A stretch of 38,315 bases of DNA, from assembly GCA_018821305.1 (NCBI GenBank), contig JAHJMN010000087.1, positions 1 through 38,315 of the forward strand, read 5' to 3'. The position numbers and the translations under genes were made by a program. Origin of the DNA: Myxococcota bacterium (GTDB lineage Bacteria > Myxococcota_A > Polyangia > HGW-17). The stretch's first letter is position 1, and each line of letters begins with the position of its first letter. Positions 1 to 38,315 of this stretch are shown piece after piece. A model generated the notes under the pieces. The model searched no databases. It was not told where the DNA came from and was given only the letters and a program-made list of their open reading frames with translations.

Positions 1-13
1 AGGACAGTAACTA
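1..13. repeat. Solitary terminal box of the dispersed repeat family
   Basis: The window opens with AGGACAGTAACTA, which matches the inner/outer end box of the dispersed repeats described at 16-172 and 2793-2939. The rest of the element would lie upstream of the window. It is followed after two bases by the left end of the first complete type A copy, so two elements are nearly abutting here. Confidence 0.55.
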
Positions 14-15
14 AT

Positions 16-172
16 TAGTTAATGTCCTGTAATACGGTCTTTTCAAGTTTACACCGGATTTTGACACAGGACATTAAGAATGAAGGCCTTGAAATTATTG
101 TAGTGTTCTGAATAGCATGTTTTCCTAAACATGCTCAATTTTGACAAAAATTGAATTTCAGGACACGAACTA
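16..172 (+). repeat. Type A dispersed repeat, copy 1 (157 bp, MITE-like)
   Basis: The element begins TAGTTAATGTCCTG (16-29) and ends CAGGACACGAACTA (159-172), which is an inverted near-copy of the start. A third box, CAGGACATTAAG, lies inside at 67-78. Between the inner and outer right boxes are two hairpins: AGCATGTTT/AAACATGCT with a 4-base loop, then CAATTTT/AAAATTG with a 4-base loop. Copies of exactly the same length occur at 11116-11272 and, inverted, at 27219-27375. The ends can be read as TA-flanked terminal inverted repeats starting GTT. It ends 22 bases before the start codon at 195, so it occupies the promoter region of that operon. Confidence 0.85.
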
Positions 173-194
173 ATTACTCCGAAAGCATTTCTAA

Positions 195-1031
195 ATGAAG
201 GACTATACTTTAACCGATGATCTTGATTTGGCACGAGAAATCGCTCGTGAAGCCGGTTTGCTTCTACGGGATGGATGGGAAAACGCAGACGATCCTGACA
301 TAGAATACAAAGGCCGAATAAACCTCGTAACAAAATATGATAAAGCAAGTGAAAATATTATCGTGAATCATCTCTCCGAAAAAAGGCCCGAAGATTCAAT
401 ACTCGGGGAGGAATCGGGAGAGCATCCTGGTTCTTCAAATCGCCTGTGGTGTATCGATCCTCTTGATGGGACAACAAACTTTGCCCATCGCCTTCCTTTC
501 TTCACGGTCAGCATTACATTGATGATCGATGGTGAACCAGTGGTGGGGGTTGTCTATAATCCGGCTCTGGAAATGGAATTTTACGCGGCCACTGGCATGG
601 GTGCCTTTTTAAATGGAAAGAGACTTCCAACTGTAAAACCTGGAGAACTCGATCGCGCTCTAATCCTTTACGGTTGTGGATATGATCGACGGGAAAACCC
701 CCAGCGTTATATTCGGATGATGGAAACATACATGGTAGCTTCTCAGGGAATCCGCAGAACCGGAAGTGCCAGTTTTGACTGCTGTTTAGTTGCCTGTGGT
801 CAAGCAGATGCATATGTGGAAGTTAACCTGTATCCATGGGACATTGCCGCCGGTAGTCTTATCGGTATGGAAACGGGATGCATAATAACTGATGTAAATG
901 GAGAAACTTTTGATCCTTTTACTGGAAGGATAATGATCGCTAAACCTGTAGTTCATGAACAATTACTTGAACTTTCAAATGCACAGGAACTTTTTGCCGG
1001 TGAGTTCACCGGTGAGTGGAAAAAAAAATGA
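195..1031 (+). CDS. suhB: Inositol-1-monophosphatase family protein (SuhB-like)
   Basis: A 278-residue cytoplasmic Mg-dependent phosphatase of the inositol monophosphatase family. The family signature residues are present: GEESG (71-75, metal-binding Glu), DPLDGT (88-93, metal-binding Asp residues) and WDIAAG (215-220, the C-terminal metal Asp). The length fits the family (about 260-280). The family hydrolyses inositol phosphates, and some members act on fructose 1,6-bisphosphate, PAP or histidinol phosphate, so the substrate is not fixed by sequence alone. The SuhB name is by resemblance. There is no strong ribosome binding site before 195, but the reading begins at the usual family N-terminus. 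It is first of four closely spaced genes, 15 bases before the diguanylate cyclase. Its upstream region is entirely a type A repeat. Confidence 0.88.
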   Translation: MKDYTLTDDLDLAREIAREAGLLLRDGWENADDPDIEYKGRINLVTKYDKASENIIVNHLSEKRPEDSILGEESGEHPGSSNRLWCIDPLDGTTNFAHRLPFFTVSITLMIDGEPVVGVVYNPALEMEFYAATGMGAFLNGKRLPTVKPGELDRALILYGCGYDRRENPQRYIRMMETYMVASQGIRRTGSASFDCCLVACGQADAYVEVNLYPWDIAAGSLIGMETGCIITDVNGETFDPFTGRIMIAKPVVHEQLLELSNAQELFAGEFTGEWKKK

Positions 1032-1046
1032 AAGGGAAACAACAAA

Positions 1047-1991
1047 ATGGATTTCCCATATAAAAATGCTTTATTGAATCTGGACATCGGGATTTATATT
1101 CTTGATTCCAATCGAAAAATTATTTTCTGGAATCATGCGGCTGAGAAAATTTCCGGTTACAGTGCAGAAGATGCAATCGGACACAATTGTGTTGACCGAC
1201 TTCTCAGGCACCATAATTTTTCAGGAATAGAACCACTTTGTAAGACAGAAAAATGTGGAGTTACTATTGCCATGTTGACGGGGGAGCGTCATACCGATGA
1301 ATTTTTTATCGTTAAACGGGAGGGAATGATGATTCCTGTAGTCAGCAGCACCACTCCTGTGTTTGATGAAAAAGGTTCAATTGCCGGTGTTGTGTGTTAT
1401 TTTTATGATAACACCAGCAGTTTGAGACTCAAGGAAGAGCTTGAAAGTCTGGAAAAAAAATCTCTCCTCGATACGGTAACTGGTGTTGGAAACAGGAGAT
1501 ATGCCGAGATTCAGTTAAATACTGTAATGGAAAAGTATCGTCGTTATGGCTGGGAGTTTGGTATACTTTTTATTGATATAGATCATTTTAAAAACGTAAA
1601 TGACAGATATGGGCATAATTTCGGTGACCGGATTCTCAAAACCGTTGCGACTCTTTTAAAGTACAGTTTAAGAACAACTGATTTTCTTGGCCGATGGGGT
1701 GGAGAAGAATTTATAGGCATAATATGCAATGCGGAAGAAACAACTCTCCTTCAGATAGCTGAAAGAGCTCGCAGATTTGTGGGTCAGAATGTTCTCAAGC
1801 ACAATGGCGAAGATGTCAGTGTTACAATTTCCGTCGGAGCTACTGCAGTTTTGCACGATGACACCGTGGAAACTATTGTTGAACGAGCAGATAACTTCAT
1901 GTATAAATCCAAACAGGGTGGTCGAAATCGAATTACAGCACAAATGAAAGTAATTACCGGCTCCGGACCTCATGACCTGATTGAAACATAA
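1047..1991 (+). CDS. PAS-GGDEF diguanylate cyclase
   Basis: A 314-residue soluble signalling protein. Residues about 5-125 form a PAS sensor domain (IYILDSNRKIIFWNHAAEKI... with a following conserved E-D-x-I-G). Residues about 128-140 form a charged helical linker, and about 140-300 form a GGDEF domain. The active-site motif is GGEEF (218-222), the metal-binding FIDIDHFK segment is at 175-182, and an inhibitory I-site R-x-x-D (209-212) lies five residues before it, so it is predicted to make cyclic di-GMP under product inhibition. There is no transmembrane segment, so the PAS domain would read an intracellular cue. It has a Shine-Dalgarno-like AGGGA before the start. It is probably co-transcribed with the phosphatase upstream. 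Confidence 0.95.
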   Translation: MDFPYKNALLNLDIGIYILDSNRKIIFWNHAAEKISGYSAEDAIGHNCVDRLLRHHNFSGIEPLCKTEKCGVTIAMLTGERHTDEFFIVKREGMMIPVVSSTTPVFDEKGSIAGVVCYFYDNTSSLRLKEELESLEKKSLLDTVTGVGNRRYAEIQLNTVMEKYRRYGWEFGILFIDIDHFKNVNDRYGHNFGDRILKTVATLLKYSLRTTDFLGRWGGEEFIGIICNAEETTLLQIAERARRFVGQNVLKHNGEDVSVTISVGATAVLHDDTVETIVERADNFMYKSKQGGRNRITAQMKVITGSGPHDLIET

Positions 1992-2020
1992 TAGTTCATC
2001 ATTTTAATATAGGTTATTCA

Positions 2021-2221
2021 ATGAAATGCTCAAACCATAGTGAAAACAACAAAGTCTGCAATTGCAGTTACCCCGGTTGTCCGCGACATGGGCTCTGCTG
2101 TGAATGTCTCAGTTATCACCGCAGTAAAAATCAACTTCCCGCTTGTTATTTTAATAAAGAACAGGAAGCAACCTGGAACAGATCCATTGAATATTTCATT
2201 GAATGTCAGAGGAAAAAATAA
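2021..2221 (+). CDS. Small Cys-rich protein, DUF6485-like
   Basis: A 66-residue protein with eight cysteines, seven of them in the first half (C3, C13, C15, C20, C26, C27, C29), including the cluster C-x-C-x(4)-C...HGLCCECL followed by Y-H-R-S and PAC-x-F. This pattern fits the DUF6485 family of short putative metal-binding proteins, function unknown. The assignment is from memory of the pattern. There is no signal peptide, so it is likely cytoplasmic. Its TAA stop overlaps the ATG of the next gene by one base (TAATG), implying translational coupling. A strong RBS for its own start is not visible. Confidence 0.7.
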   Translation: MKCSNHSENNKVCNCSYPGCPRHGLCCECLSYHRSKNQLPACYFNKEQEATWNRSIEYFIECQRKK

Positions 2222-2643
2222 TGAGATTTCTTTACTTAACTGCATTTATCGCCATTTTTACGCTCACTGCCTGCAAAGGAAGTAAATCTGATACAAAAAA
2301 AACCGAAAAAGTACCAGTAACCGCATCAATTCCGAATGTAGTTGCAGTATTCCCACAAAATTCTGCGACAACGGTCAATGCAGACGTTAAAGAACTGAAA
2401 GTTACATTTTCCGAAGAAATGGATGGGGGTATCAGTTTTGTTAAAGAAAAAGATGATACTTTTCCTCAAATTACTGGAAAACATATCTGGGATAAAACCC
2501 GCAAAACTGTAACTTTACCCGTTAAACTCCAGCCTGGTAAATCCTACCTGATCTGGCTCAATTCCGAAAAATTCAAAAACTTCAAAAGCACCGCCGGCAA
2601 ACCATCAGCACCATATAAATGGACCTTCAAAACAGTAAAGTAG
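2221..2643 (+). CDS. Lipoprotein with Ig-like (Big_5-type) domain
   Basis: Start chosen at 2221 because AGAGGA (2208-2213) lies 7 bases upstream and because the protein then begins with a type II signal peptide ending LTAC. The upstream in-frame ATG at 2203 would bury it. The mature 120 or so residues contain one bacterial Ig-like Big_5 domain: a P-x-x-S-A-T-x-V-x-x-D start, the V-T-F-S-E-E-M-D strand motif, and a closing K-W-T-F strand. These domains are common on secreted and envelope proteins of myxobacteria-like organisms. It is the last gene of the suhB-DGC operon. The stop codon TAG (2641-2643) coincides with the first three bases of a decayed repeat, so the repeat appears to have set the C-terminus. 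Confidence 0.82.
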   Translation: MRFLYLTAFIAIFTLTACKGSKSDTKKTEKVPVTASIPNVVAVFPQNSATTVNADVKELKVTFSEEMDGGISFVKEKDDTFPQITGKHIWDKTRKTVTLPVKLQPGKSYLIWLNSEKFKNFKSTAGKPSAPYKWTFKTVK

Positions 2644-2682
2644 TTAATGTCCCGAAATTCAGGTTTTGCTAAATTTGAGCAT
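2641..2682 (-). repeat. Decayed type A repeat end (inverted)
   Basis: TAGTTAATGTCCCG (2641-2654) plus the next 28 or so bases align by eye with the inverted type A copy at 27219 (both run ...GAAATTCA..., then ...TTGAGCAT). Beyond about 2682 similarity is lost, and 2683-2792 shows no recognisable feature. It begins exactly on the TAG stop codon of the preceding lipoprotein gene. Confidence 0.6.
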
Positions 2683-2792
2683 ACTTACTATAACTTTGTT
2701 TTTTCGAATTTTCAGAAAAACACTATTTTTAAGTGAAATACTCAAAATGCCTGCTATAAGATATAAATATTGAAGACTGAGTTTCAGTTATC

Positions 2793-2939
2793 TAGTTACT
2801 GTCCTGAAATAAGGGAAATCAAATTTTTCGCCGATTTTTTGCTCAGGACAGTAACCACAAGGTGTTGAAAATATTAATAGTGGCCGGATAGAATTTTTTA
2901 ATAAAATTCTTCGAGAAGCGAATTTCCGGACACGAACTA
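2793..2939 (+). repeat. Type B dispersed repeat, copy 1 (147 bp)
   Basis: Starts TAGTTACTGTCCTG (2793-2806) and ends CGGACACGAACTA (2927-2939). An inner box CAGGACAGTAAC is at 2844-2855. The interior differs from type A but keeps the three-box layout. It contains the hairpin GAATTTT/AAAATTC; the matching hairpin at 32321-32466 reads GGATTTT/AAAATCC, so a base pair has changed on both sides. It ends 17 bases before the ATG at 2957, and the gene's AAGGAT ribosome site begins right after it. Confidence 0.85.
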
Positions 2940-2956
2940 TCTAAGGATCTATACCT

Positions 2957-3742
2957 ATGAAATATACCTTTTTTTCGTGTATAATACTTATGTTTTCTTT
3001 GATTTCCGGCTGTGATGACGATAGTCCAACAGTTTGTCCGGATAATAACTGCTCAGGACATGGTGAGTGCAAACGCACGTCAATGGGCGATTACTGGTGT
3101 GATTGTGAAGAGGGATATGTTTTCAGGTCCAGTGACTATTCATGCTGGTTTGACGACTATGTTAATAATGATAATTACAAACCTGTTATTTACCTGTACC
3201 CAGTGGAAAAAACTGTAGTTAATGTTGCCTTCACTAATCCTGAGAATGTTTCTTTAACCTATACTTATCCCCAATACAAAGATAACGGATGGACGGTCAC
3301 AGCCTGGCCCGATGGTACGCTCGAATCCGACAGCAGAGAATACTACTCACTATTCTGGGAAGGTCCCACCATTGATAATATTATTTTTTCAACGGGTTTC
3401 AGTGTGAGTTATGACGAAACTATCCCGTTTCTTGAGGATGCACTTTTAAAACTAGGGCTAAATGATTTTGAAGCTCAGGAATTTATCATCTATTGGCTTC
3501 CCATTCTGGGAGAGAGTCCTCATAACCTCATTTACTTTGCGGTAAAAGACTGGATGGATGCAATCCCGCTTACTATAACGCCTGTTCCGGATACGCAAAT
3601 CCGATTTATCATGATTTACAAACCTATGGTTGAACCAATTTCAATACTTCCACAGCAGTTTTTTTCCCCCGAAAGAACAGGTTTCACTCTTGTAGAATGG
3701 GGAGGCCGTAAAGAAAATGGCGAATACAGAGGGCAAAAATGA
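2957..3742 (+). CDS. EGF-like/'KPVIYLYP' lipoprotein, module copy 1
   Basis: A 261-residue lipoprotein. The signal peptide ends LISGC followed by three Asp. Residues about 27-65 are an EGF-like module (CPDNNCSGHGEC... then WCDCEEGY). The remaining 190 residues are a conserved domain that opens KPVIYLYP and has later blocks YYSLFWEG, QEFIIYWLPILGES, PDTQIRFIMIYKP and GFTLVEWGGR. The KPVIYLYP domain is widespread in bacterial envelope proteins, but I know of no assigned function. The paralogue at 17039-17815 is alignable end to end. Asp at +2 after the lipobox Cys would, by the enterobacterial Lol rule, favour inner-membrane retention; whether that rule holds here is unknown. The stop overlaps the next gene's start by four bases (ATGA). 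Confidence 0.85.
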   Translation: MKYTFFSCIILMFSLISGCDDDSPTVCPDNNCSGHGECKRTSMGDYWCDCEEGYVFRSSDYSCWFDDYVNNDNYKPVIYLYPVEKTVVNVAFTNPENVSLTYTYPQYKDNGWTVTAWPDGTLESDSREYYSLFWEGPTIDNIIFSTGFSVSYDETIPFLEDALLKLGLNDFEAQEFIIYWLPILGESPHNLIYFAVKDWMDAIPLTITPVPDTQIRFIMIYKPMVEPISILPQQFFSPERTGFTLVEWGGRKENGEYRGQK

Positions 3743-5517
3743 AAAATTTTTTCTTACTATTATTAATACTCGCTTTGGTTTCGATTATCGCCTGTTCCAA
3801 AGACGAAAGCAAATGCGGAAACGGCATCGTAGATAATAACGAAGAGTGCGACGGTGAAAAATTTGCTCCAATTTATTCTCAGGAATGCACGAAATGGGGT
3901 TACAGTGGTAATTTTTTCACAAATTTGAGAATCGGCTGCAAAAATTGTCATCTTGATTTTACAGTATGTGAGCCCCTTGGTATATGTGGTGACGGGAAAC
4001 TGGGGGAACTTGAGGAGTGTGATGGAGAGCTTTCCGATGGCGCGGCCTGTGTGGATTTCGGTTATTATGGTGGAGGAAAACTGGGCTGTAAATCCAATAA
4101 TTGCACATATGATACATCCTTGTGCGAGCGATGCGGAGATGGCATCCTTCAGCCTGAGGAAGGTGAACAGTGCGATAAAAAGCAGATTGGTGATTACGAG
4201 TGCGCTGACGGTGGTTTATGGGGTACAGCTCCAATGTGTAGTGATAATTGCGAAATTTCCTACGTAAATTGTCAGGATAGAATCTTAATATCTGGGCGAT
4301 ACGCCGTTTTAAGATCAGTTGAACTTGATAATGAAGGCAGAATTATAACTTCAGGATCAATTGGCGGGAATCTGTCGGGTTTTATCAATCAGGATGCACT
4401 GTGCGCGGAGACTGACTGGGAATATTATAGCCCCCTATGTTTTGACTCCTTTGCCTCTATTTATAAAGTTGATGATTCACGTTTTTTAGCTGCTTCTCAG
4501 TGGGGATCCGTCGAACTTGATGGTGCATGGCTAATCAAAAATGCGCCAGTAGGTGAAATTGATATTTTGTCCGCGTATAGCGGATCAGATTATTACGAAG
4601 GTAATCAAGAATTTAATTCAATACACACTCCTATATATCCTGCTTTCTATTCCTTTGAAAGATATGACCTTTCTTTAAACAAACTTTCCTCCATTACAAT
4701 TATTTCAGAAAGCACACTGGATTCTATGCCATTTTTAAAAAGGGATGGTCAGACACTTTTTATAAGTGGTTCTTTTTATCAAAATTTTTTTGAAGCCTTC
4801 GATTTAACAAATGGTGAAAAAATAGTCAATTTTTATACAAACGGTTTTTATACTGATGCTATCCGCTATGATGATAATACAGTTCTTGCAGTACACTATA
4901 ATCCAAGTGTCAGCACAGGTGGATATAAAAGTCTGGAGCTGTTTGACATTTCAAACCCAGAATCTGATCCTGTTGAGATCCATCGTTGTGAAGTACCTGA
5001 TATTTTTTTTATTACCGGTGACTTCATCTCTCCTAAATACGATACTGGACTTAAATCAGAAATTACCATTGATGCCAGTGGCTTGATAACATTATATTGT
5101 CATACGGAGACTGATGAATTTGAGGCATTGCTTATGGATATTGATGGTAATCCCCTTGGCTCATCTCCATATTATGGGATTCCACTGGAATCTGGAGGGA
5201 CAATCCGTTCCATGACAGGATCCAGAACTGAACTGGATACATCTGTTCCAAGTGTACTTGCTGGAAATATAACATTCGATCCGGATGCCAGTTTTATATT
5301 GAGCATCAGGAACAGCCTGGGTGAAATAACAAGATACCGATGGGAATATAATTCAAGCTCAACTGATGTTGGCGGTTATTACATATGGGGAGATTACGCC
5401 TACATATGGGGAAACAGTTGGACCTATTATCCACAGTACGGTTTTATATTCCGCTGGAAACTTCCACCTGACCCATCTCAGACAAAAACCACTGCTGCGA
5501 AGCCGCTTGCTGAGTAA
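3739..5517 (+). CDS. Cys-rich repeat/propeller-like lipoprotein, module copy 1
   Basis: A 592-residue lipoprotein (signal peptide ending SIIAC-S). Residues about 26-178 hold three Cys-rich modules, each starting C-G-[ND]-G and containing E-x-C-D, with intervening G-Y-x-x-G...C...C-x-x-D segments, as in myxobacterial Cys-rich repeat proteins (DUF4215-like). From about residue 180 the chain is beta-rich, with recurrent V-x-L-D-x-x-G-R-I-I-x-S-G and A-S-Q-W-G-S segments resembling SBBP-type beta-propeller repeats. That fold is an inference. The paralogue at 15333-17042 has the same order. It is translated from an ATG overlapping the preceding stop, so the two proteins are probably made together and may interact at the cell surface. 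Function unknown. Confidence 0.83.
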   Translation: MKNFFLLLLILALVSIIACSKDESKCGNGIVDNNEECDGEKFAPIYSQECTKWGYSGNFFTNLRIGCKNCHLDFTVCEPLGICGDGKLGELEECDGELSDGAACVDFGYYGGGKLGCKSNNCTYDTSLCERCGDGILQPEEGEQCDKKQIGDYECADGGLWGTAPMCSDNCEISYVNCQDRILISGRYAVLRSVELDNEGRIITSGSIGGNLSGFINQDALCAETDWEYYSPLCFDSFASIYKVDDSRFLAASQWGSVELDGAWLIKNAPVGEIDILSAYSGSDYYEGNQEFNSIHTPIYPAFYSFERYDLSLNKLSSITIISESTLDSMPFLKRDGQTLFISGSFYQNFFEAFDLTNGEKIVNFYTNGFYTDAIRYDDNTVLAVHYNPSVSTGGYKSLELFDISNPESDPVEIHRCEVPDIFFITGDFISPKYDTGLKSEITIDASGLITLYCHTETDEFEALLMDIDGNPLGSSPYYGIPLESGGTIRSMTGSRTELDTSVPSVLAGNITFDPDASFILSIRNSLGEITRYRWEYNSSSTDVGGYYIWGDYAYIWGNSWTYYPQYGFIFRWKLPPDPSQTKTTAAKPLAE

Positions 5518-5539
5518 TACTGATAGTGACTTAATTTAC

Positions 5540-5847
5540 AGTGATGCCTACGTTAGTTGAGCCAGAGTATTGCAATATAAATTAATATATCTCAGGTAGC
5601 CAGGCAGTCAGTGAAACAGGGTCAGGAGCAGCGGGTGTTTACTTTGAAGGTAAGTGTTTTTGTGGCATCAAGACCGTTTTATTAGTAATAATATGGTGAC
5701 TTGTTTTAAATAATATTTCAGGAACAAGCCCCTGATTTTCCTGTTGCTGCTACTGTTTACCTGAATACCAGAATGTTCTTGCTTTTATTAAATTATTTTG
5801 ATTTTATTAACAATATCAAACAATACGGCACTATCGAGCAGCATTGG
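5540..5847 (+). repeat. Type C element relative, decayed
   Basis: The convergent gap 5518-5872 is largely this repeat. Its 40-base core (5637-5676) is identical to the inverse of 11571-11610 and has two differences from 32579-32618. The right end reads ATCGAGCAGCATTGG (5833-5847), like the right inverted repeat of the intact element at 32470-32774. The left end near 5540 is only weakly alignable, but the implied length (about 308 bp) agrees with the intact copy (305 bp). No terminator with a T-run is visible in the gap. Confidence 0.6.
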
Positions 5848-5872
5848 GTTTAGTAGAAATAACTGTAGGATT

Positions 5873-6871
5873 TTATTCGTAGCCCATTTCTATGAGCCAT
5901 TTTTCCGTATCGAGGGCGGCTTTGCATCCACTTCCCGCGGCGGTTATTGCCTGTTTGTAACGGGGATCCATTACGTCTCCGCAGGCAAAAACACCCGGAA
6001 TATTGGTGTGTGAAGTATTGTCGGAGGTTTTAATAAAGCCAGCCTTATCCAGTTCAACCTGATTTGCGAAAAGCGTTGTATTGGGATCGTGACCGACAGC
6101 TACAAACATTCCCGTAACTGATATTTCTGTAACTTCATCGGTTTTAGTATTTCGAAGCCGAAGGGCGGTCAGGCCGTCTTTGTCCGGTTCGCCAACGAGA
6201 TCGTCTACAACCGAGTTCCAGACAATCTGAACTTTCGGATTTGACAAAGCTCTTTGCTGCATGATTTTTGAAGCACGGAACTCATCCCGGCGGTGAACAA
6301 TATATACTTTTTCCGCATGTTTTGTAAGGAATAGAGCATCTTCTAAAGCACTGTCGCCGCCGCCGATCACTGCTACATGCTGATTACGATAAAAGAAACC
6401 GTCGCAAACTGCACAGGCACTTACTCCGTAACCCTTAAGTTTTGTTTCATTTTCCATGCCCAGATAGCGAGCTGATGCTCCTGTACCTAAAATAACCGCA
6501 CGGGTTTTAATTTTAAGCCCCATATCTGTTGTGAGTTCTTTTACATCGCCATTGAGATTAAAGGATACTATTTCAGAAGCCAGAAAACGCGTCCCAAAGC
6601 GCAGAGCCTGCTGTTTGAGATCATTTATAAGATCGGGGCCTTTTACCGCTTCAGGATATCCCGGGAAATTCTCAACATCCGTGGTTTCCATTAGCTGTCC
6701 ACCACCAGGATAGCCTTCCACTAAAAGCGGAAAAAGATTAGCACGGGAAGCATAAATTGCTGCCGTAAGACCCGCGGGCCCACTTCCAACGATTACAACA
6801 TTTTCCAGTTCCCGGATTTCCACATCAGGCATTTCATCGCCACCACCAAAATTAATTGATATTTCTGTCAT
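5873..6871 (-). CDS. trxB: Thioredoxin reductase
   Basis: A 332-residue FAD/NADPH flavoprotein that reduces thioredoxin. Seen in the sequence: N-terminal FAD motif VGSGPAG (28-34), redox pair CAVC (153-156) followed by DG, NADPH-binding GGGDSALEDA, and the C-terminal ACGDV FAD block. Start set at 6871 because TGGAGA lies 8 bases upstream; an in-frame ATG 45 bases further upstream has no such site and adds non-family sequence. The first 20 or so residues before the Rossmann fold are somewhat longer than usual. It follows the phosphofructokinase gene on the same strand after 111 bases, so co-transcription is possible. No thioredoxin gene is present nearby. Confidence 0.96.
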   Translation of the reverse strand: MTEISINFGGGDEMPDVEIRELENVVIVGSGPAGLTAAIYASRANLFPLLVEGYPGGGQLMETTDVENFPGYPEAVKGPDLINDLKQQALRFGTRFLASEIVSFNLNGDVKELTTDMGLKIKTRAVILGTGASARYLGMENETKLKGYGVSACAVCDGFFYRNQHVAVIGGGDSALEDALFLTKHAEKVYIVHRRDEFRASKIMQQRALSNPKVQIVWNSVVDDLVGEPDKDGLTALRLRNTKTDEVTEISVTGMFVAVGHDPNTTLFANQVELDKAGFIKTSDNTSHTNIPGVFACGDVMDPRYKQAITAAGSGCKAALDTEKWLIEMGYE

Positions 6872-6982
6872 ATTACAATCTCCAGTGTAAAAATATATAG
6901 CTAAAACAGCAATCAATACCAGATTACTGTGATAACCCTTTGCCCATTGTCAAGGGCCAGACATTATGGTCTTATGCTGATA

Positions 6983-8287
6983 TCAGTAAAAAGTTGGTGG
7001 CTGCCCAGTCATCTGCAGAACGCTACGCCATAGATCCTGGTCCGGGTCAATAACTTTCCGTCGGGAAACGGCGTCGGCAAGAGCTACATGAGTAAATGTA
7101 TCATTCCATAGACCTATAACAATGCCAGTACGTCCAGTCATTGCAGCGTGAACTGCATTTTCCCCAAGACGACGACAGAAAATTGCATCCGTAGGCGATG
7201 CTTTTGTTGCTCTGATAATATAACTCGGATCAATATATTTAAGATTGACAGGATCTTTTGTTTTTTTGAAGTGACCTATAATAGAACTGCCAAGATAAGT
7301 ACCGATATCAAGGAGTTTCTGATTTCCTGATGCATCGAACTCTGGTTTTTCACCGGCTAGAATATCCTGCCCTGCCCCTTCCGCAACGACAACCACAGCA
7401 CGATTCTGTTCCTTCAATTTACGATCAATCCAGCTCAGGAGACCTCCGGTGCCTTCAAGTTTGAAAGGAGATTCAGGTATCAAAACAGCATCAACGTTAC
7501 CGTTGGCCAGGGAAGCATGGGCGGCAATGTAACCGGAATGACGCCCCATCAGTTTAACAAGGCCAACACCTCTCGGGGCACCTTCCGCTTCAATGAGAGC
7601 ACTCTGAATAGCTTCCTCAGCTTTTGCCACTGCGGTTTCAAATCCAAAAGTTCTACTGATGAAATCAATATCATTATCAATAGTTTTTGGCACACCAATT
7701 ATTGCTATTTTATAGTTACGTTTGATGGATTCTTCATAAATTGCCTGAGCCCCGCGCAGAGTTCCATCACCGCCAACAGTAAACAACATATTAATATTGA
7801 GTCGTTCCAGAGCATCAAGCATTTCAGCAGGATCCTGCGGCCCACGGGAAGACCCGAGCATTGTACCGCCTTTTATGTCCCAATCCCGAACTGCTTCACT
7901 GGAAAGTTGAATAGTCTCATACCCACAGGAAGGAACTATCCCTGCATAGCCATAACGAAAACCCTGTATACTCCGAACTTTATAACCATGGGAAAGTTCG
8001 TTTACTATGGATTTTACAACATTATTTATTCCAGGACACAAGCCACCACAGGTAACTATTCCTGCCCGGGTTTTTGAAGGGTCAAAATAGATTTTTTCCC
8101 GGGGACCAGCCACTTCAAAAGTTTTAAATTCAGTGGGAATTTCATCCCTGAATACACTATCGACAATTACTTTTGTACCCTCCTCAACATAGTTCGGAAT
8201 GAGATCGTTATTTTCAATACTGAGGCTCAGAGGCGATTTTACGGTACAATCACCAAGTCGAGGTACATTACTGTTTATAGCGGTCAT
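6983..8287 (-). CDS. pfkA: ATP-dependent 6-phosphofructokinase (TP0108/trypanosome-type)
   Basis: A 434-residue phosphofructokinase that phosphorylates fructose 6-phosphate in glycolysis. It is longer than the 320-residue E. coli type and has an N-terminal extension of about 70 residues. Key motifs: GGLCPGINN (81-89), GGDGTLRG (172-179), PKTIDNDIDF (200-209), MGRHSGYIA and IPESPF. At the two positions that separate phosphoryl donors it has Gly in GGDGT (ATP-type) and Lys in PKTIDND, the combination known from ATP-dependent long enzymes such as trypanosomal PFK. PPi-dependent enzymes have GGDD. The start has a clear GGAGG (8293-8297). Confidence 0.93.
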   Translation of the reverse strand: MTAINSNVPRLGDCTVKSPLSLSIENNDLIPNYVEEGTKVIVDSVFRDEIPTEFKTFEVAGPREKIYFDPSKTRAGIVTCGGLCPGINNVVKSIVNELSHGYKVRSIQGFRYGYAGIVPSCGYETIQLSSEAVRDWDIKGGTMLGSSRGPQDPAEMLDALERLNINMLFTVGGDGTLRGAQAIYEESIKRNYKIAIIGVPKTIDNDIDFISRTFGFETAVAKAEEAIQSALIEAEGAPRGVGLVKLMGRHSGYIAAHASLANGNVDAVLIPESPFKLEGTGGLLSWIDRKLKEQNRAVVVVAEGAGQDILAGEKPEFDASGNQKLLDIGTYLGSSIIGHFKKTKDPVNLKYIDPSYIIRATKASPTDAIFCRRLGENAVHAAMTGRTGIVIGLWNDTFTHVALADAVSRRKVIDPDQDLWRSVLQMTGQPPTFY

Positions 8288-8379
8288 TATTTCCTCCAGA
8301 ATAGATCGGTAATATTAAAAGTACTGTGGGCGTATTTAATCATAGAAGGGTGTTTTGGAAAAGGAGATTTTGAGAATTT

Positions 8380-9588
8380 TTAGCCGTCAAGCTCCTCAGG
8401 GTTGGCAGCCTTTGTATATACTTTTTCTTTATTTAACTCACCATCATGAGCATCAAGCCACATTCTTGCCTTACTCTCGATATCTTCGGGAGTATCACCA
8501 GCCATATGCACTGTCATGGTGGGATAAGCAAATTCTACCTTGATTTTATTAAGTTCTTCCATGATTTGAAGCATTAACTCTTCTTGAATATCCAGATATT
8601 CTCCCCATACTGTTGTAGTTGTAAAACAGTAAACCATTATCTTCAGAGCACTATCACCAAAATCCGTAAAATTAACAAGGTAGAAATCATTTCGAATTTT
8701 TGGATGATCTTCTATCAGTTTTTTAATAATTACAACACTGGCCTGCATCATCGCCGGGGTGGACTGATACGTAATACCAACGTTGAAATAAATTCGCCGA
8801 CGATCTCTGCGGTTAAAGTTTCTTATTGGAGTAGTCGCTAAAGTACCGTTTGGTACCTGAACCAGACTCTTGTCAAAAAGCCGTATCTGAGTTGAGCGGA
8901 ACCCAATAAGTTCCACAGTTCCTTCAATATCATTAACTTTAATCCAGTCCCCAATATTAAAAGGTTTGTCTGTGAGAAGCATTATGGAGCCAAAAAAGTT
9001 TGAAAGTGTATCTTTTGCAGCAAGAGCAAAAGCAAGACCACCAAGACCCAAGCCAGCAAGAAGACCACTTGGATTGTACCCCAGTTCCTGTAAAACCATT
9101 ACTCCACCAATAACAATTGCCAGAATACGAAGAATTTGTTCAATAAATGGAACAAGTTTATCATCTAAAAGTGTATCTTTACGGGATGTTACTCTTCGCA
9201 GGACGAAGGAAACAACTTTTATTGCCCGTACGCCGGTCCAGGTTATTATTATTATTGCGCCAATCCGAAAAAGTAGTTTAACAACGTTTTCGAGTCCGGA
9301 ATACCGTTCGAGGGGCAGGATATAAAATGCCCCCAAAATTCCGAAATAAACTACTGTAGCTCTAAGAGGAACCCTGATTACTTCCAGCAACAAATCATCA
9401 ATTTCTGTTTCTGTTTTTTGTGTGAGTTTATTGGCCAGAGACAGAATCCACTCTACAATATACTTTCTCAGAGCCCAGGAAAAAAACAGGATGCATATGC
9501 TTCCAAAAAGGCTTCCGTATGTAAGAAATGTCCCGGGCACCGTTTTATGAAAAAATTCCGTAGTTGCCGTGATAATTGAAGAATACAT
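8380..9588 (-). CDS. MscS-family small-conductance mechanosensitive channel
   Basis: A 402-residue membrane protein. Four or so hydrophobic helices occupy the first 190 residues. The last is the Gly/Ala-rich pore helix (AGLGLGGLAFALAAKDTLSN), followed by the MscS beta domain with the family block KPFNIGDWIK...G-x-V-x-x-I-G-F-R-S-T-x-I-R and VPNG. The C-terminal alpha/beta cytoplasmic domain includes a V-x-x-x-Y-T-F/C-T-T-T-type strand region. It is predicted to release solutes during hypo-osmotic shock from the inner membrane. GAGGA precedes the start. It is 92 bases upstream of the pfkA start on the same strand, so these may share a transcript. It is longer than E. coli MscS (286) because of extra N-terminal helices. 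Confidence 0.93.
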   Translation of the reverse strand: MYSSIITATTEFFHKTVPGTFLTYGSLFGSICILFFSWALRKYIVEWILSLANKLTQKTETEIDDLLLEVIRVPLRATVVYFGILGAFYILPLERYSGLENVVKLLFRIGAIIIITWTGVRAIKVVSFVLRRVTSRKDTLLDDKLVPFIEQILRILAIVIGGVMVLQELGYNPSGLLAGLGLGGLAFALAAKDTLSNFFGSIMLLTDKPFNIGDWIKVNDIEGTVELIGFRSTQIRLFDKSLVQVPNGTLATTPIRNFNRRDRRRIYFNVGITYQSTPAMMQASVVIIKKLIEDHPKIRNDFYLVNFTDFGDSALKIMVYCFTTTTVWGEYLDIQEELMLQIMEELNKIKVEFAYPTMTVHMAGDTPEDIESKARMWLDAHDGELNKEKVYTKAANPEELDG

Positions 9589-9734
9589 TGCACGTTCCTC
9601 AGTTCAGTCTTGAAAATAATAAATAGAATCAATGGTTTTTTTAACCAAATTTTAGGATTCCTGAAAAACTTTTTCATCAACAGGGTATTACAAAAGGTGT
9701 GAAAATTGAACCCTTTTTTTCGAAAGGATGAGAA

Positions 9735-11033
9735 TCAGTGGCCTGCGCGCATCGCCGGCTTTACATTGCGAACGCGGAAGGAGAGGAAGAAGCCCATTAC
9801 TGCGAAGGGGATCAGGAAGGGGATCCAGTATTCCCAGCCTTTAGAGGTAAGTGTTCCAAGGCCGATTCCCTGAATCGCAACACCGAGATAAACAAAACCA
9901 TCAATGATTCCTGTTGCCGTTGCAGTTGCCTGTTTACCGCCAAAATCAGCGGTAGCCGCTCCACTTAAAACACCATGGGTTCCGATAACACCGAAGGCTA
10001 CTACTACTACTACAAAAAACATTATTAATGGTTTGACACTTGTCGGTGCAAATTTCATAACAAAAGCTGCAACAACCAGTGCAACGATAATTACACCGTA
10101 TAAAAGCATGGCAACGGGAGGACGTCTTGAGTTAAAGAGTTTATCTGAAATCCATCCTGCAACCATGGACCCGGAAGCGCCAGCAATGAAAAGTCCAATA
10201 CCAAGCCAGGCTCTTACGGGGCTATCAGCTTGTTTTGCAAAAGCACCAAACCAGTGGAACATGCCATCTCTTAAAACACCTGTGCAAAGTTCAATAAAAG
10301 CAATGGAAATAACAATCGGATGCGTTATAACCTGTTTGATAATCTGCATTGTTGAAAGCTTAACATCACTGTCAAACTGAGTAGCAGTACCCGTTGTGAA
10401 TTCAGGAAATCCACATTCTTCCGGAGTGTCGCGGATCAGCATAATTGTAACAAACATCATGAAAACCAACAAAAAGGATGGAATCAGGAAGTAGAACTGG
10501 GGTTGACCCTTAAAGAACAATCCCATTATGAAAGGAGAAACGGTGTAGGCCAGAAACAAACCGGATGAAATCAGGATGCCGAAAATACCACCGAAAACGC
10601 CACGCTCGGATATATGAAACCAGTTGGAATTGACTTTTACGATGGCAATAGCGGCAAAACTCTGAAAATACATATTGACGCCATATAAAATTGCCATTTT
10701 CATAACAAAATGCTCGGTCCAGTTGGCATAAATAAGCAACCCCATTGCGAGATTGACTACTGCGCTACCTGCAGTGGAAATAATCATCGCTTTTCGTCCA
10801 CCTATTTTATCCGTAAGGGGGCCGTTGAATAAAAAAGATACACCATATACAATAGCTCCGACCATGGTCATGAAACCAAGACCAGCATTGTCCATTAGTC
10901 CGCCTTTAAATTCCTCTTTTGCTGGGATGTAACTGTAACGACCCATATAAAGAGTTGCGTAGGCCATTCCCAGAGGAAACCAGTTCAAAAATCGCCTCAT
11001 ACTGAATGCTTTGCTGTAGTTTAAATTGCTCAT
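9735..11033 (-). CDS. MFS transporter, organophosphate:phosphate antiporter-like
   Basis: A 432-residue, 12-helix major facilitator. The N-terminus WFPLGMAYATLYMGRYS and the loop-2 motif G-P-L-T-D-K-I-G-G-R-K-A resemble the GlpT/UhpT (OPA) group, which exchanges sugar- or glycerol-phosphates for phosphate. The substrate cannot be set from sequence. Start at 11033 (ATG) because CGGAG (11039-11043) is 5 bases upstream; a GTG two codons earlier overlaps that site. The upstream gap contains tandem repeats beginning at 11116. Confidence 0.87.
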   Translation of the reverse strand: MSNLNYSKAFSMRRFLNWFPLGMAYATLYMGRYSYIPAKEEFKGGLMDNAGLGFMTMVGAIVYGVSFLFNGPLTDKIGGRKAMIISTAGSAVVNLAMGLLIYANWTEHFVMKMAILYGVNMYFQSFAAIAIVKVNSNWFHISERGVFGGIFGILISSGLFLAYTVSPFIMGLFFKGQPQFYFLIPSFLLVFMMFVTIMLIRDTPEECGFPEFTTGTATQFDSDVKLSTMQIIKQVITHPIVISIAFIELCTGVLRDGMFHWFGAFAKQADSPVRAWLGIGLFIAGASGSMVAGWISDKLFNSRRPPVAMLLYGVIIVALVVAAFVMKFAPTSVKPLIMFFVVVVVAFGVIGTHGVLSGAATADFGGKQATATATGIIDGFVYLGVAIQGIGLGTLTSKGWEYWIPFLIPFAVMGFFLSFRVRNVKPAMRAGH

Positions 11034-11115
11034 TTTCACTCCGTAATTTATTAAAAAGTCTAAAAATCCCGCGTAACCTTAATACATAAAACGGGTTAAA
11101 AACAAGAAAATTATT

Positions 11116-11272
11116 TAGTCACTGTCCTGTAATACGATCTTTTCAATTTTACACCAAATTCTTACACAGGACATTAAGAATGAAGGTCTTGAAATTATTA
11201 TAGTGTTCTGAATAGCATGTTTTCTTAAACATGCTCAATTTTGATAAAAATTGAATTTCAGGACACGAACTA
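11116..11272 (+). repeat. Type A dispersed repeat, copy 2 (157 bp)
   Basis: TAGTCACTGTCCTG (11116-11129) to CAGGACACGAACTA (11259-11272). The length is identical to copy 1 and there are only about a dozen base differences by eye. The inner box CAGGACATTAAG and both hairpins are intact; the loop changes TCCT to TCTT and GACA to GATA leave the stems unchanged. It is followed after two bases by a type B copy in the same orientation. Confidence 0.88.
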
Positions 11273-11274
11273 AA

Positions 11275-11485
11275 TAGTCACTGTCCTGAAATACCGAAAA
11301 TCAAATTTTTCGCCTGATTTTTGCTCAGGACTCTCACTGTTTTCGATGAAAACAGTTGTCGTCTTTGACGATTTCCAGCGGAAATACGTTTTAGACAGTA
11401 ACCGCAAGGTGTTGAAAATATTACTAGTGGCCTGTTAGGATTTTTAATTAAATCCTTCGCGAAGCGAATTTCAGGACACGAACTA
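11275..11485 (+). repeat. Type B dispersed repeat, copy 2, with about 65-bp insertion
   Basis: Starts TAGTCACTGTCCTG (11275-11288) and ends CAGGACACGAACTA (11472-11485). Relative to the other type B copies, about 65 extra bases (11332-11396) interrupt the inner box between CAGGAC and AGTAACC. The insert contains the hairpin CTGTTTTC-GAT-GAAAACAG and a second short inverted repeat GTCGTC/GACGAT. The right half carries GGATTT/AAATCC and the palindrome CTTCGCGAAG. Confidence 0.85.
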
Positions 11486-11486
11486 A

Positions 11487-11650
11487 GCAGGAACAGGATT
11501 ATCAGGGACTCATTCCTGAAGAATTTCTTTAAAATGAGTCGTAACGGAAATGCCGATCCTGAATTGAAAGCGGTCTTGATGCCACAAAAACACTTACCTT
11601 CAAAGTAAACACCCCTGTCCCCTGTTTACCTTTTTGCTGACTACCTGACT
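11487..11650 (-). repeat. Type C element relative, inverted partial copy
   Basis: 11571-11610 is the exact inverse of the 40-base core at 5637-5676. The left part contains CCTGAAGAATTTCTTTAAA (also at 32281-32299) inside a hairpin GACTCATT (11507-11514)/AATGAGTC (11533-11540). Intact ends like those at 32470-32774 are not visible. From 11651 to 11736 I see nothing recognisable. Confidence 0.55.
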
Positions 11651-11736
11651 TACTGAAATAGATTTCGGGAATATGTACGGGGTAAATTTTGTTGTAAATT
11701 TATACCTGAACTCATTTGATTAAATAATCTTTTTGA

Positions 11737-11749
11737 AGTATCAGATACT
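11737..11749. promoter_or_regulatory. 13-bp perfect palindrome before an unknown gene
   Basis: AGTATC-A-GATACT is a perfect 6+1+6 palindrome ending 17 bases before the proposed start at 11767. It could be an operator or part of the leader. No clear promoter hexamers were assigned around it, so the regulatory role is only a guess. Confidence 0.3.
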
Positions 11750-11766
11750 ACAGACCCTGAATAGTC

Positions 11767-12999
11767 TTGTTTCAAAAGACATTTTACTCAATCGAAGGTA
11801 TAGCATTGGTACTATTATTTGCAATAATTTCAATATTTTCGACAAAATTAACCGGTCCTGAAAGACCAAGAAAGATCTTTACAGTAGCAAAGTATGGCGG
11901 AGGCATGAATATTATTATGATTCCGCTCTATTCCGGGGGATATGTTCAGTACACAAAAGATAACAAAGTTGAAGGTAATCTTTTCTGCAGTTCTAAACAC
12001 CTGTTTTATACATCAAAAGATACAATCTACCGTCAGAAAATATCCACTCCAGGAAAGGAAACAATCCTTGGAAAACTGCCTTCTCATCTGGCTTTGACAC
12101 ACTCAGCGGATTTGCGACATTTTATAAGGATATCCGCCGACGAAAATTGGATTTCCTGGCCGGGATCAGTAAATATAAATATAAAAAGTTTAAAAAATTC
12201 TAACTCTTATAAAATCACTCCCCCTTCAGGCTATCGGATTATTCATCCCTCGGCTTTCCGCCCGGGATCAGATGAATTATTTTATATGGTTCACAACTCT
12301 TCGAAGGGAGAGCTGGAACTTCGGTTCAGAGAAATTTCAAAAGACACCGATAATTTTGCCGTTAGCCCCCTTGGCACACAGGTGACTTCAGTTAATTCAT
12401 TTCAGGAATTCTTTTCCCCCGCTGGAGATATGTTTGCAATAAATATTGATGCCGTTTCAAAAAAAGATAAAAAGCTCCGAAGATATTTTATAATTCTGAA
12501 TCGCAACAGTAAGAGTGTTCTCGCTACAAACACTAAATGGAATTTTGAGCAATTTCATGGTTTTACACCAACAGGTGAACTTACTTTTTCCGGCAAAGTA
12601 AACGGTGTTCATGGTTTTTACAGGCTTTATATGGGGAAAAATCCTCATGTTAAACTAGTGGAACCTCTGCGCGGATCTTCAGTTTATGGGTATTTTCCCG
12701 GGCGATTGTCCGTTCTTTTTGCTTCTCCATTTAAAAAGTGCAGTCGTCCACGGTTGGAATCCATAACAATGTGGGGGAAACATACTCGACTTTTAAAATG
12801 GAGTCACTGGAATGAAATAGTCACTCTGGACAGACACAGGGTGTGGGGGCTTTTCCGCGGAGGAACTGTGTGTTCAAACAAAACTGCTCCCCTGTATCTC
12901 ATGCGTACAGACGGCTCACTTTTGCTTCGAGAGCTCCCCAAAGTACGCTTCTGGCCACTTCGAATGGCTCAGAATTCCGATACAACTATCTGCGATTGA
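11767..12999 (+). CDS. Membrane-anchored protein of unknown function
   Basis: About 410 residues. The proposed TTG start gives an N-terminal hydrophobic segment (about residues 9-26) and then a long exported-type, beta-rich domain without recognised motifs. The alternation of short strands with W/G/N/S turns (for example 'FYMVHNSSKGELELRF', 'NGVHGFYRLYMG') would fit a beta-propeller fold, but this is an inference. The first ATG is 47 codons further in and would delete the membrane segment, so TTG is preferred even though no strong ribosome site is seen. Not recognised as a known family. It is followed after 55 bases by a lipoprotein gene on the same strand, suggesting a small envelope operon. 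Confidence 0.65.
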   Translation: MFQKTFYSIEGIALVLLFAIISIFSTKLTGPERPRKIFTVAKYGGGMNIIMIPLYSGGYVQYTKDNKVEGNLFCSSKHLFYTSKDTIYRQKISTPGKETILGKLPSHLALTHSADLRHFIRISADENWISWPGSVNINIKSLKNSNSYKITPPSGYRIIHPSAFRPGSDELFYMVHNSSKGELELRFREISKDTDNFAVSPLGTQVTSVNSFQEFFSPAGDMFAINIDAVSKKDKKLRRYFIILNRNSKSVLATNTKWNFEQFHGFTPTGELTFSGKVNGVHGFYRLYMGKNPHVKLVEPLRGSSVYGYFPGRLSVLFASPFKKCSRPRLESITMWGKHTRLLKWSHWNEIVTLDRHRVWGLFRGGTVCSNKTAPLYLMRTDGSLLLRELPKVRFWPLRMAQNSDTTICD

Positions 13000-13054
13000 T
13001 TTTTCTTTTAAAAAAATTGGCATCTGATAAAAATGTGTTTCAAAGGAGAATTAT

Positions 13055-13927
13055 ATGAAAAAGCACCTGATTTTATTAACTTTAACTTGTGCATCTCTGA
13101 TTTCCTGCAAAACCAGTACTGGTGATGACTCTCCGAGGCTTCCCGCTTCGAAGCGCGGAGAATCAATTCGACCGGAAATCGAACCGGTTAACGTCATTTC
13201 TTTCAAAAGGGCTGGGGGCAATAATGAAATGGTCGACTTTGTTGTTTCGAATTTGCTGGCCATGAAGGACATAAAACTTGGAAAATGTGGCAGTTTTCTT
13301 TCTGGAATTGAATCTGCTGTTTTCATTTCCACGGGTCTTGAGTTTGAGGCGGATAAGGTTCAGGATGATGGATATCTTGGAGTCACAGGCATCAAAGCAA
13401 TCGATTTTATCAATTGTTTGGCAAAGGATGGCTCCCTTTCTTCCTCCGGTTCTATCGGAGGCTTTTCCATCTGGAGAGATAAGTCAAAGGACAAGAGTCT
13501 TATTATATCCTCAACGGATCGCTTGGCTGTAATCAGTAAAAATCTTGAAATGAAAGTAGCTCCAGGAAAGGGGATGCTTGGCAAAATACAATTTGAAAAG
13601 TTTCTTTCAGATCATAACGTTTCAATTACTTTAAAAAATTTAAAACATCAAACTATTACTCAGGTTACCGGATACGCCGATTTCAAAAATAAACTTACCG
13701 CTGTTATTGAATTAGGTTTTAAATCAAAAACTGAGGTTGATAAGGTTGTGAAACAATGGGCAGATTTTATTAAAAACTCAAAATTAGTCCCCATTCCAGG
13801 ATTAAAAGAAATAGTTGAGAGTGTATCCCTTACTCATTCCGGGGAATCAATTGTTTTTAAATCAGAATTAGCACTGAAAGACATGAAAAACATCATTTCC
13901 ATTATGGCGTCCTTGGGGAGCAAATAA
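13055..13927 (+). CDS. Lipoprotein of unknown function
   Basis: A 290-residue lipoprotein. The signal peptide ends SLISC (Cys about residue 18), and AAGGAG lies before the ATG. The mature part has two similar-looking halves rich in alternating hydrophobic strands, with a few cysteines (K-C-G at about 75 and N-C-L at about 118). It resembles in style the surface lipoproteins common in myxobacteria-like genomes (short hydrophobic strand, polar loop, 'I/V-x-G' repeats), but I do not recognise a family. It probably shares a transcript with the membrane-anchored protein upstream and is convergent with the gene ending at 13953. Confidence 0.8.
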   Translation: MKKHLILLTLTCASLISCKTSTGDDSPRLPASKRGESIRPEIEPVNVISFKRAGGNNEMVDFVVSNLLAMKDIKLGKCGSFLSGIESAVFISTGLEFEADKVQDDGYLGVTGIKAIDFINCLAKDGSLSSSGSIGGFSIWRDKSKDKSLIISSTDRLAVISKNLEMKVAPGKGMLGKIQFEKFLSDHNVSITLKNLKHQTITQVTGYADFKNKLTAVIELGFKSKTEVDKVVKQWADFIKNSKLVPIPGLKEIVESVSLTHSGESIVFKSELALKDMKNIISIMASLGSK

Positions 13928-13952
13928 ACTCGTCTGTAAATTATAGTTCGTC

Positions 13953-14609
13953 CTACATTTTATCAAATTTTATACTTCTAAGCATTTCTTTAACAATCCT
14001 TGATTTTGAGTCATGGGGAGTACGACCAGGAGGTACGCGTTCTAAATAGGAAAACAAAATTAAATATTTTCTATCAAACTTATGATAACAAAGAATTTCA
14101 TCAATATTAAAATCATGATAAATACCTGTGAAACCTCTAACACCGCTGTCCGTTACTGTCGCACTTATATATATACAGTCTGTTCCACGAAACTTTATAG
14201 TTTTACTTCTCATTCGCATGTCACTGTATCGTTCTGCCAATCTGTACTCTGATAAATGCTCATTTACCCGCTGTTTAAGAAACTTTTCGGGATCTTTACT
14301 ATAATGTTTTTTCTCCATTATTTTTGAAAATGCCATAAAAGTATGCGATATGGCAACGGTTTCCCTGACAAGAACCATAGCCTTGTCCTTCTTGCCTGCT
14401 ATACGCCAACCACTTTCCTGTGGTGGTAAAAAACTGAATCCAAACATTTTGATTCTTTCATTTGTATCAGTTATTTCAGGAAATTTATTAAAATTGACCC
14501 CTGATCTATTTATTGGAACGCAATTACTCGAAAACAACAAAGTTAATACTGCAAATATCACGGTAATCCATTTTGAATAACTGGAATTTTGGTGTGTTTC
14601 TTTTGTCAC
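13953..14609 (-). CDS. Probable lipoprotein of unknown function
   Basis: A 218-residue protein. Start set at the GTG at 14609 because GGAGG (14615-14619) is 5 bases upstream; a TTG at 14621 overlaps that site. The N-terminus has a polar stretch, a hydrophobic segment (about 17-30) and FSSNC, a weak lipobox. The body contains IKMFGFSFLPPQESGW, an A-M-V-L-V-R-E-T block and R-x-F-T-G-I-Y-H-D-F, compatible with an alpha/beta secreted domain. Family not recognised. It lies 87 bases downstream of the DTW gene on the same strand, so it may be the last gene of the 17815-13953 unit. Confidence 0.72.
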   Translation of the reverse strand: MTKETHQNSSYSKWITVIFAVLTLLFSSNCVPINRSGVNFNKFPEITDTNERIKMFGFSFLPPQESGWRIAGKKDKAMVLVRETVAISHTFMAFSKIMEKKHYSKDPEKFLKQRVNEHLSEYRLAERYSDMRMRSKTIKFRGTDCIYISATVTDSGVRGFTGIYHDFNIDEILCYHKFDRKYLILFSYLERVPPGRTPHDSKSRIVKEMLRSIKFDKM

Positions 14610-14696
14610 TTTTTCCTCCAATAACTATCTTTTTTCATGACTGGACTTTGACATACTGGTATAGTAACAATAAAATTTCAACATTAAAAAAAATTT

Positions 14697-15320
14697 TTAT
14701 ACCACGGGGGTAAAGTTGTGATCTCTGGTGCTTACGTTGTTTCGTGATGCGTGGATGGCATTCATTGCTGTTTCAAACTGAGCCATCATGTGACTATAGA
14801 CTTTCTCACCTTCGAGGATTCCGAGAGCGCAAGCGACGGCTTCGTAGGTGCATAGTCCGTTTTCCCGTCCCTGACGTCTTAAAAAATACCGGCTTGGACC
14901 TCGTGGTGTAATTGATACAGCCCGAAGTGTGCTTAAAATCGGGTCTTTTCGATACATTTTCTTCGCCTGATTCCAGCTTCCATCGGGAATAATCAGGTGA
15001 ACCGGTTTATGAAAGACCATATTTTCCAGAGGAATTGCATGGTCAGCAGGAAACAACACAATATTTTCGAAATCTTCCGCCAGAAATGTTTCTGAGTTTT
15101 CAATTATGCCCAATGAATTGCGAACAAACAGTCGGGCATCTGAAAGGGTCTGTTTCAGGAGATGGGCAGTGTTTGAAGTCAAAAAAACTTCACTGTAGTG
15201 AAGAACTGCAGTGATTTTTGTGCGGTTAAAAGTCGTTTGCAGTGCATGACAGTAGCAGTGCATGCGGTTTAAAAGACAATCAGGACATCTGGTTTCTTCC
15301 GTAAGTCTTTTTCGTCCCAT
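14697..15320 (-). CDS. DTW-domain tRNA-uridine aminocarboxypropyltransferase
   Basis: A 207-residue cytoplasmic enzyme of the DTW family, which transfers the 3-amino-3-carboxypropyl group of S-adenosylmethionine to a tRNA uridine (TapT/YfiP type, acp3U). The N-terminal metal site is C12-x2-C15-x6-C22-x-C24; the name-giving D-[TS]-W block is PDGSWNQAKKM with DGSW at 113-116; then come T-P-R-G-P-S-R-Y and a C-T-Y-E-A helix. ATG at 15320 is preferred to a GTG three codons upstream for spacing from GAGAAG. It starts 12 bases after the stop of the preceding lipoprotein gene, so it is in the same operon although the functions appear unrelated. Confidence 0.88.
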   Translation of the reverse strand: MGRKRLTEETRCPDCLLNRMHCYCHALQTTFNRTKITAVLHYSEVFLTSNTAHLLKQTLSDARLFVRNSLGIIENSETFLAEDFENIVLFPADHAIPLENMVFHKPVHLIIPDGSWNQAKKMYRKDPILSTLRAVSITPRGPSRYFLRRQGRENGLCTYEAVACALGILEGEKVYSHMMAQFETAMNAIHASRNNVSTRDHNFTPVV

Positions 15321-15332
15321 TAAAATCACTTC

Positions 15333-17042
15333 TCACAGATTCAGGCGAATCACTTTACCGTACATAAAATCGAAACCATTGCCCCCAAATCCTCCAATGA
15401 ATAAATAACCACTATGATAAAGTACTGATGTAACCTCAATATTATCAAAGTAATGATTTCCAACGGTTCCGTCGGGGCGAAAGTGAATTATAACAGTCCC
15501 GGGTGTCGAATATATTGAGTAAACTATTGCACTTCCATTTGATTTCAAAGAGATAAACTTGTAAAACTGGGCAACTGTTGGCGGTTCAAGATAATATTGC
15601 GGAAATTCCGGATATTTAACTTGTGATGTCACAGTTCCATACTCGTCCAGATCTTTTATAACCAAAAGACCATCTGAAAGGTCTGTCCCGATTATCCTGA
15701 CTGTTTTTCTATCATTTTCAGATATATTAGCGTAATTATTATAACTACCAAAAGCATCTCCTACATTTTCAGAGTGAATTTCCTGTTTCTGCCCATTTGT
15801 AATATTTACAAGTTCGTAATTTCTTAAATTCCTTGTTCCCTTCTTTTCGACAATCAAATAGTTGCTATTAATCAGTCCATAATCAGTAAGAATTTCTCCA
15901 TCATTCCAGAGAAACTGATTCTGCAGAGTTTCAGAGGAGATAGAAGTCAATTGAAAAAACGGTTTAATATAGTTGGAAGTATATATTGACAGCAGACGAT
16001 CTTCATCCAATCGTTTTAAAGTATTATTATTCAGAAATCCTTCGGGCATGAAGGCCTTTTGTACAGCAAAATCACCATTAAAAGTCACAAGTTGAGTGGT
16101 CCCGGATGTAAGTTCAAATGAATTATCAAAATGGCATTCATAAGAAAAATCATCTGGGGCGCGAACATTCAGATTGCCAGAAATATTAAAGAATGCGGGA
16201 AAATTGCTGATTTTACCCTGAATAATACTGCTTGTTTCGTGTTTTATGCTGCCCCATTGATTTGATTTTATAATTTCACCACTGCTGTTTATCTCCGCTG
16301 CAAAGGCATCAAGGCAGTAATAACAACGTGATTGTTCGCAACTGTCATATATTCGCTGGTATATATCAAATTCCACACAGTCGGGATCTACATTGGGGTG
16401 TCCATCAAACTCACCTCCCGTCTGACCGGAAATGATGATGTTTCCCGAAGCAGAAAGTCCAAGGGAAAGAATTTTTTCATGACGACCAAAACTGTAGACT
16501 GCCGTTCCACAAGGGGTAAAATCATGGCTTTTGCAATCGGCACTGCAGGCTGGATCCTGACCGAAATCCAGTTCCGGTGGACAATCCTCAGTAACGACAT
16601 CAGAATCACAAACTTCCCCTTGTTCCGCCTGAATAATACCGTCTCCACAACGGGCGCAATTATTCAAATCATAGGTGCAGTCATCGTTGCAGGAGAGAAA
16701 GCCGCTGTAATGACCCGTCGCAACACAATCCTCATGCCGAAATGCATCCCCGTCGCAATCCTCATTTTCATTTAAAACGCCATCACCGCACTGCCCCATT
16801 CCGAGACAGGGAGTAAAATCGAGACGACAGTCTTTGCAACTTATATCCGCATTCTTGTAATATCCGTAATCTTCACAATGTCTTGTAAATATATGAGGAA
16901 GAATAAGAACTGGAGATTTTTCACAATCTTCGCCATTATCAAGTTTTCCATTACCACAAAGCGATCCTGAGTCATTTTTGTTTTCACTGCATGAAACAAA
17001 TAAAGCAAATATGACCATACTGAAATAAATTATATTTTTCAC
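15333..17042 (-). CDS. Cys-rich repeat/propeller-like lipoprotein, module copy 2
   Basis: A 569-residue lipoprotein (signal peptide ending LFVSC-S). It is the paralogue of the protein at 3739-5517: the same three N-terminal Cys-rich modules (LCGNGKLDNGEDC, QCGDGVLNENEDCD, RCGDGIIQAEQGEVCD) and the same following beta-rich region with LSASGNIIISGQTGG and SNQWGS. The D-A-F-A-A-E-I-x-x-x-G and Q-W-G spacing resembles SBBP beta-propeller repeats. Similarity fades in the C-terminal half but the overall length is kept. The start overlaps the preceding stop by four bases. The Ser at +2 after the lipobox Cys contrasts with Asp in the partner. Function unknown. Confidence 0.83.
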   Translation of the reverse strand: MKNIIYFSMVIFALFVSCSENKNDSGSLCGNGKLDNGEDCEKSPVLILPHIFTRHCEDYGYYKNADISCKDCRLDFTPCLGMGQCGDGVLNENEDCDGDAFRHEDCVATGHYSGFLSCNDDCTYDLNNCARCGDGIIQAEQGEVCDSDVVTEDCPPELDFGQDPACSADCKSHDFTPCGTAVYSFGRHEKILSLGLSASGNIIISGQTGGEFDGHPNVDPDCVEFDIYQRIYDSCEQSRCYYCLDAFAAEINSSGEIIKSNQWGSIKHETSSIIQGKISNFPAFFNISGNLNVRAPDDFSYECHFDNSFELTSGTTQLVTFNGDFAVQKAFMPEGFLNNNTLKRLDEDRLLSIYTSNYIKPFFQLTSISSETLQNQFLWNDGEILTDYGLINSNYLIVEKKGTRNLRNYELVNITNGQKQEIHSENVGDAFGSYNNYANISENDRKTVRIIGTDLSDGLLVIKDLDEYGTVTSQVKYPEFPQYYLEPPTVAQFYKFISLKSNGSAIVYSIYSTPGTVIIHFRPDGTVGNHYFDNIEVTSVLYHSGYLFIGGFGGNGFDFMYGKVIRLNL

Positions 17043-17815
17043 TTTGCCACTCCGGTGTATTCTCCCGATTCAAGCCGACCGCCCCATTCCACAAGGGTGA
17101 ATCCCTTTCTTTCGGGTGCTGATAAAACCTGAGTTTCGATTTCTGTATCTTTTTCTGCTGGCTTATAGATCATCAGAAATCTAATCTGCGTATCCGGAAG
17201 CGGAGTAACTTCAAGAGGAACTTCGGAAACCCAGGAATCCGTTGCAAAATGTATGATATTCCAGGTACTTTCAGCAAGAATAGGGAGCCAGTAAATAATA
17301 AATTCCTGACTTTCGCGATAATTCAGACCTAGAATTTCGAGTTTCTCTTCAAAAAATGTAATGAGTCGATCCCGATGAACCGAAAAACCTTTATTAAAAG
17401 AAATGCTGTCTTTTACAGGACCTTCCCAATAGAGACTGTAGTAGCAGCGGTCAATAGCCAGGTCACATAATTTTCCGTCAGGATAAGCTCGCACTGACCA
17501 TCCATCGGGTCCGTATAAAGGGTAACTCAGAGAAACCGTGTTTGGATTTGTGAACTTTACGCGGACATCTGTTTCTGCTTCCGGATATAAATAAATAACG
17601 GGTTTATCATTGCAACCAAAATTTTCAATACAGGAATATGGAACACTTGCGTTATGATAACCTTCATCGCACAGACAGTATTCTAAACCTTCACTTGTAA
17701 TCTGGCAGGTTCCATGACCGGAACAGTTTTCACCTGGACAGATCCTTTCAACTTTGTCTTCATCGAACACATCGCAGCCGGAAAGTGCAAAAATTAAAAT
17801 AATTAAAAACCGCAT
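17039..17815 (-). CDS. EGF-like/'KPVIYLYP' lipoprotein, module copy 2
   Basis: A 258-residue lipoprotein. ATG at 17815 is chosen because AAGGTG is correctly spaced and the protein then begins directly with a signal peptide ending FALSGC-D. An ATG 24 bases upstream adds a charged tail before it. The EGF-like module is CPGENCSGHGTC...YCLCDEGY. The KPVIYLYP domain follows with YYSLYWEG, QEFIIYWLPILAES, PDTQIRFLMIYKP and GFTLVEWGGR, all shared with the copy at 2957-3742. It is the first gene of the minus-strand unit that continues through the Cys-rich lipoprotein and the DTW gene. The conserved EFIIYWLP/QIRFLMIYKP blocks are the best seed for a search. Confidence 0.86.
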   Translation of the reverse strand: MRFLIILIFALSGCDVFDEDKVERICPGENCSGHGTCQITSEGLEYCLCDEGYHNASVPYSCIENFGCNDKPVIYLYPEAETDVRVKFTNPNTVSLSYPLYGPDGWSVRAYPDGKLCDLAIDRCYYSLYWEGPVKDSISFNKGFSVHRDRLITFFEEKLEILGLNYRESQEFIIYWLPILAESTWNIIHFATDSWVSEVPLEVTPLPDTQIRFLMIYKPAEKDTEIETQVLSAPERKGFTLVEWGGRLESGEYTGVAK

Positions 17816-17888
17816 ACATGCACCTTTTCTTTCCAGCATGACTTTAGCACGGTTAAAACAACTTGCAAATCAGTTTCAGGATTTCTGT

Positions 17889-18680
17889 TTATAAATTGAA
17901 GCGGAAGGTGAAGTCAGCGAAGGGGATTATATGAAACTGCTTTCCGAAGGGATACGTGCCAAACACCATTTTGTATCCGGCAACAATGCCATATCGTCCT
18001 TTTTTGAATAAAAACCTCAGAGCCCCCTTGTGTTCAATATTAATATAAGAAGGATATGAGGGAAGAAAAAAGTAATCAATATCTATGAGATAAGTTATCC
18101 ACTCATTGATGCTCCCCTGAATATCAATGCCGACCCTTGCATACCAGTTATCTTCATACCAGTGAGCAGTTCTCGAGTAAACAAGAGGCATATCAACGGT
18201 GGCAAATCTACTTCCGCCAGATGTTAAAGCATGGTTTAAATCCCCAGTCCCGCTTACTATGAACTTTTTATTAAACTTGTACGTTACAGACGCTTCATGA
18301 AAATGAGAAAGAACAAATGGAGCCTTCATATCCGCCGGATAAATACCGCCGGTACCTTCCCGGGCGAGTAGATTCAGTAAAAGAGTGGGAATTCCCATCC
18401 CGTGTCTGGAAGAGAAGGCAAGATTATTCGATTTAAACCACTGTTTTTTCACATATCCCTGAGGATAGATGAAAAAAAGCAGGGGGTGAGTTCCAACTTC
18501 GAGAGTATCGGTAATTCCATACGCTGTATTCTGAAAAACTCCCGTCTCCAGCGTTTTGCGCGGCAGAACATAGCCGGTATCCGAAGTCCAGACATTCTGA
18601 GCATAACTTTCAGAAACATAACTTATAAGCACAGTAAAACTAACGAATATGTATAATATTGATTTAAAATATATTTTCAT
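17889..18680 (-). CDS. Predicted outer-membrane beta-barrel protein
   Basis: A 263-residue exported protein. A signal peptide ends SESYA-Q (cleavage after about residue 27). The mature chain has alternating hydrophobic/polar strands with aromatic residues, a G-x-x-L-x-T-G pattern near the start (RKTLETGVFQNTAYGITDTLEVG) and a last strand ending F-T-F-R-F-N-L, which fits a small outer-membrane barrel whose C-terminal strand feeds the BAM machinery. No named family was recognised. Its ATG overlaps the stop of the EEP-family lipoprotein (TAATG), so the two are translationally coupled. Confidence 0.7.
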   Translation of the reverse strand: MKIYFKSILYIFVSFTVLISYVSESYAQNVWTSDTGYVLPRKTLETGVFQNTAYGITDTLEVGTHPLLFFIYPQGYVKKQWFKSNNLAFSSRHGMGIPTLLLNLLAREGTGGIYPADMKAPFVLSHFHEASVTYKFNKKFIVSGTGDLNHALTSGGSRFATVDMPLVYSRTAHWYEDNWYARVGIDIQGSINEWITYLIDIDYFFLPSYPSYINIEHKGALRFLFKKGRYGIVAGYKMVFGTYPFGKQFHIIPFADFTFRFNL

Positions 18681-19765
18681 TACTGTACCTCATAAACTAC
18701 CGTGAGAGGTGCATGATCTGATAAAAGCATTGTTTCTACTCCACCTGAACTTATGTCCTGATGAGTGAGGTAGGAATCCAAAGCGAAGGATCCGTTTGTC
18801 CAGATGTAATCAAGTTTGCGATTCCAGAAACCGTTTTTATCCGTAGTATGAGTGAAAAAACTTGAATTATCCGTTTGATAATCAACTAAAGGCACTGCAG
18901 AAGAAAAATCTGCATATAGTGAATCAAGCCAGGCACTTTCAGCACTGTAATCGTCTGCTATAAAATCCTCATCAGTGCAGACGCTATCGGGAAAATCCGA
19001 TGTTTTCAAACTACCCGGTGGAATGGCGTTCAGATCTCCGCCGGCAATAAAATATCTACCAGCCTCATCAATTTTTTTAAGTTCCTGGTGAAAAATATCG
19101 ATCTGCTTTTTTTTAGTTCCATCTTTAGAATAGGCTGCAGTGTGTATATTCAGTACGTCAATTTCCTTGCCGTCAGGTAAAGTCAGTACTGCCATGAGAA
19201 TATTTCGTTTTAAATAAAAGTAGGATGTAAGGCTATCATGAGTGCCAATAAGAGGCAGTGCAAGTCTTTTTCCTTTTGACAGGGGATATTTCGACAAAAT
19301 TGCATTACCACTGTCAACGCGTCCTAAACCATCGGACGGAACAAAGTCAGCTTTCCACTGAGAAGCATAATAGGCATAGTTAAGAGAAGTGTTTTTCAAG
19401 ATGTATTTTACCTGATTTACATATGCGGATCTTTTAGAAAGGACATCAACTTCCTGAATCAGGAGAATATCAGGCTCAACCTGATTTATTTTATCTACAA
19501 CTGCACTCATATTATTAATGACTTCCTGTTTGTCCATCAACACTCTGTCCCCGTGGCAGTCAAAATAGAAATCAATTCGTCCACCTCCGAATTTAACGTT
19601 CCATGTCATAACTTTCAGGGTTCCGGGATAATTGGCAGTGATTATTTCATCAGATTCATAGTAGACTGCGTTTTCCGTATCCTCAAACTGAGTGTTGAAA
19701 GGATCACAGGAAGATAAACTGAGAGCAATTACAGTAGTAAAAAATATTTTTTTTAAATATAGCAT
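18680..19765 (-). CDS. Endonuclease/exonuclease/phosphatase-family lipoprotein
   Basis: A 361-residue lipoprotein (signal peptide ending SLSSC at residue 20, then Asp). The body is an EEP superfamily domain: TWNVKFGG (54-61), LLIQEVD (101-107, catalytic metal Glu), AGGDLNAIPPG, LDYIWTNG and LSDHAPLTV (the paired Asp-His). Members hydrolyse phosphodiesters or phosphomonoesters in nucleic acids, phospholipids or inositol phosphates. An extracytoplasmic lipid-anchored form might scavenge nucleotides or lipids, which is an inference. There is an acidic insertion between TWNVKFGG and the next helix (about 60-80). It is coupled to the barrel-protein gene downstream. GAGGT precedes the start. Confidence 0.88.
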   Translation of the reverse strand: MLYLKKIFFTTVIALSLSSCDPFNTQFEDTENAVYYESDEIITANYPGTLKVMTWNVKFGGGRIDFYFDCHGDRVLMDKQEVINNMSAVVDKINQVEPDILLIQEVDVLSKRSAYVNQVKYILKNTSLNYAYYASQWKADFVPSDGLGRVDSGNAILSKYPLSKGKRLALPLIGTHDSLTSYFYLKRNILMAVLTLPDGKEIDVLNIHTAAYSKDGTKKKQIDIFHQELKKIDEAGRYFIAGGDLNAIPPGSLKTSDFPDSVCTDEDFIADDYSAESAWLDSLYADFSSAVPLVDYQTDNSSFFTHTTDKNGFWNRKLDYIWTNGSFALDSYLTHQDISSGGVETMLLSDHAPLTVVYEVQ

Positions 19766-19862
19766 TTCATACCTCTAATCAGAACGCAATATTATTATTA
19801 AGAAAACCGGTATATTGTATTTGATTTTACAATATTAGAGGAGAAAAAAACGACTGAAAATA

Positions 19863-20885
19863 TCAATCACCGGTGCTTTTCAGCAGGGTTTTACACTCGG
19901 CAGCAACACAACTTGAGGGAGATATTGAAACACATTTTTTTAGGTAATCTTTAGCCTGATCAAGTTTATTATTCTTCAGTTTACTCATGGCTCCATAAAG
20001 CCAGGCTTCCTGAATACCATTACAGGGATAACCCTGTTTGATTGTCCGGTCGAATTCAGTTTCAGCTTCCGAAGTCTTACCCATGGCAAAATATGTTCTG
20101 GCAAGCCTGTATCGGGCAATGCAAAAATGCCTCTGGGCAAGTAGAGATTGTCTGAAATGGGAAATCGCACCGGAGTATTTTTTCATATGAAAAAGGGCCC
20201 AACCTATATTTGACTGAGCAACATGAGAATCCTGATAAACCAGATCCGAAATCGCAAGTTTGGCATAACCGAGGGCCGTTTCCCACTCTTCAAGATAGAG
20301 ATCAATGGCACTTACATTATTATAACTTTGACTTTTAAGGTCTTTTTCTTTTGCACTATGAATAAAATGCTTTCGGGCTTTTTGAAGCAGACTCCTGGAT
20401 TTTTCCCGGTTCTCTTTTTTCTCATCCCCCGTGTAACACTGCACTCTCGTTCCCATATCAATTTCTGTGGTTGCCTTTTTCAGATAGATGAGAGCGATCT
20501 CAAAGTAAGCACGGAACATTTTCGGATCAGAAGTAACAGCCTTTAGAAGTTCAATTAAAGCAGCATCAAGGTATCTTTTTGCGAGAGTTTCTTCTTTTTC
20601 AATTGTTTGATTGTTCTTCTGAATAATCGCTCTGGATGTACGAATAGATTGAATATTTACAGTCTGATCTCCTGAAAGGGAAAGCTTGGATAATGATTTT
20701 CCGAGTTTCTCATTTTCAATCCTGAGTTTGTCAATCTTCCGGAGGGCTTCAATGTACCTTGAAAAATAATCGTTACCCAGATAATACTGTTTTCGGGCAT
20801 AGCGAAGTTGATTTTCATCCGTTTCCGGTTTACAGGACAACGGCAGTGAAGAAAAAATAATCAATAAAACAGGCAGTATTTTCAT
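19863..20885 (-). CDS. TPR-repeat lipoprotein
   Basis: A 340-residue lipoprotein (signal peptide ending SLPLSC). It has a helical N-terminal region with predicted coiled-coil character (about 40-100, Lys/Glu-rich), then several tetratricopeptide repeats from about residue 110, readable as A-x-x-x-x-P-x-x-x-x-A-Y-F-E-I-A-L and W-A-L-F-H-M-K-K-Y-S-G-A-I-S-H-F-R-Q-S-L. Such proteins usually scaffold envelope complexes; no partner is evident. AAAGGTG lies before the ATG. Eighty bases separate it from the ferredoxin gene upstream on the same strand. Confidence 0.85.
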   Translation of the reverse strand: MKILPVLLIIFSSLPLSCKPETDENQLRYARKQYYLGNDYFSRYIEALRKIDKLRIENEKLGKSLSKLSLSGDQTVNIQSIRTSRAIIQKNNQTIEKEETLAKRYLDAALIELLKAVTSDPKMFRAYFEIALIYLKKATTEIDMGTRVQCYTGDEKKENREKSRSLLQKARKHFIHSAKEKDLKSQSYNNVSAIDLYLEEWETALGYAKLAISDLVYQDSHVAQSNIGWALFHMKKYSGAISHFRQSLLAQRHFCIARYRLARTYFAMGKTSEAETEFDRTIKQGYPCNGIQEAWLYGAMSKLKNNKLDQAKDYLKKCVSISPSSCVAAECKTLLKSTGD

Positions 20886-20965
20886 AAAAACACCTTTCCA
20901 TGGGGCATTTTAAGTGCCCTTTCATGTGCTGTCAAAAAAGGATACTTCCCGGATTTTTTATTTTT

Positions 20966-21160
20966 TTATTTTTGAATCATTGAAATAACGCGAACGGGGC
21001 AGTAATCCACGCATACACCACAACCCCTGCAGGAGTTTTCATCAACCGTTACTTTCCACCCAGCAGGCCTGAGAGCGTTAAAAGGACAACCGTCCAGACA
21101 AACTTGACAGCCACGACAGAATTTTTCATTAACACGGGCTACAACATTAGATGTTTTCAT
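20966..21160 (-). CDS. 2[4Fe-4S] ferredoxin
   Basis: A 64-residue bacterial-type ferredoxin with two C-x2-C-x2-C-x3-C-P motifs (CRGCQVCLDGCP and CRGCGVCVDYCP), so it should carry two [4Fe-4S] clusters. GGGAG overlaps the end of the preceding gene and the ATG comes 3 bases after that gene's stop. As the last member of the Fe-S/ATPase cluster it may supply electrons to the ORP-like complex. The redox role is an inference. Confidence 0.93.
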   Translation of the reverse strand: MKTSNVVARVNEKFCRGCQVCLDGCPFNALRPAGWKVTVDENSCRGCGVCVDYCPVRVISMIQK

Positions 21161-21163
21161 AGT

Positions 21164-21622
21164 TTAATCTCCCGTTATTTCAACTTCTATAGTTTCGCTG
21201 CTTTTTCCCGCATCAAAGCTTATCCGTCCACGGATGGAGAACTCCGAAAGAGCAACAACTGAAAGCTCATTCCACACAGCAGCTACGTCTCTGATTGCAC
21301 TTTTAAGATCGTTGGAATGTGTTTTTACCGGCACAAGACGAGTGATAATGTGTTCAATATTTGGTCCATAATTGCGGGCAACGACAATCTGAATGTTTTC
21401 CGATTTAAGGGCATCAATAATATTAATTGCTTTTTCTTTCTCTCCATGCAGTGCAAACTTGTTCCCATTCGGGATCATTTTTATAATACTGAATCTATGC
21501 CCGTCCCCCTCACAGATAGTAAAAGCTGTAGAATCACCAAAGTGAGAGTTTATCATGCTTTTTCCGTCAGGGCATGCAAAAGCCATTCGTATCAATGGTT
21601 TGTCATTAGTGTTATTCATCAT
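21164..21622 (-). CDS. NifX/ORP-like dinitrogenase FeMo-cofactor-family protein
   Basis: About 152 residues. The N-terminal 110 residues match the dinitrogenase iron-molybdenum cofactor biosynthesis fold (NifX/NafY/NifB C-terminal type): MAFACPDGKSMINSHFGDSTAF...then I-I-D-A-L-x-x-x-x-I-Q-I-V-V-A-R-N-Y-G-P-N. The C-terminal 40 residues are an extra segment. Two adjacent ATGs (21622, 21619) follow AGGAG (21627-21631), so the exact start is ambiguous. The start overlaps the end of the ATPase gene upstream. It is one of two NifX-like proteins in this cluster. No nif structural genes are near, so a role in a non-nitrogenase metal cluster (ORP type) is more likely. Confidence 0.8.
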   Translation of the reverse strand: MMNNTNDKPLIRMAFACPDGKSMINSHFGDSTAFTICEGDGHRFSIIKMIPNGNKFALHGEKEKAINIIDALKSENIQIVVARNYGPNIEHIITRLVPVKTHSNDLKSAIRDVAAVWNELSVVALSEFSIRGRISFDAGKSSETIEVEITGD

Positions 21623-22487
21623 CAAACTCCTTTCTAAGATTGCTCCAGATTTTTTTTATATCCCGCGAAGCGCCACAGTTCATTTCCACAACAGGCATAT
21701 ACTTCATCTGAGCCTGTGTGACGCAAGGATCATAGCGAATGTGCCCCGCATGTAAAACTCCTTGCGAAGACGCCATAATCTCCAACTCGGAAGTAATTTT
21801 TTTATTCAAATCCCATTTATTAACAGTGAGAAAAGTTTTTATTTTAAAATTCACCAGAAGATCAAATACACGCTGAGTATCATGAAGACCCGAAACCGTA
21901 GGTTCAGTAACAATCAAGCAGTGGGTTGCACCCGTTAGACTTGAAATTACAGGACATCCAGTTCCGGGAGGGCCATCCGTGATAATGAGTTTCAAGTTTT
22001 CAGTTTGAGATATTTCAAACGCCTTTTTCCGGACGGTACTTACGAGTTTTCCAGAATTTTCCGATGAATTACCAAGCTTTGCATGTACCATTGGTCCTGA
22101 TTTAGTTTTTGAAACCATCCAGTGTCCACACATTCGCTCTGGAAAATCAATGGCATTTGCAGGGCAGAATTTAACGCAAACCATACAGCCTTCGCATAAT
22201 GAGCTATCAATAACGTATTTTCCATTTGCTTTATTAGATATTGCGCCAAAAGTGCAAAGCTCCATACATCGCCCACATCTGATGCACTTATCCTGATTTA
22301 TTATTGCAATATTTCCGCTGATAAACTCATTTTTTTCAATTATTTCTGGTTTTAAAATAAGGTGGAGATCCGGCGCATCCACATCACAATCGCAGATAAC
22401 TGCATTTTCTGCGAGGGTAGCAAGAGATGCTGTTACGCTTGTTTTTCCCGTGCCGCCTTTTCCACTTATAATGACAAGTTCTTTCAT
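21612..22487 (-). CDS. MinD/Mrp-type P-loop ATPase with inserted ferredoxin domain (1)
   Basis: A 291-residue cytoplasmic ATPase. The deviant Walker A is SGKGGTGKTS (8-17), CDCDVDAPDLH (32-42) is the following strand/switch, and DGPPGTGCPV (171-180) is the later switch-type motif. Two [4Fe-4S] motifs are inserted at C68-C71-C74-C78 and C98-C101-C104-C108. This architecture is that of the paired MinD-like ATPases in ORP gene clusters of sulfate reducers (Desulfovibrio vulgaris DVU2103/DVU2104). Its paralogue begins at 23431. GAGGTC precedes the ATG. Predicted role: ATP-dependent Fe-S or Mo/Cu cluster handling together with the NifX-like proteins (inference). Confidence 0.92.
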   Translation of the reverse strand: MKELVIISGKGGTGKTSVTASLATLAENAVICDCDVDAPDLHLILKPEIIEKNEFISGNIAIINQDKCIRCGRCMELCTFGAISNKANGKYVIDSSLCEGCMVCVKFCPANAIDFPERMCGHWMVSKTKSGPMVHAKLGNSSENSGKLVSTVRKKAFEISQTENLKLIITDGPPGTGCPVISSLTGATHCLIVTEPTVSGLHDTQRVFDLLVNFKIKTFLTVNKWDLNKKITSELEIMASSQGVLHAGHIRYDPCVTQAQMKYMPVVEMNCGASRDIKKIWSNLRKEFDDE

Positions 22488-22573
22488 TCAGACCTCTTTC
22501 GGAGTAATACAATTGTGTTGAATTTTCGGAATATTAAGTAATTTGACACTCGCCATAATTTAGTTTTGATCTT

Positions 22574-23431
22574 TTATTCCGAAAGCGGTTCCAGCACGCC
22601 TTCATGGTTTAACGGGATTTTTTTCCAGATATCTTCAAAGATCTTTCTCATTTGGGGATCATTTACTGCGGGAATTCCTTCAGAATACATCCGGGCCGTC
22701 TTAAGGCTGAGAGGTATCCGCGCTAAAACATTCAGGTTTTCTGACTTCACAAAATCATCTATTAAAACATTATCTTCCGTACTACGGTTGATAATAATTC
22801 CGAAAGGTATTTCTGCAGTTTGTACCATTTCAACGGCCATCTTAAGGTCATGAATTCCAAAAGGAGTAGGTTCAGTTACTAAAATAACATAATCGGAGCC
22901 GGCTATGGTTGTAGTTACTGGACACGCTGTTCCCGGAGGAGAATCCCTGATTATAAGTTCAGTGCTTTCAGTAGTTTTTTTCAGAGCTCTTATGAGGGGA
23001 GGAGAAGAGGCAATTCCTGTATCCAGGACACCTTCTTTCAGTTCAATCTTTTCCGAAGAATATGTATTAACTACACCAATCCTACGCTCTGTCATGGAAA
23101 TAGCTTTTTCAGGGCATACAAGCATGCACCCATTGCAGGAATGACAGAATTCTGAAAGGACTTCCGTACGTCCGGAGAAAGTTATAAGTGCGTTGAATCG
23201 ACAAAACGAACTGCATTCTCCGCATCCATTGCACTTTGATAGGTCAACTGAAGGCACAGAAATTGAAACAGGTTTACTTCCGGTTTTCGGAAATTGCAGA
23301 AATAGGGCTGCGTTAGGTTCTTCTACATCACAATCTTCAAGGATGATGTTTTCCGTTGAAGTAAGTGCCAGATTTATGCTGACCGTGGTTTTTCCAGTGC
23401 CACCTTTTCCCGATGCAACAGCGATGATCAT
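22574..23431 (-). CDS. MinD/Mrp-type P-loop ATPase with inserted ferredoxin domain (2)
   Basis: A 285-residue paralogue of the neighbouring ATPase, with the same order: SGKGGTGKTT (7-16), EDCDVEEPNAALFL, cysteine sets C67-C70-C73-C77 and C96-C99-C102-C106, then DSPPGTACPV and TEPTPFGIHDL. Two such proteins side by side suggest a heterodimer, as proposed for the Desulfovibrio ORP system. GGGAG is 6 bases before the ATG. The 86-base gap to the next ATPase and the 152-base gap upstream to the NifX-like gene leave room for separate promoters; a solitary repeat end lies in the upstream gap. Confidence 0.92.
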   Translation of the reverse strand: MIIAVASGKGGTGKTTVSINLALTSTENIILEDCDVEEPNAALFLQFPKTGSKPVSISVPSVDLSKCNGCGECSSFCRFNALITFSGRTEVLSEFCHSCNGCMLVCPEKAISMTERRIGVVNTYSSEKIELKEGVLDTGIASSPPLIRALKKTTESTELIIRDSPPGTACPVTTTIAGSDYVILVTEPTPFGIHDLKMAVEMVQTAEIPFGIIINRSTEDNVLIDDFVKSENLNVLARIPLSLKTARMYSEGIPAVNDPQMRKIFEDIWKKIPLNHEGVLEPLSE

Positions 23432-23572
23432 TAAAATCTCCCAAAGAACGCCTTTATTTTAGTATACTTATACAGTAATATTGAATATCCATTTTGAGTT
23501 AAGTTCGACACTTCGTTACGAGATTGGTGGCCTTGTTGCTGGCCCTTGTTCCGTGTTTCCATGTTACAATTT

Positions 23573-23586
23573 CAGGACAGTAACTA
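23573..23586 (-). repeat. Solitary repeat end box (CAGGACAGTAACTA)
   Basis: This 14-base box equals the terminal box of the type A/B family. Its last three bases (CTA, 23584-23586) are, on the minus strand, the TAG stop of the NifX-like gene. The remaining 23432-23572 has no recognised element body. Confidence 0.55.
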
Positions 23587-23907
23587 CATACTTGAGGACA
23601 TAAAACCCGCAAGAGCTTCAGTTACGGTTCCTGAGTTGGTTTCAAAAATTTTTATACCTGCAGATTGAAGAACACTTTGAGCTTTTGGTCCACAGTGTCC
23701 CGTAACAAGGACTGAAACGCCCATATTAATGATATTCTGAGCACTTTGAGTACCTGCTCCATGAACGGCATTAAGATTTCCAGCATTATCAACGGCATTC
23801 CAATTTTTATTTTCCGTATCATAAACCATAAACCAACTGGCTCTCCCGAATCGCGAATCAAATAATGAGTCAGAGCTATTTCCTTCAGATGTTACTGCTA
23901 TCTTCAC
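23584..23907 (-). CDS. NifX/ORP-like protein (orange-protein type)
   Basis: A 107-residue single-domain member of the dinitrogenase FeMo-cofactor family: MKIAVTSEG, FDSRFGRASWFMVYD, V-H-G-A-G-T-Q-S-A-Q-N-I, V-L-V-T-G-H-C-G-P-K-A, then the I-K-I-F-E strand. The length and the T-G-H-C-G-P-K-A loop are those of small ORP-like proteins. The GTG start at 23907 is set by a very strong AAAGGAGG at 5 bases. The start lies 23 bases inside the DUF5320 gene, so translation is coupled. The stop codon TAG lies in a repeat box. In Desulfovibrio the related ORP binds a Mo-Cu sulfide cluster; metal binding here is untested. Confidence 0.88.
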   Translation of the reverse strand: MKIAVTSEGNSSDSLFDSRFGRASWFMVYDTENKNWNAVDNAGNLNAVHGAGTQSAQNIINMGVSVLVTGHCGPKAQSVLQSAGIKIFETNSGTVTEALAGFMSSSM

Positions 23908-24172
23908 TTGAACCTCCTTTAGTCATTTCAAGGTTTTCAAGTCGTCTGGAAACATTATCAAGTTTATCCAGAATTTCATTCAAGCGATCCTGATTTGCTT
24001 CATTACCCTGATGCGTTTCACTGAAATAGCGGTTTCTGAAACGTCTTCCCATGCCGTGTCCTCCACCAAATGAACCCTGATACCCATTCATTTCATATCC
24101 ATTGCAGTATCCAAGTTTTCTTCCTGTCATTGGTCCGCGACCTTCTGGTCCTCTTCCATTTCCATACGGCAT
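23885..24172 (-). CDS. DUF5320 family protein
   Basis: A 95-residue protein with the typical DUF5320 start MPYGNGRGPEGRGPMTGR..GYCNGY, a Gly/Arg/Phe-rich middle, and a C-terminal coiled-coil-like helix (NEILDKLDNVSRRLENLE). Such genes accompany NifX-like and MinD-type ATPase genes in anaerobes; function unknown. GGAGGAGG lies before the ATG. It is first in the minus-strand cluster, downstream of a promoter with -35 TTGACT and -10 TATGAC that overlaps an operator-like box. Confidence 0.85.
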   Translation of the reverse strand: MPYGNGRGPEGRGPMTGRKLGYCNGYEMNGYQGSFGGGHGMGRRFRNRYFSETHQGNEANQDRLNEILDKLDNVSRRLENLEMTKGGSSEDSSNI

Positions 24173-24214
24173 TTCTGTCCTCCTCCGGGCAATTAACTTG
24201 TTTATTAAAAAACG

Positions 24215-24227
24215 GTCTTATGCCCAT
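24215..24227 (-). promoter_or_regulatory. Second copy of the operator-like box
   Basis: On the minus strand this is ATGGGCATAAGAC. It is part of TTATG-GG-CATAA (24218-24229), a perfect 5-base inverted repeat around GG. The same box recurs at 24268-24280, 53 bases away, which is close to five helical turns. It lies in the 5' leader between the predicted promoter and the DUF5320 start. Confidence 0.5.
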
Positions 24228-24267
24228 AAAAAATTCAGTCCATACCAAGTGTATGAACGCAATTATT

Positions 24268-24296
24268 GTCATATGCCCATTCTTGGGTGAAGTCAA
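24268..24296 (-). promoter_or_regulatory. Promoter for the ORP-like cluster, with overlapping operator-like box
   Basis: Minus-strand -35 TTGACT (24291-24296), 17-base spacer, -10 TATGAC (24268-24273). The operator-like box ATGGGCATATGAC (24268-24280) covers the whole -10 hexamer and differs by one base from the box at 24215-24227. This arrangement would allow repression by a factor bound to both boxes. No such regulator is encoded next to it. Confidence 0.55.
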
Positions 24297-24399
24297 CAAC
24301 TTATTTCAAAAAAATTATTTGATTAAATTTCATATACTTATGTGAATTATTAAAAAAAGGGAAAAATATTGAAAGGGAAAAGAAGAAAAGGAAGTGGAA

Positions 24400-24699
24400 T
24401 CAGTTGAGTTTTTTTGAGCCGCCTTCGGATTTTTCTTTTTTGGCTCCATTCCCATAAGTGGAATCCCATTTTTTATAACTTTCCAGAACAAGGCCGGCAA
24501 ATCGTTCCATCTGCTTTGGGGTAACGATAATTCTCTGAAGCACTTTTACCTTTTCAAACCCCGGAGCCTGAATGGCGAAATCCAGAAGAAACTCGTTTTC
24601 TGTATGATTTATTATGAAGGTATTTATATACTGTCCTCTGGCTGTTTCTTCTGTTATATCAATCTCAAATGGCATTTTTGGTTTTGTGGGTGTTGTCAT
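24400..24699 (-). CDS. DUF3467 family protein
   Basis: A 99-residue protein with the DUF3467 pattern: GQYINTFIINHTENEFLLDFA, then R-I-I-V-T-P-K-Q-M-E-R-F and Y-K-K-W-D-S-T-Y-G. It is small and cytoplasmic, with a Lys-rich tail. Function unknown. The start comes one base after the mltG stop, with AGGAA inside the end of mltG, so it is the last gene of the four-gene unit 26483-24400. The gap 24300-24399 between this gene and the ORP-like promoter holds no clear terminator. Confidence 0.85.
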   Translation of the reverse strand: MTTPTKPKMPFEIDITEETARGQYINTFIINHTENEFLLDFAIQAPGFEKVKVLQRIIVTPKQMERFAGLVLESYKKWDSTYGNGAKKEKSEGGSKKLN

Positions 24700-24700
24700 T

Positions 24701-25798
24701 TCAAATTCCTTTCTTTCGAATATACCGGTCTACAGCTTTTTCATGTTCATTGACTGTTTCGCTGAAATAGTGTTCCCCACCGGGTGTTTTGGCCACGAAA
24801 TAAAGATATCTTGATACTTCAGGTTTCAAAACACTCTCCATAGCAGCTTTTCCCGGTGAACAAATGGGGCCCGGCGGAAGACCGGTGTGAGTATATGTAT
24901 TATATACGTTATCTTTATCTCTCAAGTGTATAGTACGAATTCTTCCGGTAAATTTTTTACAGGCTTCGCTTTTCACCAGTGGAACCGTACAACCGTAAAT
25001 AATTGTAGGATCTGTCTGAAGATATTTTGGTTTGAATCCTTCAAATAAGAGCCTGTTTAAAAATACACCGGATATCAAGGGTCTCTCTTTTTTTACACCA
25101 GTCTCTTTTTCCACAAGTGAAGCCATAATCAACATATCATGTGAATTCCACTTCAATTGACTTTGAAGTTTACGGAACTCTTTCTGATGTTTCTTTTTAA
25201 GAGAATTCCAGACACGGAACTGGAGTTTCACCATGTGCGTAAGCACTTCCTCTGGTGAACTTCCCTCACGGAATCGATAGGTCTCAGGCATCAGATAACC
25301 CTCAAGGTTCGGCCCTTTTGCTCCAAGTTTTGAAACAAAATCCCCAGACCGGATGAGAGCCATAAAATCATCATATTTACCAAGACCAGCTTTTTCAAGA
25401 ATCCGACTTACCTCAATGATATTCTTACCTTCCGGCACTGTAACGGAAAGAAGTGTTATCTTTGGCCCGGCTTTAAGTACCTTAATCACCTCTTTTGGAG
25501 TCATGTTTCTTCGGAACTTGTACGGTCCTTTTTGAACTTTAATATCACCGGTTTTCATCATGGTATAAAGACGAAATACCAGGGGTTTTGTAATGATTTT
25601 ATTTTCGTGTAAAATATTGATTATTTTATTAAAACTTGCCCCAGATGGAACAACTACAGATATTTCTGTTTCGTCATTACTCACTGCGGACTTATCAGGA
25701 TATGCATAAAAAAACGAAAATATTTTATATGAGGCTATACTCAAGACAGCAAAGGTTGCAATTGTAATTGAAATGGCAATATAACTGGATTTTTTCAT
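24701..25798 (-). CDS. mltG: Endolytic murein transglycosylase MltG
   Basis: A 365-residue inner-membrane enzyme that cleaves nascent glycan strands during peptidoglycan synthesis. It has one N-terminal transmembrane helix (about 8-30), then a LysM-like N-domain, then the YceG catalytic domain: LEGYLMPETYRF (165-176), MASLVEKETG with the catalytic Glu at 230, ERPLISGVFLNRL, LQTDPTIIYG, YNTYTHTGLPPGPICSPG and a terminal HYFSETVNEH. The length is normal for the family. Its ATG overlaps the ruvX stop by four bases; the mltG-ruvX link is common in bacteria. Confidence 0.95.
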   Translation of the reverse strand: MKKSSYIAISITIATFAVLSIASYKIFSFFYAYPDKSAVSNDETEISVVVPSGASFNKIINILHENKIITKPLVFRLYTMMKTGDIKVQKGPYKFRRNMTPKEVIKVLKAGPKITLLSVTVPEGKNIIEVSRILEKAGLGKYDDFMALIRSGDFVSKLGAKGPNLEGYLMPETYRFREGSSPEEVLTHMVKLQFRVWNSLKKKHQKEFRKLQSQLKWNSHDMLIMASLVEKETGVKKERPLISGVFLNRLLFEGFKPKYLQTDPTIIYGCTVPLVKSEACKKFTGRIRTIHLRDKDNVYNTYTHTGLPPGPICSPGKAAMESVLKPEVSRYLYFVAKTPGGEHYFSETVNEHEKAVDRYIRKKGI

Positions 25799-26205
25799 TT
25801 CACCATGTCCAGATAAGACTGTAGAATTATGCTGGCAGCCACTTTATCAACAACCTCACGTCTATCCTTTCTTCTAACACCGGCGTTTATCAATGATTTC
25901 GTAGCAATTGTGGTACTGAAGCGCTCATCAAAACAAACCGTTTCCCCGGAAAAGACCCGTGAAATACTTTCATGAAACCTGTCCACAAGCTTTGTCATTC
26001 CCGTTTTCTGACCTGCCGATGAAAATGGATAACCTATAACTATGACACTACAATTGTAATCGTTACATATTTGCAGAATGCGTATTATGTCTTTTTCAAT
26101 TGAAGATCTGTCCAGAACGCAAAATGGAGAAGCAATTATTCCATCTTCATCGGAGATTGCAACACCTATCCGTCTTGAGCCAATGTCAAGACCAATACTT
26201 CTCAT
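25795..26205 (-). CDS. ruvX: Putative pre-16S rRNA nuclease / Holliday-junction resolvase-like RuvX (YqgF)
   Basis: A 136-residue RNase H-fold protein. Motifs: GLDIGSRRIGVAISD with catalytic Asp 7, V-I-G-Y-P strand, D-E-R-F-S-T and the final VDKVAASIILQSYLD with the last acidic residue. The E. coli homologue is linked to 16S rRNA 5' end processing. Its start overlaps the upstream gene's stop and its stop overlaps mltG, so all are coupled. No separate ribosome site is visible, consistent with re-initiation. Confidence 0.92.
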   Translation of the reverse strand: MRSIGLDIGSRRIGVAISDEDGIIASPFCVLDRSSIEKDIIRILQICNDYNCSVIVIGYPFSSAGQKTGMTKLVDRFHESISRVFSGETVCFDERFSTTIATKSLINAGVRRKDRREVVDKVAASIILQSYLDMVK

Positions 26206-26483
26206 TTAAGATTTGCATCCATATATTCATTTATCCGGGTTTCAATCTTGGATTTGAATGGAGATCCCAGAAAAGTTAAATTAATTGCAATCTGAACCAG
26301 CCCCGAACTGAGGGTAATATTCCCGTTTTTCACACCGGTACCGGCTATATCAAGAACTTCATTGTTTTTCCATGAACATTTCAGGGAATACTTTTTCTCA
26401 AGTTCTGTTCTGAGTGATTCGATTTTTGCTTTTACATCTTCATTTGAAAGAGAATGTTTTCTTGTAATATCAATACTGGCCAT
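26202..26483 (-). CDS. Polyhydroxyalkanoic-acid-system family protein
   Basis: A 93-residue protein. Start set at 26483 because GGAGG (26489-26493) is 5 bases upstream; the GTG 36 bases earlier lacks one. The pattern ASIDITRKHSLSNEDVKAKIESL...W-K-N-N-E...G-V-K-N-G-N-I-T-L...FKSKIETRINEYMD matches the small family annotated as 'polyhydroxyalkanoic acid system protein', whose function is unclear and which often occurs without PHA genes. It is first in the ruvX-mltG-DUF3467 unit. The divergent gap 26484-26659 should hold promoters for both directions; none was assigned with confidence. Confidence 0.75.
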   Translation of the reverse strand: MASIDITRKHSLSNEDVKAKIESLRTELEKKYSLKCSWKNNEVLDIAGTGVKNGNITLSSGLVQIAINLTFLGSPFKSKIETRINEYMDANLK

Positions 26484-26659
26484 TTTATCCTCCGCCTTCA
26501 GGCGTACAATTTTTACCACAGATAAGAAAAGCAGACAAGATATCTGTGAAAAAGGTTGATTCCTATATTTTATAATTTGCTATCAGGAATATCTGTTGAT
26601 TCATCCATGTCTTCAGGTTATTTTGAATCAGTTAATGTGTTTTTTTTAATGGAGTATCT

Positions 26660-27058
26660 ATGTTGAAATTTACATTGTTATTGAGTTTAGTTTTCGCAAT
26701 ATCCGGGTGCAGCAAGGAATCTGAGAAGAAAAAATCTGAAACACCTCCCCCTGCTGATAATAAAATAACGAAGGACGAAAAATCTGCGGAAAAGAATGAA
26801 GTTAAAAAGCCTGAAAAAGTTGATGAAGCAAAAGTAGCAATTCCTATTTGTGAAAAATACATTAACTACGTTTGCCAGTGTTCAAATCGTTTTCCTGAAA
26901 ATGAACTGCTCAAAAACGCATGTACTCTGGCTAAATCCAGTCTTCCCGAATGGAAGAAAAACGCATCAACAGCCGGACAGTTTGACTTTGTTGTTAAATC
27001 CTGTCAGGATGCAATATATTCAATCAAAGCAACCGGTGGTTGTGGCGAAGTTCCTTAG
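26660..27058 (+). CDS. Lipoprotein, Lys/Glu-rich linker plus Cys-containing domain
   Basis: A 132-residue lipoprotein: signal peptide ending AISGC, a charged spacer of about 45 residues (KKKSETPPP...KPEKVDEAK), then a 75-residue helical domain with six cysteines (CEKYINYVCQCSNRF, N-A-C-T, K-S-C-Q-D, G-G-C-G), likely disulfide-bonded. The Cys-x-x-x-x-x-x-x-C-x-C start is reminiscent of small myxobacterial lipoproteins ('C..Y.....C'). TGGAG is 6 bases before the ATG. It is followed by repeats at 27101-27375. Function unknown. Confidence 0.82.
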   Translation: MLKFTLLLSLVFAISGCSKESEKKKSETPPPADNKITKDEKSAEKNEVKKPEKVDEAKVAIPICEKYINYVCQCSNRFPENELLKNACTLAKSSLPEWKKNASTAGQFDFVVKSCQDAIYSIKATGGCGEVP

Positions 27059-27100
27059 ACTCTGTTTGAATATTTGATAGTTTGTTTTATTGATAAAGTC

Positions 27101-27190
27101 TAATCGTGTCCTGAAATGCGAGTATTCCTATTTTACTCCTATTTTCAGCTCAGACTTGTGACCGCAAAGTGTGTTGAATTTACCAGTAAA
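27101..27190 (+). repeat. Decayed type B repeat (left half)
   Basis: TAATCGTGTCCTGAAAT (27101-27117) and, further on, GCTCAG...GACCGCAA.GTGTTGAATTTA align with the left end and inner box region of the type B copy at 32321, but the inner box is mutated. The right half is missing or replaced by AT-rich sequence up to 27218. Confidence 0.5.
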
Positions 27191-27218
27191 TAAATTATTA
27201 AAATGCGTTTAAGTTTTT

Positions 27219-27375
27219 TAGGTACTGTCCTGAAATTCAATTTTTGTCAAAATTGAGCATGTTTAAGAAAACATGCTATTCAGAACACTATAATAATTTC
27301 AAGGTTTTCATTCTTAATGTCCTATGTAAAAATTCGTCGTAAATTTGAAAAGATCGTATTACAGGACATTAACTA
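27219..27375 (-). repeat. Type A dispersed repeat, copy 3 (157 bp, inverted)
   Basis: TAGGTACTGTCCTG (27219-27232) to CAGGACATTAACTA (27362-27375), in the opposite orientation to copies 1 and 2 but exactly the same length. Both hairpins are conserved. Its right end is 14 bases before the next start codon, and the gene's AAGGAG lies immediately after it. The outward reading TTGAAA...TTAACT near the end could act as a weak promoter, which is speculative. Confidence 0.85.
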
Positions 27376-27389
27376 TTTAAGGAGTATCC

Positions 27390-28139
27390 ATGAGTAGGAC
27401 ATCCAATACAATTGCAGTTTCGGTAACAACTTCAATAATTACCAGTTCAATAATCTTTCTGGTCCTTCAATTCTGGTTGGTTCCATACCTTGAAAAAAGT
27501 AAAAAACCAGCAGCCCCAGCTACAACAGAGGTTCCCAAAGTGATCGGACTAAGTCCTGATCAAGCTCAGACTATTTTAAAAGAAAAAGGTCTACTTCTGA
27601 GTCTCTCAAAGAAAAGTCCCCATGCACTTATTCTTCCGGGGCTCATTCATTCACAGGATCCCCTTCCTCAAAGCATACTGAAAAAAGGTGCCACTGTTTC
27701 CGTTGAAGTAAGCAGCGGCCCACCTAAAATTATTGTACCCATGGTGGTTGGTAAAAATCTGACCGAAGCTCAGGCAGTAATTACTCGACTCGGACTTACA
27801 ATAAATGTAACTTATCGTGAGGATAAAGATTCTAAATCTGAACAAATCCTGAGCCAGGATCCACCTCCAGGTAAAGAAGTTGAAAAATCAACTCAGATTA
27901 AACTGGTTGTTGCTAAAAAGAAGAGTGAACTTGAAGTTCCCGAGTTCAAAGGAAAAATTCTTGTCAAAAAGAAAATGGAAGAAGAACTTACCAAACTTGG
28001 GCTAAAACTAGGGAAAGTAAAAAGCATGGATAGTGCTGATAGACCCAATGGTTATATTTATTCAACAAAACCAAAGGGTGGAGAAAAAGTCGCTCCGGGA
28101 ACTGCTATCGACTTTACGGTTCAATTTTCCGACGACTGA
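27390..28139 (+). CDS. Membrane-anchored protein with three PASTA domains
   Basis: A 249-residue protein: one transmembrane helix (about 8-31) and then three PASTA domains (about 47-112, 113-176 and 180-246), each with the V-P-x-V/F-x-G start, the A-x-x-x-L-x-x-x-G-L helix and a P-P-G/P-K-G-G turn. PASTA domains bind muropeptides or beta-lactams on Ser/Thr kinases and penicillin-binding proteins; here neither a kinase nor a transpeptidase domain is attached. AAGGAG is positioned at the repeat boundary. The next gene, encoding a large membrane protein, is 128 bases downstream on the same strand. Role in cell-wall sensing is an inference. Confidence 0.9.
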   Translation: MSRTSNTIAVSVTTSIITSSIIFLVLQFWLVPYLEKSKKPAAPATTEVPKVIGLSPDQAQTILKEKGLLLSLSKKSPHALILPGLIHSQDPLPQSILKKGATVSVEVSSGPPKIIVPMVVGKNLTEAQAVITRLGLTINVTYREDKDSKSEQILSQDPPPGKEVEKSTQIKLVVAKKKSELEVPEFKGKILVKKKMEEELTKLGLKLGKVKSMDSADRPNGYIYSTKPKGGEKVAPGTAIDFTVQFSDD

Positions 28140-28267
28140 TCCTGAAAATTCGATTCACCAATATTTTTATCAGTTGCCAGTATCCTGAAGAACTAATTTT
28201 CCAGGTTTTACTTCTGGAAATAACTCCAATGTAATGAGCAACAAACTTCCAGCTCCTTTGGAACACG

Positions 28268-30283
28268 ATGACTGATTCCGTTATAAATCATAAGACAGCT
28301 GTTAAGATTTGTACAGTTGCAGGACTGGTTTATTTTATTACAGGGATTTTTTTTCTCACGGGAGAAAATATTATAGCCTCACCTCAAACGGCAGCGGGGG
28401 CCCTCAGTTATTCTACCGGAGCACCTCCAGGAGAAGGGCTCATTGTTATCTTGAGCCAGTTTTTTCTAATAATTCCTCTTGGAAGCCAGTTTTTTCGACT
28501 CGCTCTGATGAATCTCATTGTTTCTTCACTGGCGGTTTCTCTTTTTGTCTGGGTTTTTTATAAAGAAACCAACAATATCCTCCCGGGCGTTTTGCTTGCA
28601 ATTATCCTTGGCTTTACTCAGAGTTTTTTTATTACATCAACCACTTTTTCCAGTATTCCTGCTACTCTCTGTGCAATCCTTATATCCATATTGCTGTTCA
28701 ATTCACAAAGTATCCGACAGGATTTGCGAAAAGCACTCCTTTTAGCTTTCATTGCCGGCCTCACGTACAGTTCTCTTCATCCTTCCATAAGATTTCTTGT
28801 GCCCATCGCAGGATTTGTCTGGCTTTTTTCTTACCGTGTAAGTCCCGTTTTGTTTTCACTTATTCCTTTTTCCTTCATTTCGGGATTAGGAACAATATTA
28901 TTTATACCGGTAACTGCTCGTCGTTCACCGGATCCCGGAATTCAAAAAGCAAGTCTTGGGGTAATCAATGATATAATAAATATGCATAGCACTTCCGGGG
29001 CAGCGGATTTACGCAATTCCCCGCTAAATCCTGCTTACTTTATTCCAAATCTTACAACCTTACTTTCAAACATCTGGGATAATTTTCCCGTTTTTCTTCT
29101 TCCGTTTACGTTCCTTGCATTGATAATGGCTTGGCGTTTTAAGATGTACCGTGTCTATGCTTTTGCGGGGCTTTTTGCGGCGTCTGTACTTTACACTGTA
29201 TGGATGATGCCTCAAACAATTTCCAATCCGGAATCACGGATTCTTCCCGTCACTGCATTGATTTTTACAGCAGGAGCTGGATTAACCATTCTGGCTTCAT
29301 CTTTTAAAAACAATATCATAAGATTGTCTTTTATCCTTACAATGATAGTTCCTGGTATGCTGATTACAGGTATGTCTTTCCAAAGCCAAATGAAATTCCA
29401 TCAATATGACCTCTCTTACGATGCAGCAATCAGTCTTTCAAATTTTAAAACCATTTTAACTCCGGATAAAACTGGAAGTCATGAACTTCTGATTGCAGAT
29501 TACATCATTTGCAGTGGTAGAAAGTTCAAGTACTGCTCCAAATTTCCCTGTGATAAAACTGATTTTAAAGATACAGGGATAAGTCCCGGAGTTATTATTT
29601 CTGAAAATTACACTACGGCTCAGCACGATTTCTTTCTATCCGGAATCGTAAAATCCGACGATCGCCTTGTTTTTTCAGGAAAGGAGTTTGAATCCATTGA
29701 CAACAAACTGACTTTCCTTGCTAAAACCGTAGAGACTATCAGGAAAAAAGCCGCTGACAGCGCCCATCTGTGGGCAGAGCATTATCTTCGAAGTGGCCAT
29801 TTTTACCGTGCTCAACTTATTGCTGTTAAAGGCCAAAAAATACTTCCCGGGGAAAGAAGAATTAAAACATCGATATTGGGAGTGACAAATGCTCTTGGTC
29901 GTTATGATCTGACAATCCGCATGTTTAATTCCCTGATTAGGGAACATTCCCCCTCTCAACTTGACCTTGAGAGGGTTTCAAAAGCCTGGTATCTTGGACA
30001 TATAGACGGACTTTTTCCTGAAAAACTTAAACAGAAAGCTCTGGAAAAAGCCCTGAACTACATAAATCAGGCCCTTGCTTTTGATAAAAAATCCATAAAC
30101 AATCTTGTTTTAAAAACGATGATTCTAAAAGAAATGGGCCTGAAAAATGAAACCGCAATGGTGATTGATACCATCCTTAAATTAGATAGTTCGATCCCTG
30201 AAATCCGCAAACTTGCAAGAGAATTTGAAATTGATCTCTCAAACTATGCCCCACCTCCACCTCCAAAATCAAAAAATCGATAA
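28268..30283 (+). CDS. DUF2723/GT117-like membrane protein with C-terminal TPR-like region
   Basis: A 671-residue protein. About ten to twelve hydrophobic helices occupy residues 15-385; the rest (about 390-660) is soluble and helical with TPR-like spacing. The N-terminal segment GAPPGEGLIVILSQFFLIIPLGSQFFRLALMN and the following helix resemble DUF2723 (TMEM260-like GT-C glycosyltransferases), where the usual text is G-I-P-H-P-P-G-Y-P-L...R-x-N-L. The GDSGE-type acidic motif that normally precedes it is replaced here by SPQTAAGALSYS, so catalysis is doubtful. It ends in a proline tract (PPPPPKSKNR). It stops two bases from the convergent fhs stop. Assignment moderate. Confidence 0.68.
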   Translation: MTDSVINHKTAVKICTVAGLVYFITGIFFLTGENIIASPQTAAGALSYSTGAPPGEGLIVILSQFFLIIPLGSQFFRLALMNLIVSSLAVSLFVWVFYKETNNILPGVLLAIILGFTQSFFITSTTFSSIPATLCAILISILLFNSQSIRQDLRKALLLAFIAGLTYSSLHPSIRFLVPIAGFVWLFSYRVSPVLFSLIPFSFISGLGTILFIPVTARRSPDPGIQKASLGVINDIINMHSTSGAADLRNSPLNPAYFIPNLTTLLSNIWDNFPVFLLPFTFLALIMAWRFKMYRVYAFAGLFAASVLYTVWMMPQTISNPESRILPVTALIFTAGAGLTILASSFKNNIIRLSFILTMIVPGMLITGMSFQSQMKFHQYDLSYDAAISLSNFKTILTPDKTGSHELLIADYIICSGRKFKYCSKFPCDKTDFKDTGISPGVIISENYTTAQHDFFLSGIVKSDDRLVFSGKEFESIDNKLTFLAKTVETIRKKAADSAHLWAEHYLRSGHFYRAQLIAVKGQKILPGERRIKTSILGVTNALGRYDLTIRMFNSLIREHSPSQLDLERVSKAWYLGHIDGLFPEKLKQKALEKALNYINQALAFDKKSINNLVLKTMILKEMGLKNETAMVIDTILKLDSSIPEIRKLAREFEIDLSNYAPPPPPKSKNR

Positions 30284-30285
30284 TC

Positions 30286-31956
30286 TTAAAACAATCCTGA
30301 AATATTACCATTGTCGTCGATATCAATTTTTTCCGCTGCAGGAGTAGCGGGAAGACCTGGCATACGGAGAATATCGCCGGTGATGGGCACTAAAAACCCT
30401 GCACCCCCGGCAATTACGATTTCTCTGACAGTAGCAATGAAATCTTCAGGGCGGCCTAAAAGTGCCGGATCATCGCTTAAACTTTTCTGCGTTTTTGCAA
30501 TACAGATCGGCAATTTGTCATAACCAAGTCTTTCAATCCTTTTGAGATCTTTTTTAGCTTTGGGGCTGTATTCAACGGACTGAGCACCATAGATTTCTCT
30601 GGAAACTGCGCAGATTTTATCATGAACAGAAGCATCAAGATCATAAAGGGGTTTGTAATGACCCTTGTTTGAATCGACTTTCTGAGTAACAATCTGAGCC
30701 AGTTCCCGGGCACCTTCTCCCCCCTGACCCCACACATCGGCAACTGAATACTCTACATTGTTTTCCCGGCAGAACGCCTTTACAACCTCGATCTCTGCTT
30801 CCGAATCCGTGGCGAATTTATTGATGGCAACAACCGCTGGAACATTGAATTTACCTATATTTTCGAGATGTTTTGCGAGGTTTGGAAGTCCTCTTTTAAC
30901 GGCATCCGGATTATCTTTGAGCAGATCAATCTTCTTTACTCCGCCATGCATTTTTAAAGCACGGATGGTAACAACTAAAACTACAGCTTTCGGATTGAAT
31001 CCAGCTTTACGAGCCACAATGTCGAAAAATTTCTCTGCACCAAGATCAAAGCCGAATCCCGCTTCGGTTACGGTATAATCAGCAGTTTTCAAAGCCAGAC
31101 GGGTGGCCATGATAGAATTAGTACCCTGGGCGATGTTCGCAAAAGGACCTCCGTGAATAAATGCCGGAACGCCTTCAATTGTCTGAACCAGATTGGGTTT
31201 AAATGCATCTTTTAAGAGTGCCGCCATGGCACCGGATGCTTCCAAAGACCGCGCGGAAACCGGTTTTCCATCGTAAGTGTACCCAATTAGAATATTATCA
31301 AGCTTTGATTTAAGTTCCGAAAAACTTTCCACGAGGCACAAGGTCGCCATTACTTCACTCGATGCCGTAATATCGAAGCCCGATTCCCGGGGAAGGCCCA
31401 TGGTGGGACCACCAAGGCCGATGATCATCTGCCGCAGACTTCGATCATTCATATCCATGACTCTGCGCCATTCAACGGCTCTCGGGTCAATGTCCAGAGC
31501 ATTTCCCTGATAAATGTGATTGTCCAAAACCGCAGCAAGCAGGTTGTGTGCCGTTGTTACTGCGTGCATATCACCGGTAAAGTGAAGGTTGATGTCTTCC
31601 ATCGGAAGAACCTGACTCCATCCGCCTCCCGTAGCGCCGCCTTTTATGCCCATCACGGGACCTAAAGATGGCTCACGAAGCGCAACGGCAACGCTGCGAC
31701 CGATTTTAGCAATTCCCTGAGCGAGCCCAATAGAAACTGTTGTCTTTCCCTCTCCAGCGGGAGTTGGAGTGATGGCACTCACAAGGATCAGACTGCCTTC
31801 ATGATGACATCCTAGACTTTTTGAACAGGTATCAGCACTTACTTTAGCTTTATACTTGCCGTATAATTCGAGATCTTCCGGGAGGAATCCCAGTTTTTCC
31901 CCAATTTCTACAATAGGTCGGGGAGTTACGCTGTTTGCAATTTCAATATCGGTCAT
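30286..31956 (-). CDS. fhs: Formate-tetrahydrofolate ligase
   Basis: A 556-residue enzyme, the standard length, that makes 10-formyl-tetrahydrofolate from formate, ATP and THF for one-carbon metabolism (also in acetogenesis). Motifs: ITPTPAGEGKTT (62-73, ATP loop), REPSLGPVMGIKGGATGGG, FTGDMHA, and a terminal PITGDILRMPGLPATP. Start at 31956 fits GGAGG (31965-31969) and the family's MTDIEIA start; an upstream in-frame ATG adds 22 residues that do not belong. Transcribed from the promoter at 31995-32022. The neighbours are not folate genes. Confidence 0.97.
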   Translation of the reverse strand: MTDIEIANSVTPRPIVEIGEKLGFLPEDLELYGKYKAKVSADTCSKSLGCHHEGSLILVSAITPTPAGEGKTTVSIGLAQGIAKIGRSVAVALREPSLGPVMGIKGGATGGGWSQVLPMEDINLHFTGDMHAVTTAHNLLAAVLDNHIYQGNALDIDPRAVEWRRVMDMNDRSLRQMIIGLGGPTMGLPRESGFDITASSEVMATLCLVESFSELKSKLDNILIGYTYDGKPVSARSLEASGAMAALLKDAFKPNLVQTIEGVPAFIHGGPFANIAQGTNSIMATRLALKTADYTVTEAGFGFDLGAEKFFDIVARKAGFNPKAVVLVVTIRALKMHGGVKKIDLLKDNPDAVKRGLPNLAKHLENIGKFNVPAVVAINKFATDSEAEIEVVKAFCRENNVEYSVADVWGQGGEGARELAQIVTQKVDSNKGHYKPLYDLDASVHDKICAVSREIYGAQSVEYSPKAKKDLKRIERLGYDKLPICIAKTQKSLSDDPALLGRPEDFIATVREIVIAGGAGFLVPITGDILRMPGLPATPAAEKIDIDDNGNISGLF

Positions 31957-31994
31957 GACAAAAACCTCCGGAAAAAGATAAAAAAGATTGTGGA

Positions 31995-32022
31995 ATTGTA
32001 ATAACGTTTTTACCAGTGTCAA
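31995..32022 (-). promoter_or_regulatory. Sigma-70-type promoter for fhs
   Basis: On the minus strand TTGACA (32017-32022), a 16-base spacer, and TACAAT (31995-32000). The -35 matches consensus fully and the -10 at five of six positions. The leader to the start codon at 31956 is about 35 bases and includes the ribosome site. Confidence 0.7.
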
Positions 32023-32149
32023 ACTGCTGAAACAAAAATTACGGGCAAATGATAGAAATGGACCGCTTTCGGAGCAAAAGGATCGAAATTGGGAATTGAA
32101 TTAAAAATTACATTCTTTTCAATTATTAATTGATATTTAATTGTCAGGC

Positions 32150-32182
32150 CCTGATCCTGACCTGATCCTGACCTGATCCTGA
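32150..32182. repeat. Three tandem 11-bp repeats (CCTGATCCTGA)
   Basis: Three exact copies of CCTGATCCTGA run from 32150 to 32182, followed by further CCTG-rich sequence. The same CCTGAT/CAGGA vocabulary occurs inside the type C elements, so this tract is probably an expansion within a decayed copy. Confidence 0.8.
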
Positions 32183-32300
32183 ACCTGTTTTCCTGACTTC
32201 CTGATTGCCTGTTATAAAAAGCAGGGAAATCAGGGAAGCAGTAGCAGCAACAGGAAAAGCAGGGAAAACAGGGGCTTTCTCCTGAAGAATTTCTTTAAAT
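32183..32300. repeat. Decayed type C-related CAGG/CCTG-rich tract
   Basis: The sequence alternates CCTG-rich and CAGG-rich runs (...GTTTTCCTGACTTCCTG..., then ...CAGGGAAATCAGGGAAGCAG...), which can fold back on themselves, and ends in CCTGAAGAATTTCTTTAAA (32281-32299), shared with 11515-11533. The region 32023-32149 between the fhs promoter and this tract shows nothing else recognisable. Confidence 0.5.
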
Positions 32301-32320
32301 TAAGTTACTATCGTATTAAT

Positions 32321-32466
32321 TCGTTACTTTCCTGAAATACCGAAAACCAAATTTTTCGTCCGATTTTTGCTCAGGACAGTAACCGCAAGGTGTTGAATTT
32401 ATTACTAGTGGCCTGTTAGGATTTTTAATAAAATCCTTCGCGAAGCGAATTACAGGACACGAACTA
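32321..32466 (+). repeat. Type B dispersed repeat, copy 3 (146 bp)
   Basis: Left end TCGTTACTTTCCTG (32321-32334, two changes from consensus), an inner CAGGACAGTAACC box, and right end CAGGACACGAACTA (32453-32466). The hairpin GGATTTT-TAAT-AAAATCC and the palindrome CTTCGCGAAG are intact. Its right flank AACTAATC is duplicated on the other side of the element inserted next to it. Confidence 0.85.
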
Positions 32467-32469
32467 ATC

Positions 32470-32774
32470 CCAATGCTGATCGGTTAGTGAAATTTGGAAG
32501 TAAATAATTAATAAATACAACATCGTATATTAATTACAGGAAAACAGGAAGTCAGGAAAACAGGGACAGCAGCAGGGCGTTTACTTTGAAGGTCAGTGTT
32601 TTTGTGGCATAAAGACCGCTTTCAATTCAGTACTTGCGATGCCACTTCAGGCACAAGACCCTGATTATCCTGATTCTGATCCTGTTTCTGACTTCCTGAA
32701 TATTCTTGCTTTTATTAAAGCATGTTGTTTTTATTAACAATATCAACTAATACGCCTTAACCGAACAGCATTGG
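32470..32774 (+). mobile_element. 305-bp MITE-like element (type C) with TIRs and 8-bp target duplication
   Basis: Left end CCAATGCTGATCGGTTAG (32470-32487); right end, read inward, CCAATGCTGTTCGGTTAA (32757-32774): 16 of 18 positions match. The direct repeats AACTAATC at 32462-32469 and 32775-32782 flank it exactly. The 8 bases on the left include the final bases of the type B repeat, so this insertion came later. The interior holds CAGG-rich runs and the 40-base core seen at 5637 and 11571. There is no coding capacity for a transposase. Related partial copies are at about 5540-5847, 11487-11650 and 38006-38130. Confidence 0.82.
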
Positions 32775-32818
32775 AACTAATCCGAAAGCGGTCTGGATGA
32801 GTGTTCTGGATGGGAAGT

Positions 32819-33973
32819 TTAGAATCGCGCCGTAATGCCGATGCTGAAGAGATTGATATCCTTGTTCAGGGTAAGCTCAGTGCCGTTTGCAGCAAAAGCT
32901 TTGTCTTCAAAGTAGAAAGACTTGAGGAAACCGGCATTGACGTCCAATTTTTCGTTTAAAGAATACTTGAGTCCAACACCGATTGAGATCGCATCAAGCG
33001 CAGGTTTTTTATAATCATATGAATTTTTATCCGCTCCGGCACCGGTGTAAAGAAGTCCACCACTGAAGGCAAATTGCCTGTTCAGGCGGAATTCAGCACT
33101 GACGGCGACTTCAAAACCAGTCTTGATTTTATCTTCAAGGCCTTCCCAATCGGCCATTTTATTAAGGTAGACATTTGCAGCAAACTCGAGTTTTATTTTC
33201 CTGATTCCTGTCCATACGAAACCTACGCTGACTACGGGAGGAAGATCTTCACGGTATGGTTCTGTAGCGCCGCCACCACCTTCATCTTCAAACTCAAGAA
33301 TGGTAGCATGTTCATATTTAAGGGAAAAATGCAGTTTATCCATGACTTTCCAGTTGAATGAGAGAATTCCAGTGAAGCCCTGAGCATTACTTTCGTAATC
33401 GGAAATATAAATTCCACCGGTAATTGGTCCTACTTTAACGGTTTTATGGGCGTATATTCCCCGAAGACCAATACCAATACTCATATTCTGGTTTAAACGG
33501 AAAGCTCCACCTAAAGTAAGTGCATAGTGCCCCGTAAAACCTTCTACGGGAACAGCAACATCGCTTGGAGGAAACAGAGTATCTGCAATGCCGTCTTTAT
33601 AATCAAGTGTTCCGCCACCCGCAGGAACTGTAAACGCTCCATATACAGCGAATCTTCCAAGATTATGTACTGCAAACAGAGATGGGAAAAGGAATACAGG
33701 CTTGTCATCGGTAAAAGTAAATGAATCACTTTTATGCGAATATTTTTTAAAAATAAACTGGTTTCCAACGGCGATTATGGTGCCTTCCGGGAGGAAGACT
33801 ATTCCCGCGGGGTTGTAATGAGCAATGTCTGCTCCATCCGTTGAACCGTTTCGGGTGAGAGTGCGGGCATATTCCGGACTGAGGTTTGAATTATGAATGA
33901 TTCCACCGGCAAAAACCGAAGAGGAAAAGCCCATAATAAGTGTCATTGAAAGAACTGAAAATAATTTTTTCAT
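32819..33973 (-). CDS. OmpP1/FadL-family outer-membrane transport protein
   Basis: A 384-residue porin-like protein: signal peptide ending SSSVFA-G, then the FadL family start with the N-P-A-G block (AHYNPAGIVFLPEGT) and an L-G-x-x-G/A-x-Y strand series, ending in a Phe (NLFSIGITARF), the outer-membrane insertion signal. The family forms a 14-strand barrel that lets hydrophobic compounds such as long-chain fatty acids or aromatics through; the substrate is unknown. GGAG is 5 bases before the ATG. A 21-base near-palindrome is centred 44 bases upstream of the start (34007-34027). Confidence 0.9.
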   Translation of the reverse strand: MKKLFSVLSMTLIMGFSSSVFAGGIIHNSNLSPEYARTLTRNGSTDGADIAHYNPAGIVFLPEGTIIAVGNQFIFKKYSHKSDSFTFTDDKPVFLFPSLFAVHNLGRFAVYGAFTVPAGGGTLDYKDGIADTLFPPSDVAVPVEGFTGHYALTLGGAFRLNQNMSIGIGLRGIYAHKTVKVGPITGGIYISDYESNAQGFTGILSFNWKVMDKLHFSLKYEHATILEFEDEGGGGATEPYREDLPPVVSVGFVWTGIRKIKLEFAANVYLNKMADWEGLEDKIKTGFEVAVSAEFRLNRQFAFSGGLLYTGAGADKNSYDYKKPALDAISIGVGLKYSLNEKLDVNAGFLKSFYFEDKAFAANGTELTLNKDINLFSIGITARF

Positions 33974-34284
33974 ATTGCTCCTTTTTCTAAAAGTTCCTGC
34001 ATTATTTTATGACGCAGTGCGTTATAAATCATTGAAATTACTAAATATTGGGTTTGCCAACCGAAAATTGCACCCATCAGGCAAACAAGTATTCCGCAGG
34101 CAGATCTTCATTAAATTACTGCATGGGAGTAAATGCATTGTCGCTTTCAAGTCAATAGAAAAAGATCATGGGGAAAACCAGAATTCCAAACGAACGTAAC
34201 TATTAGAGATTTTTAGGTTTTAACGCATTGTGTCAAGCATTCGAAATGCTTTGAGAAAAGGTTCACAGAAGAGGAAACAGGCCG
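33974..34284. other. Upstream region of the FadL-family gene, otherwise featureless
   Basis: This 311-base gap holds the near-palindrome at 34007-34027 and a small hairpin AAGCATT-CGA-AATGCTT (34235-34251) without a T-run on either strand. A plus-strand open frame of about 100 codons runs across its left part but begins inside the FadL-family gene and has no ribosome site, so it is not called. Confidence 0.5.
34007..34027. promoter_or_regulatory. 21-bp near-perfect palindrome upstream of the FadL-family gene
   Basis: The left arm TTATGACGCA and the right arm TGCGTTATAA are inverted copies at nine of ten positions around a central G. It lies 34-54 bases upstream of the start codon, with AT-rich TAAAAT-like sequence overlapping its start-proximal side, so it may be the operator of a repressor. 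No regulator gene is adjacent. Confidence 0.5.
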
Positions 34285-34320
34285 AAATCCTTCGCCAAGC
34301 GAATTACAGGACACGAACTA
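34285..34320 (+). repeat. Type B repeat, right-end remnant
   Basis: These 36 bases match the right end of the type B copy at 32431-32466 with one difference (CTTCGCGAAG to CTTCGCCAAG). The rest of the element is absent. The last 17 bases form the 3' end of the GNAT-YoaP coding sequence, including its stop codon. Confidence 0.8.
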
Positions 34321-35068
34321 ACTGTTCTTTCAGGACGGGAAGCAGGTCTTTTTCCAGAAGGTAGTGATAACCAAGAAGTTTTCCATTTAAAACAAGTGCA
34401 AATGAACCGTAGGGCGTAGGCGAAAGATTTACTATATCTTCACGGGTTTCAAGTTTTACCGTGCGAACGGGAAAACCAACTTTTTCGGCAGTCTGGGTAG
34501 CTATCAATTCAGCGTCGTGTACGTAGGGACACTGATCCGAAGTGTAAATGGTCAATCCTTCAGGGTAGCCAGTCTTTTTCTTCCACTCCCCGCAGAAAAC
34601 GGGGTTTTCGCAGGGTTTGAACTTTATTACCCACAGGGAAAACGGAAATTCTTCGGAAACACACTCGAAACCATTTTTCTTAAAAATACTACTTCCATGA
34701 AGCCAGTTTCCCTCACTGGAGAGAGTAACAACGCCCTTCATTCCTGCATTGCGGGCGTCTTCAATACAGGCATCAAGGAGCAGTTTTCCCGACCCTTTCC
34801 CCTTGCTTTTGCCCACAACCCACAAACAGTGGATAAACATGAATCCATCAGCATTTACGGCACGGAAGGCATATTCTCCAGGTATATACTCAATAAAGCC
34901 CCTGTCCGGCAGTTTAAGCATTTTTATCCGGAGCCCTTCGGTCATTCTGTCCTTAAGCCAGCGCATTTTTTTTGCATAACCAGGAGCTTTTTTCTTGCTC
35001 ATAAAACAGAAAAAACCTGTTTTATCAACATTTTCAAGCGTAACATCAACTATTTCCGGACCAGACAT
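34304..35068 (-). CDS. GNAT acetyltransferase with C-terminal YoaP domain
   Basis: A 254-residue cytoplasmic protein. The N-terminal GNAT fold covers about 40-150, with the acetyl-CoA loop VVGKSKGKGSGKLLLDACIE and the motif B strand F-K-K-N-G-F-E. The C-terminal YoaP-type, thioredoxin-like domain (about 170-250) has IYTSDQCPYVHD and S-P-T-P-Y-G-S-F-A-L-V-L-N-G-K-L. YoaP-like proteins have no firmly known substrate. The C-terminus (VRVL plus stop TAA at 34304-34306) is encoded by the type B repeat remnant, so the last residues were probably replaced by the insertion. It is on the same strand as the lipoprotein gene upstream (84 bases apart). Confidence 0.88.
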   Translation of the reverse strand: MSGPEIVDVTLENVDKTGFFCFMSKKKAPGYAKKMRWLKDRMTEGLRIKMLKLPDRGFIEYIPGEYAFRAVNADGFMFIHCLWVVGKSKGKGSGKLLLDACIEDARNAGMKGVVTLSSEGNWLHGSSIFKKNGFECVSEEFPFSLWVIKFKPCENPVFCGEWKKKTGYPEGLTIYTSDQCPYVHDAELIATQTAEKVGFPVRTVKLETREDIVNLSPTPYGSFALVLNGKLLGYHYLLEKDLLPVLKEQLVRVL

Positions 35069-35107
35069 GTAACTCCTGCTTTTACTTTTTTAGAAATCAA
35101 TCTTTAT

Positions 35108-35155
35108 GTTCTGAATAGCATATTTTCTTAAACATGCTATTAAGGCCACGAACTA
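35108..35155 (+). repeat. Type A repeat, right-end remnant
   Basis: TTCTGAATAGCAT...TTTCTTAAACATGCT matches the first hairpin of type A, followed directly by a shortened end CCACGAACTA (35146-35155); the second hairpin and part of the outer box are deleted. Its CTA (35153-35155) is the TAG stop of the lipoprotein gene on the minus strand. Confidence 0.7.
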
Positions 35156-35581
35156 ATTTACGTTGTACTGGCATGTCCACTTATCGGATTTTTTACTGCA
35201 GAGGATTCCTATGCCATTTTTGTGTGTTTCGATGAGTTTTTCTCCCACAGCTTTAACGAGTTCAGCCTGAATTTCAGGTTTAAGAGCCCCACTTTTAACT
35301 GTACAGGCGATTTCTTTGTCTTTTTTACAACTTACGGACATCCTTGCCTGCTGACCTTCAAAAAGGGCGTTGGTCTGACCTCCGGCGTGTGTAACTTTTT
35401 CTAAAATTGCATCCGGGATGGTAATGTCCTTCCATTCCACTTTGCCGGGAGCTTTTTTGTCCGGCCCTGCCTTTTTTGCTACCTGATCTTTATTCTTTGC
35501 TTCATCGGGAGTGGATTTCTTTTTTTCTCCGCAACCCGTTGATAACAAAAACATCATTGATAATATTGTAAATATACGCAT
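35153..35581 (-). CDS. Small lipoprotein of unknown function
   Basis: A 142-residue lipoprotein: signal peptide ending LLSTGC, a Lys-rich spacer (about 18-45), then a compact domain with four cysteines in the patterns V-S-C-K-K, I-A-C-T-V, I-L-C-S-K-K and W-T-C-Q-Y, likely two disulfides, after the block KVEWKDITIPDAILEKV. No family recognised. Layout (Lys-rich linker then small Cys domain) resembles the lipoprotein at 26660. The stop codon TAG is provided by a type A repeat remnant. It is divergent from the large lipoprotein gene at 35697, 115 bases away. Confidence 0.78.
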   Translation of the reverse strand: MRIFTILSMMFLLSTGCGEKKKSTPDEAKNKDQVAKKAGPDKKAPGKVEWKDITIPDAILEKVTHAGGQTNALFEGQQARMSVSCKKDKEIACTVKSGALKPEIQAELVKAVGEKLIETHKNGIGILCSKKSDKWTCQYNVN

Positions 35582-35696
35582 TTTTATAACTCCTGAAACG
35601 GTAAAGGTTATCCAATAAAAACTTTTTTAAGCGATATTATTATATGTTATACTTCTTTGCTGTAAATCAATTTTTTATGATGAGTGGAGTTTATAA

Positions 35697-38003
35697 ATGC
35701 TGAAGTTAAAAATTTTCACAATACTGACCCTGATATTCACAATTTCCTGTGCAGGAAGCACTAAATCTGAACCGGATCTATGCGGAAATACAATAATTGA
35801 CGTTGGAGAAGAATGTGAACCTGATTTGCAGAATAGTTTTTCCTGTGAGGATATGGGGTATCACAGTGGAATACTCGTCTGTAAAGATGACTGTACTTTC
35901 GATATTTCGGACTGCGTGGCTTCAGGAAAGTGCCCTGACGGCATCGTTAACGGCAACGAAGACTGCGATGGCAACGAAACCGTCACCACCACATGTGAAC
36001 AAGCGGGATACGGTGAAGGAACCGTTTCATGTACAGCATCGTGCAGATTTGACTACTCAACTTGCAGTGCAGCTCCCGTTTGTGGCAACGGAGAAGTAGA
36101 ATCACCCGCAGAAGAATGTGATGACCAGAACTCCACTTCCAACGACGGATGTACTGACTGTTTTGTCGAAGCAGGTTGGGCATGCGATAATTCTTCCGGG
36201 GCATCCGTTTGCATGCGTGTTCCCGACCAACCGGTAATTGAAGGTGAATCCAGTGCCGGACACCTGGATTTATTATGGCAATGGGATATGCCCGCTTATA
36301 CTTCCTATTTTGAATACCGTGTAAATAGCGGATCTGAAACTCAGACTGCGGAAAACACTTATACTGTATCCGTTCCTGCTGAAGGAAACTACGTTATTGA
36401 GGTCCGGGCCTGCAATGAAATTGATTTCTGCAGTGATTTTGCATCATTCACGACCGTTGTCGAGTATTTTGGTTCTGCTCTATCCCCCGTCTGGAGAGGA
36501 TCTTCACGTCAAAATCTTACAACATCGCCACTTGGAAACACCGTTCCACTGAGCTGTCATAATTGTTATAATGGGCCATCAAACGAGGTATTTACCGAGG
36601 CTCAGGCTCTTGCAAAAATCTCTAACGCCCTTTCCCGCGAAGCAGATCTCATCGAACTTGATATTGCCACGGATGGAAACAACGTTTGCGTTTATCATGG
36701 AGATCCTGCTTCCTGCAGTTCCTACCCACTTCTAGAAGGAATTTTATCCGACGTAACTTTCCGTTCTTCCGATGCCATGCTGTTTATTGAGGTAAAAGAA
36801 GGAAACCAGCCTCCCGCGACCTTTGCCCAGATGGTTTTAGATATCCTTGATGCAAACCGTAATTATGTGAGAAACGGAAGACCCCTTTATTTTCGCGCTT
36901 TTGCATCGGGAATTCCCTACCTGCAAGCGATTCAGTCTGCTCTTTCTAATTATCCATTTATAAAAAATTATGTAAAGTTTGCCGTGCTTTACGGCCAGAA
37001 CGCCTATAGTGATGTTGCTCAGTTTCAGGCACAGATTGTTTCCGACGTTGCGGGAAACGGATTTCAAATGGTAGAATTCGAGTATCGTCAGAAACATCTT
37101 ACAGGCCTTGCTGCTTTCGCCCGCAGCCTCGGACTTGGTGTTGGGGTCTATACTGTCCCGGGTTCTTTTGGTGAAGTTTTTCTTGCATCACTACGTGAAG
37201 AAGTCGACGAAATTACAGTAGAGTATCGCATTGATCAGGCTCGAAGTGTTGTTGAAGATAAGAATCTTCATGCGTATATCAACACAGCTTTTTGCGCCAG
37301 CGCATCTGATACGAGTGTCAATGTTTTTTCCAATACAGGAACAATTTCAACATCGTCAGTTGCGGTAAATACGCTGCCAACGGCATCTCTTTATGGCACT
37401 CCCGCACTGCATTTTGATCCACAGGGCGAAGATCGCTACGGTTGCAGCCTTGATTATCGATCTTCCGCTGGAATGACAAGCCGTGCTCTCAACCTCGGAA
37501 CGCACACACCGACTGCGGGAAGCGGATTTCTTATAACAGCCTACGTTAATTTTGATGTTATCGGTACTCTCACTGGAACTATGGCCATTATAAACAGTGC
37601 TGAGGCCGGTGGATTTGCGCTGGAGCTCTACAACGACGGAGCTTCAACATACCTGAGGTTCGGTGTTCACGTTAACGGGTCATACCGTTATCATTCCTAC
37701 AATACTTCCGCCACGGGACTTTCTTCCCCCAATGCGAGCATAAACGGTGCTGACGGATACTGGCTCGTGGGAGCGTATGATGGGGACGGCGGTGTATACC
37801 TTTGGATTGACAATTCTATTTCAGGCTCCGGAGGTTCATTTACCGGAGATGTAACAAATCCCGGTGTAACTACCCTCGGAGGTGCGGATCCTCAACCAGC
37901 TGATGCACTCAAAGCTCGCTTTTTCTTTGATGGTTTGATCCAGCAGTTAAGTGTTCAGCGATGGGGAGACCACAGTTTTACCGGTTCGACTGTAAATGAT
38001 TAG
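35697..38003 (+). CDS. Multidomain lipoprotein: Cys-rich repeats, FnIII-like, GDPD-like phosphodiesterase, LamG-like
   Basis: A 768-residue lipoprotein (Cys 18). Order: Cys-rich modules at about 29-172 (CGNTIIDVGEEC, C-P-D-G-I-V-N-G-N-E-D-C-D, and a classical CGNGEVESPAEECDDQN...NDGCTDC); FnIII-like strands at about 178-253; a GDPD/PLC-like TIM-barrel region at about 275-525 with H288, ELD (320-322), HGD (334-336) and IEVK (364-367) in the positions of the family's H, E-x-D, H-D and E-x-K; and a LamG-like jelly roll at about 555-765. It is predicted to bind a surface ligand and perhaps cleave phosphodiesters. GGAG is 7 bases before the ATG. A type C repeat starts 2 bases after the stop. Confidence 0.82.
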   Translation: MLKLKIFTILTLIFTISCAGSTKSEPDLCGNTIIDVGEECEPDLQNSFSCEDMGYHSGILVCKDDCTFDISDCVASGKCPDGIVNGNEDCDGNETVTTTCEQAGYGEGTVSCTASCRFDYSTCSAAPVCGNGEVESPAEECDDQNSTSNDGCTDCFVEAGWACDNSSGASVCMRVPDQPVIEGESSAGHLDLLWQWDMPAYTSYFEYRVNSGSETQTAENTYTVSVPAEGNYVIEVRACNEIDFCSDFASFTTVVEYFGSALSPVWRGSSRQNLTTSPLGNTVPLSCHNCYNGPSNEVFTEAQALAKISNALSREADLIELDIATDGNNVCVYHGDPASCSSYPLLEGILSDVTFRSSDAMLFIEVKEGNQPPATFAQMVLDILDANRNYVRNGRPLYFRAFASGIPYLQAIQSALSNYPFIKNYVKFAVLYGQNAYSDVAQFQAQIVSDVAGNGFQMVEFEYRQKHLTGLAAFARSLGLGVGVYTVPGSFGEVFLASLREEVDEITVEYRIDQARSVVEDKNLHAYINTAFCASASDTSVNVFSNTGTISTSSVAVNTLPTASLYGTPALHFDPQGEDRYGCSLDYRSSAGMTSRALNLGTHTPTAGSGFLITAYVNFDVIGTLTGTMAIINSAEAGGFALELYNDGASTYLRFGVHVNGSYRYHSYNTSATGLSSPNASINGADGYWLVGAYDGDGGVYLWIDNSISGSGGSFTGDVTNPGVTTLGGADPQPADALKARFFFDGLIQQLSVQRWGDHSFTGSTVND

Positions 38004-38005
38004 AC

Positions 38006-38130
38006 CCAATGCTGATCGGTTAGTGAAATTTGGAAAGAAATAATTAATAAATACAACATCGTATAATAATTACAGGAAAACAGCAAGTCAGGAAAACAGG
38101 GACAGCAGCAGGGCGTTTACTTTGAAGGTT
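38006..38130 (+). repeat. Type C element, left part, truncated or interrupted
   Basis: The sequence from CCAATGCTGATCGGTTAG (38006-38023) onward matches 32470-32593 with about four differences over 124 bases, up to GTTTACTTTGAAGGT (38115-38129), where the match stops abruptly inside the 40-base core. Confidence 0.85.
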
Positions 38131-38315
38131 GGGCTTAATTTATTGATTGAATGAGCCGCCATTACATGGCTTGTGGGTTCGGTGCATTTTACCCATGGGT
38201 TCAGATGCGTTGCATCCCTCACCCCTGGCTACTCCAAGATAGTGTCATTTCATGACGAGCGGGTTCTGGGCCTTGCCGGCCCATCACCCTTGACTAAAAA
38301 GCCAGCGTTTATTCG
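38131..38315. other. Sequence of different character abutting a broken repeat
   Basis: The last 185 bases have a visibly higher G+C content and different word use than the rest (for example GGGCCTTGCCGGCCCATCACCC) and start exactly where the type C repeat is interrupted. No reading frame in them looks like a known protein. They may be the edge of another inserted element or repeat that continues beyond the window. Confidence 0.4.

Follow-up and report, generated by a model that had tools for sequence, protein, structure and literature searches.

Two loci in the window, by which we mean the whole stretch of 38,315 nucleotides that was analysed, encode the same pair of predicted lipoproteins, referred to here as A (about 260 aa) and B (about 570-590 aa). 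The gene order A-B and the 4-bp overlap between the two genes recur at both loci (Table 1), as the initial annotation had it, and the relationship is confirmed by pairwise comparisons, in which A1 and A2 are 55% identical (E 4e-91) and B1 and B2 share 35% identity over their N-terminal ~280 residues. The overlap, which had been read as ATGA in both copies, has this sequence in the first copy only; in the second one it is GTGA, although its length is 4 bp in both. The open reading frame of A2 opens at 17839, and the signal peptide begins at the ATG at 17815. Behind the lipobox of the A proteins there is an EGF-like module, which in A1 matches the Pfam EGF-like domain PF00008 (E 4.9e-8, 33.5 bits vs a cut-off of 21.5) and in A2 falls just under the cut-off of EGF_2 (21.0 vs 22.1), followed by a core domain of ~180 residues extending from KPVIYLYP to VEWGGR.

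Table 1. Positions of the A-B gene pairs and of the genes that flank the second pair (window coordinates, unless another contig is indicated).
Feature	Position	Strand	Description
A1	2957..3742	+	lipoprotein: lipobox ISGC|DDD, EGF-like module residues 27-55, KPVIYLYP...VEWGG core residues 75-251
A1 core domain, KPVIYLYP to C-terminus	3179..3739	+	the widespread domain without a name
B1	3739..5517	+	lipoprotein with lipobox IAC|SKD; SBBP-like beta-propeller blades follow on three Cys-rich repeats (CGDG...ECD)
A1/B1 stop/start overlap, ATGA	3739..3742	+	4 bp
A2	17039..17815	-	lipoprotein: SGC|DVF, EGF-like, core domain
B2	15333..17042	-	lipoprotein: VSC|SEN, GTG start, propeller-like region behind the Cys-rich repeats
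A2/B2 stop/start overlap, GTGA	17039..17042	-	4 bp; B2 start = GTG
Two genes upstream of A2	17889..19765	-	1-bp mutual overlap; endonuclease/exonuclease/phosphatase-family lipoprotein and a 263-aa protein without a family
DTW-domain gene	14697..15329	-	tRNA modification; 3 bp past B2
Third pair, contig C67 (locus L004 5066-7533)	A 6790-7533, B 5066-6793	-	4-bp overlap
Fourth pair, contig C44 (locus L016 429-2914)	A 429-1199, B 1196-2914	+	4-bp overlap

The two genes upstream of A2 probably share one transcript with A2-B2, and the DTW-domain gene that follows B2 probably represents operon read-through and lies outside the module. Scans for promoters and terminators at the pair gave no clear signal above the shuffled expectation. 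Elsewhere in the window, positions 21164-23431 encode two neighbouring ferredoxin-fused MinD/NifH-like ATPases together with a NifX-like small protein, an arrangement that is frequent in anaerobes. Positions 35697-38003 encode another Cys-rich lipoprotein, whose middle part resembles by eye a glycerophosphodiesterase/phospholipase-type motif (HNCYNGP...ELDIATDG...YHGD), while the Pfam search at 1e-3 identified only DUF4215 in it.

A profile search with A revealed four full-length A genes in the 5.2-Mb assembly of the same genome, which form one group in the tree (support 94/92) and all of which (4/4) run with a 4-bp overlap into a B gene. Such an overlap alone is unremarkable, because overlaps of 1 or 4 bp were found in 24 of 188 same-strand neighbours in the sampled regions of this genome; four overlaps out of four with a single partner family are, however, not due to chance. 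Two further B genes are found without an adjacent A, though the genome has A: on contig C180 (locus L040, 5972-9432) they form a B-B tandem, again overlapping by 4 bp. Their position in the B tree, together with the B gene of the C44 pair, suggests that the tandem originated from a copy of the pair that lost A. The contigs of the additional pairs encode other repeat-bearing proteins as well. On C44, a lipoprotein (L016 9104-11722) has, behind a series of many Cys-rich CGDG repeats, three SRCR domains of the scavenger-receptor type (Pfam E 1.8e-53), which are known best from animals. On C67, the product of one gene (L004 2-2311) combines a Cys motif at the N-terminus with a tandem repeat that stays in frame, YGLSDESASRDRAAG, and the next gene (L004 2680-3366) has a shorter form of this repeat.

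Among 290 genomes of the class and 379 genomes of the phylum, B was seen only within its own family. Full-length matches to its C-terminal part were obtained in 3 of the 290 (this genome, G007 and G063, all from one family), a fourth match, in G025, being weak and covering 51 residues; at E <= 1e-10 there were matches in 2 of the 379 (this genome and G007). G007 and G063, which belong to other genera of the family, possess one adjoining A-B pair each, with a 1-bp overlap and an 11-bp gap, respectively. Lone A genes are present in the family too, two of them in G007 and two in G070. The former (L091 5497-7586, contig C199) are divergently oriented, 260 bp apart, and encode two EGF-like modules each. 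Signal peptides with a lipobox Cys were detected by a motif scan in every A and B of all six pairs, all of which are thereby predicted lipoproteins.

With four copies here, one copy in each of two other genera, and 6 of the 8 B genes of the family located directly behind A, the conserved two-gene unit envisaged in the initial annotation is upheld; in the opposite direction, an A gene is followed by B in 6 cases out of 10. Frequent occurrence of each family without the other, which was to speak against the pair, is seen for A, which is very often encoded without B, but not for B, as the class and phylum scans found no genome with B and without A. The pairs have been retained in the three genera although their sequences have diverged strongly and their gene surroundings differ. 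The congener G025 lacks the pair. Both G025 and G007 have a syntenic counterpart of the block of genes for Pfk, an MscS-type channel and an MFS transporter beside pair 1, but the pair is missing from that place in both genomes, which argues that the A-B cassette is accessory. In the lineage under study it is expanded.

The A core did not match any model above the cut-off in Pfam, NCBIfam or PHROGs, and a profile search against the PDB identified no relative. No paper retrieved by the literature search mentions the KPVIYLYP motif, and shorter motifs led to unrelated text only. The AlphaFold2 model of A1, calculated with 63 homologues from other genomes, has a pLDDT of mostly 86-99 over residues 71-250 and shows the core as a compact domain. 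A Foldseek comparison of this model gave no significant PDB match (best E 0.29); the search covered the PDB and a viral library, and the absence of a known fold is limited to these. The core is 47-56% identical between distant phyla, and conservation inside the phylum as well as in distant phyla is seen at the positions P76, Y79, Y81, P82, W112, E135, E172, W180, R216, R240, E247 and W248. The pattern of invariant Glu, Arg and Trp residues suggests a single conserved ligand-binding or catalytic site, but these residues may also be structural.

In genomes outside the family, an A core with no B is a common finding. The full-length A profile was matched in 18 of 290 class genomes and the core profile in 36 of 379 phylum genomes, a few genomes of the own family being included in either count, and at least 558 loci, usually without B, were confirmed in a scan of named genomes. 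The best 80 of these at least 558 loci come mostly from Clostridia and also from Bacteroidota, with single records labelled Alphaproteobacteria, Saccharibacteria and Wolfebacteria. In nearly all cases the core forms the C-terminal end of an exported protein, which in many instances is a lipoprotein, and its partner domains vary (carboxypeptidase-regulatory-like, copper amine oxidase N-terminal, LRR_5), which indicates that it is a portable module. Beyond ECF-sigma-like genes and local synteny, no conserved neighbour was found in the 80 named loci. In 14 of the 80 loci (L128-L207), genes resembling ECF sigma factors are found close to the one for the A core. A phage origin of the core was considered and rejected: no relative in IMG/VR was confirmed, a single phage record was found, unannotated, and there was no PHROG. 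As an outcome of the analysis, this extracytoplasmic domain, which has no name but is deeply conserved and very widespread, is more interesting than the pair itself.

In B, three Cys-rich repeats are visible in all four copies of the genome's pairs. B1 scores under the curated cut-offs of both relevant models, with 18.1 vs 20.8 bits in one stretch for TIGR02232, the myxococcal Cys-rich disulfide repeat, and 15.1 vs 27 for DUF4215 (PF13948) in the Pfam search. The C-terminal half gives a profile match to successive blades of CylK (E 3.4e-7), which amounts to homology over several blades to a solved SBBP-type propeller. The Pfam SBBP model (PF06739) did not exceed its cut-off in the B C-terminus, where the best E was 0.01, in one of eight members. 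An AlphaFold2 model of B, made from a two-row alignment of the window copies, has a pLDDT of 34 and many short strands, with no reliable fold. The propeller assignment is good for the first blades and is extrapolated to the remaining ones. Comparison between pairs gives 22-30% identity for the C-terminal half of B vs 49-68% for the A cores, i.e. B diverges fast and A is conserved, although the faster divergence of B may reflect relaxed constraint and not selection. Support in the A and B trees is weak, too low for comparing their congruence.

Our favoured explanation, which we put forward tentatively and rate at somewhat less than an even chance, is that A-B is a lineage-specific, multi-copy operon for two lipid-anchored exported proteins that act together on or outside the outer membrane. 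Co-transcription of A and B is deduced from the overlap of their genes. A would supply the conserved part, namely an EGF-like stalk bearing the KPVIYLYP/VEWGG extracytoplasmic domain, with one site under strong constraint. The variable part would come from B, as a stiff stalk rich in disulfides that carries at its end a beta-propeller of the SBBP type; scaffolds of this kind often bind partners or polymers. A cell with several copies, in which A is conserved and B has strongly diverged, could then recognise several external ligands. The starting point of this explanation is what was observed of lipoboxes, domains, linkage, copy number, distribution and difference in divergence; the surface location, the physical association of A with B and the recognition of ligands would be its additions. 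It is weakened by the fact that A genes mostly come without a B gene (more than 550 loci, and lone A genes even in G007 and G070), as well as by the existence of the B-B tandem without an adjacent A.

The main rival is that A and B are two independent lipoproteins that share a transcript: they would be co-transcribed and exported but act separately, the overlap would be ordinary operon packing, and the unit would have been copied without physical partnership. We consider this also possible, if not quite an even bet. It agrees with the frequency of 1- or 4-bp overlaps in this genome, with the fact that A works without B in most lineages, with the B-B tandem, and with the position of copy 2 inside a longer run of apparently unrelated genes. 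However, it does not account well for the presence of B next to every A of this genome, for the retention of pairs in three genera, or for the failure to find a genome with B and without A.

According to another explanation, the A core would be an extracellular enzyme not yet characterised, with polymers of the cell wall or of plants as possible substrates, and B would be its accessory propeller that binds the substrate. The invariance across phyla of E135, E172, R216, R240 and E247 together with aromatic residues is compatible with a catalytic site, and many homologues come from fibre-degrading gut Clostridia. One homologue is a fusion annotated as a BspA-type leucine-rich-repeat protein, with the A core at its C-terminus, encoded by the conjugative plasmid pRUMAL02 of Ruminococcus albus 7 (NC_014825.1 65307-67424, L232). 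There is also a weak CBM26-like match over the beta-rich half of the core (E 0.012, below the cut-off). The core is, however, unrelated to any known enzyme by sequence or by fold, the conserved residues may be structural as mentioned above, and no conserved pathway adjoins it in Clostridia, so that we regard an enzymatic role as unlikely.

The remaining reading, a trans-envelope pair with A (+2 Asp) in the inner membrane and B (+2 Ser) in the outer one, bridging the periplasm, comes from the initial annotation, which applied the Lol rule to the residues behind the lipobox Cys. These residues are as described in A1, A2, B1 and B2, but the asymmetry is not kept in the other copies: for A/B in the six pairs they are D/S, D/S, D/G, E/F, D/D (G007) and G/S (G063), i.e. 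the partners in G007 both have Asp and those in G063 both lack it. The proportion of +2 Asp in the A proteins of the family (8 of 10) is higher than in the lipoproteins sampled from the genome (P about 0.005, for copies that are related to one another), and a LolA homologue is present. On the other hand, Asp is the commonest +2 residue in that sample (25/71, 35%, vs 18% for Ser; regions around Cys-rich genes are over-represented in it), LolB was looked for in this genome and not found, and in Clostridia, which mostly possess a single membrane, the A core is found as a lone lipoprotein too. Moreover, sorting signals of lipoproteins differ between species, and the inner-membrane signal reported for M. 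xanthus is +2 Lys (PMC3222651), a rule that may apply by analogy to this genome, whose gene content probably points to Myxococcota. A +2 Asp is also the signature of Klebsiella pullulanase, a surface lipoprotein secreted by the type II system (PMC3222651), and a GspD secretin is encoded in this genome. Placement of the partners in different membranes is therefore very improbable. Thus, the observation that started this analysis has been confirmed and extended, and its interpretation was half right, the unit being real and the membrane argument wrong.

A broader formulation, which is possible but which we consider doubtful, centres on the A core: it would be an extracytoplasmic domain still without a name, with a fold absent from the PDB and one conserved active or binding site, present in Clostridia, Bacteroidota, the phylum studied here, candidate phyla and a giant virus, and paired in this lineage with a diversifying propeller lipoprotein as a multi-copy recognition system. 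Taken alone, the pair adds another expanded surface-lipoprotein cassette to a lineage rich in Cys-rich proteins. The wider point is the core, with hundreds of loci, including those in gut Clostridia, a confident predicted fold unmatched in the PDB and no family name. Its deep conservation without an assigned function marks a basic extracellular job that apparently nobody has described; in the A-B operon it has a natural partner through which it can be studied.

Several known systems resemble parts of the pair. The blade motif of B (D..GN..L.G.TGGNL.G...(D)AF..KID..G.....Q.GS) fits successive blades of the SBBP (PF06739) propeller of CylK, whose solved structure is seven-bladed (PMC8916777), but B is a lipoprotein with a Cys-rich stalk, in which only the first blade or blades are recognisable and the rest has strongly diverged. 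The CGDG...EECDG repeats at its N-terminus are like the myxococcal disulfide repeat (TIGR02232/DUF4215) and recur in many other proteins of this genome (116 profile matches), although B1 itself scores below the curated thresholds. On the side of A, one of the BspA-family leucine-rich-repeat surface proteins of Ruminococcus bears the core at its C-terminus with 42.5% identity, whereas the window protein has neither leucine-rich repeats nor a Clostridial context, and LRR_5 was present in only 1 of 32 homologues scanned. Finally, the only significant match to the predicted fold of A in the viral library is an uncharacterised protein of Terrestrivirus (A0A3G4ZNZ8; E 5.2e-11, probability 1.00, TMq 0.56), which comes from a giant virus and is 18% identical in sequence.
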